Of a stretch of 54,732 bases of DNA, positions 1 through 54,732 are shown piece after piece. How positions within the stretch are numbered: position 1 is the stretch's first letter; every line of letters starts with the position of its first letter. Source of the DNA: a virus; IMG/VR virus record IMGVR_UViG_3300025450_000037, positions 1 to 54,732 of that record; one strand, given 5' to 3'. Both the position numbers and the translations under genes were made by a program. The notes beneath the pieces were generated by a model. That model ran no database searches and was not told the DNA's origin. It saw nothing but the letters and a program-made list of their open reading frames with translations.

Positions 1-305
1 GGCGGAGGTGGTGGCGGTGCCACGTATGGAGGCGGAGGTGGCGGAGGTGCCACGTATGGAGGCGGAGGTGGCGGAGGTGCCACGTATGGAGGCGGAGGTG
101 GTGGCGGTGGTGTAACACCAGTATAAATAGTAGGCTGACCAGAAATAGGGAATCCACCTTGTGGGGGAACCGTATATGGAGGCGGAGGTGGTGGAGGTGC
201 CACGTATGGAGGCGGTGGAGGAGGTGGCGGATTGTATCCTACTGGCGGAGGTGGTGGCGGAGGCGTATAGCCTGGAGGCGGAGGTGGTGGTGGTGTGGTG
301 TATGA
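1..305 (-). repeat. Polyproline repeat array, distal copy
   Basis: In-frame repeats of about 24-30 bp encoding YVAPPPPP variants, with four perfect GTGCCACGTATGGA cores. PPPPPPGYTPPPPPP and PPPPVGYNPPP variants lie at the end nearest the linker domain. Positions 121-194 are identical to 1135-1208 in the other array. The array continues off the left edge, so its full size is unknown. Confidence 0.85.
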
Positions 306-3300
306 ACCAACAACAAAATCACCTGGTATTGATGGGGACAAAGATGTACAAAAACCAAATTTTCCAGTAAATAATTTTTGTGAACTAGTATTTAAAATAT
401 TTACCTTTTGAACTAAACCAGTGATGGTATTTTTATTTGGAGATTTCCAACTTCTAGAAGCGGTTACTCCATCATCAGTTACAAAAGCATTATTTGAATT
501 TGTTTCTGGAATTTGCCAACCAGTTATTTGTATATTATTTAAATATACATCTATAATTTGACCTTGTATTTCTCCATCTGTTCCGTCAGAAAAATTTGTT
601 ACAACCTTTAAATTATATTCTTGATCTGTTGCAACAGAATATGTATAATTATTTGAAGAATTTCCTGGAACTTTTGTTAAAACTTTTTCCCATCTTGCTT
701 GAACATCTGCAACAATACCATCAACTTCAGCCATAGCTATCATTGAAGAATTTCCAGAGGACAAATTTTTTGCAGTTACAGTTATAAAATAGCTGTATTT
801 TTGAGAAGACGAAGTAGTTCCCGAATTATAACCTTGAGGAGGCGGAGGTGGTGGCGGTGCCACGTATGGAGGCGGAGGTGGAGGCGGAGTAACGGGTGGC
901 GGAGGTGGTGGCGGTGCCACGTATGGAGGCGGAGGTGGCGGAGGTGCCACGTATGGAGGCGGAGGTGGCGGAGGTGCCACGTATGGAGGCGGAGGTGGCG
1001 GAGGTGCCACGTATGGAGGCGGAGGTGGTGGAGGTGCCACGTATGGAGGCGGTGGAGGAGGTGGCGGAGTAGCGGGTGGTGGAGGTGGCGGAGGTGCCAC
1101 GTATGGAGGAGGTGGAGGTGGTGGTGTAACACCAGTATAAATAGTAGGCTGACCAGAAATAGGGAATCCACCTTGTGGGGGAACCGTATATGGAGGCGGA
1201 GGTGGTGGCGGTGCCACGTATGGAGGCGGAGGTGGTGGCGGTGCCACGTATGGAGGCGGAGGTGGAGGCGGAGTAACGGGTGGCGGAGGTGGTGGCGGAG
1301 GTGCCACGTATGGAGGCGGAGGTGGCGGAGCAACAACATAAGTATTTGTTGCTAGGGAATTTCCTACCTGTACTAATTCCACACGATATTCTGTATCTGA
1401 AGAACTAAAAAATACTCCACCAGACACAGGACTTACTGCATTTAAATCAAATTTAGCTGAATAGGTTTTGTAACCTGGATTAATAACAGAATTATTATAT
1501 ACATACTGCATGGCATTTGAATTTGGCACTGTAGCAATTTTTGATATTACTGGATTATCTGAGCTAGCTAGATTTTCCGTTATAACAGATGTTCCACCCT
1601 GAACAGAAGTTAAATTCTTTTCACTTATGTTAGATGGTATATTGTGTGTTGATGCAACTGTTCCAAACATTCCTCTTTGAACATTTCCAATTTTGCCAGT
1701 TGGAGTAATTTTAACATCTAAAGCATTTGTATTTATTGACCCATCACTTGTTACCAATTTAATTTGATGAAGTTTTATAAATTGATTAATTGCTGAAGAT
1801 AACTCTAAATCATTTTTTGGATAAACAAGCTGTGTAATTCCTGTTGATATCTGTTTTAATTCATACTCTTTGTAAATAAAAGAAACGATTTCGTTTTCAA
1901 TTGCAGCGTATCCATCAGTATTTAAAAGATATGTGTGAAATACATCAAGCAAGCTATTATTATTCATTTGGAAGAAATTATCAGACTCATTCATTGAAGT
2001 TGAAAGGTAATTTGCGCCGACAGAATCTGGATCCTTTTGAGTCCATAAAACTTCATTTGATGTTGTGTATACAAATGATGGAGATTTTTGAACAGATGGA
2101 TCAGTAGCATTTTGCAAAGCAAGAGATTGTGTAACTTTTGGTTCTTGATAGCTAATAGTAATTGCACCTGGTTTTGCTTTATTTGTTATAGAATATCCAC
2201 CTTGAATAATGCTGGCATCGTTAAATCCTACAACTGAGTCTTTGGCCCTTATAATATCTGAAAGGCTTAAAAATTTCATGATTCCAAACTCATCTATATA
2301 TGCACCTATTTGATGAGCTAAGAAAAGTTCAGATATTGCGTCATAAAGCGTAACCGATTGAGAGTTACAATAATAATAATATAGGTCCATTTCTGTATAA
2401 GAGTCATTTGTTACCCTATATAAACTGTCATAATCGTAATCTGTGAACCCCGCCAAATCTAAAACATTTGTTAAAATGTCAAAAATACTTTTATTACTTG
2501 CAACATAGTCTGGAGCTGGAAGTGTTTGTAGATAATTTACTATATCAAAACATGAAACTTTAATTGTTTGAATATCTGTTTCTGTCCATGTATCTACCCA
2601 ATAAATTCCAGCTGGTATGAATGCGTTTGGAATCTGTTCTGTACCCTGAAAATATTCTTGAAGATTCCAGTTTATGTATATCTTGATGTTTTTCTTCATC
2701 ATATTGTACAAAACTGAACCTTGGTTTTGACTAGAAAATATGGGTACTGGGGAGTTGTTATGGGTTAAGGGAATTCCAGACAAAGTAATTGAGGCATCAT
2801 TTGGGTTAATTGATGAAATTGGAATATAGTTATTTTTTGAATCAAGCTGCTTTGTTATATCAAGATCCATAACGTACGGAGTTAAATCAACTTCAATTCT
2901 TGGAGAAATTTCAATAACTTGCATTCTTGTTAAATCTGAAGCTACGTATGCACTTGAAGTATAGGATGCAAAATCTGAAGTTGGCGTAGTTGAAGTTTGA
3001 GTAACAGTTATTTTACTAAAGCTTTTTAATAAAGAAATTGTTCCATCATTATTAAATGATGGCATAGTAGACCATTTATTTTGTGACCACGTAGATCCAT
3101 TATAGTAAAGAACAACAACTCCATTTGAAGGAACCACCAGTCCTGTTGCAATCGCAGTTCCGTCCAAAAGCACATTAATTGTAGGTATACTTTGTATTGT
3201 ATTAAATTTTAAAACAATTTTGTTTGCATTAGTATTTGGTTGGTATATTCCACTTATGCTTGGGTTTGGGGTGTTTGCTGATGCATCAGAAACAAAATAT

Positions 3301-4121
3301 TTGTATGGAGCCATATCACTAGGCATCACATTTTTATACATAGGTGTTGGAGGTGTTGCTAAAGCAAAATGTGGATTTTGTGTTATTGGAGATACTGGAG
3401 GATATATTCCAGTTTTTCCATTTATAGTCTGAGTACTTATTTGTCTAAAGTTTGAAGGAAGTGATACTGAGCTATTTCCTGTTTGAACATAAGATTCTCC
3501 AGGTCTAAAGAAACCAAAAGGGCTGTCAGTTGGCCATAAAGAATCGTTTTGATAGCTGTAATAAGATATAGGAAACACTTCTGGTTGCGTATAATACACA
3601 TTAATTGGTGTTGATATTGAATTAGAATTATAAGTATTTAAATTAATGGTATATTTCATAGAAGAAATTGTGTCGGTTGGTCCCGAAGATCCAACATAAG
3701 TTACAAGCTTCATATATCCAAATGCATTAATATCAACAGTTGATGAGCCAAATTGGCTTGCAGAGCCTTTTGCATAAGCATTAGCCATTATTGGTAAATC
3801 ACTGTCAGTTTTAATATAAGTTATTATTTTATATGCTGGAGAGCTTGTTGCTGTATTGAACGTATAAGACAATGAAGTATTTGTATTAGACATTTTAAAA
3901 GATTTTGTTATTGATCCCGCCATAGCTTCTGTGGTGTTTGTAACATCTGAAACTGTTATTGAAGGATTTCCAATATTTTCTTGTACACCCGTTCCCGCTA
4001 CGGTTATGTATGGCTGACTAAATAAGTTTTGATTCCATTCAGCAGAAACTATTGGAAACAAAGTAACTGAAGATGCAGGGTTTGATCCAGTAAATACGTT
4101 TGTATATTGACTGTTTAACAT
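1..4121 (-). CDS. Large tail/baseplate protein with extensin-like polyproline arrays (3' end missing)
   Basis: Open frame of more than 1370 codons that starts at ATG 4121 and runs off the left edge. The start shares one base with the stop of the preceding tail gene (TAATG). Position after the tape measure and a putative distal tail protein points to a central tail, baseplate or host-contact protein. The first ~900 residues are ordinary mixed sequence. The rest holds two arrays of YVAPPPPP-type repeats separated by a non-repetitive domain of about 170 residues (roughly 310-835). The PPPPYV units resemble plant extensins in composition. An exact duplicate linker encoding IYTGVTPPPPP occurs in both arrays, and the same motif opens the Hint protein at 27956. 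The tail role is inferred from gene order; no enzymatic domain was recognised. Confidence 0.8.
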   Translation of the reverse strand, partial: MLNSQYTNVFTGSNPASSVTLFPIVSAEWNQNLFSQPYITVAGTGVQENIGNPSITVSDVTNTTEAMAGSITKSFKMSNTNTSLSYTFNTATSSPAYKIITYIKTDSDLPIMANAYAKGSASQFGSSTVDINAFGYMKLVTYVGSSGPTDTISSMKYTINLNTYNSNSISTPINVYYTQPEVFPISYYSYQNDSLWPTDSPFGFFRPGESYVQTGNSSVSLPSNFRQISTQTINGKTGIYPPVSPITQNPHFALATPPTPMYKNVMPSDMAPYKYFVSDASANTPNPSISGIYQPNTNANKIVLKFNTIQSIPTINVLLDGTAIATGLVVPSNGVVVLYYNGSTWSQNKWSTMPSFNNDGTISLLKSFSKITVTQTSTTPTSDFASYTSSAYVASDLTRMQVIEISPRIEVDLTPYVMDLDITKQLDSKNNYIPISSINPNDASITLSGIPLTHNNSPVPIFSSQNQGSVLYNMMKKNIKIYINWNLQEYFQGTEQIPNAFIPAGIYWVDTWTETDIQTIKVSCFDIVNYLQTLPAPDYVASNKSIFDILTNVLDLAGFTDYDYDSLYRVTNDSYTEMDLYYYYCNSQSVTLYDAISELFLAHQIGAYIDEFGIMKFLSLSDIIRAKDSVVGFNDASIIQGGYSITNKAKPGAITISYQEPKVTQSLALQNATDPSVQKSPSFVYTTSNEVLWTQKDPDSVGANYLSTSMNESDNFFQMNNNSLLDVFHTYLLNTDGYAAIENEIVSFIYKEYELKQISTGITQLVYPKNDLELSSAINQFIKLHQIKLVTSDGSINTNALDVKITPTGKIGNVQRGMFGTVASTHNIPSNISEKNLTSVQGGTSVITENLASSDNPVISKIATVPNSNAMQYVYNNSVINPGYKTYSAKFDLNAVSPVSGGVFFSSSDTEYRVELVQVGNSLATNTYVVAPPPPPPYVAPPPPPPPPVTPPPPPPPYVAPPPPPPPYVAPPPPPPPYTVPPQGGFPISGQPTIYTGVTPPPPPPPYVAPPPPPPPATPPPPPPPPYVAPPPPPPPYVAPPPPPPPYVAPPPPPPPYVAPPPPPPPYVAPPPPPPPVTPPPPPPPYVAPPPPPPPQGYNSGTTSSSQKYSYFITVTAKNLSSGNSSMIAMAEVDGIVADVQARWEKVLTKVPGNSSNNYTYSVATDQEYNLKVVTNFSDGTDGEIQGQIIDVYLNNIQITGWQIPETNSNNAFVTDDGVTASRSWKSPNKNTITGLVQKVNILNTSSQKLFTGKFGFCTSLSPSIPGDFVVGSYTTPPPPPPPGYTPPPPPPPVGYNPPPPPPPPYVAPPPPPPPYTVPPQGGFPISGQPTIYTGVTPPPPPPPPYVAPPPPPPPYVAPPPPPPPYVAPPPPP
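838..1330 (-). repeat. Polyproline repeat array, proximal copy
   Basis: Ten further copies of the GTGCCACGTATGGA core encode YVAPPPPP units, with interspersed VTPPPPP and ATPPPPP variants. The reading frame of the tail gene stays open throughout. Strong strand bias (G-rich plus strand, C-rich coding strand) creates spurious open frames rich in Arg/Trp or His/Leu in the other frames. Confidence 0.85.
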
Positions 4122-4666
4122 TATACCTCCGTAAATTCTATAGACAAATCAACGTGGTCATACCCTACTCCAGCAGTTGCAGCATTTCCACGCATTCTTT
4201 TTGTTACGTCATAAGTAAATGTTGTCATAAAAGCTTGATATACGTTCCAAGGATTTCCAGTCGTTGGGTTAACACCGCTGGGGTTTTGTTTTGAAGATGT
4301 ATAAGTTCCGTCTACAGGTAAACCATTTACTGTTGGTTGCTGCTGTGCAAATATAAACCTTACATATATTGGGTTATTATAATTACCTTCATAAAAAGCT
4401 TTTATCCAAGCGGGGCCGTGTGAAGTACCACCCGCCCCATTGTAATCAACAAGATATGGGTCGTATGTTGGAACATCTTTCCAGTCAATCTTGTGTGTAA
4501 ACTTTCTGGCAATTACATATTTTCTCATAGTTCCATTTGCCATTCTATCTGCCTGCTCAACAAGAGTATATGTAATATTTATTGGTTGGCGATTATGGTC
4601 TGTTAATGGATACCATGTTACACCATCAAGAGATACATCAACTCCTTGTGCAATTTGATATGTCAT
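4121..4666 (-). CDS. Putative distal tail / tail component
   Basis: 181 residues. Its start overlaps the tape measure stop by one base (TAATG), and its own stop overlaps the next start the same way, so the three genes are translationally coupled. Genes directly after the tape measure usually encode distal tail proteins or baseplate hubs. The sequence has no motif I can name (it begins with MTYQIAQGVDVSLDGVTW). The C-terminus reads as a regular beta-rich domain ending DHVDLSIEFTEV. Function rests on position only. Confidence 0.7.
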   Translation of the reverse strand: MTYQIAQGVDVSLDGVTWYPLTDHNRQPINITYTLVEQADRMANGTMRKYVIARKFTHKIDWKDVPTYDPYLVDYNGAGGTSHGPAWIKAFYEGNYNNPIYVRFIFAQQQPTVNGLPVDGTYTSSKQNPSGVNPTTGNPWNVYQAFMTTFTYDVTKRMRGNAATAGVGYDHVDLSIEFTEV

Positions 4667-7600
4667 TATTTAGCCCCCGCTTTTATTGTTGATCCCGATT
4701 TAATTTTAGATCCACCTTTTATAATTTTTGTACTTGTTGATGTTGTTGGATGAGAAGATGTTGTTGATGTTGAATCTACCGTTCCAGTAACGTTAATTAT
4801 AGTGCTTACAGTTGGTGCACCATTTGCAATACCAGCAGACACTGATTGTGCTCTTACTGTACCCAATTTTGTAGCAGCTAATATTGATGCTGGAACAACT
4901 GTTTTACTATTGCCAATCAAATCTTTAAGGTCTGACAACGCTTGATTAATTGCATCTGCATTTGGCTGCATTTTATCTATCTGATCTTGCATTTTTGCAG
5001 CAACAGATGTAGCATTAAAATCTACTTTTGCGCCAGATATTTGTTGCTTAATAGTAGCTGCTTGCAAATAGTCACCACTAATCATAGCAGTTCTTGCATC
5101 ATTTTGCAAGCCATTTATTTGTTGTTGATATTGCATTTGAGCTTTAAGTTCTTGAGAAACTTTTTGTTGTATTGAAAGTTGATCTTTAACTATTTTTAAT
5201 TGTGCATTTTGTGTAGACAACATTCCTTCAAGCTGTTTTTGCAAACCTTTTTCTTGTGCTGTTGGTACAAAAGGAGCTGGCGTTCCTCCGCCTAAGTTCC
5301 CGCCAGACTGAGGTCCAGTAAGAGAAATGTTTGCAGCATCCATAGCTTTTTTATACTCTGGAGAATTATAATAAGCGTCAACAACTTTTGTCATAGCTGC
5401 TGTAATTTGAGCACCCGTTGCGTTACCAGCAATGATACCCATTTTCTTTCCCCAAGTTACTAGGTCTGCTTGGTTCTTTACATTTAAAACTGTTTGATAT
5501 TTTGTAATTTCAGATGCAGAAAGCTTTGCTGCTGGGCCAGCAGCCTTAATCATTGATTCAATATCGTGAAGTCTTTTTATATCATCAGAAGTTCCAGTTC
5601 CAATAATTGATTGTTCTAACGCTACTAGGTTTACACCAGTGTCGTTTGCTGACTGTGACATACCCTTTATTCTTTGATCTGCTTCTGCAAAAGACAAAGA
5701 GCCGTTAGAAACTTCTGCATAAAGATTTTTCATTTGATCTGCTAAAGCTTTAGCATTTCCTTGCAGATCTTTATATGCTTTTGGAGTAAATTGTCCTGCT
5801 AGGCTCCCTGCGTCCGCTTGCTGAAAACCTTCTGGCCCATTTGCATTATCGTTTGCTTTGTTTCTACTTAAATAATCAAGAGACGATGTTGTTGCTTTTG
5901 CAGTATTAGCTTTTCCAGTCTTTTCACTAAATCCTATTGCTTTTGATACTTCTTTCCACACAGTGCCAAAATCTGAAGATCGTCCTGCTGCTTTTAACGC
6001 TGCAAAAACATAACTTTTAGAATCTTCTGGTTTTAATCCTCCAGTTGAAATTGCATTTTGTACGCTTTTTCTTATTTCTCCAGTAACGCCCGATGTTGTG
6101 TAATTTGGATCTTTTTTAATTGCTTTTACAAGGTCGCCTAACGGGTCTCCTGTAGGCAAATCTCCAATTGCTTTAACCATTGCATCAATGTGTGGCGAAA
6201 GGTTGCTTATTGCACCACCCAGATTTGAAATGCTGGAAGCTGCTGTATTTGATGTTGTAGTTAATGTTGCTGTTTCACCGACCATATTTTTTGTAGAAAT
6301 AGATGTATTTGCAACAGTGCTTCCAAATATTGATAAGTCTGCTTGAGATGTTGTTGTAGCATCAGTCCATGCTTTTGCTGCTTCTGCTGCATGCTGTTTC
6401 ATTATATTAAATACAGTCATTATGCCACCGATAGCTGCTCCAGCAGCTGCTCCATAAGGACCGAACATCATTCCCATTCCAGCGTAACTTGACATATTAT
6501 TTACTGCTTGTCCAGCAACGCTTCCTTTTGGCAAAGAGTTTCCTAGCATCTGTCCGCCCATCATCAATGCGGTTCCTATACCAGCTTTTGCTCCAGCATT
6601 CAACTTTCCATCTTCTTTTTTAAATTTGTCAGTAACTCTTTCTGTAATATTAGAAAGTTTTTGTCTTGCAGTGTCAAGTCTTGATGATATTCTTGATGAT
6701 TCTTCTTCACCCATAATTCCTGGAGCAATTTCTCCAGAATAGAAGCCTCCGTTTGCCATTCTTGGACCAATCTGAGGCGTAAGATCTGGTGTTTGGAATG
6801 AAGATAATGGAAGTTGCATTTGTTCTGCTTGAACAGCTTCATTTGCTTTTGATACAGATTCAGTCATAGTATTTTGCATTGCTGATTCTATATCTGATTG
6901 AGATTTTTCAATTTGTGTAACAACGCCATCAACTATATTTTTTGTTGCTTGCTGAGTTTCTTTTGAAGGTGAAGCAGATCTTGAAGCTTCATTAAGTCCT
7001 TCTGCAAATGATTTTTCAAATGAAGATAAAGCATTTTTTCCAGCAGTTTTACCAGCACCTGTAATATAGCTACCATCTCCTGCCATAGAAGCATTTGCAA
7101 CTCTACCATTTGCCCTAACTTGACCAACAGCACTTGTTCCATATGTTGCTTGGTCGGCAAACCTTACATTTAATCCCTCTCCCGATCCATCAAGATTTTG
7201 TCTTGTTAATACACCAGAGTCTAGCCCTTCTTTTATTGCTTTTGTTCCAGCATTTGCACGAATTTCGCCTATTGATTTTGAAGCTTTGTCAAGAGATGCG
7301 GCAAATTTACCTTCAGCACCTTCTGAATTTTTTCTTGCATCAATTTCAGACCTTACAGCTTTTTGAAGGTCTTCATCTAAAATTCCTTTTTCAAGAGTTC
7401 TTCCTTCTGCTGCTGCAGCTAATTCTTTGGCCTTTCTTTCTTGAATTACTCTTTGCTTTACAGCATCATCAAAATCTTTTGCTGCCTGGCTCATCGCTGG
7501 ATCTGACATGTCGGCACCATGTCTTCCTGCAGAAGCTACAAACTTACCAGATCCACCCTCGTCCCAACCTCTGCTAAATTCATCTATACTTGCCCCGCCT

Positions 7601-9978
7601 TTATTTGCTCTTAACTTTAAGTTAAGCAATTTTGATGTATCAGCAGTAAGATCTGGTGTAACCTTTACAGATCCATGCTTTGCTGCCCAAGCTAATGCTG
7701 GATCATTTGCAATTAAATTATCATACTCTGGTGAACCTGGCTCAAAGTTTCCTGCCATATGTGATTGATCTATATATTGTCCAGTTAAACCAGTTCGGCT
7801 TGGAACACCCATTTTACCGCCATTAAATCCTGGAATTTTCTTTCCATTTACAATTGCATTAATAACAGCTAAATTATCTTTTGTTTGTTGTGCAGTAAGA
7901 ATTGTTTCGCCATTTGAAACTCTTGCGACTATACTATCTGATGTTCCAGTTCCTGGTCCAATTATTATTCCGCCATTTGTACCACTTGCAAATCCTGGAA
8001 TAGACATTTGAGAAAATATCCCAGCTTCTACTTGTGCTGTTGCACCAACTGCTGATTTAAGTCCTTCAATTCCTGCGCCAACATTCATTTGGTCTTTCAT
8101 TATTGCAAGCTTATCTGTTAAATCAGTAATAGCTTGTGTTAAAAGTTGAACCTGGTCTACATCGCCCTTAAGTCCAGCAGCAAATAAATCTGTTGCATTT
8201 TGTGCTGCAACAATTTCTGGAGTAAACAACTGCCTCATTGTTTTACCACCACTTACTAAATCTTTAAGATTAATCACTCCCTTTAAAATATTACCGACAA
8301 AGTTAGCCATTAAACCAGTTAACATCAATATAGGTCCAGCTAGTACGGTAACTCCAGCAAATATTGCCATTAATAATTTTATTGGTCCAGGTAATCCTTG
8401 GAATAAGTTTGCTATTTTGTTTCCAAATTCAAGTACTTTTGTAGCAATTTTCATTATTTCTTGACCAACTGGGTATAAATCTGCCTTAAAAGTATTCAAT
8501 GCTTTTGTCCATTGAGCTGATGGAGAAGATGTTGCTTGAGCAATTTCTTGATTTGCAAGCTTTGCAATTTGATCGGACGATGCTGCAGCGACTGTCATAG
8601 CATTTGCAGTTTGTGAACCAACTTTTCCAAAGTTATCAATCAATGCAGAAACCCTAGAGAACTGGTATTTACCAAATAATTTTTCAATAAGTTGTTCTTT
8701 AATTAATGGGTTAAGATTTTGCAACGCTCCTTGAAGCTCTTGAATCATTTGAACGGGTCCGCCAGCATTTTTAATCTGAGCTAAGTTAATTCCGTACTTT
8801 TGAAATTCTTTTGTTGCTGCTGAGGTTGGAGCAATAATTGATGCAAAAGCAGATTTAAGTGCGTTTGCGCCTTGTGCTGCTGGAACACCAGCTTCCTTCA
8901 TTGCAAGCAACATAATAGCAGTATCTTTATAACTACCGCCCAATTGATCAATAATTGGACCAACTCTACTTTCAGCATCAACTAGGTCGTTCATAGAAAG
9001 AGAAGTTTGTTTCTGAATTGCTCCAAAATAATTTACTGCATCAGCAAGCTGTGTTGTACTTAATTTATAAACATTTTGTAAAGCAATCACTGCCGTGGTT
9101 GCAGTTTTTTGATCTAAGTTGCCTAACTTTGCAAGTCTATCTGTCTGTTCTGTCATTGTTGTAAGATCAGTTCCCATTTTACCCATTGCAGCAAAAGACG
9201 AAGCAACTTGAACAGTAAATTCTTGAGATATTCCCAAAGTTGCTGCCATATTTCTTCCTAAATCAAGAACTTGTTTAGAAATTTGATCAATTGAATTTTG
9301 GCTTGGAGGAACAAGTCCTTCTCCATAAACTTTTTGAAATTGGGTTAATGCTGTGTTTACGCTATTAAATGCAGATACTGCTTGTTGAGCAAATAAAACC
9401 ATTGGCATAGAGAGACCAACAGTTAACTGACGACCAGCCCACTGAGTATTTTTACCCCAGTTAATTAATTCATTTGCGCCTTGCCTAATTGCAATATTAT
9501 AAATATTTTGTGCATTTGCAGCTATTTTTGTAGCATTAGCAACTGCATCAATACTTTTAGGTGTAAAAACTGAATAGAAACCCTGCTTAGAGGGATCTGC
9601 CATAATTACAGAATTTTGTAACTTTGTTTGTTCTACGGCTAAAGCTTTTACTGAATCTGTAGCTGCGCCCTGCTGCTTAGTTAATATTTGATAATAACTT
9701 GTTAAACCAAGAGTTCCTTTTTGAAGTGATTGGCCAAACTTTTCTGTTTCTGTTTGAAGTTGTACAGTTTGTTTTGTAAAAGATCCACTTGCTGTTAGAG
9801 CATTACTAAATTCGTTTGATAAAGCATTTACACTTTTAGCAGCTTTATCAAATGATGCTCCCGTTGCTCCCGCTAATGAGGTGTTGAGTGCAGCAACTTG
9901 CGCTTTAAGTTTTGTTATTTGATCTGATACAGATGTAAAATCACCTAACGCAACTATATTTAATTCAATATTTGCCAT
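4666..9978 (-). CDS. Tape measure protein
   Basis: 1770 residues, by far the longest gene of the virion block, placed after the frameshifted chaperone pair; this is the canonical place for the tape measure that sets tail length. The N-terminus is coiled coil (residues ~10-110). A TP901-like tape measure region follows around 180-520, with hydrophobic segments near 530-570. Near residue 680 is a GPGTGTSDSI...SNGE motif that I recognise from other tape measure proteins. A small Gly/Ala-rich hydrophobic stretch follows near 1130-1180, then a coiled coil at 1560-1680 and a Thr/Ser/Lys-rich tail. Its start overlaps the chaperone fusion stop by one base. Confidence 0.93.
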   Translation of the reverse strand: MANIELNIVALGDFTSVSDQITKLKAQVAALNTSLAGATGASFDKAAKSVNALSNEFSNALTASGSFTKQTVQLQTETEKFGQSLQKGTLGLTSYYQILTKQQGAATDSVKALAVEQTKLQNSVIMADPSKQGFYSVFTPKSIDAVANATKIAANAQNIYNIAIRQGANELINWGKNTQWAGRQLTVGLSMPMVLFAQQAVSAFNSVNTALTQFQKVYGEGLVPPSQNSIDQISKQVLDLGRNMAATLGISQEFTVQVASSFAAMGKMGTDLTTMTEQTDRLAKLGNLDQKTATTAVIALQNVYKLSTTQLADAVNYFGAIQKQTSLSMNDLVDAESRVGPIIDQLGGSYKDTAIMLLAMKEAGVPAAQGANALKSAFASIIAPTSAATKEFQKYGINLAQIKNAGGPVQMIQELQGALQNLNPLIKEQLIEKLFGKYQFSRVSALIDNFGKVGSQTANAMTVAAASSDQIAKLANQEIAQATSSPSAQWTKALNTFKADLYPVGQEIMKIATKVLEFGNKIANLFQGLPGPIKLLMAIFAGVTVLAGPILMLTGLMANFVGNILKGVINLKDLVSGGKTMRQLFTPEIVAAQNATDLFAAGLKGDVDQVQLLTQAITDLTDKLAIMKDQMNVGAGIEGLKSAVGATAQVEAGIFSQMSIPGFASGTNGGIIIGPGTGTSDSIVARVSNGETILTAQQTKDNLAVINAIVNGKKIPGFNGGKMGVPSRTGLTGQYIDQSHMAGNFEPGSPEYDNLIANDPALAWAAKHGSVKVTPDLTADTSKLLNLKLRANKGGASIDEFSRGWDEGGSGKFVASAGRHGADMSDPAMSQAAKDFDDAVKQRVIQERKAKELAAAAEGRTLEKGILDEDLQKAVRSEIDARKNSEGAEGKFAASLDKASKSIGEIRANAGTKAIKEGLDSGVLTRQNLDGSGEGLNVRFADQATYGTSAVGQVRANGRVANASMAGDGSYITGAGKTAGKNALSSFEKSFAEGLNEASRSASPSKETQQATKNIVDGVVTQIEKSQSDIESAMQNTMTESVSKANEAVQAEQMQLPLSSFQTPDLTPQIGPRMANGGFYSGEIAPGIMGEEESSRISSRLDTARQKLSNITERVTDKFKKEDGKLNAGAKAGIGTALMMGGQMLGNSLPKGSVAGQAVNNMSSYAGMGMMFGPYGAAAGAAIGGIMTVFNIMKQHAAEAAKAWTDATTTSQADLSIFGSTVANTSISTKNMVGETATLTTTSNTAASSISNLGGAISNLSPHIDAMVKAIGDLPTGDPLGDLVKAIKKDPNYTTSGVTGEIRKSVQNAISTGGLKPEDSKSYVFAALKAAGRSSDFGTVWKEVSKAIGFSEKTGKANTAKATTSSLDYLSRNKANDNANGPEGFQQADAGSLAGQFTPKAYKDLQGNAKALADQMKNLYAEVSNGSLSFAEADQRIKGMSQSANDTGVNLVALEQSIIGTGTSDDIKRLHDIESMIKAAGPAAKLSASEITKYQTVLNVKNQADLVTWGKKMGIIAGNATGAQITAAMTKVVDAYYNSPEYKKAMDAANISLTGPQSGGNLGGGTPAPFVPTAQEKGLQKQLEGMLSTQNAQLKIVKDQLSIQQKVSQELKAQMQYQQQINGLQNDARTAMISGDYLQAATIKQQISGAKVDFNATSVAAKMQDQIDKMQPNADAINQALSDLKDLIGNSKTVVPASILAATKLGTVRAQSVSAGIANGAPTVSTIINVTGTVDSTSTTSSHPTTSTSTKIIKGGSKIKSGSTIKAGAK

Positions 9979-10594
9979 TACTCTTCACCTCCTATAGACA
10001 TAAATCCTAAGCCCTGACCTATACCGAAACCTTCTTGGTTTGCTGCATATCCTTTTAGATCAGCAATATCCAAAACTGCCACTTCCTCTTCTAGTTCAAC
10101 ACCCTGAAGTGCTGCACTAAACTTTTTATCTTCACGATCTTTTTTTCTTGAGTAATCTAACAAAGCTGTTAGTTCATCAAGAGAAAGTGAAGATTCTAAC
10201 TCGTCAAAGTTTTTCCAATGACCGAGCAAGAAAGCTTCAGACTCTAAGGAGCGTAGATCTAGTTCGTCCCAACTAGAGCCGCTCCCAGAAGGTTTGGGTC
10301 TGTTAGTTTCAGACCGCCGACAACCTCAAGGATTTTCATCATTGTAGGAGTTTCAATGATTTCTTCAAACTTATCTTGATCTTCTGCAAGATCTGGTCTT
10401 GTAGATTTTAAGCAAATCATAGCTGCTTTAATAAAAATTTCCATTGCTGCATCGGCAGAACCATCTTCTACATCCTGCATAGCATTAATTATTTCCATAA
10501 ATTTTCTTAATTGTTTAATAGGCAGAGGTTTAAGCTCGATAGTTGATCCATCGCTTAATTCAATATCTAGTACATCATATACTGTTGTTGCCAA
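9978..10594 (-). CDS. Tail assembly chaperone, -1 frameshift fusion (gpG-T type)
   Basis: Translation starts at 10594. In the last part of the first frame it meets the heptamer CCCAAAC (10298-10292), read C CCA AAC in zero frame, a canonical X XXY YYZ slippery site. A -1 shift enters an open frame that continues to the stop at 9978, giving about 205 residues. The second frame has no convincing start of its own: the first possible one is a TTG without a ribosome binding site. The arrangement, just upstream of the tape measure, matches the known gpG/gpGT system in which the fusion loads the tape measure with tail tube protein. Confidence 0.88.
10259..10594 (-). CDS. Tail assembly chaperone, unshifted form (gpG type)
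   Basis: 111 residues, beginning MATTVYDVLDIELSDGSTIE, acidic. Start ATG is preceded by AAGGAGC. This is the major product expected when ribosomes do not slip; it ends 31 bases after the slippery heptamer. A role in tail assembly is inferred from position between major tail protein and tape measure and from the frameshift arrangement. Confidence 0.88.
   Translation of the reverse strand: MATTVYDVLDIELSDGSTIELKPLPIKQLRKFMEIINAMQDVEDGSADAAMEIFIKAAMICLKSTRPDLAEDQDKFEEIIETPTMMKILEVVGGLKLTDPNLLGAALVGTN
10292..10298 (-). promoter_or_regulatory. Slippery heptamer for programmed -1 frameshift
   Basis: CCCAAAC on the minus strand, in phase as C CCA AAC (CCA = 10297-10295, AAC = 10294-10292). Both tRNAs can re-pair as CCC and AAA after slipping back one base. 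No stem-loop downstream was examined in detail. Confidence 0.85.
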
Positions 10595-10619
10595 TTTATA
10601 GCTCCTTTGTGTTAGTTAA

Positions 10620-10628
10620 ATTATACCA
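10620..10628 (-). promoter_or_regulatory. Extended -10 promoter for the tail chaperone gene
   Basis: TGGTATAAT on the minus strand about 26 bases before ATG 10594. It follows the hairpin after the major tail protein, so tail assembly genes can be transcribed separately from it. No good -35 is visible. Confidence 0.6.
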
Positions 10629-10648
10629 ATATTATAAGGTAATACAAA

Positions 10649-10682
10649 TTCAAGACCCCCCGATTTCTCGGAGGGCTTGAAA
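10649..10682 (-). terminator. Strong hairpin after the major tail protein gene
   Basis: TTCAAG..CTTGAA outer stem and a CCCCCCGA/TCGGAGGG inner stem with one mismatch and a TTTC loop. It lies directly after the major tail protein stop. There is no long U-tract, so partial termination or 3'-end protection are both possible. Confidence 0.6.
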
Positions 10683-10714
10683 TTCTATATTAAGTTTTAT
10701 ATACTAATCTGGGA

Positions 10715-11440
10715 TTAGTTTGTTCCCCATACACGGTCAATTACGACGCCGTATTCAGAACCACCGTATGATGCCTGAGAATCATCAGGGAGCAAACGAA
10801 ATGCAACTGGGAATACAGTTGCTGCGTCACGCTTCAAAGAGTGCATTGTAACATCCATTGAAACTGCACGACGACCGATGTAGATACGCTCTTTATTGCG
10901 TCCTGCATAAGTTTGTGTTGCATCTCCGATTGCATATGGAGCATTACCAACAGCGACAATAACACGTTCTACTGGAGCATCTCCAAGAGAACCTGCTGCC
11001 ATGTTGAGAGTTGCACCGACTTCACCTGTGATAGGATCTGTAAGTTTCAAAGCGTCAACTGCACTGCCTGCTGCATTATAATAAGAATCCATTTGACCCC
11101 ATGCGAGTTGTAGGTTTTCAAGTGTTGCTTCTGAAAGCTCTGTCTTGAGTTCTACTTTAATATCTGACTTAAAAAGTCTAGCTGCGTCAAGTAGTTGATC
11201 AACTTTAACTTCAGCATATGTTGGCTGATAGTTAAGTTCCAAACCAGTGTTTGTCAAACCGACGTTGCGGTATGATGCATTACCATTGAGTGCTGCTGCT
11301 GCTGAAGTACCTGTTGAAGTACCTAGAAGAGTTTTGATATCATTTGGTGTAGTAGTAGGGCGTGGGCTATTGATTCCGTCATTATTAGAGACGAAAATCT
11401 GAGCTGCACCAACTATTACGTTTCTTGTATTTGTAGCCAT
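10715..11440 (-). CDS. Major tail protein (tail tube)
   Basis: 241 residues, upstream of the chaperone pair and after a tail-terminator-like gene, which is the normal place for the tube protein. It opens MATNTRNVIVGAAQIFVSNN. The leader AAGGTGGTGAAATAAA (11460-11445) is identical to the one before the major capsid gene, as expected for a highly expressed virion protein. A strong hairpin follows the gene. I rely on position, size and expression signals rather than on a conserved motif. Confidence 0.82.
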   Translation of the reverse strand: MATNTRNVIVGAAQIFVSNNDGINSPRPTTTPNDIKTLLGTSTGTSAAAALNGNASYRNVGLTNTGLELNYQPTYAEVKVDQLLDAARLFKSDIKVELKTELSEATLENLQLAWGQMDSYYNAAGSAVDALKLTDPITGEVGATLNMAAGSLGDAPVERVIVAVGNAPYAIGDATQTYAGRNKERIYIGRRAVSMDVTMHSLKRDAATVFPVAFRLLPDDSQASYGGSEYGVVIDRVWGTN

Positions 11441-11538
11441 ATTTTTTATTTCACCACCTTATTTTATTTGTAATAAAACTAGATGACAACTTGCTTCCTC
11501 ATATAGAATCATAGCATTATTTTAAAATAAATCAAATT

Positions 11539-12054
11539 TTAAGAGTATCTTCCAGTGTAGCTGTTTGCTATATCACGTGTATACGAATAGCCTATAGTTA
11601 GTACACCACTCATATATCCACCCTCGTCTGTAAATGGTTGAACTGGGTCCGAGTACTCTATATTAAAAGTAAGGAAATTGAAGGGGCTTCCTTCAGATAG
11701 TTGCAGATTAATATCTTTAGCCGATAGATCATATCTTCTGAACAGATCTGTCAAAAAGTTGCTTATGGTCATAATTCTAGCATTATCCCTAGAAACGATC
11801 ATGAGTGTAATTGACTCATATGTTATCCACCATTGCGGATTTGCTCGCTTTTGAGCTATATCATAGGTTAAAAAATCTTTTCCTGGAAGCAAATTATTTA
11901 TTTCTGGTATTTGCTGTGCAGGGATAATAGGGATCAAAGGCTCGGGAAATCCATCAGGATAATAATCATTTATATCAAAAAGTCCCGCTGCCTGCAATTC
12001 ACTCCAAATAGCATTTCTTACATCATAAGCTGCTACTAACGTATAGTCTGTCAT
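11539..12054 (-). CDS. Putative tail terminator / head-tail joining protein
   Basis: 171 residues. The ATG overlaps the stop of the preceding gene by 4 bases. It is placed between the connector genes and the major tail protein, the usual slot of the tail terminator (gpU-like). The sequence (residues 1-60 include VAAYDVRNAIWSELQAAGLF) is compatible with such an alpha/beta protein. Assignment is mainly positional. Confidence 0.65.
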   Translation of the reverse strand: MTDYTLVAAYDVRNAIWSELQAAGLFDINDYYPDGFPEPLIPIIPAQQIPEINNLLPGKDFLTYDIAQKRANPQWWITYESITLMIVSRDNARIMTISNFLTDLFRRYDLSAKDINLQLSEGSPFNFLTFNIEYSDPVQPFTDEGGYMSGVLTIGYSYTRDIANSYTGRYS

Positions 12055-12770
12055 ACTATAACCTCCTGGTCTAGACCCATTGAAATTATTGAATCTGATA
12101 CCGCTCTTTTTACTGTATTAATGGTAGCATTGTTTTGATTTAATGCAATAGAAACGTTGTTGGATATTTTTTCAAAAAACCCAGAATTGTCCATTGCACT
12201 GTATCCATTATTTGTATACCATTCTAATAAAAATTCTGAAAATGCACCATTTACTCCTTTGCCACCTGGATGTAGTATGTTTATTTGAGTACCAGGCTTT
12301 ACAAAAACTAATCCGCTATCGCCAACAAAAGACAATATTCTTTTTGCAGTAAAAGATACAGATCTACCTTCTTCCATTACTGTTGCTTTATCTGCAAATA
12401 TACTTCTTCTTGTTACAATTTTTCCATTTTTTCCTTGTTGCAAAAGCTCTGGATTGATTGGAACTGGCATTCTAGAAGGTAAAAATTTTGCATTAATTAT
12501 TAATGAGCCATTTAAAACTGAATTTCTTTCAAGAACAAACAACCTACCAGATGGCTCCCCAACTTTACCCCACTCATAAACGTGGTGCATTTTTTTAGGA
12601 TTCATCCTGGCATATCTATCTACAGATTTAACAAACTCTTCACCAGTTACAGTAAATATTCCTTTTGAAATTTCGCTTACAACTGAAGGATTTGTAATTT
12701 GTTTTACATTGCTTAAAAATCCATCAAGATCTGACACTATTTGTTTAGAATCAATGTTAAGAGATATCAT
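12051..12770 (-). CDS. Putative neck/minor tail component
   Basis: 239 residues, overlapping its upstream neighbour by 14 bases and its downstream one by 4. Contains no motif I recognise beyond an N-terminal helix followed by mixed sequence. In related phages this slot holds an HK97 gp10-like neck protein or minor tail protein. Gene order is the only argument. Confidence 0.6.
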   Translation of the reverse strand: MISLNIDSKQIVSDLDGFLSNVKQITNPSVVSEISKGIFTVTGEEFVKSVDRYARMNPKKMHHVYEWGKVGEPSGRLFVLERNSVLNGSLIINAKFLPSRMPVPINPELLQQGKNGKIVTRRSIFADKATVMEEGRSVSFTAKRILSFVGDSGLVFVKPGTQINILHPGGKGVNGAFSEFLLEWYTNNGYSAMDNSGFFEKISNNVSIALNQNNATINTVKRAVSDSIISMGLDQEVIV

Positions 12771-13203
12771 TATTTTGTGCCTGAACTCTTAGAAGCACAG
12801 CTTCATAATAAGCAATTCTTCCAAATGGATCAAGTGTTGGATGAGAAGAAGTTACTTCAAATATTGTATCTGGATCACCAAACCTATCCATTTCAATAAA
12901 TATTGGTTTATTATCGCTTGAGCGTATATTTTCTATACGCCATCTTTTACTTAAAAGCTCATTACATTTAATTTTAAGCTGAAGTTTTTCGTTATAATCT
13001 CCCTCAGAACCACTTTTAAAAACCTTATTATCTGTTCGTGTTGAAGCACCATGAACTTTTACTGGCTCAATTTTACAATCTATGGTTTTTGCATAAGACC
13101 AACTTCTTAACACAGCACCAGTGTTGGGATCTTGACTGTACTCTTGTATGTATATATCAGCTTTAGTGTTCATTATAGAACCCATTATTGATGCATTAAA
13201 CAT
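12757..13203 (-). CDS. Putative head closure / head-tail stopper protein
   Basis: 148 residues, beta-rich, following the larger connector protein. Size and position match head closure (stopper) proteins of siphoviruses. The start shares one base with the stop of the preceding gene. Positional inference. Confidence 0.6.
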   Translation of the reverse strand: MFNASIMGSIMNTKADIYIQEYSQDPNTGAVLRSWSYAKTIDCKIEPVKVHGASTRTDNKVFKSGSEGDYNEKLQLKIKCNELLSKRWRIENIRSSDNKPIFIEMDRFGDPDTIFEVTSSHPTLDPFGRIAYYEAVLLRVQAQNNDIS

Positions 13204-14153
13204 TATATCAACATCATATTAATGTTACGATATTGATCAAGGATGTTATCCACAGTGATATTACCCGTACCATTAAATGCTCCTTTTGACATTTCAAATG
13301 AAATTTCGCTGAGATCAACTTTAGAAAGATATTTATTTCTCCAGTTATAATCATTAGACAATATGTCGTTTACAAGTAGCATAGATGCAATTTTAATATC
13401 CTCTGGCACATATTTATATCCTATATTTCCAACAAATTTGTACCTAGATCCGTCTCTAAATCTTCCATAATAAAGAACGTTTGCATCAACTTCGTTATCG
13501 TATCTAATGTCCCACCCTGGATCTATTAATCTTGCAACGTATCCAGTTTGCGTTAATTCAATATTGTACCCAAATTGATTATAAGCTGGTTGCTGCGTAT
13601 TATCAATAACAAGAATGTCATCTTCATACATCTTATCAACACTTGTCATTCTTTCAACAAGTTGAAGTGCATCAGATCCATTTGCAAACATCTCTTGAGA
13701 ATCATTTCTTAAATAAAATTTAAGACCAGTATATCCGTCAATAATTGTTCTTGCTAATTTTTCTGCATTTTGTATCTCAGATATTGGATGATAATTTATA
13801 TCTGATGGAGTAGCCCCATAGTTTAAAAAATCTATTATCTCGCTAATAGTCGAATAAACTGGTTGAATTTGATAAAAATCTGTTTGAGTTACTGAAAGAC
13901 CATTTATTACATATGTCCATCTTAACTCTAAAACACGAACTGTGTTTGTAACCAGTTGCGTTAATAAAAACCCATACTTACCAGGTTCTGGCTCATCAAT
14001 AACGTTTGACGAATTAAATCCTGATATTGGTAATGCATCATTATCTGCATCATAAATTGATAAAGTTGGGGGGTGATCTGCTTGAGTAAGCACTCCATCA
14101 CTATATACGTAAATGTATACTTTCTCTTGACTTCCTACCTGGATATTCTGCAT
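13203..14153 (-). CDS. Putative head-tail connector/adaptor with N-terminal Ig-like domain
   Basis: 316 residues. The first ~110 residues look like a beta-sandwich (YIYVYSDGVLTQADHPPTL onward). The remainder contains a helical part typical of head-tail adaptors (PISEIQNAEKLARTIIDGYTG and PEDIKIASMLLVNDILSNDY). A two-domain adaptor fusion is likely. Position after the capsid genes supports a connector role. Confidence 0.65.
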   Translation of the reverse strand: MQNIQVGSQEKVYIYVYSDGVLTQADHPPTLSIYDADNDALPISGFNSSNVIDEPEPGKYGFLLTQLVTNTVRVLELRWTYVINGLSVTQTDFYQIQPVYSTISEIIDFLNYGATPSDINYHPISEIQNAEKLARTIIDGYTGLKFYLRNDSQEMFANGSDALQLVERMTSVDKMYEDDILVIDNTQQPAYNQFGYNIELTQTGYVARLIDPGWDIRYDNEVDANVLYYGRFRDGSRYKFVGNIGYKYVPEDIKIASMLLVNDILSNDYNWRNKYLSKVDLSEISFEMSKGAFNGTGNITVDNILDQYRNINMMLI

Positions 14154-14181
14154 TCAGATTACCCCCCTTTTTATTTATTTT

Positions 14182-14580
14182 TTAGCTGTAAAACTCCTGG
14201 GCTTCTCTAGGCGTTGCTAATCTGAAGCCAGTCTGTCTATCAAAAATTTGTTGTGCATTCTCTTCTGGCATAGCTACAAATGGGTGTTGATCCGTAAAAG
14301 TATATCCCCCCACTTGATATGAATGATTTGTTCTTTCCATTTTTACTAAAACAGAATTAGATTTGTTTGCTGAAGTTGCTGACCGCTTCTTTTGTTCTAT
14401 TGCTGGTACTTTAACTTCTTCTTTTTCGGCATTATTAAACTTATCATACATCTGCCATGTGATTCCTTCTTCAGCAAGACGTGAAACAACCTCATTTTTG
14501 GTTTTTATATCTGAAATATCAACACCAAATGAGTCTGCAATCTTTTTTAATTCTGGCAACTTTAGTTCTGTAAATGACAT
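14182..14580 (-). CDS. Small capsid-associated protein with SAP/HeH-like N-terminus
   Basis: 132 residues. Residues 1-40 (ELKLPELKKIADSFGVDIS...KNEVVSRLAEEG) resemble a HeH/SAP helix-extension-helix unit found in phage head proteins and in Rho N-termini. A Lys-rich linker follows, then a C-terminal patch with a YQVGGYTFTDQHPF motif. It sits between major capsid protein and connectors, with its own promoter at 14603. Possible head-completion or decoration protein; function unproven. Confidence 0.65.
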   Translation of the reverse strand: MSFTELKLPELKKIADSFGVDISDIKTKNEVVSRLAEEGITWQMYDKFNNAEKEEVKVPAIEQKKRSATSANKSNSVLVKMERTNHSYQVGGYTFTDQHPFVAMPEENAQQIFDRQTGFRLATPREAQEFYS

Positions 14581-14602
14581 ATATTTCCTTTCGTCATTGT
14601 TA

Positions 14603-14611
14603 ATTATACCA
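14603..14611 (-). promoter_or_regulatory. Extended -10 promoter after the major capsid gene
   Basis: TGGTATAAT on the minus strand, 22 bases before ATG 14580 and just after the capsid hairpin. It re-starts transcription for the connector genes. Confidence 0.6.
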
Positions 14612-14623
14612 TTAAATGGCTAA

Positions 14624-14644
14624 GGGGAATACATAGTATTCCCC
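14624..14644 (-). terminator. Hairpin after the major capsid protein gene
   Basis: Perfect 9-bp stem GGGGAATAC/GTATTCCCC with a 3-base loop immediately downstream of the major capsid stop. No U-tract follows on the minus strand, so it may attenuate read-through or stabilise capsid mRNA. Confidence 0.6.
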
Positions 14645-14664
14645 CGCCTTGCATCTAATTAAAA

Positions 14665-15786
14665 TTAGAATGTGTTTCCGTTTAATCCGCCAGTTACATT
14701 TGCACCGTTTGAAACAGAACCTTGGAAATCAAAGCCTGCTACGGAACCTGCAACCTTAACGTTCTTAACGATAACGTGTGCATCGTAGTTCTCCATTTGT
14801 GCGCCAACACGGATAAAGAGAGTGTACTCAATTGTATCCTTCTTTGGCTGGAACAAACGATAGACTGTTACATCACGCTTGATACCAACAATGAAGTTCT
14901 GTGGGAATGTGAGGTGAAGATCACCGTGATCCCCTGCAGCACCTGAGTAGTCACCAGCAACGGTCTCTGTCATCAACGGAACGTTGATAACTGGAATACC
15001 AAATGCAAATGGTGTTACTGTGCCTGGGCCACCATCGTTAGCAGCAACATCACCACGGACGATACCTGAAGCGATATCAAATGGTGTGAAACCTGAAGAG
15101 GTTTCAGCTGTTAGATTATATAGATAATCTTGAACCAAGTTCGATCCTGTGAAGAAGCGAAGTTGATTACGGCGTTGCTTGTACTTACGTGGAAGAGTCT
15201 TGATAGCAAGATTGAAAATTGCTTTGTCAAGACCATTACCTTGTGCATCAACAACGTGAGCGTTGTCAACTGCGAGTTGACGGAATCCCTTGAAAGCTGA
15301 CATAAGACCAGAGCCTGATCCTGTACCATTGATTAGAACATCCTCAATGTCGTTACCAGCCTGGGTAGCCATCAAACGTGCAATGTGATCTTCGAGATCT
15401 GGACCTTCAATATTGTCTTCAAGAGACTCTGAAGAAAGTTCCCAATCAAGACGAAGCTTACGAGTTGTAAGCGAGATCTTATTAAATGTAGCTGCAGCAT
15501 TGGTATAACCCTGAACATAATCACGAGGATTATCTTCTTGTGCAACTGTCATGATGCGCTGTCCAACTGCAACACGATCAATCTCGGTTGTGTTAGAACG
15601 CATACGGATAGTACGAGCTGCCTTAGCAAGAATCGTAGCATCCCACATGTAATCTAGGAAACGGTTAGCCTGATCTGGATAGAGGAGACCATCACCGCTG
15701 AGATTTGAAGAATCTCCAGAAGCATTAACTGCTGAAGAACCTAGATTTGTTGTGTCAATTACTTTTTGTAAAAGTTCATTACTCAT
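14665..15786 (-). CDS. Major capsid protein (HK97-fold)
   Basis: 373 residues directly after the protease/scaffold gene, with a strong AAGGTGGTG ribosome binding leader and a terminator-like hairpin after it. An N-terminal arm (1-45) is followed by a region reading FLDYMWDATILAKAARTIRM, typical of phage capsid proteins of this kind. The internal DDYVQGY/LRLDWELSSESLEDNIEG stretch fits the same family by eye. Codon use is cleaner (more C-ending codons) than in the neighbours, consistent with high expression. Confidence 0.88.
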   Translation of the reverse strand: MSNELLQKVIDTTNLGSSAVNASGDSSNLSGDGLLYPDQANRFLDYMWDATILAKAARTIRMRSNTTEIDRVAVGQRIMTVAQEDNPRDYVQGYTNAAATFNKISLTTRKLRLDWELSSESLEDNIEGPDLEDHIARLMATQAGNDIEDVLINGTGSGSGLMSAFKGFRQLAVDNAHVVDAQGNGLDKAIFNLAIKTLPRKYKQRRNQLRFFTGSNLVQDYLYNLTAETSSGFTPFDIASGIVRGDVAANDGGPGTVTPFAFGIPVINVPLMTETVAGDYSGAAGDHGDLHLTFPQNFIVGIKRDVTVYRLFQPKKDTIEYTLFIRVGAQMENYDAHVIVKNVKVAGSVAGFDFQGSVSNGANVTGGLNGNTF

Positions 15787-15820
15787 TTATTTATTTCACC
15801 ACCTTATTTTTTTTGTAGAT

Positions 15821-16315
15821 TTAGTTTAAGCTATTAACCTTGAGGAAGGCTCCTTGCCATACACTTTTATTTATTTTTTTATTTGTCTCCAATGATCCAT
15901 TTAGGTCACTGGACTTCTTAACTGCAGATGCGGATTCAAAGTTGGTTAATTGATGATTTACATATTCAATTTTTCCATACATATCCGTAACTGACTTATT
16001 TAGGGCTTCATATTTTTCGCCCAAATCGGCAATCTGCTTAGCTAAATTAGCAGATGTTTCCTCAAACATCTTGTTAGTAGCTTCTACAGCTGCAGAACTA
16101 TCTGAGTAGTTCTTTGTTAAAGACTCACCAAAGAAGGTTTTTAGGTCAGAAACCATCTTCTCAAAATCAAAAGCATTTTCAACTTCTGAAATAGAAACGG
16201 CTTTTTCAATTGACTCTTCAGCAGCTACTGCTACCTCTTCAATTACCGCAACTTCTTCGGCGGGAGCTTCTGCATCAATTGACTTTTCAATTGTAGCATT
16301 TGTATCTTCTGCCAT
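15821..16315 (-). CDS. Possible nested scaffolding protein (internal start)
   Basis: An in-frame ATG at 16315 is preceded by AAGGGGGT at 7 bases, a better ribosome binding site than expected by chance within a coding region. Translation would yield 164 residues comprising the acidic segment and coiled coil only, i.e. scaffold without protease. Nested protease/scaffold genes are well known (lambda C/Nu3). Whether this start is used cannot be seen from sequence. Confidence 0.5.
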   Translation of the reverse strand: MAEDTNATIEKSIDAEAPAEEVAVIEEVAVAAEESIEKAVSISEVENAFDFEKMVSDLKTFFGESLTKNYSDSSAAVEATNKMFEETSANLAKQIADLGEKYEALNKSVTDMYGKIEYVNHQLTNFESASAVKKSSDLNGSLETNKKINKSVWQGAFLKVNSLN

Positions 16316-17185
16316 TGTGTTACCCCCTTCAGCGAGTGAAATATCATCACTCTTAGTTACCTTGTTTTTTTCATTTTGATCAGGATACATAAGTGTTGCA
16401 ACTGTTGAGTCAACTACATTTATATTACCTGCCAAACCTGGAGCTGCTGACTCCGTTGCTTCGTGTGCTGATGTTGGAGCATCATCTTTTGTAAAATAAG
16501 AGTCAATTACTTTTTCAATTGCTTCAAATTTTTCAGTATCAGATTGTTCTACCCAACCAATATTTGTCATGTTTGTATCACAAACAACACAGCTTTTTGT
16601 TGTTGCTGTTGATGTTGATGCAACTTCATCTGTTGAACACCAAAATACATTTTCTGTAATTATGCCTTCTGCCATTTTTTGAATAGAAAAGAAATTAGAT
16701 AGTTGATTTGCTGGTGAATCAACAATGCTAAGTTCGTGCAAATCAAAATTATGAATAACTCTGTGAGACTCTGTTCCATCATCTGATTTCTCCATCTTTG
16801 CATCTACAATATTTCCGCCAATAGAAAAACCTGAATAAGTTCCATCCAAACATTTTTCCCAAGCATCTTGTGCGCCTTTTGATATGTATGCTGTTACATA
16901 AATACCAGAATATTTCTTTTGTGTTGATGGATCAAAAAAATTATCTTCTTTAAAGTTGACCATCTTGCCAACTGCTGAGGATCCATGCATTTCACGAATG
17001 TTTCCTCTAAAATTATCAAAAGCTTTTTTACTTGCTTCTGCTGTTACTATGTCTCCGTGACGATCTAAATTGTCTAATGTGGCAAAACCAGAAACGGTTC
17101 TCTTCTCCTTGTTAACCTTTGTAATAGGAAAGTGGAGGGCCATTGAATTTTCGCTGTTTGTCCAGTACGTTTTTTGAATGTCCAT
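15821..17185 (-). CDS. Prohead protease fused to a scaffold-like C-terminus (XkdF-type)
   Basis: 454 residues. Residues 15-175 match the XkdF/caudovirus prohead protease pattern: a typical VSGFATLDNLDRHGDIV stretch, a candidate catalytic His67 (EMHG), a candidate Ser in GTYSGFSIGG (118-123), and HELSIVDSPAN. A middle region with a CVVC pair (~200) is unusual. The C-terminal ~160 residues are acidic then coiled coil (residues ~340-420), as expected for a scaffold. It precedes the capsid gene. A strong internal start at 16315 may give a free scaffold. Confidence 0.85.
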   Translation of the reverse strand: MDIQKTYWTNSENSMALHFPITKVNKEKRTVSGFATLDNLDRHGDIVTAEASKKAFDNFRGNIREMHGSSAVGKMVNFKEDNFFDPSTQKKYSGIYVTAYISKGAQDAWEKCLDGTYSGFSIGGNIVDAKMEKSDDGTESHRVIHNFDLHELSIVDSPANQLSNFFSIQKMAEGIITENVFWCSTDEVASTSTATTKSCVVCDTNMTNIGWVEQSDTEKFEAIEKVIDSYFTKDDAPTSAHEATESAAPGLAGNINVVDSTVATLMYPDQNEKNKVTKSDDISLAEGGNTMAEDTNATIEKSIDAEAPAEEVAVIEEVAVAAEESIEKAVSISEVENAFDFEKMVSDLKTFFGESLTKNYSDSSAAVEATNKMFEETSANLAKQIADLGEKYEALNKSVTDMYGKIEYVNHQLTNFESASAVKKSSDLNGSLETNKKINKSVWQGAFLKVNSLN

Positions 17186-17227
17186 ATGTAAATAAATAAT
17201 AGCAAGTTTTATAAATAAGTCATAATT

Positions 17228-17578
17228 TTAGGGGATATTTTTTATTATATTTGAATTGATTTTTATGACCTTTTTAATATCGGCACCTTCTGGCTTGTAG
17301 GTTTCTCCCGATAAAATTGGATCTGGAACTGATTTAGAATTATCATTTATGTTATTGGCATACGGCGTTTCTATGTGCGATGGAGGCAATACACCAGGGT
17401 CATTAGTTGAATTATGAGATACTAGCCCACCCGTAACAAAGCCAATTATCGGATATGCTAAATGGGCTATATCACGCTGAAAGCCTGTTGCTGCCCAAGC
17501 TGAAATTGCTCCAGTAAAGGCTATACTGAGTTGTTTTGCGTCTCCAACTGTGAACTTAAAATGATGTTTTAGCCTCAT
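17228..17578 (-). CDS. Small membrane protein, possible holin
   Basis: 116 residues. A weakly hydrophobic pair of segments occupies residues ~15-55 (LSIAFTGAISAWAATGF and LAYPIIGFVTGGLVS), and the remainder is polar. The ATG overlaps the endolysin stop by 4 bases (ATGA). A small two-segment membrane protein coupled to an endolysin is the usual holin context, so this is the best holin candidate in the window. Confidence in the role is modest. Confidence 0.6.
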   Translation of the reverse strand: MRLKHHFKFTVGDAKQLSIAFTGAISAWAATGFQRDIAHLAYPIIGFVTGGLVSHNSTNDPGVLPPSHIETPYANNINDNSKSVPDPILSGETYKPEGADIKKVIKINSNIIKNIP

Positions 17579-18423
17579 AATGTTCCTTTAAGGTTGTCAT
17601 AAACTATTTGTGGAATTGTATTATTTGCAACCGTTATACCCAATGCTTTTTCATATTGACTTAAACCTGTTATGGTTTGTTTATTCATTGTTCCAGTATC
17701 GTAGGCTTTTGGTAAAAGTCCCGCTTTTTCTAAAGCTTTTTGAACAGTCCAAACTGCATCGTTTGTTTGGCTAATAGCAAAGGAAGCTTGAGATGTGGGA
17801 AATGGTGGAGCAACAAAAACTGTTGTAGATTTAGATAAAGATCCAGAATTTGTTGTTCCTGGATGTGTCGCTAACATGCCTCCAGTTATTGCAGTTGCAG
17901 TTGCTGCAACACCTGCTGTTGCTTTCTTTGTAGTTATTTTAGATACTGCTGGCTGAATTGGCACTGGGTATTTTGGTCTTATTACTGCAATCACAAAAAG
18001 ATAATTTCTATGAACTCTAAAGCATCCTTCTTTTGTAGGATCATTTGGATTACCTGTATTAAATGCAATTGTGGTAAATCCTCCAGGACTTGCATTTTCA
18101 CATAGTTCTACGTGATCTGCTACCCCGTCCCCATTCCAGTCATACATTACCAAATCCCCTGGTTGCATCTGCATCTTATTAACAATAAGGCCTTGCATTT
18201 GAAACCAATGGAGTGCTGCAGGATTAAAAGAAAATCCTTTTGGAGTTTGTGCAGCAATTAAATGTGATAAACCAACTTGCGCAAAGCACCAGCTAATTCC
18301 CATTGCACAATAAGGAGCATTTTTTATACCATACCAATCACCGTATGGATTTTCATTATTAGCACCTTCATAGAAACCAATTTGACTTCTAGCAATATTT
18401 AATACATCTATTGCTGTAGCCAT
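17575..18423 (-). CDS. Endolysin: CHAP amidase/peptidase with C-terminal peptidoglycan-binding domain
   Basis: 282 residues. Residues 5-150 form a CHAP-type domain: candidate catalytic Cys39 in NAPYCAMGISWC and His104 in GVADHVELCE. A hydrophobic Ala/Thr-rich stretch (~165-185) links to a C-terminal peptidoglycan-binding domain (SQTNDAVWTVQKALEKAGLL onward, ~215-282). It has no signal peptide, so release depends on a holin. The gene lies three bases after the portal stop, an unusual location in the middle of the head genes. Confidence 0.85.
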   Translation of the reverse strand: MATAIDVLNIARSQIGFYEGANNENPYGDWYGIKNAPYCAMGISWCFAQVGLSHLIAAQTPKGFSFNPAALHWFQMQGLIVNKMQMQPGDLVMYDWNGDGVADHVELCENASPGGFTTIAFNTGNPNDPTKEGCFRVHRNYLFVIAVIRPKYPVPIQPAVSKITTKKATAGVAATATAITGGMLATHPGTTNSGSLSKSTTVFVAPPFPTSQASFAISQTNDAVWTVQKALEKAGLLPKAYDTGTMNKQTITGLSQYEKALGITVANNTIPQIVYDNLKGTL

Positions 18424-18425
18424 TA

Positions 18426-20012
18426 TTAGTTACCTTCTTGGGGACCTTCGCCTTTTGCATTACGAGCTGTACCCATTTTATCTGGCGCATTCAATGTTCT
18501 ATTTTGATCACGTGTCTTATTTCCACTAGCGTCTGATTTTGCATCACCAGCATCTTTTGGATTTAACACAAGAACTGTATCTCCTGTGGCAATAGGAGGA
18601 AGTCCCTTACGTGCACGAACTTCGTTAGGAAGAATAACTTGATCCTTAAGGTAACGATCATCAATTCTTGATTGTGTTTCCTCATCTGTAAGTGCAAGCT
18701 CATTAAATCTAAGAACAAAAGCATCAGTTATTTCACTGATAATCTTGTTAATCTTATACTCAAGTTCTTCTTGTCGTGGACGACATACCTGCTCTTTAAA
18801 TGTTTTATCTGCATCTTTAGCATTTGCCAATGACACGTTTGCTGGCATTCCGAGCTTAGATACTGGAACACGATGTGCAAGGAGAATGCGATCTCTATTT
18901 TCTACAGCATAATTCTTGAATGAAGAATCTTGAATTCCCGCTTCAATTGGCTCCATGTTGAATTCAACACGAGAGTTTTCTCCATCTGATGGAAGAGGAA
19001 TATATAAAGTTCTATGATTGCGACCACGAAGACCAGTCTGGAAGAACTCAAGCAATTTGCGTTCTGCATCAGCAGTAAGTTTTGCTCCCTTTACGGTAAT
19101 TATATAACGTGGTACAGCTTTATTTTCAAAATAGTCTAAGTTAAATCTTTGTGCAAATTCGTCACCCGCAAGTGCGTTTTTGGCAGAAAGAATATCTGGT
19201 ATTCCATAGTATGTATTTGATGGTGAGAATACCTTGAAATGAATTACTTCGTTTGGTTGTGGGTCAGTTCCGATCTGATCTGGGGTCTCAGTATCTCCAA
19301 AATTTCTAAAGAAGGTGTATCGGTTATAAACAACTTGAACAAAACCGTCACGGTGACGACGTATTCTCATAGTTGTTGCAGGTATGTGTCCTAGGTATCC
19401 GATCTTTCCAGTTGCGGTTCTACCAACTTCTAGGTAGCCGTTTCCTGTTGATTCTAAATCAATAAATACTTTTTTCATATTTTCAATAAAAGAATCGTCT
19501 GAGTTCATTGACTCAAGATATCCTCTTAAATCTTCTTTTGATTTTTCAAGCTTTGTACGAAGCTTATCAAGCTTTTTAGGATCAGACATTGCTGATTCAA
19601 CTTTTTCCTTTGTTGCCCAAGTTTCTTCAAACTTGTATCCTAAACCTACAACGTTTGCTGCTTTAGCATTTACAGCAGAGTGATGATATGGAGAAACATC
19701 ATATAATTGTGCAAGATATAAGACGTTGTATGGAGGTTGAACAATTTGAAATAATGAATAGCCTGTTAAATCAAGCGGATCTAATTTTTTAGATTTTGCA
19801 TCTTTTACTCCAGTAAAGGACTTTTCAAGTCTGTTAGCTCTGCGTCTAAAATTATCATTTAGGCCTTCTGATTTTTTAATTTCTTCCCAGCTTACATTGA
19901 ATGGGTCGTCAAATGTTTCTTCAGACTTTGCAACAAGATTAAAATCTTCTCCTGTATAAATTCTTTGTGTGCCGTCCTGATCATCATCATCAGCGGTGGT
20001 TAATCTAGCCAA
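18426..20012 (-). CDS. Portal protein (PBSX-type)
   Basis: 528 residues. Conserved portal features by eye are YDVSPYHHSAVNAKAANV (~95-115), the HFKVFSPSNTYYGIPDIL block (~255) and DEFAQRFNLDYFENKAVPR (~285). These match the PBSX-like phage portal family, which forms the dodecameric DNA entry ring at the capsid vertex. The C-terminal ~50 residues are Lys/Asp-rich. The start overlaps the preceding gene by 8 bases. In most phages a terminase precedes this gene; here the oxygenase block does. Confidence 0.92.
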   Translation of the reverse strand: MARLTTADDDDQDGTQRIYTGEDFNLVAKSEETFDDPFNVSWEEIKKSEGLNDNFRRRANRLEKSFTGVKDAKSKKLDPLDLTGYSLFQIVQPPYNVLYLAQLYDVSPYHHSAVNAKAANVVGLGYKFEETWATKEKVESAMSDPKKLDKLRTKLEKSKEDLRGYLESMNSDDSFIENMKKVFIDLESTGNGYLEVGRTATGKIGYLGHIPATTMRIRRHRDGFVQVVYNRYTFFRNFGDTETPDQIGTDPQPNEVIHFKVFSPSNTYYGIPDILSAKNALAGDEFAQRFNLDYFENKAVPRYIITVKGAKLTADAERKLLEFFQTGLRGRNHRTLYIPLPSDGENSRVEFNMEPIEAGIQDSSFKNYAVENRDRILLAHRVPVSKLGMPANVSLANAKDADKTFKEQVCRPRQEELEYKINKIISEITDAFVLRFNELALTDEETQSRIDDRYLKDQVILPNEVRARKGLPPIATGDTVLVLNPKDAGDAKSDASGNKTRDQNRTLNAPDKMGTARNAKGEGPQEGN

Positions 20013-20334
20013 GGTCCATCTCCTTCATATCTCTTACATATTCCATCATAGCTGGCATATCTTGTGGATCTGGAACAAGTCCAATTTGTGCACGTGCTTT
20101 TTGTTCTTCAAGTTCATCATCAGTAACTCTTCTATGACCAGAGAAAAACATTGGATGACCTTCATCTAGGCCTAGCTCTTTTGCAACTTTTTTAAGTTTT
20201 TGAATCTGGCTAATATCTCCACGAATTGCGGGAATGTTTAGAGTGTTATCATCTTCATCTCTAACAATAGAGCCATCTGGCATCTGCCAGACATATATTC
20301 CCCAATTAACTTCGTCTATAGGTGTTACTTTCAT
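20005..20334 (-). CDS. Small protein upstream of portal, unknown function
   Basis: 109 residues, acidic, opening MKVTPIDEVNWGIYVWQMPD. It overlaps the portal start by 8 bases. The extended -10 promoter at 20341 sits only 6 bases from the ATG, so the transcript is expected to be leaderless. This is the first gene of the virion transcription unit and the only one before portal. No family recognised. Confidence 0.75.
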   Translation of the reverse strand: MKVTPIDEVNWGIYVWQMPDGSIVRDEDDNTLNIPAIRGDISQIQKLKKVAKELGLDEGHPMFFSGHRRVTDDELEEQKARAQIGLVPDPQDMPAMMEYVRDMKEMDLG

Positions 20335-20340
20335 AGTTAA

Positions 20341-20349
20341 ATTCTACCA
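20341..20349 (-). promoter_or_regulatory. Extended -10 promoter of the portal operon (leaderless start)
   Basis: TGGTAGAAT on the minus strand followed by TTAACT and the ATG of the first gene. Distance implies transcription starts at or next to the A of the ATG. Confidence 0.65.
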
Positions 20350-20374
20350 CACTACTGCCACAAAGCTTAAAAAA

Positions 20375-20596
20375 CTATTCTGTAGCTGCCACTTCTTCCC
20401 ACTTATACGTATTTACTCTACGCCATTTTCCATAAAGATTTGGTGTTGGAGATCCTATGTATTGTTGACCTGTTTCCATATCAATCAAAAGCCATTTTTC
20501 AGGGCATTTTGTGTGTATAGTTAAATCAATGGCCTCATCATATTCTTCTGCTGTTCCGCCATTTGCTAAGTCTCTCAAATTACTCGACCATATCAC
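20375..20596 (-). CDS. Small conserved-looking protein, unknown function
   Basis: 73 residues. Its ATG overlaps the end of the preceding oxygenase gene by 17 bases, so it is the last gene of the oxygenase transcription unit. It contains CPEKWLLIDMETGQQYIG and GKWRRVN. A short protein reading like a small OB or SH3-like barrel, but no function can be assigned. Confidence 0.65.
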   Translation of the reverse strand: MIWSSNLRDLANGGTAEEYDEAIDLTIHTKCPEKWLLIDMETGQQYIGSPTPNLYGKWRRVNTYKWEEVAATE

Positions 20597-21422
20597 TAAA
20601 GAATGTTTTTGCTAAATCTGTGCCTTCCAGGCCTGATTCTTGATAAACTTTAAGCTTTTCTTTACTAAATTGAGGATTTATTTTTAAAGGATCCATCCAA
20701 GCCCTTATCTCTTCGTGAGTTTTGTTACCGATCTGCTTATAATATTCTGGGGTTCCATATATATTAAATGTTCCTGGAGCATCTTCTTTTTTTAAAGAAA
20801 AGTTAGAAAAAACATATCTTGTACCAGAAGTGACCTCTCTCACTCCATGTGCGTACGGCTCAAAAGCACTATGAATTACTATATCTCCCTTTTGTGGCTT
20901 GTACTCAAAACATCCTTTTTTAAAATCTTCAGGAGTTGTTTTTATTGTTCCATCTGGATTAATTTGTGGATAAAAAATTTCTCCGCCTTCATAATCACCA
21001 AAATAAGCACATATTCCATAATCTAATTCGCAGCAAGTACTCCATAAATCATTTTGTGACAAAAGATGACATTGTCCTTTACCTGGACTATCGGAGTGAA
21101 TAAACATTCCATTATCTCCAGGCCTTACTCTTAAATAAGCGTTTTGAGGATGAATAATCCAATTTGGACCTATAAGCTCGCTCATAAATTCCCATAGCTC
21201 TATTGTGCCAGGCACTCCTGGAGCCATTTTTTCTGTATACCAGCTCATTAAACCCTGATCATACTTAGGGATTTCATTTGGCAGAGCATTTAGCCCATTT
21301 TCAATTTTTTCAACTAATTCTTCTGGAACTATATTTTTAAAAATAAAAATTCCAGATTTTGTTCCATATTCATCAACGTATGGAGATGGATTTAAGCAAT
21401 CTGGTCTATCATAAAAAAACAT
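20580..21422 (-). CDS. 2OG-Fe(II) oxygenase 6 (prolyl-hydroxylase-like)
   Basis: 280 residues. Complete facial triad of the 2-oxoglutarate/Fe(II) dioxygenase fold: His109-Ser-Asp111 and distal His192, with the 2OG-binding Arg202 ten residues after the distal His. A Cys-rich insertion (SQNDLWSTCCELDYGIC) lies between the two halves, and GGEIFYPQ marks the core strand. It ends the block of six related genes and has its own promoter at 21444. Substrate unknown; proline or lysine side chains of proteins are typical for the prolyl 4-hydroxylase-like branch. In the T4-like phages these genes are annotated only by fold. Confidence 0.88.
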   Translation of the reverse strand: MFFYDRPDCLNPSPYVDEYGTKSGIFIFKNIVPEELVEKIENGLNALPNEIPKYDQGLMSWYTEKMAPGVPGTIELWEFMSELIGPNWIIHPQNAYLRVRPGDNGMFIHSDSPGKGQCHLLSQNDLWSTCCELDYGICAYFGDYEGGEIFYPQINPDGTIKTTPEDFKKGCFEYKPQKGDIVIHSAFEPYAHGVREVTSGTRYVFSNFSLKKEDAPGTFNIYGTPEYYKQIGNKTHEEIRAWMDPLKINPQFSKEKLKVYQESGLEGTDLAKTFFSDMVE

Positions 21423-21443
21423 TCATACCCCCGATATAACTAA

Positions 21444-21452
21444 ATTATATCA
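21444..21452 (-). promoter_or_regulatory. Extended -10 promoter before oxygenase 6
   Basis: TGATATAAT on the minus strand, 22 bases before ATG 21422. A GGGGGT Shine-Dalgarno-like tract lies between them. No -35 is apparent. Confidence 0.6.
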
Positions 21453-21467
21453 TAAATTTATTATAGA

Positions 21468-22124
21468 TTAAATTTTCCAAGCAGATACTGTAGACATGTA
21501 TCTATCACCGCTTATAATAGGCTTTACTTCGTGTATAAAGGGCGTTTGAGAAGGAAACATTATCATACTACCTTTCTTTGGCTTAATCGTTATATTGTGG
21601 CCTGGAAAGCTTATTTCTCCCCCCTCATAATTTTCATTAAGGTAGCAAACCAAAGAAAATGCCAAATCTTTATTGCCATCATAACCATCAGCATGAGGAC
21701 CCATATTTGCGCCTTCTTGCCATTTTTTAACAGGAATATTGTCTGTCTCTAATCTATATTCATCTTTATTAATTTTATGACCGTCCATATATCTTGAATA
21801 ACACATTTCAAAGGCCATTTCTAAGCTATTGTAAATATATAGGATTTTTTGATCAGTTTTTTCATCCCCACAACCCCATTTAGACTCATCTTTATTAATG
21901 TTTTTGGTTGCACCATAAATTAAATCATTATTATTACTTGCTGTCCAAACATTCCATGGAGATATGGCTTTATGAGACATTTGATTAGAGTCTATATTAT
22001 TAATAAATTGAACTAACTCATCAGGGTAACTAATAACATTATCCCAATACCAGATGTCTGGATGCAAAACATCTAGGTCAAACATTATATATTGTTCTTT
22101 ACCGCCTAAAAATTTTTGCTTCAT
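21468..22124 (-). CDS. 2OG-Fe(II) oxygenase 5 (prolyl-hydroxylase-like)
   Basis: 218 residues, the shortest of the block. Triad His144-Ala-Asp146 and His198 with Arg208 for 2OG; core strand GGEISFPGHNI. ATG overlaps the previous stop by 4 bases (ATGA). An alternative start at residue 14 (MFDLDVLHPD) is possible. All key residues are present, so the enzyme should be active. It acts in the host cytoplasm since no signal peptide is seen. Confidence 0.88.
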   Translation of the reverse strand: MKQKFLGGKEQYIMFDLDVLHPDIWYWDNVISYPDELVQFINNIDSNQMSHKAISPWNVWTASNNNDLIYGATKNINKDESKWGCGDEKTDQKILYIYNSLEMAFEMCYSRYMDGHKINKDEYRLETDNIPVKKWQEGANMGPHADGYDGNKDLAFSLVCYLNENYEGGEISFPGHNITIKPKKGSMIMFPSQTPFIHEVKPIISGDRYMSTVSAWKI

Positions 22125-22861
22125 ATCAAATCTTTCTCTGAAATTTTATTTCCATCTGGTGTCAATCTTTTTCCTTCTTGACGTATTCCTGACCATTCTA
22201 CTGCTTGATCTGCTTGCATCGCTCTTACCTCAGCAAGCTCTTTTGCCCACGCATCCCTAGTTTCTTGAGGATAATCTGATTCCTCACGATCATCAAAAAA
22301 AGAACCTATAGTGTATCTGTTTGATTTTTTAACAACCTTAACCTCATGCATGTTTTTATGACCACCATGAAAAGCTGCCAACATGCCTGTTTTTGGTAAA
22401 AACTCAAGGTTATGTTCAGAAAAAGATAGTTCTCCTCCTTCAAAATCATCATTTAAATATAAGAACGCTGCATAACGACTTCTTGTAAATGCTCCCATAA
22501 CACCATCATTATTGCTGTTATCTGAGTGAAGCGGAGCAAATGCGCCTGGCTCCCATTTTTGTGAATGAAAACTTATTTTTGAAAGCTGTGGTTCTGGAAT
22601 ATTAGCTACTTCTGCAACCGCATCTCTAAATCTTTTATACAAGCTAGAAAACCAATTATTTGGCAAACCAAACTCAGCAAGTATTGGATCATTGTCTTCT
22701 GGATAACCAGAGGAATATGATTCATAAAATGAAATTGGCTTCCAAAAATCTGGCCTTATTTCATTTAATCTATTTAAAAGAGCAATTGTTTTTTCAGCTT
22801 CTTCTTTTGTTATAAAATCTTCAATCAACAGCAAATCATCTAAAACAAAATTTTTATTCAT
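22121..22861 (-). CDS. 2OG-Fe(II) oxygenase 4 (prolyl-hydroxylase-like)
   Basis: 246 residues. Triad His112-Ser-Asp114 and His172, 2OG ligand Arg182; core strand GGELSFSEHNL. The ATG lies within the last 8 bases of the upstream gene, i.e. tight translational coupling. The C-terminal ~55 residues are polar and helical and not part of the catalytic fold. Substrate unknown. Confidence 0.88.
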   Translation of the reverse strand: MNKNFVLDDLLLIEDFITKEEAEKTIALLNRLNEIRPDFWKPISFYESYSSGYPEDNDPILAEFGLPNNWFSSLYKRFRDAVAEVANIPEPQLSKISFHSQKWEPGAFAPLHSDNSNNDGVMGAFTRSRYAAFLYLNDDFEGGELSFSEHNLEFLPKTGMLAAFHGGHKNMHEVKVVKKSNRYTIGSFFDDREESDYPQETRDAWAKELAEVRAMQADQAVEWSGIRQEGKRLTPDGNKISEKDLI

Positions 22862-23714
22862 TTGTCTGAGTTATACCTAACTTTTCTGCCCTAATTTTTT
22901 GTGCTTCAGCAAAAGTAATTTTTGTTCCGTTACTTAAATAAATCATATTTTCATCATCTTCTTTTTCAATTCTTTCCCATTCCATCTTAGACCATTTATA
23001 AGCACCAATTGTTCTTTGCTTTTCTAGCCATTCTTCTGATCCTGGGTAATTTGTCATAACAAAATTTCTAACAAAGTACTTGTTTCCATTAGAAATTCTT
23101 TTAACTCCATGATAATAAGGATCTGTAGAAGGAAATACAACTAAATCACCAGCTTTTGGTTTATGATTAATAATATTGTTATCAATATAAAATTCTAAAT
23201 CCCCACCATCATAATCGTCATTTATATAAAATGTCATTGTTGTGTGAAATTTATCTCCAGGCATGTCTCTTTGAGAAATGATATAATCTGTATGATATTG
23301 CATTGTCATATTATTTTTTAAATCATCAATTTCATCAAAATATTTACAATAAGAATTTCCGCTAAAATGTGCGTCTTCTGGAAATTTTAAACCTGTATGA
23401 TTAGTATAATGAGATGCTGCTTTTTCGTAAGCTGCAATCAATTCGTCTTGTAAGGATTTTTCATCATCAAACATTTCTCCTTGTTCAACATTATTTAAAT
23501 CTTCTCCCCATTTTATTTGAGTATAAGTTCCAAATTGAGCCCACTTTGTCCAAGGTTTTAAAAAATATTTTCCCTCAGAAGCTGATTCTGATTTAGACAT
23601 AGTTTCATAAGCTTTTTGAGGATTAGAAAGCATATTTTTATAAACAATTACATTTGGATAAATTTCTTCAAACTCTAAATCTTTAAAATCATCTGTAAAC
23701 TTAATATTATTCAT
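22854..23714 (-). CDS. 2OG-Fe(II) oxygenase 3 (Lys in the 2OG pocket)
   Basis: 286 residues from ATG 23714, chosen because AAGGAGA lies just upstream; a longer frame upstream would run through the previous gene. Triad His141-Thr-Asp143 and His202. The residue ten positions after the distal His is Lys212 instead of Arg, the arrangement known from collagen prolyl 4-hydroxylases. Core strand GGDLEFYIDN. A C-terminal ~60-residue helical tail ends in a LSNGTKITFAEAQKIRAEK segment. Confidence 0.87.
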   Translation of the reverse strand: MNNIKFTDDFKDLEFEEIYPNVIVYKNMLSNPQKAYETMSKSESASEGKYFLKPWTKWAQFGTYTQIKWGEDLNNVEQGEMFDDEKSLQDELIAAYEKAASHYTNHTGLKFPEDAHFSGNSYCKYFDEIDDLKNNMTMQYHTDYIISQRDMPGDKFHTTMTFYINDDYDGGDLEFYIDNNIINHKPKAGDLVVFPSTDPYYHGVKRISNGNKYFVRNFVMTNYPGSEEWLEKQRTIGAYKWSKMEWERIEKEDDENMIYLSNGTKITFAEAQKIRAEKLGITQTNE

Positions 23715-24456
23715 TATTCTCCTTATTTTCAAAAAGCTTTTTATATTCTGGATTATCGAATCCACCAATAAAACCTGCAGGTGGTTGTTTTTCACCTGTA
23801 TGCTCCATTATTGTCCAAAAAAATGGAGAAGTAAATCTATTACCCGATTTTATTGGTCTTACTCCATGGGCATAATATTTGTCTCCAGGAAAGAAGTACG
23901 CCGCCCTTGGCTTTGGTTTAAACTCTATTCCATGTTGGGGAAAATAAAGTTCTCCACCCACATAATCGTCATTAAAATAAAATAGGCCAGCTATATCATA
24001 CCAGGGAAAATCATTTGGTCTGCCACGTTCTTCTCCTACATGGAACTCTTTGTCTGCGTGAGGCTCTTGTCGTGCTCCAACAGGCCATCTAACAATTGCT
24101 GGTCCAGTGGCTTGAACATTTACATTAAAAAATTTGTCAACTTCAATTTTTAAACGATCAATTAAAGAATAGATAAGATTTAATATTGATGGATCTGATG
24201 CCATTAAAGAATTATATGTGCAAACACGGTCTTCCCAAACTGTTGCATCATATAAAACTAAACCATCTTGGTCAACATGTGTTTCTGTTTTATCCCAAAT
24301 TTTATTGTTTAAAGCAAATCTCATCAAGCTTTCTTGTTCTTTTTCCGTAATAAAATTTTGTAACTCAACAATATTTTCAATTGAATCTCCAAAAAATCCA
24401 GACGGGGTTATTGATTTTGGCAAATCATTTTTATTCCAATTATTAGCTAATTCCAT
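23707..24456 (-). CDS. 2OG-Fe(II) oxygenase 2 (prolyl-hydroxylase-like)
   Basis: 249 residues. Triad His133-Ala-Asp135 and His197, with Arg207 for 2OG; core strand GGELYFPQHGI, then a short C-terminal tail. Start ATG has an AAGAAGAAG purine tract and a promoter at 24481. The stop overlaps the next ATG by 8 bases. All catalytic residues intact. Confidence 0.88.
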   Translation of the reverse strand: MELANNWNKNDLPKSITPSGFFGDSIENIVELQNFITEKEQESLMRFALNNKIWDKTETHVDQDGLVLYDATVWEDRVCTYNSLMASDPSILNLIYSLIDRLKIEVDKFFNVNVQATGPAIVRWPVGARQEPHADKEFHVGEERGRPNDFPWYDIAGLFYFNDDYVGGELYFPQHGIEFKPKPRAAYFFPGDKYYAHGVRPIKSGNRFTSPFFWTIMEHTGEKQPPAGFIGGFDNPEYKKLFENKENNE

Positions 24457-24480
24457 TGCTTCTTCTTTCTATATAAAATA

Positions 24481-24489
24481 ATTATATCA
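24481..24489 (-). promoter_or_regulatory. Extended -10 promoter before oxygenase 2
   Basis: TGATATAAT on the minus strand, 25 bases before ATG 24456. It splits the block into separately startable units. Confidence 0.58.
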
Positions 24490-24495
24490 TAGATA

Positions 24496-25188
24496 CTAGT
24501 TAGTTACGCTTAGCCTTATTGCTTTAACCTGATGCTCACCAAGCTTTTTGCCTTTATGATCAACCCCATCACGGTAAAAATTTGTCCATTTTCCATTTCT
24601 ATTAATTTCATATATTGTATTACCATATTCATTCATATCTACTGATTGAGGCTTTTTTTGATCTATTGGTAAAAGATCTATTTCAGAACCCTGAAGTTCT
24701 GATAAATCAATTGGTAGTATTGCAATAATTGGAGTATTTGCTTTTATTGTTATCTCAACATTTGGCCTAGTTATTATCCATGCACATGGCAAATCTTCAT
24801 TAAAAAAAGAAGTTGACATAATTGTAGAAAAAGGAGTAATACCATCTCTTGGATAGTTTGGTACGGGCATAGATAAAATACTAACATTTTTTTCTGTTTC
24901 AAAACTTATACCAGTATTAAAACTAATAGTGGCATTAGCTCTTCCAGTTGAAACATATTTTTCTCCAGACATAATTTTTACATGCTCTGGTGAAGAATCA
25001 TTTATTCCATCCCAAATAAAAGATATGTCTTCTGGAAAAGATATGCCCCACCCCAACTGATTTGTTAAGCCGATTGGAAAACAGTGATAGGCGTGTGAAT
25101 TCCAAGTATTATCCATCCATTCTCTTTTTATTGATAGTGGAGATAAATTTCCATAGCCTTCTCTTTTAAAGGCCTTTATTTTGTGCAT
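24496..25188 (-). CDS. DUF6065-like protein within the oxygenase block
   Basis: Not an oxygenase: no HxD...H. About 230 residues from ATG 25188, which overlaps the preceding gene by 23 bases; no clear ribosome binding site precedes it, so the start is uncertain. The order CFPIGLTNQLGWGISFP, then FNTGISFETEKNVSILSMP, DGITPF and CAWIITRPNVEITIKANTP follows the pattern I know as DUF6065, an all-beta family found in phages and bacteria, sometimes near 2OG oxygenases. Role unknown; a partner or substrate-presenting factor for the oxygenases is conceivable. Confidence 0.7.
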   Translation of the reverse strand: MHKIKAFKREGYGNLSPLSIKREWMDNTWNSHAYHCFPIGLTNQLGWGISFPEDISFIWDGINDSSPEHVKIMSGEKYVSTGRANATISFNTGISFETEKNVSILSMPVPNYPRDGITPFSTIMSTSFFNEDLPCAWIITRPNVEITIKANTPIIAILPIDLSELQGSEIDLLPIDQKKPQSVDMNEYGNTIYEINRNGKWTNFYRDGVDHKGKKLGEHQVKAIRLSVTN

Positions 25189-25846
25189 CTCTTGCGACCC
25201 ACTTTTCACGCATCTGCATAAACTCATCATTATGCGCATGATCATTATAATCAAGCATTGTAACAATAGAGTATTTTGTTCCTTCAGAAACTGGAAGGGC
25301 AACATGTGAAAATAGGTATGTTGATGGGAATATATAAAGATCTCCTGCTTTTGGTTGAATATCAATATTAAGTTTTGGGAATCTTAATCCACCGCCAACA
25401 TAACCATCATTTGGATACCCAACCAATGAAACTGTTGCGCTATACGAAAATCCATGGTCTGCGTGTTCTTGGAAGTGTTGTCCAGGACCATATTTAACAA
25501 AATTCATTACTTCCCAATAATCCATCTTTGAATTATACATTGCGCAATAATCATTAACAGCATCAATTTGTGCTAAGTACGCATCTTTCCAGATGTCCTG
25601 CAAAGTTTGAAAATCTGGATTTTGTAGCATTGATTGATCTTTAATTTCGCCAATTTTAAAATCTACACAATCTCTATATTCTGGGCGAGATTCCATGTAG
25701 CCAACAGTGGCTCCAGACCATTTAAAATCAGAATTATTGTTTGCAATTAAGTTTTCTACACGTCCTATTAAATCAACTTCTTTTTTAAATACATCTTTAT
25801 AAACCCAAATTCCTGGGAAAAGCATTTCTTTAGATGAATAACTCAT
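25166..25846 (-). CDS. 2OG-Fe(II) oxygenase 1 (Lys in the 2OG pocket)
   Basis: 226 residues, first gene of the block, with its own promoter 26 bases upstream. Triad His128-Ala-Asp130 and His181; Lys191 replaces the usual Arg at +10, as in collagen prolyl 4-hydroxylase. Core strand GGGLRFPKLNI. It immediately follows the transcription unit of the PPGFFA-repeat protein. A very close fold relative of prolyl 4-hydroxylases by these residues. Confidence 0.88.
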   Translation of the reverse strand: MSYSSKEMLFPGIWVYKDVFKKEVDLIGRVENLIANNNSDFKWSGATVGYMESRPEYRDCVDFKIGEIKDQSMLQNPDFQTLQDIWKDAYLAQIDAVNDYCAMYNSKMDYWEVMNFVKYGPGQHFQEHADHGFSYSATVSLVGYPNDGYVGGGLRFPKLNIDIQPKAGDLYIFPSTYLFSHVALPVSEGTKYSIVTMLDYNDHAHNDEFMQMREKWVARDAQNKGL

Positions 25847-25871
25847 TTTAACCCTATCTATTAGTACAATG

Positions 25872-25880
25872 ATTATAACA
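25872..25880 (-). promoter_or_regulatory. Extended -10 promoter of the oxygenase block
   Basis: TGTTATAAT on the minus strand, placed between the terminator hairpin of the Hint gene and ATG 25846. It gives the oxygenase block its own transcription start. Confidence 0.65.
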
Positions 25881-25883
25881 TAG

Positions 25884-25922
25884 CTGTACCCATAATGTCT
25901 AATTTAAAAATTATGGGTACAG
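25884..25922 (-). terminator. Terminator hairpin after the PPGFFA/Hint gene
   Basis: Perfect 13-bp stem (CTGTACCCATAAT with ATTATGGGTACAG) and a 13-base loop, between the Hint gene stop and the oxygenase promoter. Confidence 0.65.
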
Positions 25923-25934
25923 TGTATGTTTAAT

Positions 25935-27956
25935 TTAATTTATATCAAAATCTGGATAACCATTGTTTACTACTACTCCATCTGCAACAATTAATCCAAA
26001 TGGCGTTCTATTAAACTCATAGACCTCTGTAATTTCATCAATTACATCTATTGATTTAACATCTAGAAGGTATATCTCATTATCGTTAAGATCACTTTCT
26101 ACAGTAACAATTTGATCACCTGGAACTAAACGATTTGCATTAGTTAATCTGTATTGACCATCTGTTAATACAAGAATTTCTTCTAATACTGAGAATCTTT
26201 TAGCTTTATCTCCATTTATTATAATTGTTTCTTTTTGTGTAGCAACTGTAATATCTGTAACTTCAGATTCAATAAATTTGAAATTATTTAATTCAGCTAT
26301 ACTAAATGCTGCTATTTCTTTAAGACTTACATCTCCAAGTATCCCGTCAAAAACCTTGGTAAGAAGTACGTCTCCTACAGATATGTGTTTTGCTGCTCTA
26401 TATCCTGTAGTTGTAAGAACAAGAGTGTCTTCATGTATACAGAAACCTGGTGGTGCAAAGAACCCTGGTGGGGCAAAGAACCCTGGAGGTGCAAAGAACC
26501 CTGGAGGTGCAAAGAACCCTGGAGGTGCAAAGAACCCTGGAGGTGCAAAGAACCCTGGTGGGGCAAAGAACCCTGGAGGTGCAAAGAACCCTGGAGGTGC
26601 AAAGAACCCTGGAGGTGCAAAGAACCCTGGTGGGAAGAATGGTGGGAAGAACGGCGCAAGTGTTGTTACAGTTCCCGAAGCTGCAGAAGTGGCAGAAGTT
26701 CCGTTTGCGTTTACTGCTTGAACAGTATAATAATCAGAGTTTCCAGCTGTTTCTGTAAAGTTATAAGGAGAAGATGTTACTCCAGTTACAGTTCCGTGTG
26801 CACTTGAAATTACATTATAGCTTGTAATACCAGATCCACCATTATTTGGTGCGGTCCAAGATACCTGATCATAGTTTATTTGAGCTGATGCAGTTACTCC
26901 TGTAGGAGCTGCTGGAATTGTTGTTGGTGTAACGGAAGCGGCTGATGAAGCCAATGATGTTCCATTTGCATTTGTTGCAGTCATTGTAAATGAATAGTTT
27001 GTTCCACCAGTCATTCCAGAAACTGTGATTGGCGAAGTTGTTCCACTGGCAGTTTGAGATCCGCTAGAAGTTACGTTATAACTAGAAACAGCTTTTCCTC
27101 CAGTTCCTCCTGCCGTGAATGATATTTTTGCTTGTGCATTACCAAAAGCTACACCTACTCCAACATCTGCTGCTGAAATTGATTGTGGTGCTTGAGGAAT
27201 TGTAGTAACAGTCACAGAAGAAGATGTTGTTGGACTACTTGAATAAAGAGATGGTGATGCTGCGCCAGATTTTATTGCGCTGGCACTATTGTAGTTTGTT
27301 TTAGAAGCAGTAATAGTAATATTTGAACCCTGATTTGCAGAAAGTCCAGATACTGTTACTCCAGAACCTGATATGGAAACAGAACCAGCAGAAGATGATG
27401 CAGAGTATGTTTGTGTTGCATCATAATTTGTTATGGTAAATGTAAATCCATTAGCAGTGGATGTGGCTGATGAAAATGTTGGAGTTGACAAATTTGCAGT
27501 CAAAGCACTTGATGTTACTGTTAAAGGAGTAGATGTGTATGTAGATTGTGTTTCATTTATAGTAACAGTTGCAGCTTGATTTGAAGTTAAACCAGTAACT
27601 GTAAATGTTGTTCCTGAAACAGTTACGGTACCCACCGTAGTAGTTGCGGAATAAGTTTCAACTCCATTTGAGTTTGTTACAGAAAAAGTAAATCCATCAG
27701 CTGTTTGAGTTATTGCTCCTATTGTTGGCTGAGGAAGTGGTCCTCCAAAAGCTGGTGGTGCAAAGAACCCTGGTGGTGCAAAGAACCCTGGAGGTGCAAA
27801 GAACCCTGGAGGTGCAAAGAACCCTGGTGGGGCAAAGAACCCTGGAGGGGCAAAGAACCCTGGAGGTGAGAATACGTAAGGCGGAGGTGGCGGAGTAACA
27901 GGAGGCGGAGGCGGGGTTACTCCAGTATAAATTTGATCTTGAGGTGATGTTGACAT
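25935..27956 (-). CDS. Proline-rich PPGFFA-repeat tail protein with FN3-like domains and C-terminal Hint domain
   Basis: 673 residues. Order: short leader ending IYTGVTPPPPP; six PPGFFA hexapeptides (~30-70); cadherin/FN3-like beta domains (~75-240); two fibronectin-III domains (~250-430); ten more PPGFFA units ending in PPGFC. A Hint domain begins at Cys506 and runs to the C-terminus: CIHEDTLVLTTTGYRA with ISVGDVLL (block A), then VPGDQIV, and VYEFNRTPFGLIVADGVVVNNG (blocks F/G). The usual TxxH of block B is not visible (FSVLEEILV there), and the HN pair appears as NN. Hint folds self-cleave proteins, but splicing is unlikely because no C-extein is present. Probably a fibre or adhesin that may be cleaved or lipid/amine-conjugated at Cys506. 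It lies directly upstream of the oxygenases. Confidence 0.82.
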   Translation of the reverse strand: MSTSPQDQIYTGVTPPPPPVTPPPPPYVFSPPGFFAPPGFFAPPGFFAPPGFFAPPGFFAPPGFFAPPAFGGPLPQPTIGAITQTADGFTFSVTNSNGVETYSATTTVGTVTVSGTTFTVTGLTSNQAATVTINETQSTYTSTPLTVTSSALTANLSTPTFSSATSTANGFTFTITNYDATQTYSASSSAGSVSISGSGVTVSGLSANQGSNITITASKTNYNSASAIKSGAASPSLYSSSPTTSSSVTVTTIPQAPQSISAADVGVGVAFGNAQAKISFTAGGTGGKAVSSYNVTSSGSQTASGTTSPITVSGMTGGTNYSFTMTATNANGTSLASSAASVTPTTIPAAPTGVTASAQINYDQVSWTAPNNGGSGITSYNVISSAHGTVTGVTSSPYNFTETAGNSDYYTVQAVNANGTSATSAASGTVTTLAPFFPPFFPPGFFAPPGFFAPPGFFAPPGFFAPPGFFAPPGFFAPPGFFAPPGFFAPPGFFAPPGFFAPPGFCIHEDTLVLTTTGYRAAKHISVGDVLLTKVFDGILGDVSLKEIAAFSIAELNNFKFIESEVTDITVATQKETIIINGDKAKRFSVLEEILVLTDGQYRLTNANRLVPGDQIVTVESDLNDNEIYLLDVKSIDVIDEITEVYEFNRTPFGLIVADGVVVNNGYPDFDIN
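26445..26632 (-). repeat. PPGFFA array 2 (ten copies)
   Basis: Ten near-identical 18-bp units encoding Pro-Pro-Gly-Phe-Phe-Ala, leading directly into the first residue (Cys506) of the Hint domain. Silent differences are limited to a few positions (GGAGGT versus GGTGGG), so the array expanded recently. Confidence 0.92.
27751..27872 (-). repeat. PPGFFA array 1 (six copies)
   Basis: Six 18-bp units encoding PPGFFA near the N-terminus of the same protein, preceded by FSPPG and followed by PPAFGG. Confidence 0.9.
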
Positions 27957-27993
27957 TATTACTCACTCTCCTTCTGTTTTAAATTATTAATTA

Positions 27994-28002
27994 ATTGTAT
28001 CA
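27994..28002 (-). promoter_or_regulatory. Extended -10 promoter of the PPGFFA/Hint gene
   Basis: TGATACAAT on the minus strand, 38 bases before ATG 27956; AAGGAGA lies in between. No -35 visible. Confidence 0.58.
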
Positions 28003-28010
28003 TGATTTTA

Positions 28011-28334
28011 TTAAGCATAAGAATTAGCAACAATTGAAAATGTATATGCTGTATTCGAAGCTAGCCCTTCAAAAAGATATGATGTTGCAGGAGCATTAAC
28101 TGTAGCTGTATAAGTTGTTGGGGTTGTTGTTATTGTATAAGAAACTATAGGCAGTGTATTTGTATCTGTCCAAGATAGCTGTGCAGCAGCTCCCTGACCT
28201 GAAGCAGAAGCTTGATTTGAAACAGCGGTTGCAAGATATGCTCTATTTGTTCCAACATCTGTAGCAGTTATAGAAACTACTGCCTTTGGTGGTACCTGCT
28301 CTCCTTGTCCCGCATTAGTTGCATGTTTTGCCAT
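28011..28334 (-). CDS. Small single fibronectin-III-like protein
   Basis: 107 residues. A polar leader (MAKHATNAGQGEQVPPKAVV) is followed by one FN3-like domain ending YLFEGLASNTAYTFSIVANSYA. GGGGAAA precedes the ATG. It is related to the FN3 domains of the neighbouring Hint protein. Probably a tail-associated decoration or fibre-tip protein. Confidence 0.75.
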   Translation of the reverse strand: MAKHATNAGQGEQVPPKAVVSITATDVGTNRAYLATAVSNQASASGQGAAAQLSWTDTNTLPIVSYTITTTPTTYTATVNAPATSYLFEGLASNTAYTFSIVANSYA

Positions 28335-28363
28335 TTATATTTCCCCTTTTCTATTTTTAATTA

Positions 28364-31300
28364 TTAAGCTGAAAGATCTCCATAAAGAATCCAGGATGTT
28401 GCTGAAACCTTCATGGCTGTTGCTACCGAGTTTGTTGCTCTTAACTTTAAGCCTGGAGTTCCAGAAATTGTAGCACCAGATGCTGATCCTGATCCTGATA
28501 CTGCAATCGCTGCAAGAGTACCAGTATATTGCCAAAAGTTAACTGATGTTCCAATTGCACAACCTGCGTCAGCTATAGTAAATGTGTTTGAACCTGATAC
28601 AGGAATAAACTGATCTCTATAAGTTGCTGGGTTAAATGAGGCTGAAGATGCTTGTTGAGAAGCAATTGTTGTAAGTGATGGTACACCTGCAGTAGTTTGG
28701 TTTGTTCCATCTGCAAATGTTATAGATCCACCTGAAGCATAAGTTGTGGTTCCAGACATTGTTGCATTTGAAATTGATGGTGAAGTCAAAGTCTTATTTG
28801 TAAGAGTTTGAGTATCTGTTAAACCAACAATTGCAGACCCTGGAATTGTTTGTCCACCTACTGCTGTAGTTGAAAGAACAGTAGTTCCATTAATCATGAA
28901 TGTTTTACCAGAAGCGATATTTAAGCTTTCTGATGAGTTAAATGATCCTGTAGATGAGTACCACTTAAGGGTTTTATCTGTAGCACCCTTAATTGTGATT
29001 CCCGCACCATTTGCAGTTACATCTGTTGGAGTAGCTGTATTAGAGATAACAAGAACTTGCTCTGTTGTATTAAGAGTAGTTGAGTTAATTGTGGTTGTTG
29101 TACCGTTAACTGTCAAGTTACCACCAACGGTTACATCTCCAGTTGTGCTGATAGTTCCAGCACTTGAAAGTGAGAGTCCAGATATTGATGTTACTGTTGC
29201 GCCAGAAGCTATTGATGTGGTACCTATAGTAGGGGCATTATAACCTGCTGGTACGTTAGACCATTGCACTCCAGTTCCAGTTGACTGTAAGTATTGACCA
29301 GTTATTCCTGTGCTTGAGTTTGCAGTCAAAGAACCTGTAAGTGTTGCTGATGCAATTGAAGGTGATGTAAGAGTTTTGTTTGTAAGATTTTGTGTTCCAG
29401 TTAGCGTTGCTACTGTTGAATCTATTGCAATTGTGACTGCTCCTGAACCATCAAACGATGATCCTGAAAGTCCCGTTCCAATTGTAAGAGGATTTGTAGT
29501 AGATGCTTTTATGCTGATTGCAGCCGAACCATCAAAAGTAACACCATTTATGCTTCTTGCTACTGCAAGTTTTGTTGCAGTATCAGCATTACCAGTTACA
29601 TTACCAGTAAGTGCTCCAACAAATCCTGTTGATGTTACAGATGTAAGGCCAGCAAGGGTGGTTGCAGTTGCACCAAGTGCAATATTTGTTGAACCAACAG
29701 TTAAGCTTGGATTAGTTAATCCAGAATTTGGAATTGTTGATACTGAGCTAATTACACCAGAACCAGAAGTTGTTACATATCCAGATGTTGTTAATGGAAG
29801 CGTTACAGTTCCTGTAAATGTAGGTGATGATGTTGTTGCAATTCCTGTTACTGCTCCTGTTGAACCATTTACGCTAAGTACGCCAGTGTTAGCAATTGTT
29901 ACTGCTCCCGAGCCATTATATGAGGTTCCAGAAAGACCTGTTCCAATTGTAAGTGCATTTAGATTAGATCCAAGTGATACGCCTGAAATTGTTGAGTTTG
30001 TAAGTCCAGCATTTGGAATTGTTGCTACGCTTGAAATTACGCCCGCAGAAGTTGTTGTTACATATCCCGAAGTTGTGAGCGGGAGTGTGACAGTTCCTGT
30101 AAATGTAGGAGAAGCATTTGTAGCAAGTCCAGATATAGATCCACCAAGTGAAACTGCTGTACCATTTATGCTAATTGAAGAATTTGTAAGGCTTGAATTA
30201 GCAATATTAGAAATAGTGTTTGATAAACCAGAAATTGTCTTATTTGTAAGCGTATCATTAGTTGCACGTCCTACAAGAGTATCTGTAGATGTTGGCAATG
30301 TAAGTGTTCCTGCATTGCTGATTTGAGCAATTACTGGAGAAGTCAATGTTAATCCCGCCACAGTTGAAACAGTTGCTCCCAAAGCTACTGAAGTTGAACC
30401 TATAGTAACTGAGCTATTTGCAAGATTTGCATTTGAAACTCCACCTGATGCAAGCGATACAACACCTGAGTTAACCGAAAAATTAGAAGGCGTAAACGAT
30501 GCAATACCTTGTGTTGATGTAGTTGCAATAGCCTGGGTTCCTGTTGTATAACCAGTTATACGACCATATGAGTCAACTGAAATTGCTGTAACACGTGTAG
30601 GAGAAACCCCACCTGTTGTATTTGTTTGAGTAACGTTGGCAAGATCTACAGAATCAGCAGTAACATTAAGAGTTGAAGAAACAACATCTACTTCGTTTCC
30701 TGTTCTTGTAAGACCATTTCCTGCAATAAATGTTGCTGCTCCAGAGAACTGAGTCCATGTTAATGAATCTGTTCCAAGTAACAGTGCCCCATTAGTTCCA
30801 GTTCCTGTTGCTGTTTCTACAAAGCTTTGGTTTCCATTATTAGAACCATAAAGAACATATACAGCATCTCCAGAAACAACCTGTCCAGTAATATGGTTAT
30901 CTGAATCTGTGGCACGTGTCAACGTCCACTTCGAAGAAGTTCCGCCATTTGATGTAACTATATATATACCATTTTGAGAAGCTGTTGCTTGGTTTTTAAC
31001 AAGAACACGGTTTCCATTGCTTACAGAAACTCCATCTACAGTAAGTGCTCCGTTTGCTGTTGCAACTAATGTTGCACCGATTCCTTTTCCACCATTAGCA
31101 TCTGTTGTTCCATCTGTATATGTTGAGGCAGGAAGTACGCCAGCGGTTGCTGCCTGAACTGCTGAGTGCCAGTTCATTCCTGCAGTTAAGTTATCAACAT
31201 ATGCTTTAGAAGCAGCATGTCCAGCTGATGTAGGTGTTTGGTTAATTGTAATTAAGTTTGCACTAAAGTTACCAGATGCATCACGAGCAACTATTGTTGA

Positions 31301-34267
31301 TGCTGTATTTGCATCTGTTGCAGTTGTTGCAGAATTTGCAACCTTGCCAGATGTTGAAATTGTATTAAGCTTGGTATCTGCAATAGATCCTGCAAGCATT
31401 GTATTTGTAACTGTTGCTGTATCTGCTTGTGTTACTGCAGTTCCCGCAATTTTTGTTGCAAGAATTGCTGCGGAAGTTGAGATATCAGCATTAACAATTG
31501 TTCCATCTGCAATCATGGCGGAAGTAACAGAGCCAGTATCTGTTGTTTGAACCATATGCTGAGTAGCATTAGAAATTGCGGTATTGCGGTTAGATACTTC
31601 TGTAGCAATTGCAGTATCAGTATATCCTTCAGATGTTGAAATTGCTTGCGATTTAGCAGTATTTATAGCTGAGTTGCGATTTGTAACTTCTGTTGATATA
31701 GCAGTATCTGTATATCCTTCAGCAGTTGTAATAGCATTTGCTTTAGCATTATCTGTATAAGTCTCAGCTGTAGTAAGTGCAGTTGCAATTGCAGAATTAC
31801 GATTTGTAACTTCAGTTGATATTGCTGAATCTGTATATGACTCAGAGGTTGAAATAGCTTGTGACTTTGCGGTAGCAATTTCTCCCGTAATTGTTGTATG
31901 AAGAGTTGAATCTGCAGCAGTAGCAAATGCTTCTGCAGTTGATATAGCAGATGCTTTTGCAGTATCAGCATAACCTTCTGCAGTTGTCAAAGAGGTTGCA
32001 ATTGCTGTGTTTCGGTTTGTAACTTCTGTTGAGATTGCAGAGTCTGTGTAACCTTCTGCAGTTGTAATTGCTTGCGACTTAGCAGTATTTATAGCAGAGT
32101 TACGGTTACTAACTTCAGTAGAAATTGCTGCATCTGTATATGTCTCAGATGTTGAGATAGCTTCTGCTTTCTTTGTATCCGCATAAGATTCGGCGGTAGA
32201 AAGAGAAGTTGCAATTGCTGTATTTCTATTAGAAACTTCACCAGATATAGCATTGTCTGTATAAGTTTCTGAAGTTGATATTGCTGCATTTTTAGCAGTA
32301 TTTATAGCTAAATTACGATTAGTAACTTCTGTTGCAATACTTGAATCTGTATATGCTTCAGCATCTGATTTAGCTGTAGCGATATGGTTTGATACAGTAA
32401 CCACAAAGCTTGGATCATCACCTATTGCATCTGCAAGTTCTTTAAGTGTGTCTAAAGTTGAAGGTGCAGCGTTTACAAGGTTTGAAATTTGTGCATCTGT
32501 ATAACCTTCTGATGTAGATATTGCTTGAGATTTAGCTGTTGCAATTTCTCCAGTAATGGTTGTGTGTAATGCTGAATCTTGAGAATCAGTATATGATTCA
32601 GCTGCTGCAATAGCCTCAGATTTCTTTGTATCAGCATAAGATTCAGATGTTGAAATTGCTTGAGATTTAGCAGTTGCAATTGCGTTATTTCTATTGGAAA
32701 TTTCTGTAGAAATTGCTGAGTTAGTATAGTTTTCGGAAGTTGTTATTGCGTTTGATATATCAGTAGATCTTGTTGATGCTTCTGATGCTATAGCTGCATT
32801 ACGATCTAACACTTCTTGATCTATTGCATCATCAACGTAGTCTTTGTCTGCTAATGCTGCTGTGTCATCAATTCCGTGAACATTTGTTGTAGATGATTCA
32901 TGATTAGAAAGGTTTCCTGAATTTAAATTTAATTGATTTTGGATATTTGATGTTAATCCTGAAAGGTAAGATATATCTGTAGATGTAACTGTTCCTATAG
33001 AGGTGGTAGATGGAAGAGAAACGTTACCAGTCAAAGTTGTATTGTGTGATGAAGCTAAAAGCCCTAGTTCAGTGCCTAAATCTGTAACTTGTGAAATTGT
33101 TACAGAATTAATTTTTGAAGAACCAATTGTTCCTTCTGCAATGTTTGATCCTGTTATTGTTTCTGAAGCAATATTAGATCCCAATATTGTTGCTGAGCTA
33201 ATTTTTGAACCATCTATCGTTCCAGAAGCAATCTTTGCACCAGTTATTGCATTGTCTGCAATATTTACAGTTTCAATTGCATTCGAAGCAACTTTTGCAC
33301 TTGTTACTGAGCTATCCGCAATATTTACAGTTTGAATTGCATTTGTAGCAATTTTTTCATTTGTTATTGTTTGATCGGCAATTTTATCTGCTGTAATTGT
33401 TGCAGTAGCAATTTTTGCATCTGTTATTGCTTGATCAATAATATTTGATGTTGAAACTGAGTTGTCTCCAAGTTGTACATTTGTTATAGAACCAGAAGCA
33501 ATCATTCTTCCCGCCACAGAACCTGAAGGTCCAACTATTAACCCATCAAAATTTGCATCTCCATTAATTGTTGGATTATCTATTGTTGGATTATTAAGTG
33601 TTGTTCCAGTAAGGTTACCGTTAGTTATAATTGCGCCAATCTGAGCAGAAACATTTGCTGCAAAGTTGTTATCATCGTTAATTGCATCAGCAAGTTCTTT
33701 AAGGGTATTTAAAGTAGATGGAGCAGAATTAACCAAATTTGCAATTGCTGTATCAGCATAATTTTCTGAACTTGAAATAGCTTGAGATTTAGCAGTTGCT
33801 ATTTCACTTGTAATGGTTGTGTGTAATGTTGAATCTGCAGAAGTTGCAAAAGATTCTGATGCAGAAATTGCTTCAGACTTTTTTGTGTCAGCATAAGATT
33901 CAGCTGTTGCAATAGCTTCGGCTTTTTTTGCATCAGCATATGATTGAGATGTTGAAATTGCTTGAGATTTAGCAGAATCAATTGATGATTCACGATTAGT
34001 TACTTCTTGTGCAATAGCATTGTTTAAATCTACAATTGTAGCAAAATTTGTATCAACAGTACCTGTTAATGCTGCATTAATAGCATCTGTAAGGTTTGCT
34101 GGGGTAACAGTTGCATAACCAAGATCATTCCAATTATTTGTTCCATCACCAATTTTAATTTGTAGAGTATCTGTCTCTACTCCTGCTTCTCCCGCTGCTA
34201 GCACGGGATTTACTGAGGTCCAATCTGTTGATGTTCCTCTGCGAATCTGAATTCTTACTGTTGACAT
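28364..34267 (-). CDS. Giant tail fibre protein
   Basis: 1967 residues. The N-terminus (IQIRRGTSTDWTSVNPVLA...GDGTNNWNDLGY) is a widespread phage fibre-start domain. Then come long coiled-coil repeats of SYTDSAISTEVTNRNSAI type (~90-960) interrupted by VNAAPSTLDTLKELADAI blocks and, at ~230-370, a repeat of (ITSAKIADNAI)-type units. A domain around 1050-1180 (GMNWHSAVQAATAG..., SGDAVYVLYGS) is also common in fibres. Ser/Thr/Gly-rich beta repeats follow, and the end is a compact C-terminal domain. This should be the main long tail fibre. Its repetitive coding DNA gives long false open frames on the plus strand. Confidence 0.9.
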   Translation of the reverse strand: MSTVRIQIRRGTSTDWTSVNPVLAAGEAGVETDTLQIKIGDGTNNWNDLGYATVTPANLTDAINAALTGTVDTNFATIVDLNNAIAQEVTNRESSIDSAKSQAISTSQSYADAKKAEAIATAESYADTKKSEAISASESFATSADSTLHTTITSEIATAKSQAISSSENYADTAIANLVNSAPSTLNTLKELADAINDDNNFAANVSAQIGAIITNGNLTGTTLNNPTIDNPTINGDANFDGLIVGPSGSVAGRMIASGSITNVQLGDNSVSTSNIIDQAITDAKIATATITADKIADQTITNEKIATNAIQTVNIADSSVTSAKVASNAIETVNIADNAITGAKIASGTIDGSKISSATILGSNIASETITGSNIAEGTIGSSKINSVTISQVTDLGTELGLLASSHNTTLTGNVSLPSTTSIGTVTSTDISYLSGLTSNIQNQLNLNSGNLSNHESSTTNVHGIDDTAALADKDYVDDAIDQEVLDRNAAIASEASTRSTDISNAITTSENYTNSAISTEISNRNNAIATAKSQAISTSESYADTKKSEAIAAAESYTDSQDSALHTTITGEIATAKSQAISTSEGYTDAQISNLVNAAPSTLDTLKELADAIGDDPSFVVTVSNHIATAKSDAEAYTDSSIATEVTNRNLAINTAKNAAISTSETYTDNAISGEVSNRNTAIATSLSTAESYADTKKAEAISTSETYTDAAISTEVSNRNSAINTAKSQAITTAEGYTDSAISTEVTNRNTAIATSLTTAEGYADTAKASAISTAEAFATAADSTLHTTITGEIATAKSQAISTSESYTDSAISTEVTNRNSAIATALTTAETYTDNAKANAITTAEGYTDTAISTEVTNRNSAINTAKSQAISTSEGYTDTAIATEVSNRNTAISNATQHMVQTTDTGSVTSAMIADGTIVNADISTSAAILATKIAGTAVTQADTATVTNTMLAGSIADTKLNTISTSGKVANSATTATDANTASTIVARDASGNFSANLITINQTPTSAGHAASKAYVDNLTAGMNWHSAVQAATAGVLPASTYTDGTTDANGGKGIGATLVATANGALTVDGVSVSNGNRVLVKNQATASQNGIYIVTSNGGTSSKWTLTRATDSDNHITGQVVSGDAVYVLYGSNNGNQSFVETATGTGTNGALLLGTDSLTWTQFSGAATFIAGNGLTRTGNEVDVVSSTLNVTADSVDLANVTQTNTTGGVSPTRVTAISVDSYGRITGYTTGTQAIATTSTQGIASFTPSNFSVNSGVVSLASGGVSNANLANSSVTIGSTSVALGATVSTVAGLTLTSPVIAQISNAGTLTLPTSTDTLVGRATNDTLTNKTISGLSNTISNIANSSLTNSSISINGTAVSLGGSISGLATNASPTFTGTVTLPLTTSGYVTTTSAGVISSVATIPNAGLTNSTISGVSLGSNLNALTIGTGLSGTSYNGSGAVTIANTGVLSVNGSTGAVTGIATTSSPTFTGTVTLPLTTSGYVTTSGSGVISSVSTIPNSGLTNPSLTVGSTNIALGATATTLAGLTSVTSTGFVGALTGNVTGNADTATKLAVARSINGVTFDGSAAISIKASTTNPLTIGTGLSGSSFDGSGAVTIAIDSTVATLTGTQNLTNKTLTSPSIASATLTGSLTANSSTGITGQYLQSTGTGVQWSNVPAGYNAPTIGTTSIASGATVTSISGLSLSSAGTISTTGDVTVGGNLTVNGTTTTINSTTLNTTEQVLVISNTATPTDVTANGAGITIKGATDKTLKWYSSTGSFNSSESLNIASGKTFMINGTTVLSTTAVGGQTIPGSAIVGLTDTQTLTNKTLTSPSISNATMSGTTTYASGGSITFADGTNQTTAGVPSLTTIASQQASSASFNPATYRDQFIPVSGSNTFTIADAGCAIGTSVNFWQYTGTLAAIAVSGSGSASGATISGTPGLKLRATNSVATAMKVSATSWILYGDLSA

Positions 34268-34291
34268 TTTATTTACCCCTTTATTTTTTAA

Positions 34292-34300
34292 ATTATATCA
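34292..34300 (-). promoter_or_regulatory. Extended -10 promoter of the giant fibre gene
   Basis: TGATATAAT on the minus strand 25 bases before ATG 34267. Confidence 0.55.
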
Positions 34301-34321
34301 GCTTGTCTTACAAATCCAGAA

Positions 34322-34681
34322 TTATACAATAATTCCAGAATCGAATAAATACTGAGCTGATGTTGTTGACGGATTACCCCCGTCAAGGAATTTAGAAGTG
34401 CCTGATGGCGAAACGCCATTTGCTTGTACTATATAGGTTGGTTGACCATTGTAATCAATTGATAAGCCAATGTCCATAAAAGATATATCGTTTGCTGAAT
34501 TTGGAATATCTGACGTATAGGCAACTGGAATCCAGGTGCCGTTAATCTGAACTTGAAGTCTGTTGTTTACAGAATCGTATGATATAGGGGTATTTCCTAG
34601 TATGACATTGGAATCAAATGTGGCATCTCCCGCCACTTCCAGCCCATTCTTAACTCTAAAATCTTTATTACTTGTTGTCAT
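34322..34681 (-). CDS. Short fibre-module protein
   Basis: 119 residues, opening MTTSNKDFRVKNGLEVAGDATF, a motif shared with the start of the next fibre gene (KNFRIKNGLVVEG). Such FRVKNGLxV starts are frequent in fibre subunits that trimerise. Contains a NNRLQVQINGTWIPVAYTSDIP stretch. Likely a small fibre or linker. Confidence 0.72.
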   Translation of the reverse strand: MTTSNKDFRVKNGLEVAGDATFDSNVILGNTPISYDSVNNRLQVQINGTWIPVAYTSDIPNSANDISFMDIGLSIDYNGQPTYIVQANGVSPSGTSKFLDGGNPSTTSAQYLFDSGIIV

Positions 34682-34714
34682 TTTTGGTTCACATATCCCC
34701 TAAAAATTTGTGGT

Positions 34715-34735
34715 GGGGGATTTTAGAGATCCCCC
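34715..34735 (-). terminator. Hairpin between fibre genes
   Basis: GGGGGAT/ATCCCCC stem with a 7-base loop after the stop at 34748, followed on the minus strand by an A/U-rich ...AAATTTTTAGG. Confidence 0.55.
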
Positions 34736-34747
34736 GAACTCTTTTAA

Positions 34748-36265
34748 TTACTGAATAAGTGTTGCGTAAGTCATAACATCTGTTGAAGACTGGTTTGTTG
34801 TAACTGTGATATAAACCACACCAGCTGCATAGTTAGCAGTGATTGTTCCAAGTTCCCCGTTTGTTCCAACTTCACCAAATTGAGTGATTGCAATGTTATT
34901 TGCTGCGTCAAGTGTAAGAAGGACTTCTGTAACTTGAGTATGAGTTGCTGTTGCAAACTTAACCAAAGCCTTGGCTGTTGAATAAGCTGTTGCATCCCAT
35001 GAATAAGCAGTTGCTGAACCTGCAGTAGGTACTTGTACCTTGGCAGAAGCAATTAATGAAACTGAATTTACATTAAGAGCTTCATAAGTAGGCGTTGCAG
35101 TTGAATTACCTGCAGCAACTTGTGAGTCTGTATATGAATTAGCATCTGAAAGAGTTGTTGTTGCTTGAGAAGAAATTGCAGAATTTCTGTTTGTAACTTC
35201 TTGAGCAATTGCTGTGTCTGTATAACCTTCAGATGTTGTTATTGCACTTGTAATATCTGAAAGTAAAGTTGCAGAGAATGTTGCATCATTGTTTATTGCT
35301 GCATCAATTTTAGCAAGTGTATCTAGTGTTGATGGAGCTGTTGAAACAAGACCAGCAATTTTTGTATCTGTATATGCTGCAGCATTTGACTGAGCTGTGC
35401 CAGAAACAGTGTCTGCATAAGATTTTGCTGCATTTTCAGCATTTGTAGCTGCAGCATCAGCATAGCTTTCGATTGATGTTGTAGCTGAAGCAACTGCAGA
35501 ATCTGTATAGCCAGCTGCTGCGGTTTGTGCATTTGCTGCAGATCCTGCTGCATCATATGCTCCATTTGCACGGGAAACTTCAGATGAAATTGCAGAATCT
35601 GTATAGCCTTCAGCTGCATTTTGTGCATTTGTGGCTGCAGTATCTGCGTATCCTTCTGCGGTTGAGAGAGAAGCAGCAATTGCAGAGTTACGGTTTGAAA
35701 CTTCTGTGCTGATTGCTGAATCAGTATAAGAATTTGCACTATTAAGAGCATTTCCTGATACTGTATCTGCATAATTTTCTGCTACTGTAAGTGCTGAATT
35801 AATTGCTGTTTGACGATTTGAGGCTTCTGTTGAGACTGCTGAATCTGCATAAGACTCTGAAGTTGAAAGAGCTGAATCTGTGTATGACTCTGCTGTTGAT
35901 AATGCTGTTGCTATAGCTGAGTTACGATCTGATACCTCAGTGCTAATTGCAGAAGAAATTGCAGAGTTTCTATTTGAAACCTCTGTTGATATAGCAGAAT
36001 CTGTGTATGAATTAGCATCTGATAATGCTTGTGAAGCTGCACCATATGCATCAAAGGTATTAGCATTGACTGTAAGCTTACCTGAACCGTCAACGTTAAA
36101 TACTAATGTATCAACGGATTTAACAAGTGTAGCTCCGCCAACAAGATTAAGGATATATGAATCGCCTGCTGATTCTGTTAGGATATTATGTCCATTGATT
36201 GTACCTGTGGTACCTTCAACGACTAATCCATTTTTAATTCTAAAGTTTTTATCTACTGTTGCCAT
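34748..36265 (-). CDS. Coiled-coil tail fibre protein
   Basis: 505 residues. FRIKNGLVVEG start, then repeated SYTDSAISTEVSNRNSAI heptads (~85-370) closely similar to those in the giant fibre, and a C-terminal compact beta domain (ASAKVQVPTAGSATAYSWDA onward). The fibre repeats were apparently copied between the two genes. Probably a second fibre or a fibre-base subunit. Confidence 0.85.
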   Translation of the reverse strand: MATVDKNFRIKNGLVVEGTTGTINGHNILTESAGDSYILNLVGGATLVKSVDTLVFNVDGSGKLTVNANTFDAYGAASQALSDANSYTDSAISTEVSNRNSAISSAISTEVSDRNSAIATALSTAESYTDSALSTSESYADSAVSTEASNRQTAINSALTVAENYADTVSGNALNSANSYTDSAISTEVSNRNSAIAASLSTAEGYADTAATNAQNAAEGYTDSAISSEVSRANGAYDAAGSAANAQTAAAGYTDSAVASATTSIESYADAAATNAENAAKSYADTVSGTAQSNAAAYTDTKIAGLVSTAPSTLDTLAKIDAAINNDATFSATLLSDITSAITTSEGYTDTAIAQEVTNRNSAISSQATTTLSDANSYTDSQVAAGNSTATPTYEALNVNSVSLIASAKVQVPTAGSATAYSWDATAYSTAKALVKFATATHTQVTEVLLTLDAANNIAITQFGEVGTNGELGTITANYAAGVVYITVTTNQSSTDVMTYATLIQ

Positions 36266-36290
36266 GCTGGGTTATGCTCCTTGTTTTAAT

Positions 36291-36836
36291 TTATTTTTTT
36301 AAAGCAGTTCTATAAAATCTTACTGATACAGAACCTGAAATTGGTGTCACTACTAAATCAATTATACTTCCATTATATACAAAATCAAAGTTGGCGGGAT
36401 TTGTAACGCCATCGCTTGAAGTTATAATATTGAATTCTGAAACATTAGTTCCAGTTGGGGTGAATAAAGCATTTATTTCTGATGAATAAATGTCAGAACC
36501 TTTTGTTACTTGCAACTTGTATTCAGCTGATTGCCAAACACTTGTATCTAGAGTATCTATTACTGTTGGATTTTCTATTCCATAAACTTCTAAATCATTA
36601 TTACCCTGAAGTCCTAAAACTTCTACTGTTGTAGTCCCGCCAGCTGCTTCGAGCTGAGAAACTTTATAATCAAGAGAATTTGGATCTGTTGAGCCATCAA
36701 CACCAATTTTAGCCTCAAGAGCTTCAATTGCAGTATTAGCAAGTATATGCTGTTCTGAATGTGATGGATTTGATAAAGGATTTGTTGAGCTTGGATTTAC
36801 TATGTTGTCAATATCTGCTGGGAAATTAGTTGTCAC
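36291..36836 (-). CDS. Fibre-module protein, unknown exact role
   Basis: 181 residues from a GTG start at 36836 that overlaps the previous gene's end by 11 bases; the start is less certain than others. A helical N-terminal section (NPSHSEQHILANTAIEALEAK) has the look of fibre trimerisation segments, followed by a beta-rich domain. Belongs to the fibre operon. Confidence 0.65.
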   Translation of the reverse strand: MTTNFPADIDNIVNPSSTNPLSNPSHSEQHILANTAIEALEAKIGVDGSTDPNSLDYKVSQLEAAGGTTTVEVLGLQGNNDLEVYGIENPTVIDTLDTSVWQSAEYKLQVTKGSDIYSSEINALFTPTGTNVSEFNIITSSDGVTNPANFDFVYNGSIIDLVVTPISGSVSVRFYRTALKK

Positions 36837-37203
36837 TTACTGAGCCACCATCCAATAAACTAAGATTTGAGTTTGATGGTACAGTAAATACTGCATTTGG
36901 ACCACCGCCGTCAAATCCAATTATATCAGGTAATGTTTCAGAAGTTAAACTATGATTATTAATATTTTTTGTTGGAACAATTATGTTATTTACTTCTATT
37001 GTATGTACATCGCCATCATATGTATGAGTGTGTTCATAAAAAGGAATTGGGTCATCTGATTTCATTATTGTAACCCAAACAGCACCATTATAAATTCTAA
37101 TACTTTTATCAACCGTATTAAAATATGTATCTCCTTCTACACCAGAAGATGGATCAGATGCTCTCGTTAAGAGATTTAATGGGGTTAACATTTTTCTTGA
37201 CAT
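36826..37203 (-). CDS. Small fibre/assembly protein
   Basis: 125 residues. Contains GVEGDTYFNTVDKSIRIYNGAVWVTI, a typical fibre shaft-start sequence, and HTHTYDGDVHTIEV. Likely a short fibre or a fibre-tip partner. Preceded by GAGGA-rich leader. Confidence 0.68.
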   Translation of the reverse strand: MSRKMLTPLNLLTRASDPSSGVEGDTYFNTVDKSIRIYNGAVWVTIMKSDDPIPFYEHTHTYDGDVHTIEVNNIIVPTKNINNHSLTSETLPDIIGFDGGGPNAVFTVPSNSNLSLLDGGSVSDN

Positions 37204-37226
37204 CTGATCCTCCTCTGACTTTTTTA

Positions 37227-38903
37227 TTATCCTACGATAATAACTTTATACGCATTTAGTGCTGGGGCATCTGTAAATGCAATTGTAACAGTATTTGCGT
37301 CTTTCATCTTAACGTCGGTTTCAACAAGCTCATAGTCAGAATTGTTCATACGAACAGCAACTGTAATATCTTGTGTACCTAAATTGTGAACGACATCAAA
37401 TGATGTATTTGAAGCATCACCGATAGCAAAAACTGCTTTTCTGGCAATACCGAAGTAATTATTTCCATCATTTGTAAGTGTCCAGTCTTGGTTTCCTTCT
37501 GACCAAACAATTCCTACAGTATTTGCACTTCCACGCTTTACCTGAATAGCTGCATCTTGAGATGGAGTTCCAGTTGTTACGTTTGAATTAAGTACAAGGG
37601 TATTGTCCGAAATATCAATTTCAGTTTTATTAATAGCAGTCAATGTACCTTGTACATTGAGATCACCATTAATATTTACATTACCACTGAATGTAGAAGT
37701 ACCTGCAGTTACTGAAAGATCTGTGTCTGCAGTAATTGCAATAGCACCAGAAGTACCATTGATCTGAAGTGTTCCAGAGTCTCCGTTCAGGTTTCCAACT
37801 AGGCTTCCTGATCCGTCAGTAATTCCTACTGGGCCATTTAATGTTGGAGAAACAAGAGTTTTATTGCTAAATGTTTCAGTCTCACCTAACGTTGCAACCT
37901 GGTTATTTGCACCCGCTGAATTTTGACCATTATAACCAATAAATACATTACCAGTTCTTCCAGAAGTACCACCTGTATAAAGGATGATATTTCCTTCTCC
38001 ATCATTTGCTCCCGAACGAAGAGCAAGGTCTCCATGTGATTCTAAGTGTAATGCTGGTACTGATTGAGATCCGCCTTCAGCATTTACAAACAAATAACCT
38101 GTTGGCTCATTGCCTTCTGAACTTAACTGTATAAAACCATTGATATCAATAGTTTTTGTACTTGTATAAGAGTTGTAGCCATGGTAAGACAATCCAGATG
38201 CTGGGGCACCTGAATTTACTACCAATACATCTGCACCATTAGAATCCTGAACAGTAAGAACACCATTGGTTCCACCGCCACCGATATTAACATTATCAGA
38301 TGTTAACTGGATTATTCCAGCTTGTACATTTACATTACTTCCAGATGAAAGATTAATATCTTGTCCACCTGCTGAAGACAATGAAATTGGACCAGAATTT
38401 GTTTCAATCTGTACTCCATTGCCAACACCAGTAAGTCTTAATGAACCATCAGATTGGGCTGCAATTACTCCCTGTTGGGAGCCTTCACGCCAATACGATG
38501 TTTTTTGTACTTGAATTTCACCATTGTCAATAACAACTAGTGAAGGCAAAGAAATTGTTGTGGTATTTCCAATATCATTAACAACAATCTGGTTTTCTGT
38601 TCCAGATACGTTGAGATGAGTATTTAAAGTAATAATTCCTGTGACTGGATCAACGCTTGCACTTCCCGTTACATCTCCTGTGAGTGTTACGGTTGAAGCT
38701 GATGCTCCTCCTACAGAAAGGTCATACCATTTTGCTCCTTGCAAGGAGTCGTTACGATAAACACGAAGTGTTTTGCGTGTATTGTCGTAGTAAATTCGAC
38801 CTTCCGTATTGCCACTGGATGGGGCAGAGGAAAGGTTTTGAATCACGGCATTTTGTAGCTCGTTTGTATTCAGGTCAATATTTGTTAGAAATAATCTAGA
38901 CAT
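37227..38903 (-). CDS. Tail fibre protein
   Basis: 558 residues. N-terminal NIDLNTNELQNAVIQNLSSAP and RIYYDNTRKTLRVYRNDSLQGAKW (fibre shaft start), a beta-helix-like middle with Gly/Ser/Asn-rich strands, and a C-terminal VVHNLGTQDITVAVRMNN domain that recurs in phage fibre tips. Shares the HNLG motif with the collagen-like protein next door. Confidence 0.85.
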   Translation of the reverse strand: MSRLFLTNIDLNTNELQNAVIQNLSSAPSSGNTEGRIYYDNTRKTLRVYRNDSLQGAKWYDLSVGGASASTVTLTGDVTGSASVDPVTGIITLNTHLNVSGTENQIVVNDIGNTTTISLPSLVVIDNGEIQVQKTSYWREGSQQGVIAAQSDGSLRLTGVGNGVQIETNSGPISLSSAGGQDINLSSGSNVNVQAGIIQLTSDNVNIGGGGTNGVLTVQDSNGADVLVVNSGAPASGLSYHGYNSYTSTKTIDINGFIQLSSEGNEPTGYLFVNAEGGSQSVPALHLESHGDLALRSGANDGEGNIILYTGGTSGRTGNVFIGYNGQNSAGANNQVATLGETETFSNKTLVSPTLNGPVGITDGSGSLVGNLNGDSGTLQINGTSGAIAITADTDLSVTAGTSTFSGNVNINGDLNVQGTLTAINKTEIDISDNTLVLNSNVTTGTPSQDAAIQVKRGSANTVGIVWSEGNQDWTLTNDGNNYFGIARKAVFAIGDASNTSFDVVHNLGTQDITVAVRMNNSDYELVETDVKMKDANTVTIAFTDAPALNAYKVIIVG

Positions 38904-38933
38904 TTATATTACCTACCCTTTCGTTTTTTTGTA

Positions 38934-39443
38934 TCAAGAAAGATATGCTTTCCCTGATACTTCCCCTATGAATTGTATTACCATTAGATTTTCATTGGGG
39001 TAGGATGTATCTCCTTCTACTACAGTTCCTGCAGTATCAATGCATGTAGCATTGGGATTATATCCAAGATTATGTTGTATTTCCCAAACTGATGCTGGGG
39101 ATGGTATTTCGTAAACTTGACCTAAAAGATCTTTGTTCAAACCTTCAAATAATGGTGTGGTAGGCCAACCAGTAATTAACTTTGGGCCATAAATAATTGA
39201 GGTGTTTGTATTTAGCCACATATCACCAACATTTCCTATCAAATTGGATGGAAGCCCTGGACCAGACCTTAGCATTGATCCTTGTGGACCTGGTGGACCT
39301 GCAACTCCTGAAGCTCTAACAATTACTTTTGTTGGAGATTCAACATTTACTACTTTTGAATTATTAAATTGTCCATTAACAGTAACTTTGTCGGGAGTTT
39401 TTACTTTTACAACTTTAGTTGTTTGATAGTATGGTTTAGCCAT
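38934..39443 (-). CDS. Fibre-related protein with collagen-like stretch
   Basis: 169 residues from ATG 39443, whose A is shared with the previous stop. Contains GVAGPPGPQGSMLRSGPG, a short Gly-X-Y collagen-like segment (~55-75). The C-terminus EIQHNLGYNPNATCIDTAG...NENLMVIQFIGEVSGKAYLS is a recurrent fibre-tip domain. Its GPPGPQG is a possible target for prolyl hydroxylases. Confidence 0.8.
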   Translation of the reverse strand: MAKPYYQTTKVVKVKTPDKVTVNGQFNNSKVVNVESPTKVIVRASGVAGPPGPQGSMLRSGPGLPSNLIGNVGDMWLNTNTSIIYGPKLITGWPTTPLFEGLNKDLLGQVYEIPSPASVWEIQHNLGYNPNATCIDTAGTVVEGDTSYPNENLMVIQFIGEVSGKAYLS

Positions 39444-39784
39444 TATATATTGGTAGCCTCTAGTTCTACCCACCCATTCAATAAAGTGTCTGCAGTATCA
39501 ATAATTTTAATTTGATAATATGATTTTGGAAGAACAAATTTTTCAGTCATACTTCCTGGAAAAGTAGCAATAATTGTTGCTCCCGTTGAGTCACTGATAT
39601 CTGAAACAATTTGCCCATCTTCTGTGGTAATTGTTGCACAAACAACTTTTCCACCTGGTTTATCTCTAACCTCTGCAATAATATGATAATTTGATATATC
39701 TATTGGATTATTTTCTGCGTCGGTATAGGTAATTGTTAAGGGCCATGTGTCGCCCTGAATTATTTGAAAATTAGTATATGCCAT
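39443..39784 (-). CDS. Small beta-sandwich tail protein
   Basis: 113 residues, first gene of the fibre operon. FQIIQGDTWPLTITYTDAEN...DISNYHIIAEVRDKPGG matches a common phage tail (BppU-like/Ig-like) beta-sandwich pattern. Translationally coupled to the collagen-like protein. Probably attaches fibres to the baseplate. Confidence 0.75.
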   Translation of the reverse strand: MAYTNFQIIQGDTWPLTITYTDAENNPIDISNYHIIAEVRDKPGGKVVCATITTEDGQIVSDISDSTGATIIATFPGSMTEKFVLPKSYYQIKIIDTADTLLNGWVELEATNI

Positions 39785-39808
39785 TTGTCACCCCAGATTT
39801 ATAGTTAA

Positions 39809-39817
39809 ATTATAACA
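39809..39817 (-). promoter_or_regulatory. Extended -10 promoter of the fibre operon
   Basis: TGTTATAAT on the minus strand, 25 bases before ATG 39784, in the divergent gap with the SGNH-like gene. Confidence 0.62.
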
Positions 39818-39850
39818 GGTCTGAGATACAAATCATAGAATGTTAAATGA

Positions 39851-39856
39851 TATAAT
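39851..39856 (+). promoter_or_regulatory. -10 promoter with leaderless start for the SGNH-like gene
   Basis: TGATATAAT, with only six bases between the -10 and ATG 39863, so the transcript should start at or beside the start codon. No Shine-Dalgarno is present. Confidence 0.6.
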
Positions 39857-39862
39857 AAAATT

Positions 39863-40558
39863 ATGTTAAAAGCCACAATAATTGGCGATTGCCACTCAAA
39901 TAGGCTTCTTGAACACTGGAAGCCTGAAGACCTTGTTCAATTTAAGATTTGGGGTAGGGCTGGTCAGTCTGCTTGGGGGTTTAATACTGCTTCAAAAAAG
40001 CTTTTAAATCGAGAAAGCAGCAAAATTGAAAAATTGCCAAATTTTTTAACATCTTACGATTCTGAAGAAGAAGATAAAAATCAAAAAAAACTAAAATCTA
40101 TTTTTTCTAGCATCGTGGACGAAGGAATAGTTTTTTCTTGGCTGGGCTATATAGACATAAAAATTGATCTACCAGAAAATGACGATACAGAAGAATGTGT
40201 AATAAGATATATATCTAGTTTAAAAAATTATTTTAAAAAAGCAAAAGTTGTCGTAATTGAACCTTTTCCTCAATTCATACCATACATTGGAATTAAAGAA
40301 GAAAATCTTAAAGAATGGTCGTGGGAAGAAAGAAAAAAATACAACAACGAATTTATACATTATTTAAAAAAACATTCAGCAGGTTTTGCCGAGATAATAA
40401 CACAAGAACAAATCTTTAATTTTTTAAAAATTAAACAAAATGATATGACAATAGATATTGCTAGAAAAAATGAGGATGGGACAATTAGCGATGCTCTAAA
40501 TTCTTATTATATGAAAAAAATATACGATTATTTAACAAACTTTGTTTTAAAAATGTAA
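39863..40558 (+). CDS. SGNH/GDSL-like protein, putative
   Basis: 231 residues, standing alone on the plus strand between two minus-strand operons. The N-terminus IIGDCHSNRLLEHW resembles the GDSHS block of SGNH esterases/acyltransferases with the first Ser replaced by Cys. A central SWLGYIDI and a C-terminal SDALNSYYMKKIYDYL would be the usual positions of blocks III and V, but no clear D-x-x-H is visible. It is A-rich and Lys-rich compared with its neighbours and has its own leaderless promoter and terminator: a morphogenetically unrelated accessory (moron-like) gene. Fold assignment is tentative. Confidence 0.72.
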   Translation: MLKATIIGDCHSNRLLEHWKPEDLVQFKIWGRAGQSAWGFNTASKKLLNRESSKIEKLPNFLTSYDSEEEDKNQKKLKSIFSSIVDEGIVFSWLGYIDIKIDLPENDDTEECVIRYISSLKNYFKKAKVVVIEPFPQFIPYIGIKEENLKEWSWEERKKYNNEFIHYLKKHSAGFAEIITQEQIFNFLKIKQNDMTIDIARKNEDGTISDALNSYYMKKIYDYLTNFVLKM

Positions 40559-40559
40559 A

Positions 40560-40595
40560 AGCCTTTGCCACGTATCCGCCGTAGAAACAAAGGCT
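40560..40595. terminator. Bidirectional terminator between converging genes
   Basis: AGCCTTTG/CAAAGGCT 8-bp stem around a 20-base loop, placed between a plus-strand and a minus-strand gene end. Followed by TCTTAATAT on the plus strand and preceded by TTTTA runs on the minus strand. Confidence 0.7.
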
Positions 40596-40611
40596 CTTAA
40601 TATAAATTATA

Positions 40612-42546
40612 TCAATTTTTACCAATATCTACAATTTCACATTCCCCAGATACGCAAGCTAGCGCCTGGGTTCCCGTTGTTGTATCTTCTAGCTCATACA
40701 AAGACAATGCTGACCAATTAATATTTACTGGCATTTTTGCAACCATATCGTCATAAGCAGCCTTATCAACTTCTTGATATGGGGCTTGAACATAAGTATG
40801 TTCTGAATATGGTAAGAATGAAATTCCTGAGCATTCATCAAAATGTTTATAAACCCATGCACCAACTTCCATCCATTCATCTTCTTTTACTGAAACTGTA
40901 ATAGAAGGTTTATGCTCACACCAATGACGTTGATATGTTAACCATACTTCCAGTTGTTGAATAGCAGTTAGCTTATCTCTAGTGATTGCATGCTTTGGTG
41001 CCTTTACTGGAAATGAGAATACAGTTGTATCATTTGGCTTCATTACATCATCTTCTGATGGAATACCTGAATCTTTTAGGAACTGGGTTATAGGGTCTTT
41101 CTTGTCCCCACGAACTGTACGAATATAATAATCTGAATGCCAAGCATGCATTCCTGAAGACACCCCGACCAATTGGGAAACTGTGCCAGAAGGCTTTACG
41201 CAAGTAATTGCTGCTGAAGCGGGAATCCCAATTTTCTCTGCTTCTTCAATATTTGTTGCAAGAGCATACTCACGAAGTCTACCTAGGACATCTCCAAGCT
41301 TTGGCAAACCTTCCTGTCCAGAAAAGAACTTATGGCCAAACTGTCCTGTAAGTGAAACTCCTAGTAGACGCTCTTCTTCTGTGTTGTCTTTCCAAATCTT
41401 ACGGATGTACTTAAAGTCTGTAAGTGTTGATTGCCATGTTCCAAGAATTGTTGCAAGGCGGACCTTATTAGCAACATCCTCAACTGTATCTTTTTCACGA
41501 AGTACGACTTCTGAAAGGTTGCAAAACTGATAAGGACGTAGGATAATTTCTGAGCAAGGGTTAGTTCCATAGTGAATATCTGCACTACGTCTTCCATACT
41601 TTGCTGCTTGGGCTTGGGCTGCTGCCACATTGTAGATACCTCTTTCGCCCGACTTTGAATCATATAGTGATTTCCATTCTGAAATAAACTGTGCCATCTC
41701 TGGCTTACGTGAATATGCAACAGAGTTATTTGCTAGTGCACGTTGAGCATTTGATTCCCACCAATTACCAGCTTTAGCTGCTGCCATTTCAATATCGTTA
41801 ATATTTGAAAGAGATATAAGTGCTGAACGACGTACTCCGCCAACAACTACAACTTCTCCAATCTTACACATAATGTCGTGACATTCAATTGGCTTAAGTT
41901 GACGGCCAAGTGCTCCCTTAAATACTTGAATTGTAAAATCAAAAAGATTAACTAATGGTTGAGGACCTGATGATCTTCCACCCATTGTTTTAAGACGTGC
42001 ACCTGAAGGACGAACTTTGCTAACATCAATCTGTGGAATCTGTCCTGCCCACAAAAGACCTAAGAGTTCACGATATGCTTTTGCCCAACCTTCTTTAGAA
42101 TCTCCAACAATAACTACTGTACTTGACTTCTCAAGAGTTTCTGGAAGAGCGGGAAGTTTATTTATGTACTTATACTCAACAGAAAATCCAACACCAGTTC
42201 CACACATAAGAATATACATTGCTTCATCAAATGAACGAGCATTATCTACTGGTATAAATGAACAGTTATATCCTGCAACATTTTCTCTTTCTAGTGCGGG
42301 TCCTGCAGTCATAACAGAACGCATTGATGGCATAACGTTACGGTTAAATACAGCATCACGCAATTCTGCAACAAGCTTTGCATCTGGCTTATAGTTGTTA
42401 TTTTTTTCAAGATGCTCAACCATAAAGTTAAAGTAGCGGTCTACAGTTTCACCCCATGTTTCACGACGATTTTCATCTTCAAGCCATCTCGCATATCGAG
42501 ATAAAGCAATAAAGTTTTCATATGGGTTTTCAATTGAATTAGACAT
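40612..42546 (-). CDS. nrdJ: Ribonucleoside-triphosphate reductase, adenosylcobalamin-dependent (class II)
   Basis: 644 residues, full length for the monomeric class II enzyme (L. leichmannii type). It reduces ribonucleotides to deoxyribonucleotides using the B12 radical. Visible landmarks: NVAGYNCSFIPVDNARSF, GTGVGFSVE, RPSGARLKTMGGRSSGPQPL, NPCSEIILRPYQFCNLSE (substrate-cysteine region), KPSGTVSQLVGVSSGMH, and a C-terminal ACVSGECEI pair of redox cysteines. It requires cobalamin from the host, so the host should possess or import B12. It supplies dNTPs for phage DNA synthesis and lies, unusually, upstream of the fibre operon on the same strand. Confidence 0.95.
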   Translation of the reverse strand: MSNSIENPYENFIALSRYARWLEDENRRETWGETVDRYFNFMVEHLEKNNNYKPDAKLVAELRDAVFNRNVMPSMRSVMTAGPALERENVAGYNCSFIPVDNARSFDEAMYILMCGTGVGFSVEYKYINKLPALPETLEKSSTVVIVGDSKEGWAKAYRELLGLLWAGQIPQIDVSKVRPSGARLKTMGGRSSGPQPLVNLFDFTIQVFKGALGRQLKPIECHDIMCKIGEVVVVGGVRRSALISLSNINDIEMAAAKAGNWWESNAQRALANNSVAYSRKPEMAQFISEWKSLYDSKSGERGIYNVAAAQAQAAKYGRRSADIHYGTNPCSEIILRPYQFCNLSEVVLREKDTVEDVANKVRLATILGTWQSTLTDFKYIRKIWKDNTEEERLLGVSLTGQFGHKFFSGQEGLPKLGDVLGRLREYALATNIEEAEKIGIPASAAITCVKPSGTVSQLVGVSSGMHAWHSDYYIRTVRGDKKDPITQFLKDSGIPSEDDVMKPNDTTVFSFPVKAPKHAITRDKLTAIQQLEVWLTYQRHWCEHKPSITVSVKEDEWMEVGAWVYKHFDECSGISFLPYSEHTYVQAPYQEVDKAAYDDMVAKMPVNINWSALSLYELEDTTTGTQALACVSGECEIVDIGKN

Positions 42547-42576
42547 TTCTTCTCCTAGTTTTTTGATTGAGGTTTA

Positions 42577-42585
42577 AGTGTACCA
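42577..42585 (-). promoter_or_regulatory. Extended -10 promoter of the ribonucleotide reductase
   Basis: TGGTACACT on the minus strand, 31 bases before ATG 42546, preceded by AATGTCAATG, a looser version of the TGTCAG element seen on the early promoters but with different spacing. Confidence 0.5.
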
Positions 42586-42609
42586 CATTGACATTTTGAA
42601 AATCAAAAT

Positions 42610-43605
42610 TTAAAGATTTTTATATATTTCTTTTAATCTTTGAACAACTGGTTTTGTAACTTCAAGCCAATCGTACTCTTGATGTATTTCAAAAGCTTTT
42701 CTAAACGTTTCTTTTGCAACATTTTCATAATTATTTACACAGTTAATCATATTTGTTTTTAAACTTTCTTTATTTGGTTCATACATAAATCCAGGATGTA
42801 TATCTTGCCAAGGATTTGTAGAAAGATTTGTTTCAATTACAAAAGGAACATATTTTTTATAATCTGCCCAATCAACTGTGCTTATTACTGGCATTCCAGT
42901 TGCTAAAGCTTCTAAAGGTTGAAAACCAAAACCCTCTCCCCAGCTAGGGTAAACAAAAACATCCGACAAAGAATATAAATCAATCATTTGTTGATCAGTA
43001 AAAAAAACATCTATACAAACAATGTTGTCATACAAAGCTGACGGTGAAGACCAATACCCCCATTTATCTTTAACTTTAACATTATTCATTCTAGAAGCTT
43101 TCATTATCAATCTATATTTAGGATCATTACCAAACAATTCTATAAATGCTTCAGTTAGCATCTGTGCATCTTTTCTGGCAAAAGGCTCACCTATATGTAA
43201 AAATGTAAATGGATCATGAGCAGATTTTCTTTTTTTGGGAATAAATCTTTCATCAATGCCATGTTTATAATAAAAAACAGGTTTATCTGGAAAATGATGT
43301 TTAAAAATATTTGCTACCCATGGAGATGTGCCCCAAATTTCATCTGCTTCTTCAAAATTTTTAATTTGATCTTTTGTTAAACCAGTTGATTCCCAAGCAG
43401 AGTAAGCAATCTTGTAAGCATTTTTATTTTTAAATTTATGGCTCCATGGATCTGCCCATGAAATTTCAATATCTGGATTATCAATTTCAAAACCACAATT
43501 TACACCAAGTTTATTAAAAGATTTATATATCATTTGAGCTGCTTGACCATATCCAGCATTTTTAGACATATATCGCATTGCGTCACCAGTAAAGGAAATT
43601 TTCAC
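42610..43605 (-). CDS. Glycosyltransferase family 4
   Basis: 331 residues, GT-B fold. The nucleotide-sugar E-x7-E motif is present as Glu224 and Glu232 in PSWGEGFGFQPLEALATG. N-terminal GYGQAAQMIYKSFNKLG and central THLHIGEPFARKD-type segments fit family GT4. It could glycosylate virion proteins or modify host surface glycans. Starts at an overlapping divergent promoter with the transglycosylase-like gene. Acceptor unknown. Confidence 0.88.
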   Translation of the reverse strand: MKISFTGDAMRYMSKNAGYGQAAQMIYKSFNKLGVNCGFEIDNPDIEISWADPWSHKFKNKNAYKIAYSAWESTGLTKDQIKNFEEADEIWGTSPWVANIFKHHFPDKPVFYYKHGIDERFIPKKRKSAHDPFTFLHIGEPFARKDAQMLTEAFIELFGNDPKYRLIMKASRMNNVKVKDKWGYWSSPSALYDNIVCIDVFFTDQQMIDLYSLSDVFVYPSWGEGFGFQPLEALATGMPVISTVDWADYKKYVPFVIETNLSTNPWQDIHPGFMYEPNKESLKTNMINCVNNYENVAKETFRKAFEIHQEYDWLEVTKPVVQRLKEIYKNL

Positions 43606-43638
43606 GCTTAATTAGGCTCCAAACTTGTTTTTCTAATT

Positions 43639-43650
43639 GTATCATGATAC
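43639..43650. promoter_or_regulatory. Divergent promoter region with a 12-bp palindrome
   Basis: GTATCATGATAC is a perfect palindrome. On the minus strand it contains TGATACAAT (-10 for the GT4 gene); on the plus strand TGATACGAT lies 17 bases after TTGTTT. A dimeric regulator bound here would control both directions at once. Confidence 0.5.
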
Positions 43651-43687
43651 GATTGTGTTTACTACTCTTTCCTCAAGGAGGTTCAAA

Positions 43688-44371
43688 ATGAACAATGAGA
43701 ACAAAACAAGGATAAGAACAACGTGGACAATGGTGTGTGTGATGATTCTCACATTATTTTTTGGAGTAAATTCCGAAGCCCACGCTTTAACAGCAAAAAC
43801 TATCGTGTATAATAAAAATATATTATATATTAATAAATATATTAATTTAGTTAATATTAAAAATATTATTAATATAGATATATTAAATAATAATAAAAGA
43901 AATGCAAGCAATACAGTTTATTTTATTAATGATCTGTCCACTGGCAAAACTTTTGAAATGCCCGCTTATAGCAAAATGCTAAAATTAAATCAAAGAGTAG
44001 ATCCAAGGGTAATAATATCAAGACTTTCCAATGCAATTCTTTCTCAAGAGACTGGGGGAGTTGGTGCATATTATAGAAAGTCTTATTCCAGCAGTGCATG
44101 TGGAGCTTTCCAATACATGTCTACATCATGGAATAACTTTATGGGATACAAAAATGCTTGTGATGCACCAGAATGGGTACAGGATGAACGTATGATTGGC
44201 GAACTAAAATCGTCTTATGCGCTGTACCATGACTGGAGAAAAGCTGTAGCAGCACATTTGTGCCCATCAAGAGCAGGCAATATGGCAACCTGGTTCAAGC
44301 CAGTTTCAGGGAATCCTACTGTCTACCAATATGTCACATCTGTATTTCAGAAGGCAAACATAGCATACTGA
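43688..44371 (+). CDS. Secreted lytic-transglycosylase-like protein
   Basis: 227 residues from ATG 43688, chosen for AAGGAGG at 7 bases. An N-terminal signal/membrane segment (residues ~12-30: WTMVCVMILTLFFGVNSEAHA) ends in an AxA-type cleavage site. The mature part has an Asn/Ile-rich strand region and then SNAILSQETGGVGAYYR with the candidate catalytic Glu, and ACGAFQYMSTSWNNFMGY, typical of SLT/Rpf-like muramidases. Different from the cytoplasmic CHAP endolysin, this one is exported. May act in infection (wall opening) or in lysis. Confidence 0.8.
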   Translation: MNNENKTRIRTTWTMVCVMILTLFFGVNSEAHALTAKTIVYNKNILYINKYINLVNIKNIINIDILNNNKRNASNTVYFINDLSTGKTFEMPAYSKMLKLNQRVDPRVIISRLSNAILSQETGGVGAYYRKSYSSSACGAFQYMSTSWNNFMGYKNACDAPEWVQDERMIGELKSSYALYHDWRKAVAAHLCPSRAGNMATWFKPVSGNPTVYQYVTSVFQKANIAY

Positions 44372-44601
44372 TGAAAATTCAAGTATTCTCTCAGTATTAC
44401 AACTTAGCGCAGGCGGGCAGGGTAAAACCTCTCGCCTGTCCTAATCATAAATCAGATTACACATTTAGCGATGTTATATATTGGCTTGTGCACAAAAGTG
44501 TAGAAGACGATATCGTGCTATACTGTACAGCATGTGGGTACGAGCAAATTGCAGGACTACAGCTATATGAAAATATTTTAAAGGAGATCAGAAATGCCTA
44601 G
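44371..44601 (+). CDS. Small zinc-ribbon-like protein
   Basis: 76 residues from ATG 44371, sharing the A of the preceding TGA. Two Cys pairs/triplets (LACPNH and LYCTACGY) form a possible zinc ribbon. It overlaps the next gene by 8 bases. Function unknown. Confidence 0.7.
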   Translation: MKIQVFSQYYNLAQAGRVKPLACPNHKSDYTFSDVIYWLVHKSVEDDIVLYCTACGYEQIAGLQLYENILKEIRNA

Positions 44602-45067
44602 TGTTGGCGATTATTTTGTAGTAAGAACAAATGGCTGGGCAGGCTGGCTAATAAGATTTGGTACTGGTTCAAAGTGGAACCATGCTGGAATCTATATCGG
44701 CGATGGCAAAATTGTAGAAGCAAGACCAGTAGGGGTCACTATAAGTGATTTTTCAAAATATGACGGGATGCCGATACTCTGGAATACTAAAGTTGATAAT
44801 GTTTTGCCTGAAGTTGGACAACATATTGCAAATAGGTCAAAACAGTTTGTTGGAGATAAATATGGGTTTTGGTCAATTGTAAACATTGCCCTTAAAATTC
44901 TATTTCTTGGCTGGTTTCCAAATATGCGACGTGCTGAAAACGAAAATAGCGTAATTTGCTCTCAACTTGTAGCTTGGGCATACTCAGTAGGTGGAATTAA
45001 AGTTTCAAATAAACAACATGCTCTTGTTACACCCAAAATTCTTGCAAATCGCTTGACGGAAAAGTGA
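44594..45067 (+). CDS. Permuted NlpC/P60 (YiiX-like) hydrolase
   Basis: 157 residues. His in KWNHAGIYIGDGKIVEARP and Cys in NSVICSQLVAWAY give the permuted His-first, Cys-last order of YiiX/YebB-type papain-like enzymes. Such proteins cleave or transfer acyl groups on peptidoglycan or lipids. A hydrophobic segment (ALKILFLGWF, ~95-105) may be an insertion. AAGGAGA precedes the ATG. It sits next to a transglycosylase-like protein, consistent with a wall-active pair. Confidence 0.75.
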   Translation: MPSVGDYFVVRTNGWAGWLIRFGTGSKWNHAGIYIGDGKIVEARPVGVTISDFSKYDGMPILWNTKVDNVLPEVGQHIANRSKQFVGDKYGFWSIVNIALKILFLGWFPNMRRAENENSVICSQLVAWAYSVGGIKVSNKQHALVTPKILANRLTEK

Positions 45068-45081
45068 GTCGGAAGTAGGAA

Positions 45082-45597
45082 ATGGACCTTTTGCCTATTG
45101 TAAACAATCGCTCATGTGGCGAATGTACAAAATGCTGTGAAGGTCATCTTAGGGGCGACATCAATCTGTCGGATGGTCGTAAATCCTGGATTGGTCAAGA
45201 AAAAGACGGCACTTTGCACCCATGTGGGTTCTTAAATCAAGGCGTTGGATGTGGGGCTTATGAAAATAGGCCTACAATCCCCTGCAAGGTCTTTAAATGC
45301 GACTGGCTAACCAATTCCGATATGCCAGAGTCGTTCAAGCCTAGCAACTCTGGAGCTATTTTCTCCACTCGCACTGTAAAAGGTCAAACATATACAAAAA
45401 TTATTGAGGCGGGACGAAAGTTAGACTCAGAAGTTTTGTCTTGGGCGATAGAATACTACCTTGCAAGAGGTGAAAACTTCTCTTGGCGTGTTTTAGACAA
45501 CATTTTTTGGCTTGGAGATGAAGAATTTAACAAGATGATGAATGAAGACTATCCATTATTGTCAGAAACAAATGCAAATGGCGAAAATAATCACTGA
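45082..45597 (+). CDS. YkgJ-like cysteine-cluster protein
   Basis: 171 residues. CGECTKCCEGH at the N-terminus and later CGFLNQGVGCGAYENRPTIPC and KCDW match the YkgJ-type cysteine-cluster pattern (CxxCxxCC). Probably binds zinc or an Fe-S cluster. Role in the phage unknown; homologues appear in phage gene neighbourhoods with oxygenases and glycosyltransferases. Confidence 0.72.
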   Translation: MDLLPIVNNRSCGECTKCCEGHLRGDINLSDGRKSWIGQEKDGTLHPCGFLNQGVGCGAYENRPTIPCKVFKCDWLTNSDMPESFKPSNSGAIFSTRTVKGQTYTKIIEAGRKLDSEVLSWAIEYYLARGENFSWRVLDNIFWLGDEEFNKMMNEDYPLLSETNANGENNH

Positions 45598-45835
45598 ACG
45601 AGCGTACATTGAGCCGTTCGGGGAGGATGAACAGGAAAATTTTGCCATTTTGCTTCATATTAAGCAGGGAAATGATCATCATTACGCTGGAAAGGTCGAA
45701 TTAGACCGTAATATTCCATGGATTTATTTCGAAAATACGCCTGATGGCCATTTAGAGATCAATAATTCGGCGGGTATGGAGAATAATAAATGGGATCACA
45801 TAACATATTACATATTGGATAATAAAGATGAATAG
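45572..45835 (+). CDS. Small hypothetical protein
   Basis: 87 residues from ATG 45572 (or 85 from 45578), overlapping the previous gene by 26 bases. Acidic, with IYFENTPDGHLEINNSAG. No family recognised. Confidence 0.6.
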   Translation: MQMAKIITERAYIEPFGEDEQENFAILLHIKQGNDHHYAGKVELDRNIPWIYFENTPDGHLEINNSAGMENNKWDHITYYILDNKDE

Positions 45836-46574
45836 TTTTGCCTCAATGTGGTATGGATCACATTTAAATAATCTAGAAAAACTTACCATTAAGTCTTATT
45901 TGGCTAACGGATATGATTTTACCCTTTATGCTTACGATAAAAGCCTAGAAGTGCCATCTGGAGCGATATTAAGAGATGCCAGAGAGATAATGCCAGAAGA
46001 TATGATATACGGCGAGAAAGGATATTGGCAACCATTTTCGGATATGTTCCGATATAAGATGCTAATGGATACAGATCATATATGGGTAGATATGGATGCT
46101 ATATGTCTAAGAGATGATTGGAACTTTGGTGATTATATCCTAGGATTAGAAGAAGATCATGAGTATATATCCAAAGTAAACAATGCTGTTTTAAAACTCC
46201 CGCCCAATAGTGAAGCTTTAAAATACATGTATGAGTATTGCTTAAATGTAGACAAATCTGCAATTAATTGGAATCCTTCATATCCTGGACCACCTATTGA
46301 ATTAGGTCCTATATTGCTAGAGCAAGCAGTTGAAAAATTTAATTTGAAAAAGTATGTTCAGTCAGAGAAAACTTTTTACCCTATAAATTGGCAATATGCG
46401 CATATGCATTTTCATCCCGACCCTAAAGTAGCAGAAAAAATAAAAATCATATCAAAAGATAGTTATACTGCTCACATCACTTCTTCTGTAGCATCTACTA
46501 GAGTTAATAAAAATTTTTTTCCAAAAGATAGCTATATCGGATATCTTGCTAAAAAATATGGAATGGAGGTATAA
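45828..46574 (+). CDS. Glycosyltransferase with DXD motif (GT32-like)
   Basis: 248 residues. WVDMDAICLRDDW carries the metal-binding Asp-Met-Asp. SMWYGSHLNNLEKLTIKSYL and the DMFRYKMLMD stretch follow the pattern of capsular/sugar-binding DXD transferases. The acceptor cannot be deduced. ATG overlaps the previous gene by 8 bases. With the GT4 gene it gives the phage two sugar transferases. Confidence 0.85.
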   Translation: MNSFASMWYGSHLNNLEKLTIKSYLANGYDFTLYAYDKSLEVPSGAILRDAREIMPEDMIYGEKGYWQPFSDMFRYKMLMDTDHIWVDMDAICLRDDWNFGDYILGLEEDHEYISKVNNAVLKLPPNSEALKYMYEYCLNVDKSAINWNPSYPGPPIELGPILLEQAVEKFNLKKYVQSEKTFYPINWQYAHMHFHPDPKVAEKIKIISKDSYTAHITSSVASTRVNKNFFPKDSYIGYLAKKYGMEV

Positions 46575-46578
46575 ACAT

Positions 46579-46821
46579 ATGAGTGAATTAAAAGAACCTA
46601 ATGTAGATCTAAATGAAAACATAAGAGATTTATTAGGAGCTATATTTATCCAAGAACAGCGTAATTATGATATGCTCATGATTATTGCTGATAAGTTAGG
46701 TGCAGATGCCAATAAATTATTAAAGATGCATGAACTTGGAGAAGTTCTAGCTCCCGCCCCATCTTTTAAATTTGAAGATGAAGCAAATCCTGATAAAGAT
46801 CTAATTCACGACTTTGAATAA
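46579..46821 (+). CDS. Small acidic protein with helical core
   Basis: 80 residues from ATG 46579 (GGAGGT 9 bases before). Helical IRDLLGAIFIQEQRNYDMLM...ADKLGADANKLLKMHE, then an acidic tail. Function unknown; possibly a coupled accessory of the glycosyltransferase. Confidence 0.65.
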   Translation: MSELKEPNVDLNENIRDLLGAIFIQEQRNYDMLMIIADKLGADANKLLKMHELGEVLAPAPSFKFEDEANPDKDLIHDFE

Positions 46822-46828
46822 ATAATGA

Positions 46829-46834
46829 TATAAT
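46829..46834 (+). promoter_or_regulatory. -10 promoter with short or absent leader
   Basis: TGATATAAT; ATG 46844 follows ten bases later, giving an essentially leaderless transcript and no Shine-Dalgarno site. Confidence 0.5.
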
Positions 46835-46843
46835 TATATTATC

Positions 46844-47002
46844 ATGAGCCCAAGATACAATAGACGCAATATGCAATCTCCTTACTTTGAGAAAAAACCA
46901 TATGGTCATGATAATCCAGGTGCAAAAGGTGCTGAATGGGAAGCTGCTATTGAAGCTTTTTTCTCCCGCCTAATTTCTAAAGTTAAATTCTGGTCTAAAT
47001 AA
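46844..47002 (+). CDS. Tiny protein, leaderless
   Basis: 52 residues: MSPRYNRRNMQSPYFEKKPYG... with a short C-terminal helix (WEAAIEAFFSRLISKVKFWSK). Basic and possibly amphipathic. It is bounded by its own promoter and terminator. No function deduced. Confidence 0.6.
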   Translation: MSPRYNRRNMQSPYFEKKPYGHDNPGAKGAEWEAAIEAFFSRLISKVKFWSK

Positions 47003-47316
47003 ACCATTTAAATGATCCATAATTTTAGTTATGGATCATTCTATTTTCTCAGGAATTTCTCAGTTTTAAATTTGATCAAAATGTTAATGTATATTTTTGA
47101 TGTATGATACATTTTTCTGGCACAAAAAGCAAAAAATAATAGTCCGCCCGAAATGTCCAATTTGTACACATAAATGACCAGTCACACTTAAAAATATTTT
47201 TTAATTTGTCCTATTTTGTCCGTTTTGCGACTTGATTTTTCCAAAATAGTATGCTAGTATTCTACTATAAGAGTTAATAAAGGTTATTAACACTAAAAAG
47301 AAAGTGAGTCTAACTA
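47003..47316. promoter_or_regulatory. Intergenic control region before the early genes
   Basis: Contains the terminator above, a near-palindrome TGACCAGTCA (47175-47184), an AT-rich segment, and a classical promoter: TTGATT 47232-47237, 17-base spacer with extended TG, TAGTAT 47255-47260. Transcription should start about 50 bases before ATG 47317. No gene is seen in this stretch. Confidence 0.6.
47011..47040. terminator. Strong terminator hairpin
   Basis: Perfect 12-bp stem AATGATCCATAA/TTATGGATCATT with loop TTTTAG, followed by CTATTTTCTC. Ends the 43.7-47.0 kb plus-strand group. Confidence 0.75.
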
Positions 47317-47556
47317 ATGACTACATATAATGAATACTATAATGAAATCCGTACCGATATTGCTAAAGAGTTTGGCTTAGAGTTTGGTGGATTCGCTCCA
47401 TCTCCCCGCCCTGCTTTATCAGTAAATCAGGCTCTATATCTTAACGCTAAGTATCAGAGCGACCCTCTTGCTCTTGAGCCTAACCAAAAGGCGGTTGAAA
47501 TCGCCCGCCGTTATGGTAGCCTAGTCAAGATGTGGCGTAACTCACAGACACGCTAA
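47317..47556 (+). CDS. Small hypothetical protein
   Basis: 79 residues. The stop TAA falls exactly in the loop of a GACACGC/GCGTGTC hairpin. Sequence (EFGLEFGGFAPSPRPALSVNQAL, then NQKAVEIARRYGSLVKMWRNSQTR) has a helical, basic C-terminus; possible DNA/RNA contact. First gene after a strong promoter. Confidence 0.7.
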   Translation: MTTYNEYYNEIRTDIAKEFGLEFGGFAPSPRPALSVNQALYLNAKYQSDPLALEPNQKAVEIARRYGSLVKMWRNSQTR

Positions 47557-47565
47557 CGGCGTGTC
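47547..47565. repeat. GACACGC/GCGTGTC hairpin, copy 1
   Basis: 7-bp perfect stem around TAACG, overlapping the stop codon of the preceding gene. Related copies at 50455, 51955 and 53344, plus half copies at 49041, 53310 and 53393. Confidence 0.7.
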
Positions 47566-47568
47566 GTG

Positions 47569-47597
47569 TTGATTTTGTCAGTGCTATCTGATAGACT
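47569..47597 (+). promoter_or_regulatory. Early promoter P1 (TTGATT plus TGTCAG element)
   Basis: TTGATT 47569-47574, 17-base spacer, TAGACT 47592-47597 with extended TGA. The spacer contains TGTCAG (47576-47581), 10 bases before the -10, as in eight other promoters here. Confidence 0.75.
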
Positions 47598-47693
47598 ACC
47601 GTCATAACAATTAAATAAAGATAAATCCCGTGAGCCCTACACAGTAGGCAAATAATCGGGCAAGGAAAAGAACTACTAAAGAAAGGTGACAAA

Positions 47694-47840
47694 ATGTCAT
47701 ACTCATTTGATAACACTAACACAGATCGTTGGTCTGAATTGGCTGATGGATATCAATCAATGCTTGATGAATTAAATAATGAAGAATTAGAATCAGTATT
47801 TGTACCAGTTGATTCGTTTGATGAATTGGAGATTTTATAA
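47694..47840 (+). CDS. Tiny acidic protein
   Basis: 48 residues: MSYSFDNTNTDRWSELADGYQ... rich in Asp/Glu. GAAAGGTGA precedes the ATG. The ~95-base leader contains an imperfect CCCG..CGGG hairpin. Function unknown. Confidence 0.6.
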   Translation: MSYSFDNTNTDRWSELADGYQSMLDELNNEELESVFVPVDSFDELEIL

Positions 47841-47957
47841 ATGATTATCCTAACCTATATTGTAAGAGGGCTAATGCTACTTGCACTCCCGCCCCTATGT
47901 ATGCTAATGTATGCTATTGTAAAAGACGTAAAGACTTGGGGGCAAAATGAAAACTAA
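47841..47957 (+). CDS. Tiny single-pass membrane protein
   Basis: 38 residues; ATG follows the previous stop with no gap. Residues 2-28 are hydrophobic (IILTYIVRGLMLLALPPLC...). Overlaps the next gene by 11 bases. Confidence 0.6.
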   Translation: MIILTYIVRGLMLLALPPLCMLMYAIVKDVKTWGQNEN

Positions 47958-48108
47958 GATAATCGTATTAGGTATAGCGTTAGCACTTATGCCAAATATG
48001 GCACAGGCTAAATCTAATAGTCATAAGTGGCATTACACTATGACCTACCACCGCCCGACCCACGTTCGGTGTCCATATGCTGGGTGTCGCTCAGACCTTC
48101 AACCCTAA
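47947..48108 (+). CDS. Small secreted cysteine-containing peptide
   Basis: 53 residues. A textbook signal peptide (MKTKIIVLGIALALMPNMAQA, cleavage after AQA) followed by a ~32-residue basic/His-rich mature part with two Cys (RCPYAGCR). An exported phage peptide of this size is unusual. Ends at the TGTCAG element of promoter P2. Confidence 0.7.
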   Translation: MKTKIIVLGIALALMPNMAQAKSNSHKWHYTMTYHRPTHVRCPYAGCRSDLQP

Positions 48109-48112
48109 CAAA

Positions 48113-48134
48113 TGTCAGTGGTCTATGGTAGACT
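48113..48134 (+). promoter_or_regulatory. Early promoter P2
   Basis: TGTCAG 48113-48118, 10 bases, TAGACT 48129-48134 with TGG extension. Confidence 0.72.
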
Positions 48135-48168
48135 ACTACTAACAACAACAAGAAAAGGATAAAAAATA

Positions 48169-48333
48169 ATGACAACAGAAAATCGTACATATCAGGTAGG
48201 CGATCTTTTTACTACACAACGTAGCAAGGTAACAGGCACGATCAAGGAGATCGTAAATGTTAAGCCTAATCAGTCTCGTGTTAAGTTGTCAGTAGACGGC
48301 AAGGATCGCTGGACTACTGTAACAATCAAGTAA
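48169..48333 (+). CDS. Small beta-rich protein, paralogue A
   Basis: 54 residues containing TYQVGDLFTTQ and GKDRWTTVTIK. Shares TYQVGDLFTT with the next gene and aligns along its length; reads like a small barrel. Unknown role. Confidence 0.68.
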   Translation: MTTENRTYQVGDLFTTQRSKVTGTIKEIVNVKPNQSRVKLSVDGKDRWTTVTIK

Positions 48334-48419
48334 GTTTGGCAAATCGCCAAATATCCTGAGCAAGATATAAAAAGGCTCAACACAAAACCCAACAAAGAAA
48401 AAAAGAAAAGGAAAACTAA

Positions 48420-48590
48420 ATGTCACTCAACGGATATACATATCAAGTCGGAGATCTATTCACAACCTCAACAACAGGTGTAACAGGTCGCATTAACTCT
48501 TTCGCACCAATTAGCAAGACTGTAACTCGTGTTGGTCTTACTTTAGCAAATGGTCAAAAGCGTTTTGCAATGGTAAAAACAGCAAAGTAA
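48420..48590 (+). CDS. Small beta-rich protein, paralogue B
   Basis: 56 residues (GYTYQVGDLFTTSTTGVTGRI...), clear paralogue of the gene at 48169. Leader ends AAAAGAAAAGGAAAACTAA before ATG. Confidence 0.68.
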   Translation: MSLNGYTYQVGDLFTTSTTGVTGRINSFAPISKTVTRVGLTLANGQKRFAMVKTAK

Positions 48591-48593
48591 TGA

Positions 48594-48641
48594 TATAATA
48601 AATCTTGGCGGGACTGCCCACTAATACTGACACTCCCGCCA
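48594..48641 (+). promoter_or_regulatory. -10 element and TGGCGGGA/TCCCGCCA hairpin leader
   Basis: TGATATAAT (TATAAT 48594-48599) just after the previous stop, followed by an 8-bp stem (48606-48613 with 48634-48641) in the leader of the next gene. Confidence 0.5.
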
Positions 48642-48669
48642 TCTACTAATAAAAAGGATAGAAAATAAA

Positions 48670-48843
48670 ATGATGACAAGAAAAGACTATGTTGCAACTG
48701 CTGAAATTTTAAACTCTTATGGTTCAGAAATGAAATTAGAAGTGTTAGAAGATTTAGTAAATGATTTCATCGAAATGTTTGCAGCAGATAACGAGCGTTT
48801 TGATTCTGACAGGTTCTGGGACGAATGTTTCAAAAATCTATAA
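48670..48843 (+). CDS. Small acidic helical protein
   Basis: 57 residues: MMTRKDYVATAEILNSYGSE..., acidic, likely two helices. Similar short proteins with DYVATAEIL starts are common in actinobacteriophages. Function unknown. Shares its last A with the next ATG. Confidence 0.65.
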   Translation: MMTRKDYVATAEILNSYGSEMKLEVLEDLVNDFIEMFAADNERFDSDRFWDECFKNL

Positions 48844-48956
48844 TGGAAAAAGTTAAACGCATACAAGAGCTTAGGCGTAGCAATGCTGCTACGCCTCTGC
48901 AAAATAAAAAGAAATATAATCGCAAAACAAAATATAAAAACAAATTAGTTGAATAA
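48843..48956 (+). CDS. Tiny basic peptide, paralogue 1
   Basis: 37 residues, very Lys/Arg-rich (RIQELRRSNAATPLQNKKKY...). Same family as 50298. The stop lies in the loop of the terminator that follows. Could bind nucleic acid. Confidence 0.68.
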   Translation: MEKVKRIQELRRSNAATPLQNKKKYNRKTKYKNKLVE

Positions 48957-48971
48957 TCAACTAATTTTTGT
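48942..48971 (+). terminator. Rho-independent terminator
   Basis: 11-bp perfect stem AAATTAGTTGA/TCAACTAATTT, 4-base loop, U-run directly after. Overlaps the last codons of the basic peptide gene. Confidence 0.8.
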
Positions 48972-48978
48972 CGATGCG

Positions 48979-49011
48979 TTATCCACAGGTTTATCCACAG
49001 ATTGTGGATTA
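48979..49011. other. DnaA-box cluster, possible origin
   Basis: Two perfect direct DnaA boxes TTATCCACA (48979-48987, 48991-48999) and one inverted box with one mismatch (TGTGGATTA, 49003-49011), 12-base spacing, next to AT-rich DNA. A fourth perfect inverted box lies at 51984-51992. Confidence 0.55.
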
Positions 49012-49051
49012 TAATTAACCTTAAGTTCACCTAAAATATACGGCGTGTCGC

Positions 49052-49080
49052 TTGATTTTTCCGTTTAAGTGTGATAAACT
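49052..49080 (+). promoter_or_regulatory. TTGATTTTTCC promoter
   Basis: TTGATT 49052-49057, 17 bases, TAAACT 49075-49080 with extended TGA; sequence TTGATTTTTCC is identical to the promoter at 47232. A ~155-base structured leader follows (hairpin GTCTCAA/TTGAGAC near 49138-49155). Confidence 0.7.
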
Positions 49081-49237
49081 TCCAGTTATAAAATTAAATA
49101 ATGCTATAAAGCGTGTGGCTTATATCACACCGCTAAGCGTCTCAAAGGTTGAGACTACTAGCCAGTATACTTGATAGTAGCGAAAAAGTATGTTAAACTA
49201 GCGATAGTTAAACAGTTAAAAAAGAAAGGTGGTCAAA

Positions 49238-49426
49238 ATGACTACACTAACAAATATAGGCTTAGCCTTAAATATCCCTGCTACCTTAGAAAATCGTATT
49301 ATTCACGATTTTAACAATGGGGGATGTACCTCATCTTATGGCTTATCTACGCCTCAGCGTATAGCCTTATTAAAAATCCTCTTGGGTGGTAATGCCCCTA
49401 AGTGTGAGTGTATCCACTGCCTCTAA
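49238..49426 (+). CDS. Small cysteine-containing protein
   Basis: 62 residues from ATG 49238 (GAAAGGTGG upstream). C-terminus KCECIHCL has three Cys; the middle reads GLSTPQRIALLKILLGG. Possible metal site; function unknown. Confidence 0.65.
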   Translation: MTTLTNIGLALNIPATLENRIIHDFNNGGCTSSYGLSTPQRIALLKILLGGNAPKCECIHCL

Positions 49427-49448
49427 TGTCAGTGGTCAATGCTATAAT
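49427..49448 (+). promoter_or_regulatory. Early promoter P3
   Basis: TGTCAG 49427-49432, 10 bases, TATAAT 49443-49448 with TGC extension. Starts right at the previous stop codon. Confidence 0.75.
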
Positions 49449-49482
49449 TACCAATTAACAAGAAAGAAAGAAGGTAGCAAAT

Positions 49483-49707
49483 ATGCTAATCTCAGAAGCC
49501 TTAGAAGGCAAATATGTAAAGTCCTCAAAAGGACAAGGCATAATCCAATATGCAGATTTCCGAAAGGATATGCACCACTCTACACCAGAGGGTTATCTTG
49601 CTTATGCTTGCAAGGTTCGCCCTACGTATAACCCCGAAGTGCATAAGTTTATTCCAGAAGATTTCTGGACAACAATTTATGTCGGATTGGATAGTGAATT
49701 ACTATGA
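49483..49707 (+). CDS. Small hypothetical protein
   Basis: 74 residues (MLISEALEGKYVKSSKGQGIIQ...). Reads as a small mixed fold. AAAGAAAGAAGG leader. ATGA overlap with the next gene. Confidence 0.68.
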   Translation: MLISEALEGKYVKSSKGQGIIQYADFRKDMHHSTPEGYLAYACKVRPTYNPEVHKFIPEDFWTTIYVGLDSELL

Positions 49708-49910
49708 CAATTAAAATTGGTGGGCTAGGGCAGGAGATTTCTGCCTATTGCCCAGTATGCTCACAAAAGATGACCCATATGTGTATTGCTACACTTGGAA
49801 CGGGTCGCACAATTCGCTATGCTTGGGAATGTCAGCCTTGCGAATTATCTCTTAAATCCGATAAAGATGGCAATGCTCATCTTCTAACAGAAATGGCTTA
49901 CTATGTCTGA
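49704..49910 (+). CDS. Zinc-ribbon protein
   Basis: 68 residues with CPVC (Cys16/19) and CQPC (Cys43-type) pairs, a classic two-knuckle zinc ribbon. Possibly a nucleic acid or transcription factor-like protein. Confidence 0.72.
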   Translation: MTIKIGGLGQEISAYCPVCSQKMTHMCIATLGTGRTIRYAWECQPCELSLKSDKDGNAHLLTEMAYYV

Positions 49911-50019
49911 TGCAATATTTATATGCGATGATTGCGATACTCTTGCAACAGTGTCAGTGGGGTCTGATACAATAACTATAAATCCCTGCAAATGTGTAAC
50001 ACTAGATTGGAATAACTAA
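49903..50019 (+). CDS. Tiny Cys-rich protein
   Basis: 38 residues with CDDC and CKC. Promoter P4 lies inside its coding sequence, so the 3' half doubles as regulatory DNA. Overlaps both neighbours. Confidence 0.6.
   Translation: MSDAIFICDDCDTLATVSVGSDTITINPCKCVTLDWNN
49952..49973 (+). promoter_or_regulatory. Early promoter P4 (intragenic)
   Basis: TGTCAG 49952-49957, 10 bases, TACAAT 49968-49973 with TGA extension. Confidence 0.65.
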
Positions 50020-50225
50020 TGTATAAAATTACAACAACCTATGACGAAAATCCCGTCCCACACTCTATTCACTCTTATGCTGATGCACTTGATGCGTTTG
50101 ACTCGTTTGGTCGTTGCACCGATTGGGGATTTGCAGATGAATATGCAACCTACAATTTAACTTTACCTGATGGAAAAATGTACACAAAGATTTTTTATCG
50201 TAGCGGAAAAGTTGGTGGAAAGTAA
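50019..50225 (+). CDS. Small hypothetical protein
   Basis: 68 residues (MYKITTTYDENPVPHSIHSY...). No motif recognised; a compact alpha/beta look. Shares single-base overlaps (TAATG) with both neighbours. Confidence 0.66.
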   Translation: MYKITTTYDENPVPHSIHSYADALDAFDSFGRCTDWGFADEYATYNLTLPDGKMYTKIFYRSGKVGGK

Positions 50226-50305
50226 TGGTAACAACAATTCACCTTGGTGGAATAGAATCAGAATGTGAGAAGTGTCGTGAAATTGCGGGAGAAAATAATG
50301 AATAA
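50225..50305 (+). CDS. Tiny CxxC peptide
   Basis: 26 residues with one CEKC pair. Very short; real only if the coupled TAATG starts are used. Overlaps the next gene by 8 bases. Confidence 0.45.
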   Translation: MVTTIHLGGIESECEKCREIAGENNE

Positions 50306-50399
50306 AGTAAATCGTGTTCAAGAGTTGCGGAGATCAAATGCTGCAACTCCAATTCGTAACAAGAAAAAATATACACGCAAAATAAAATATAAAAAATAA
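50298..50399 (+). CDS. Tiny basic peptide, paralogue 2
   Basis: 33 residues: MNKVNRVQELRRSNAATPIR... nearly the same core as 48843. Both copies sit at the end of an operon and just before an intergenic control region. Confidence 0.66.
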   Translation: MNKVNRVQELRRSNAATPIRNKKKYTRKIKYKK

Positions 50400-50401
50400 A
50401 T

Positions 50402-50428
50402 TTGACAATTAGCTTATTTTGGGTCGAC
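50402..50428 (+). promoter_or_regulatory. TTGACA-N13-GGGTCGAC module, copy 1
   Basis: TTGACA 50402-50407 and GGGTCGAC 50421-50428, separated by 13 bases. Copies 2 and 3 at 51932 and 53321 keep the same spacing. Confidence 0.6.
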
Positions 50429-50433
50429 CCGCC

Positions 50434-50443
50434 TGACTGGTCA
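50434..50443. promoter_or_regulatory. TGACTGGTCA operator-like site
   Basis: TGACnnGTCA-type palindrome in the intergenic gap before promoter P5; related sites at 47175, 51997 and 53296. Confidence 0.5.
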
Positions 50444-50454
50444 TTGTCAATACG

Positions 50455-50474
50455 ACACGCCGTTTACGGCGTGT
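50455..50474. terminator. ACACGCCGT/ACGGCGTGT hairpin
   Basis: 9-bp perfect stem with a TT loop, followed by GATTTT; a member of the GACACGC hairpin family. Probably terminates the upstream operon. Confidence 0.65.
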
Positions 50475-50514
50475 GATTTTAATCTCATAAATACTGGCGG
50501 GTACAAGTGGATAA

Positions 50515-50536
50515 TGTCAGTGGGTTCTGGTATACT
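50515..50536 (+). promoter_or_regulatory. Early promoter P5
   Basis: TGTCAG 50515-50520, 10 bases, TATACT 50531-50536 with TGG extension; GAAAGGGGC leader before ATG 50568. Confidence 0.75.
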
Positions 50537-50567
50537 TCCAACTATCAAGAAAAGAAAGGGGCATTAA

Positions 50568-50795
50568 ATGTCTACTATTGCCACATATTGCAAAGATTGC
50601 AATAAGCGTTTATCTGATATTTCAGTATATGACGCTCCCTATACTTCCGATTCTACTTGCTGGGAGTGTATCTTCAAGTCCTGCGATTTTTGCTATGGTC
50701 AAGGAATTACTGGCTGGGTATCTCCAGATGGTGATTTTGATTTTGATTATTGCGAATGCAACCCACTATGCCTAACACTAGAGGAGGTCAAATAA
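50568..50795 (+). CDS. Cysteine-rich zinc-binding protein
   Basis: 75 residues with CKDC, CWEC, CDFCYGQG and CEC. The CDFCYGQGITGW pattern resembles DnaJ-type zinc modules. Likely binds two zinc ions. ATG overlap to next. Confidence 0.7.
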   Translation: MSTIATYCKDCNKRLSDISVYDAPYTSDSTCWECIFKSCDFCYGQGITGWVSPDGDFDFDYCECNPLCLTLEEVK

Positions 50796-50986
50796 TGACT
50801 AATGAAACTATTTTTGAAGTCGCTTGCCTATACTATGAAGTATGCGGTACAAGCGAAGTATTCTACTCTGAAGAAGAGTATGATATTTATGGGGATGATT
50901 ATGTATGCCCTGAATGTCAAGACTCTGTTGCAGAGTTTTACTCTGATTCCTTCCCGCTTTATCTTGAATATGATGAGGGGGAGTAA
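50795..50986 (+). CDS. Small acidic zinc-ribbon-like protein
   Basis: 63 residues from ATG 50795 (GAGGTC upstream). CPEC and two further Cys; very acidic C-terminus ending YLEYDEGE. Confidence 0.65.
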   Translation: MTNETIFEVACLYYEVCGTSEVFYSEEEYDIYGDDYVCPECQDSVAEFYSDSFPLYLEYDEGE

Positions 50987-51120
50987 TGTCTGATAAGTCT
51001 GCTCAAGATCTGTTTAATGAAATGGATACCCTCTGGGATAATTTCAAGAAAGCCACTTGGCAAATGTCAGTGGTACCTGCTACAATAACATCCTCAACCC
51101 AACCAAAGAATGGAAACTAA
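50986..51120 (+). CDS. Tiny protein overlapping promoter P6
   Basis: 44 residues (MSDKSAQDLFNEMDTLWDNF...). The last 20 codons are the P6 promoter sequence, so the C-terminus is constrained by it. Confidence 0.55.
   Translation: MSDKSAQDLFNEMDTLWDNFKKATWQMSVVPATITSSTQPKNGN
51065..51086 (+). promoter_or_regulatory. Early promoter P6 (intragenic)
   Basis: TGTCAG 51065-51070, 10 bases, TACAAT 51081-51086 with TGC extension. Confidence 0.65.
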
Positions 51121-51122
51121 CA

Positions 51123-51596
51123 ATGAACACATCCCTAACCCGTGGCGAAGCCAAAGATACAATTGACTTCGCAATTGAACAATTTATCAACGAGATTGAA
51201 GTCTCTGACGGTATGCTATTAACGATTACCTATGCCGTAAATAATGACCTGCAGATTCGTGATTACTTCCTTGGTCTCCCGTCCGATTATGGTATGCAGG
51301 TATGCGTTGATTTTGTCAATTATCTTTCACGAGTAACTAATGCACGAGAAGGATATGCATATGACACAATTTCTGCGATGTATCATATTGAACAAGGCAA
51401 CACAGACTTGGCTAAGTCTCTGCTAGAAATTGCAGAAAAAAATAATCCTGATTATAATCTGATGAAACTTGCAAAGAGAATTCTTTCAGCAGGTTGGCCA
51501 GGTTCTGCATTAACTAGAATGCGTAATGAATTGCATTCTTCAGTTGTGGATACTATCACCGAAGAGCCAAATATTTTAATTGGGGAGGTGGCGTAA
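51123..51596 (+). CDS. DUF4192-like protein
   Basis: 157 residues. The C-terminal ...QGNTDLAKSLLEIAEKNNPDYNLMKLAKRIL...GWPGSAL stretch matches the DUF4192 pattern, a family found almost only in Actinobacteria and their phages. Helical. This is one of the best host-lineage hints in the window. Confidence 0.75.
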   Translation: MNTSLTRGEAKDTIDFAIEQFINEIEVSDGMLLTITYAVNNDLQIRDYFLGLPSDYGMQVCVDFVNYLSRVTNAREGYAYDTISAMYHIEQGNTDLAKSLLEIAEKNNPDYNLMKLAKRILSAGWPGSALTRMRNELHSSVVDTITEEPNILIGEVA

Positions 51597-51811
51597 TGGC
51601 TAAGCATCCACCAGTCGGGAATGCCAAATGGCATTCCGTGTTTGCAGATGACAATTGCAAAGTTTGGCAAGATGGCAATGATGATATTTTTTTCAAGGTT
51701 GCGATCAAGGGTCAACGTGTAAAATATTTTTACAATGAAACTGCACACAGTGACGTTGCACGTTACTGTTCAGACAATTTAGGAATTCGTTATTGGTCCG
51801 TGTTAGATTAA
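51596..51811 (+). CDS. Small hypothetical protein
   Basis: 71 residues (MAKHPPVGNAKWHSVFADDN...), beta-rich start; no family recognised. TAATG overlap with the previous gene. Confidence 0.65.
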   Translation: MAKHPPVGNAKWHSVFADDNCKVWQDGNDDIFFKVAIKGQRVKYFYNETAHSDVARYCSDNLGIRYWSVLD

Positions 51812-51828
51812 TTTAAATGGGGTGGGTA

Positions 51829-51921
51829 ATGACTGCAATGGCTTATATTTATGTATACGGATTAATATGGGCCATTGCTGCATTCTTAATTAAAGCTTGG
51901 GAATTATTAAAAGATAATTAG
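51829..51921 (+). CDS. Tiny membrane protein
   Basis: 30 residues, single hydrophobic segment (AYIYVYGLIWAIAAFLIKAW). GGGGTGGGT leader. Confidence 0.55.
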   Translation: MTAMAYIYVYGLIWAIAAFLIKAWELLKDN

Positions 51922-51926
51922 CGTGT

Positions 51927-51950
51927 TGCATTTGACAAATGCATTTTTTT
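51927..51950 (+). terminator. Rho-independent terminator
   Basis: TGCATTT/AAATGCA 7-bp stem with GAC loop and a seven-T run; ends the DUF4192 operon. Confidence 0.75.
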
Positions 51951-52006
51951 GGGTCGACACGCTCGGGCGTGTCGTACACAGGTTGTGGATAAAGTTTGAC
52001 TAGTCA
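51932..52006. promoter_or_regulatory. Intergenic control cluster
   Basis: In order: TTGACA-N13-GGGTCGAC copy 2 (51932-51958), a CGACACGC/GCGTGTCG 8-bp hairpin (51955-51974), a perfect inverted DnaA box (51984-51992) and the palindrome TTGACTAGTCAA (core TGACTAGTCA 51997-52006). The 220-base gap carries no gene. Confidence 0.6.
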
Positions 52007-52089
52007 ATTACGAGGTGATGTTTATCACATTCAAAAAATCGGACATTACGGACAAATGTTTGTTTATCTTGCTTTACGGAATAGACAAG

Positions 52090-52111
52090 TGTCAGTGCCA
52101 TCTGCTAGAAT
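52090..52111 (+). promoter_or_regulatory. Early promoter P7
   Basis: TGTCAG 52090-52095, 10 bases, TAGAAT 52106-52111 with TGC extension; AGAAAGAAGGAAAA leader before ATG 52142. Confidence 0.75.
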
Positions 52112-52141
52112 AGGCATACATTAACAAGAAAGAAGGAAAAT

Positions 52142-53179
52142 ATGACTAACCCTATGTCACAAGTTCACCGCTCAGAAGTTGAGTCTGGTGAAGTATCTCT
52201 CGCTGTATCTACCCGCACTAACCCTGCTTGGCATAGTTTTGCTAACAAGGTCTTCACAAAAGATGAAGAAGTAACAACCGCACAAATGCTAGAGGGTGCT
52301 AAGTTGTCTAATTGGAATGTTCAATTAGAGTCTGTGTCTGATTTGCTTGCAGATAATTATACTACTGTTAGCGAGAATTTTCTCGTTACACGTGATAACC
52401 CTTATACAGCAGGACAAAAAGATGTTCTCTCAGTTGTAGGCTCACGCTATAAGACAGTTCAGAATGAAGATTTATTCTCATTCGCAGATAACTTACACGA
52501 TGGCAATTCAGATGTCTATTGGGAAAGTGCAGGTTCTCTCAAGAATGGTCGTGTTGTATTCGGCACAATGTCAATTCCCCGCACTATGGTTCTTGACCCT
52601 AATGGTGCTAACGATCAGACTAATCTTTATCTCGTAGTCTACACTTCACACGATGGTTCTGTTGCTGTTCAGTCTGCAATTACCCCTGTTCGTGTTATGT
52701 GTCAGAATACACTTAATTTCGCTATGCGTAAGGCTAAGCAATCTTTCAAGATTCGCCATACTCAGACAGTAGATGGAAAGATCGCTGCTGCTCGTGAGGC
52801 TTTAGGCTTGACATTCTCCTATATGGACGAATTCGAAAAGCAAGCACAAGAGTTGTTCTCTCGTGAAGTTACCAATGCAAAGTTTTCTGAGATCATTAAC
52901 AAATTATATGTTAAGCCAGAGGCAGACGTTAAGGGTGCTGTAAAGAAGTGGGAAAACAAGGTTCTGCTCATAGATGAGTTGTACCATAACTCTCCTACTA
53001 ATGCTAATATCAAGGGTACAGCGTGGGGTGTTGTAAATGCACTTACCGAACGCCTTGATTATTATCGCACAGCCCGCAAGGGTGGCGATTCGCTAATGGC
53101 AGGTGCAAGTGGATTTGACCCTGTTGTTACAGCAGAAAAAAATAAAATTGTTAAGCAGGTTCTTGCACTTACCGCTTAA
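52142..53179 (+). CDS. DUF932 / TIGR03299-type phage protein
   Basis: 345 residues. SVVGSRYKTVQNEDLFSFADNL and the ITPVRVMCQNTLNFAMRKAK block are hallmarks of DUF932 (LGT_TIGR03299), common in phages and plasmids; biochemical role unknown, often linked to DNA replication or recombination regions. High codon bias towards C-ending codons suggests strong expression. Confidence 0.88.
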   Translation: MTNPMSQVHRSEVESGEVSLAVSTRTNPAWHSFANKVFTKDEEVTTAQMLEGAKLSNWNVQLESVSDLLADNYTTVSENFLVTRDNPYTAGQKDVLSVVGSRYKTVQNEDLFSFADNLHDGNSDVYWESAGSLKNGRVVFGTMSIPRTMVLDPNGANDQTNLYLVVYTSHDGSVAVQSAITPVRVMCQNTLNFAMRKAKQSFKIRHTQTVDGKIAAAREALGLTFSYMDEFEKQAQELFSREVTNAKFSEIINKLYVKPEADVKGAVKKWENKVLLIDELYHNSPTNANIKGTAWGVVNALTERLDYYRTARKGGDSLMAGASGFDPVVTAEKNKIVKQVLALTA

Positions 53180-53185
53180 TAAATC

Positions 53186-53207
53186 GTGAGGGGCGAAAGC
53201 CCCTCAC
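53186..53207 (+). terminator. Strong hairpin after the DUF932 gene
   Basis: Perfect 9-bp stem GTGAGGGGC/GCCCCTCAC with GAAA tetraloop, 6 bases before the tRNA. No U-run; it may separate the mRNA from the tRNA by processing. Confidence 0.65.
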
Positions 53208-53213
53208 CATCAC

Positions 53214-53287
53214 GGTCTGTTAGATTAATTGGTTAAATCGCTACCCTGTCACGGTAGAGATCACGGGTTCAAGTCCCGTACAGATCG
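53214..53287 (+). tRNA. tRNA-Asp (GUC)
   Basis: Acceptor stem GGTCTGT/ACAGATC (one G-T), D stem GATT/AATC, anticodon stem CTACC/GGTAG with loop CTGTCAC (anticodon GTC), T arm ACGGG-TTCAAGT-CCCGT, discriminator G. The 3' CCA is not encoded. Only tRNA seen in the window. Confidence 0.95.
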
Positions 53288-53295
53288 CAAAAGTT

Positions 53296-53363
53296 TGACT
53301 GATCATCACGGCGTGTCGGGTTGACAAAGCTGCAAAAATGGGTCGACACGCTCGGGCGTGTCG
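53296..53363. promoter_or_regulatory. Intergenic control cluster after tRNA
   Basis: TGACTGATCA operator-like site (53296-53305), half GGCGTGTCG (53310), TTGACA-N13-GGGTCGAC copy 3 (53321-53347) and CGACACGC/GCGTGTCG hairpin (53344-53363); a second half hairpin repeat follows at 53393. Confidence 0.55.
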
Positions 53364-53411
53364 GGTGTGATAATAAACACAGTTACGATATACGGCGTGT
53401 CGGATGGAAAA

Positions 53412-53433
53412 TGTCAGTGGGTTACGATATAAT
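53412..53433 (+). promoter_or_regulatory. Early promoter P8
   Basis: TGTCAG 53412-53417, 10 bases, TATAAT 53428-53433. Confidence 0.72.
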
Positions 53434-53457
53434 AATGCCCTGATGAAAGGAAAACTA

Positions 53458-54072
53458 ATGAACTGGTTTAAATGGGATTACGTTTGCCCATATTGCGATG
53501 CACATATTGAAATGACTATTAAACCTAATGGTCATCCACATAGCGAGATTTGCCCAAAATGCTTTGAGCGTTTAACACTAATGTCAGTGGTAGATGTTAC
53601 AATTAGTCCTATAACTACTAAGAAAGAAGATGAAATGGAAACTCTTACTAATCCCGCCGATATTTACAACCCAAATGCTTTGGTTACTTACAAGAAGATT
53701 GTAAATGGTCAGGCTGAGTATGTAACTATTAAAACAGTAGAACTTGATTGGGATATGAACCGAGCAAGACAAGATGCAAAGCAGGTTCTCAATGACTATG
53801 AGAAGGCAGTTGCACTTGAGGATATTATCAAGGAAAACTATCTTGAGTCTGGGGATCAGGGAACACTCCTCAAGATTGCAGAACTCTTTAATATTGCATT
53901 AACTAAAGATATTGAGTTTGTTGCAACTATCGAAATTGCAGGAACAGTTACAGTTGATATGACAGATGAAGATGCTTTGCAAACTTTGCTAGAAAATAGC
54001 ATAAATGTGTCTTCCTATGATGGTGATTTAGATGTGTCTGATTATGTTCTTATTAACTATGAGGAGAGATAA
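53458..54072 (+). CDS. Zinc-ribbon protein fused to a larger domain
   Basis: 204 residues from ATG 53458 (AAAGGAAAA upstream; the earlier ATGs lie within or directly on promoter P8). N-terminal zinc ribbon (CPYC and CPKC), then VDVTISPITTKKEDE, then a ~145-residue domain starting METLTNPADI. Promoter P9 and an in-frame ATG at 53635 suggest the second domain is also made alone. Confidence 0.7.
   Translation: MNWFKWDYVCPYCDAHIEMTIKPNGHPHSEICPKCFERLTLMSVVDVTISPITTKKEDEMETLTNPADIYNPNALVTYKKIVNGQAEYVTIKTVELDWDMNRARQDAKQVLNDYEKAVALEDIIKENYLESGDQGTLLKIAELFNIALTKDIEFVATIEIAGTVTVDMTDEDALQTLLENSINVSSYDGDLDVSDYVLINYEER
53582..53603 (+). promoter_or_regulatory. Early promoter P9 (intragenic)
   Basis: TGTCAG 53582-53587, 10 bases, TACAAT 53598-53603 with TGT extension; transcription would begin just before AAGAAAGAAGATGAA and ATG 53635. 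Confidence 0.65.
53635..54072 (+). CDS. Possible nested shorter product
   Basis: 145 residues starting METLTNPADIYNPNALVTYK, in frame with the longer gene and downstream of P9, with AAAGAAG as ribosome binding site. Its start is in the standard position relative to a TGTCAG promoter, so the fusion may be a lost stop codon. Confidence 0.5.
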   Translation: METLTNPADIYNPNALVTYKKIVNGQAEYVTIKTVELDWDMNRARQDAKQVLNDYEKAVALEDIIKENYLESGDQGTLLKIAELFNIALTKDIEFVATIEIAGTVTVDMTDEDALQTLLENSINVSSYDGDLDVSDYVLINYEER

Positions 54073-54338
54073 TGGTAATCACTTTACAAGTCCCGACCAA
54101 AGCCCAAATGGGCTATGGTTTGGGCAAGTGTATTCAGTATGGCGTTGAATACAATGTCTTAAATGATTTACAAGTTGAATTAACTTCTGCTGATGAAATC
54201 AAACTAACTAAAATGGCAGTTGCCTTTCAAGGCAAGTTGCTTGATGTAAAACAAACTGAATATGTGGCTGGGGATCTTCCAAAGTATGAAGTCCAGTATG
54301 CTAGAACTAATAGACCTATTCAGACACGCCGTAAATAG
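54072..54338 (+). CDS. Small hypothetical protein
   Basis: 88 residues (MVITLQVPTKAQMGYGLG...). TAATG overlap with the previous gene. The end PIQTRRK overlaps another GACACGCCG half repeat. No family recognised. Confidence 0.65.
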   Translation: MVITLQVPTKAQMGYGLGKCIQYGVEYNVLNDLQVELTSADEIKLTKMAVAFQGKLLDVKQTEYVAGDLPKYEVQYARTNRPIQTRRK

Positions 54339-54340
54339 AT

Positions 54341-54370
54341 TTGCCAAAGGCAACCTGCCTATGGTAGAAT
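54341..54370 (+). promoter_or_regulatory. Promoter without the TGTCAG element
   Basis: TTGCCA 54341-54346, 18 bases, TAGAAT 54365-54370 with extended TGG. The TTTGCC/GGCAA inverted repeat overlaps the -35. Confidence 0.6.
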
Positions 54371-54403
54371 AACACCTCACCCAACAACAGAAAAGGAAAC
54401 AAA

Positions 54404-54732
54404 ATGGCTAGAGCAATCTCCGTTAAAGTAGCAACACCAAAAGTAATTGCTGCACTAGAAGCAAAGTTAGCATCACTAGAGTCTACACTTGCAACATCAC
54501 AAGCAAACGAGGAAGCATACCAAACTGCTTGGAAACAATATCAGACACAGTTACAGAACTATTGTGTTGCAAATATCTCGCAAGCAACTAACTTCCGTGT
54601 ATCAAACCGCTCATATAATAATCTAGTGAACATTGACTATGATGTTCCAACTAACTTGGCTGGATTCCCAGTAGAGCCTAAGCGTGATTTTGAGGTAGTG
54701 TATGAGCATAACGTTACTTCTGCAAAAGAAGA
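54404..54732 (+). CDS. Helical protein, 3' end missing
   Basis: At least 109 residues from ATG 54404 (AAAAGGAAAC upstream). N-terminal coiled coil (ALEAKLASLESTLATSQANEEAYQTAWKQY is its core; ~residues 15-50) followed by mixed sequence. Runs off the right edge. Function unknown. Confidence 0.7.
   Translation, partial: MARAISVKVATPKVIAALEAKLASLESTLATSQANEEAYQTAWKQYQTQLQNYCVANISQATNFRVSNRSYNNLVNIDYDVPTNLAGFPVEPKRDFEVVYEHNVTSAKE

Follow-up and report, generated by a model that had tools for sequence, protein, structure and literature searches.

To examine a row of nine closely similar promoter-like sites in a viral genome fragment, the window, which is one linear IMG/VR virus record of 54,732 bases analysed over its whole length, was searched for TGTCAG-N10-TAnnnT. 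Nine sites were found, all on the + strand between 47576 and 53603 and exactly where the original prediction had placed them. Shuffling the window 100 times gave an expectation of 0.66 (sd 0.86, maximum 4), and no shuffle reached nine. No further match was present in the rest of the window, outside 47.5-53.7 kb. By itself, TGTCAG shows no enrichment (24 occurrences vs 27.5 expected), and the signal thus resides in its fixed 10-nt spacing to TAnnnT.

Each window site has the general form TGTCAGTG-N8-TAnnnT. The upstream element, first described as usually aaTGTCAGTGG, reads TGTCAGTGG at seven of the nine sites and TGTCAGTGC at the other two, and is preceded by "aa" at six, which amounts to small corrections. 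With the -10 element set at -12 to -7, the TGTCAG box extends from -28 to -23; its earlier placement around -22 to -27 is shifted slightly, while its location away from a -35 stands. A TG one base upstream of the -10 was expected at most sites and is present at eight of the nine, 53412 (CGA) being the exception. It is also broadly true that promoter 1 alone has a clear -35, with weaker -35-like hexamers at four others (50508, 51057, 52082 and 53405).

Promoter 1 (47576..47597; TGTCAGTGCTATCTGATAGACT) is composite, with TTGATT-N17 upstream, and is followed by the ATG of a 48-aa frame at 47694 after a leader of 90 nt. Promoters 2 (48113..48134; TGTCAGTGGTCTATGGTAGACT) and 3 (49427..49448; TGTCAGTGGTCAATGCTATAAT) both have 28-nt leaders, to ATGs at 48169 and 49483, while promoters 4 (49952..49973; TGTCAGTGGGGTCTGATACAAT), 5 (50515..50536; TGTCAGTGGGTTCTGGTATACT) and 6 (51065..51086; TGTCAGTGGTACCTGCTACAAT) precede ATGs at 50019, 50568 and 51123 (157 aa) by 39, 25 and 30 nt, respectively. 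Promoter 7 (52090..52111; TGTCAGTGCCATCTGCTAGAAT), which displays a weak -35 (TAGACA-N18), serves the DUF932 gene (52142..53179, + strand; PF06067, phrog_1221) through a leader of 24 nt to the ATG at 52142; relatives of this gene bear the same promoter block. Promoter 8 (53412..53433; TGTCAGTGGGTTACGATATAAT), which lacks the extended TG, leads after 18 nt to an ATG at 53458 (204 aa). Promoter 9 (53582..53603; TGTCAGTGGTAGATGTTACAAT) lies within the frame opened at 53458, and its next ATG, at 53635, is in the same frame (145 aa; leader 25 nt); its product would be a shorter form of the protein encoded by the promoter 8 reading frame. Hairpins were observed shortly upstream of promoters 1 and 5. 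Since eight of the nine sites lead from the predicted start to an ATG after 18-39 nt, they look like real promoters, and almost certainly they are.

The relatives comprised 59 viral-contig loci found with the DUF932 protein, some of them near-duplicates. Search of these loci revealed 330 TGTC[AG]GTG-N8-TAnnnT sites in 54 of the 59, every one on the DUF932 strand, with none on the opposite strand and no match to a reversed control pattern. Five more distant loci (L312-L316, 54-55% identity) contain no such site. When the motif was not presupposed, the top hexamer/distance pair upstream of TAnnnT was again TGTCAG at 10 (n = 425; at most 54 on the other strand). Approximately 490 distinct relatives' sites have a box-to-TAnnnT distance of 10; other distances remain at background except for echoes within the motif, the secondary peaks at 5 and 15 being a product of its own TA/T letters. 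Over ~298 distinct sites, the positions left free by the search display TG at -15/-14 (83% and 92%) and A at -9 (95%) and, around +1, a pyrimidine followed by A. A start codon with an RBS lies within 60 nt downstream of 93% of counted sites vs 34% of random places. The proposal of one recognition mechanism is well supported.

Sites in whole records (51-112 kb) lie nearly all inside one ~10 kb block and number 2-16 per record, or up to 16-17 with a loosened pattern. Most relatives retain TGTC[AG]G at their DUF932 promoter, with variable bases after it, and three relatives have TGTCAC. Across all viral contigs a 14-base form of the motif was found at at least 120 loci, 74 of these 120 having two or more general-form sites, while a same-length control pattern identified 114 loci, with a single match each among those listed and none of the 114 having two real sites. 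Four records (G019, G021, G029 and G030) lack the MCP family and a clear RNR match, and may belong to another phage lineage. A good -35 (5-6 of 6 letters at normal distance) accompanies 120 of 472 sites vs ~12 expected, at a rate approximately equal across the TGG, TGC and ACC classes that follow the box. Around one quarter of the sites are thus composite, and about three quarters have at most 4 of the 6 letters of TTGACA.

This arrangement matches a promoter already described in actinobacteria. The mycobacterial RecA-independent DNA-damage promoter is written tTGTCRgtg-8nt-TannnT (PMC5656591), and the PafBC motif is given as TGTCGG, TGTCAG or TGTCAC followed by 10N-TA-3N-T, with directionality essential and TGTCAC being the third of the variants seen in M. 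tuberculosis (PMC8151990). This RecA-NDp promoter also occurs in other Actinobacteria (PMC8223512). ssDNA activates PafBC, which takes a position between the promoter and sigma-A domain 4, the -26 motif being bound by PafB while PafC holds sigma-A domain 4 (PMC11804915). The phage sites match the published PafBC motif in box, position, spacing, A/G tolerance, orientation and mostly weak -35, and both the A or G at -24 and the TGTCAC of relatives are variants reported in M. tuberculosis. In particular, the box precedes TAnnnT by 10 nt at all nine window sites with the -35 mostly weak or absent, and directionality is evident in the forward vs reverse counts of the DUF932 relatives (330 vs 0), with start codons downstream. 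The promoters are very probably of the RecA-NDp type. Against this assignment, some 40% of TGTCRG-N10 sites have bases other than TG next (ACC, TCC, CCC and others), yet the published "gtg" is itself written as weakly conserved. In a genome scan with the strict TATAAT form, which constitutes a weak test, no actinobacterial genome matched.

The actinobacterial cell that such a promoter presupposes is indicated by the phage lineage. WhiB, described as found solely in actinobacteria and as an indicator of actinophages (PMC10202952), is encoded in 11 of 12 relatives, and the host is therefore taken to be actinobacterial; no WhiB was found in the window fragment. Core genes are common with Stanwilliamsviridae at 40-67% identity, and this group of Streptomyces phages provides the best matches for the ribonucleotide reductase (67%; 40612..42546, - strand, an actinophage-lineage marker outside the promoter block), DUF932 (53%) and the head protease (40%). 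The window represents part of the genome of a low-GC actinophage with kinship to these phages, and its GC content of about 37% suggests that the host, too, has low GC, 'Ca. Nanopelagicales' being one example. Samisti12 carries the DUF932 gene at both ends of its genome, within the terminal repeat, and terminal repeats of ~11 kb are given for such Streptomyces phages (PMC5764925). No end repeats were found in the window, a linear fragment. Through its DUF932 gene, the promoter block appears to be the counterpart of the Streptomyces-phage terminal-repeat block and, as such, would be the first to enter and probably early; early timing of its genes is fairly likely by this homology.

As to the reader itself, the original prediction of a phage-specific sigma or activator contact is well supported in its activator contact at a place other than the -35, while "phage-specific" did not survive, because motif, spacing and base tolerance are those of the known host PafBC/RecA-NDp promoter and because neither a WYL activator nor a sigma factor above the curated cut-off was found in the relatives searched. 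WYL proteins, the PafBC class, were absent from the window and 12 relatives (records not known to be complete), and a phage WYL activator was rejected as a candidate. With no convincing sigma factor found either, the activator is probably the host's, which makes the simplest reader, and PafBC probably fills this role. A good -35 at the usual distance, present at approximately a quarter of the sites, could allow some of them to work without the activator, and a basal level of activity is likely at some even when PafBC is absent.

A phage-encoded activator of a non-WYL type, perhaps made first or injected, might instead bind TGTCRG at -26 in a PafBC-like manner, the RecA-NDp likeness then reflecting convergence or capture. 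The box is far commoner in these phages than a host regulon needs, and an activator could hide in the block because most of its small genes belong to no known family. Nevertheless, the agreement with the host system extends to six letters of the box, the spacing of 10 nt, the -10 and the tolerance of A or G, which is unlikely to arise by chance, and the lack of WYL proteins in the records searched also argues against this alternative, which we consider unlikely. Less likely still is that TGTCAG constitutes an operator for a phage repressor, such as an immunity or shut-off protein, at ordinary extended -10 promoters, a possibility also raised originally. The many promoter-adjacent copies per genome resemble repressor sites of temperate actinophages and a quarter of the sites have a good -35; however, the -35 is absent at most sites, and over ~490 distinct sites neither the orientation of the box nor its distance to the -10 varies, with no copies on the other strand, a fixed phasing unnecessary for a repressor site. 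Cluster A stoperators, which the TGTCAG sites may resemble, were rejected on the same grounds of orientation and spacing. Recognition by a sigma factor of the phage itself, acting with an upstream element of its own, is very improbable and was rejected: two isolated Planktophila phages of another family do encode a sigma-70 factor (PMC10202952), but 12 records revealed no sigma-70 region 2 and, for region 4, two weak fragments only, below the curated cut-off, and a spacing of 10 does not leave enough length for region 4 to make a -35 contact.

We consider it likely that the nine sites are RecA-NDp (PafBC-dependent) promoters of a low-GC actinophage read by host PafBC. The extended -10 would be bound by the host housekeeping RNA polymerase, while the host PafBC heterodimer, activated by ssDNA, would read TGTCRG at -28 to -23 and provide a docking place for sigma-A region 4 ("sigma adaptation"), so that no -35 would be needed. 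PafBC would respond to ssDNA arising from entry, replication or damage, and most genes of the terminal-repeat-like block would be placed under one host activator that pre-exists in the cell. On entry, host polymerase and ssDNA-activated PafBC would transcribe the block from many separate promoters, leading to coordinated expression without a phage regulator and tied to ssDNA or damage, which would thus control the genes of the block. We lean slightly towards the broader reading that, in this freshwater-type actinophage family, the first-entering block is wired to host PafBC, with ssDNA and DNA damage in the cell turning on or adjusting the course of infection, as an early programme driven by host sigma adaptation.

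The promoter type itself is already known, and its use by phages is probably undescribed: no report of phages using the RecA-NDp/PafBC promoter was found in a literature search mostly outside subscription journals. Literature joining PafBC and phage deals with WYL proteins in defence or mentions phage in passing. In bacteria, PafBC is known for activating DNA repair, and a dependence of phages on it would directly link infection and damage sensing. In that case infection could hinge on ssDNA, the expression of viral genes would be subject to UV in surface water, and cells mutated in pafBC would be expected to resist these phages or to yield them slowly. The sites also add hundreds of natural candidates, together with their sequence variation, to the PafBC promoters of a system familiar mostly from mycobacterial work, and clustered TGTCRG-N10-TAnnnT is a possible metagenome marker for viruses of actinobacteria.

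In the middle promoters of phage T4, an activator box likewise takes the place of the -35, its spacing to the -10 being constant (MotA/AsiA sigma appropriation). This contrasts with the present sites in that the T4 factors are phage-made and serve middle genes, while here the factor is probably the host's. The terminal-repeat promoters of Stanwilliamsviridae (Samisti12, Karimac and Yaboi) share with the window the DUF932 block, rows of small genes and short transcription units; however, they are TTGAC-N17/18-TAGACT-like and lack TGTCRGTG-N8-TAnnnT, which is absent from the whole genomes of these Streptomyces relatives, and the promoter type thus differs between the two lineages. No site clusters were found in isolated DUF932-bearing actinophages of Gordonia, Arthrobacter, Mycobacterium, Rhodococcus, Microbacterium and Streptomyces. 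At AfsR/SARP promoters of Streptomyces the activator lies sandwiched by sigma region 4 and the promoter DNA (PMC10936776), a sigma adaptation-like arrangement similar to the one proposed here, but the afs box is a direct-repeat pair overlapping the -35 and the phage sites have no such repeats. The closest similarity is to RecA-NDp/PafBC promoters such as Mycobacterium recA P1, which likewise have TGTCRG at -28 to -23, 10 nt before TAnnnT and in one orientation, a mostly weak -35 and identical tolerated variants. The sites described here differ in lying in phages, at 2-16 per record within one block and before genes mostly of unknown function, and in having a -10 closer to TATAAT, usually with an extended TG.

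Two predicted TGTCAG promoters, spaced 170 nt apart, are found within positions 53412-53635, the second lying in frame within the gene served by the first. The second promoter is followed by its own RBS and an ATG at 53635; its product would be truncated, lacking the Cys-rich N-terminal region. A comparable promoter pair is retained in several loci that encode relatives of the DUF932 protein (L269, L274, L284 and L291). A tRNA-Asp (gtc) gene, at 53214-53288, is located immediately 3' of the DUF932 gene.

An intergenic GGCGTGTCG / CGACACGCC repeat (47547-47565, 49036-49050, 50455-50474, 51950-51974, 53339-53363 and 53388-53402) is positioned 5' of several TGTCAG promoters, with most copies forming 8-bp hairpins. 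The window also contains two identical copies of the 25-mer TGGGTCGACACGCTCGGGCGTGTCG, each preceded by a TTTGACAA-like stretch. The repeated element may represent terminators or a second regulatory element. Two 101-nt copies, at 48840-48940 and 50295-50395, are 72% alike and span a short basic ORF, constituting a duplicated small gene. On the minus strand, six adjacent genes at 20580-25846 each match the 2OG-Fe(II) oxygenase PHROG (phrog_61) and form a tandemly expanded family.

The more distant DUF932 relatives (L312-L316; 54-55% identity) display TTGAC-type promoters, and no TGTCRGTG site was found at these five loci, which perhaps belong to another host group. Among isolated Microbacterium phages, single TGTCGGTG-N8-TAnnnT matches occur close to exonuclease or SSB-region genes in MenE (L337; record positions 23095 and 28571) and Jayden (L338; record position 33104). 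These matches may reflect chance in high-GC DNA; if real, they would provide a laboratory system for testing.
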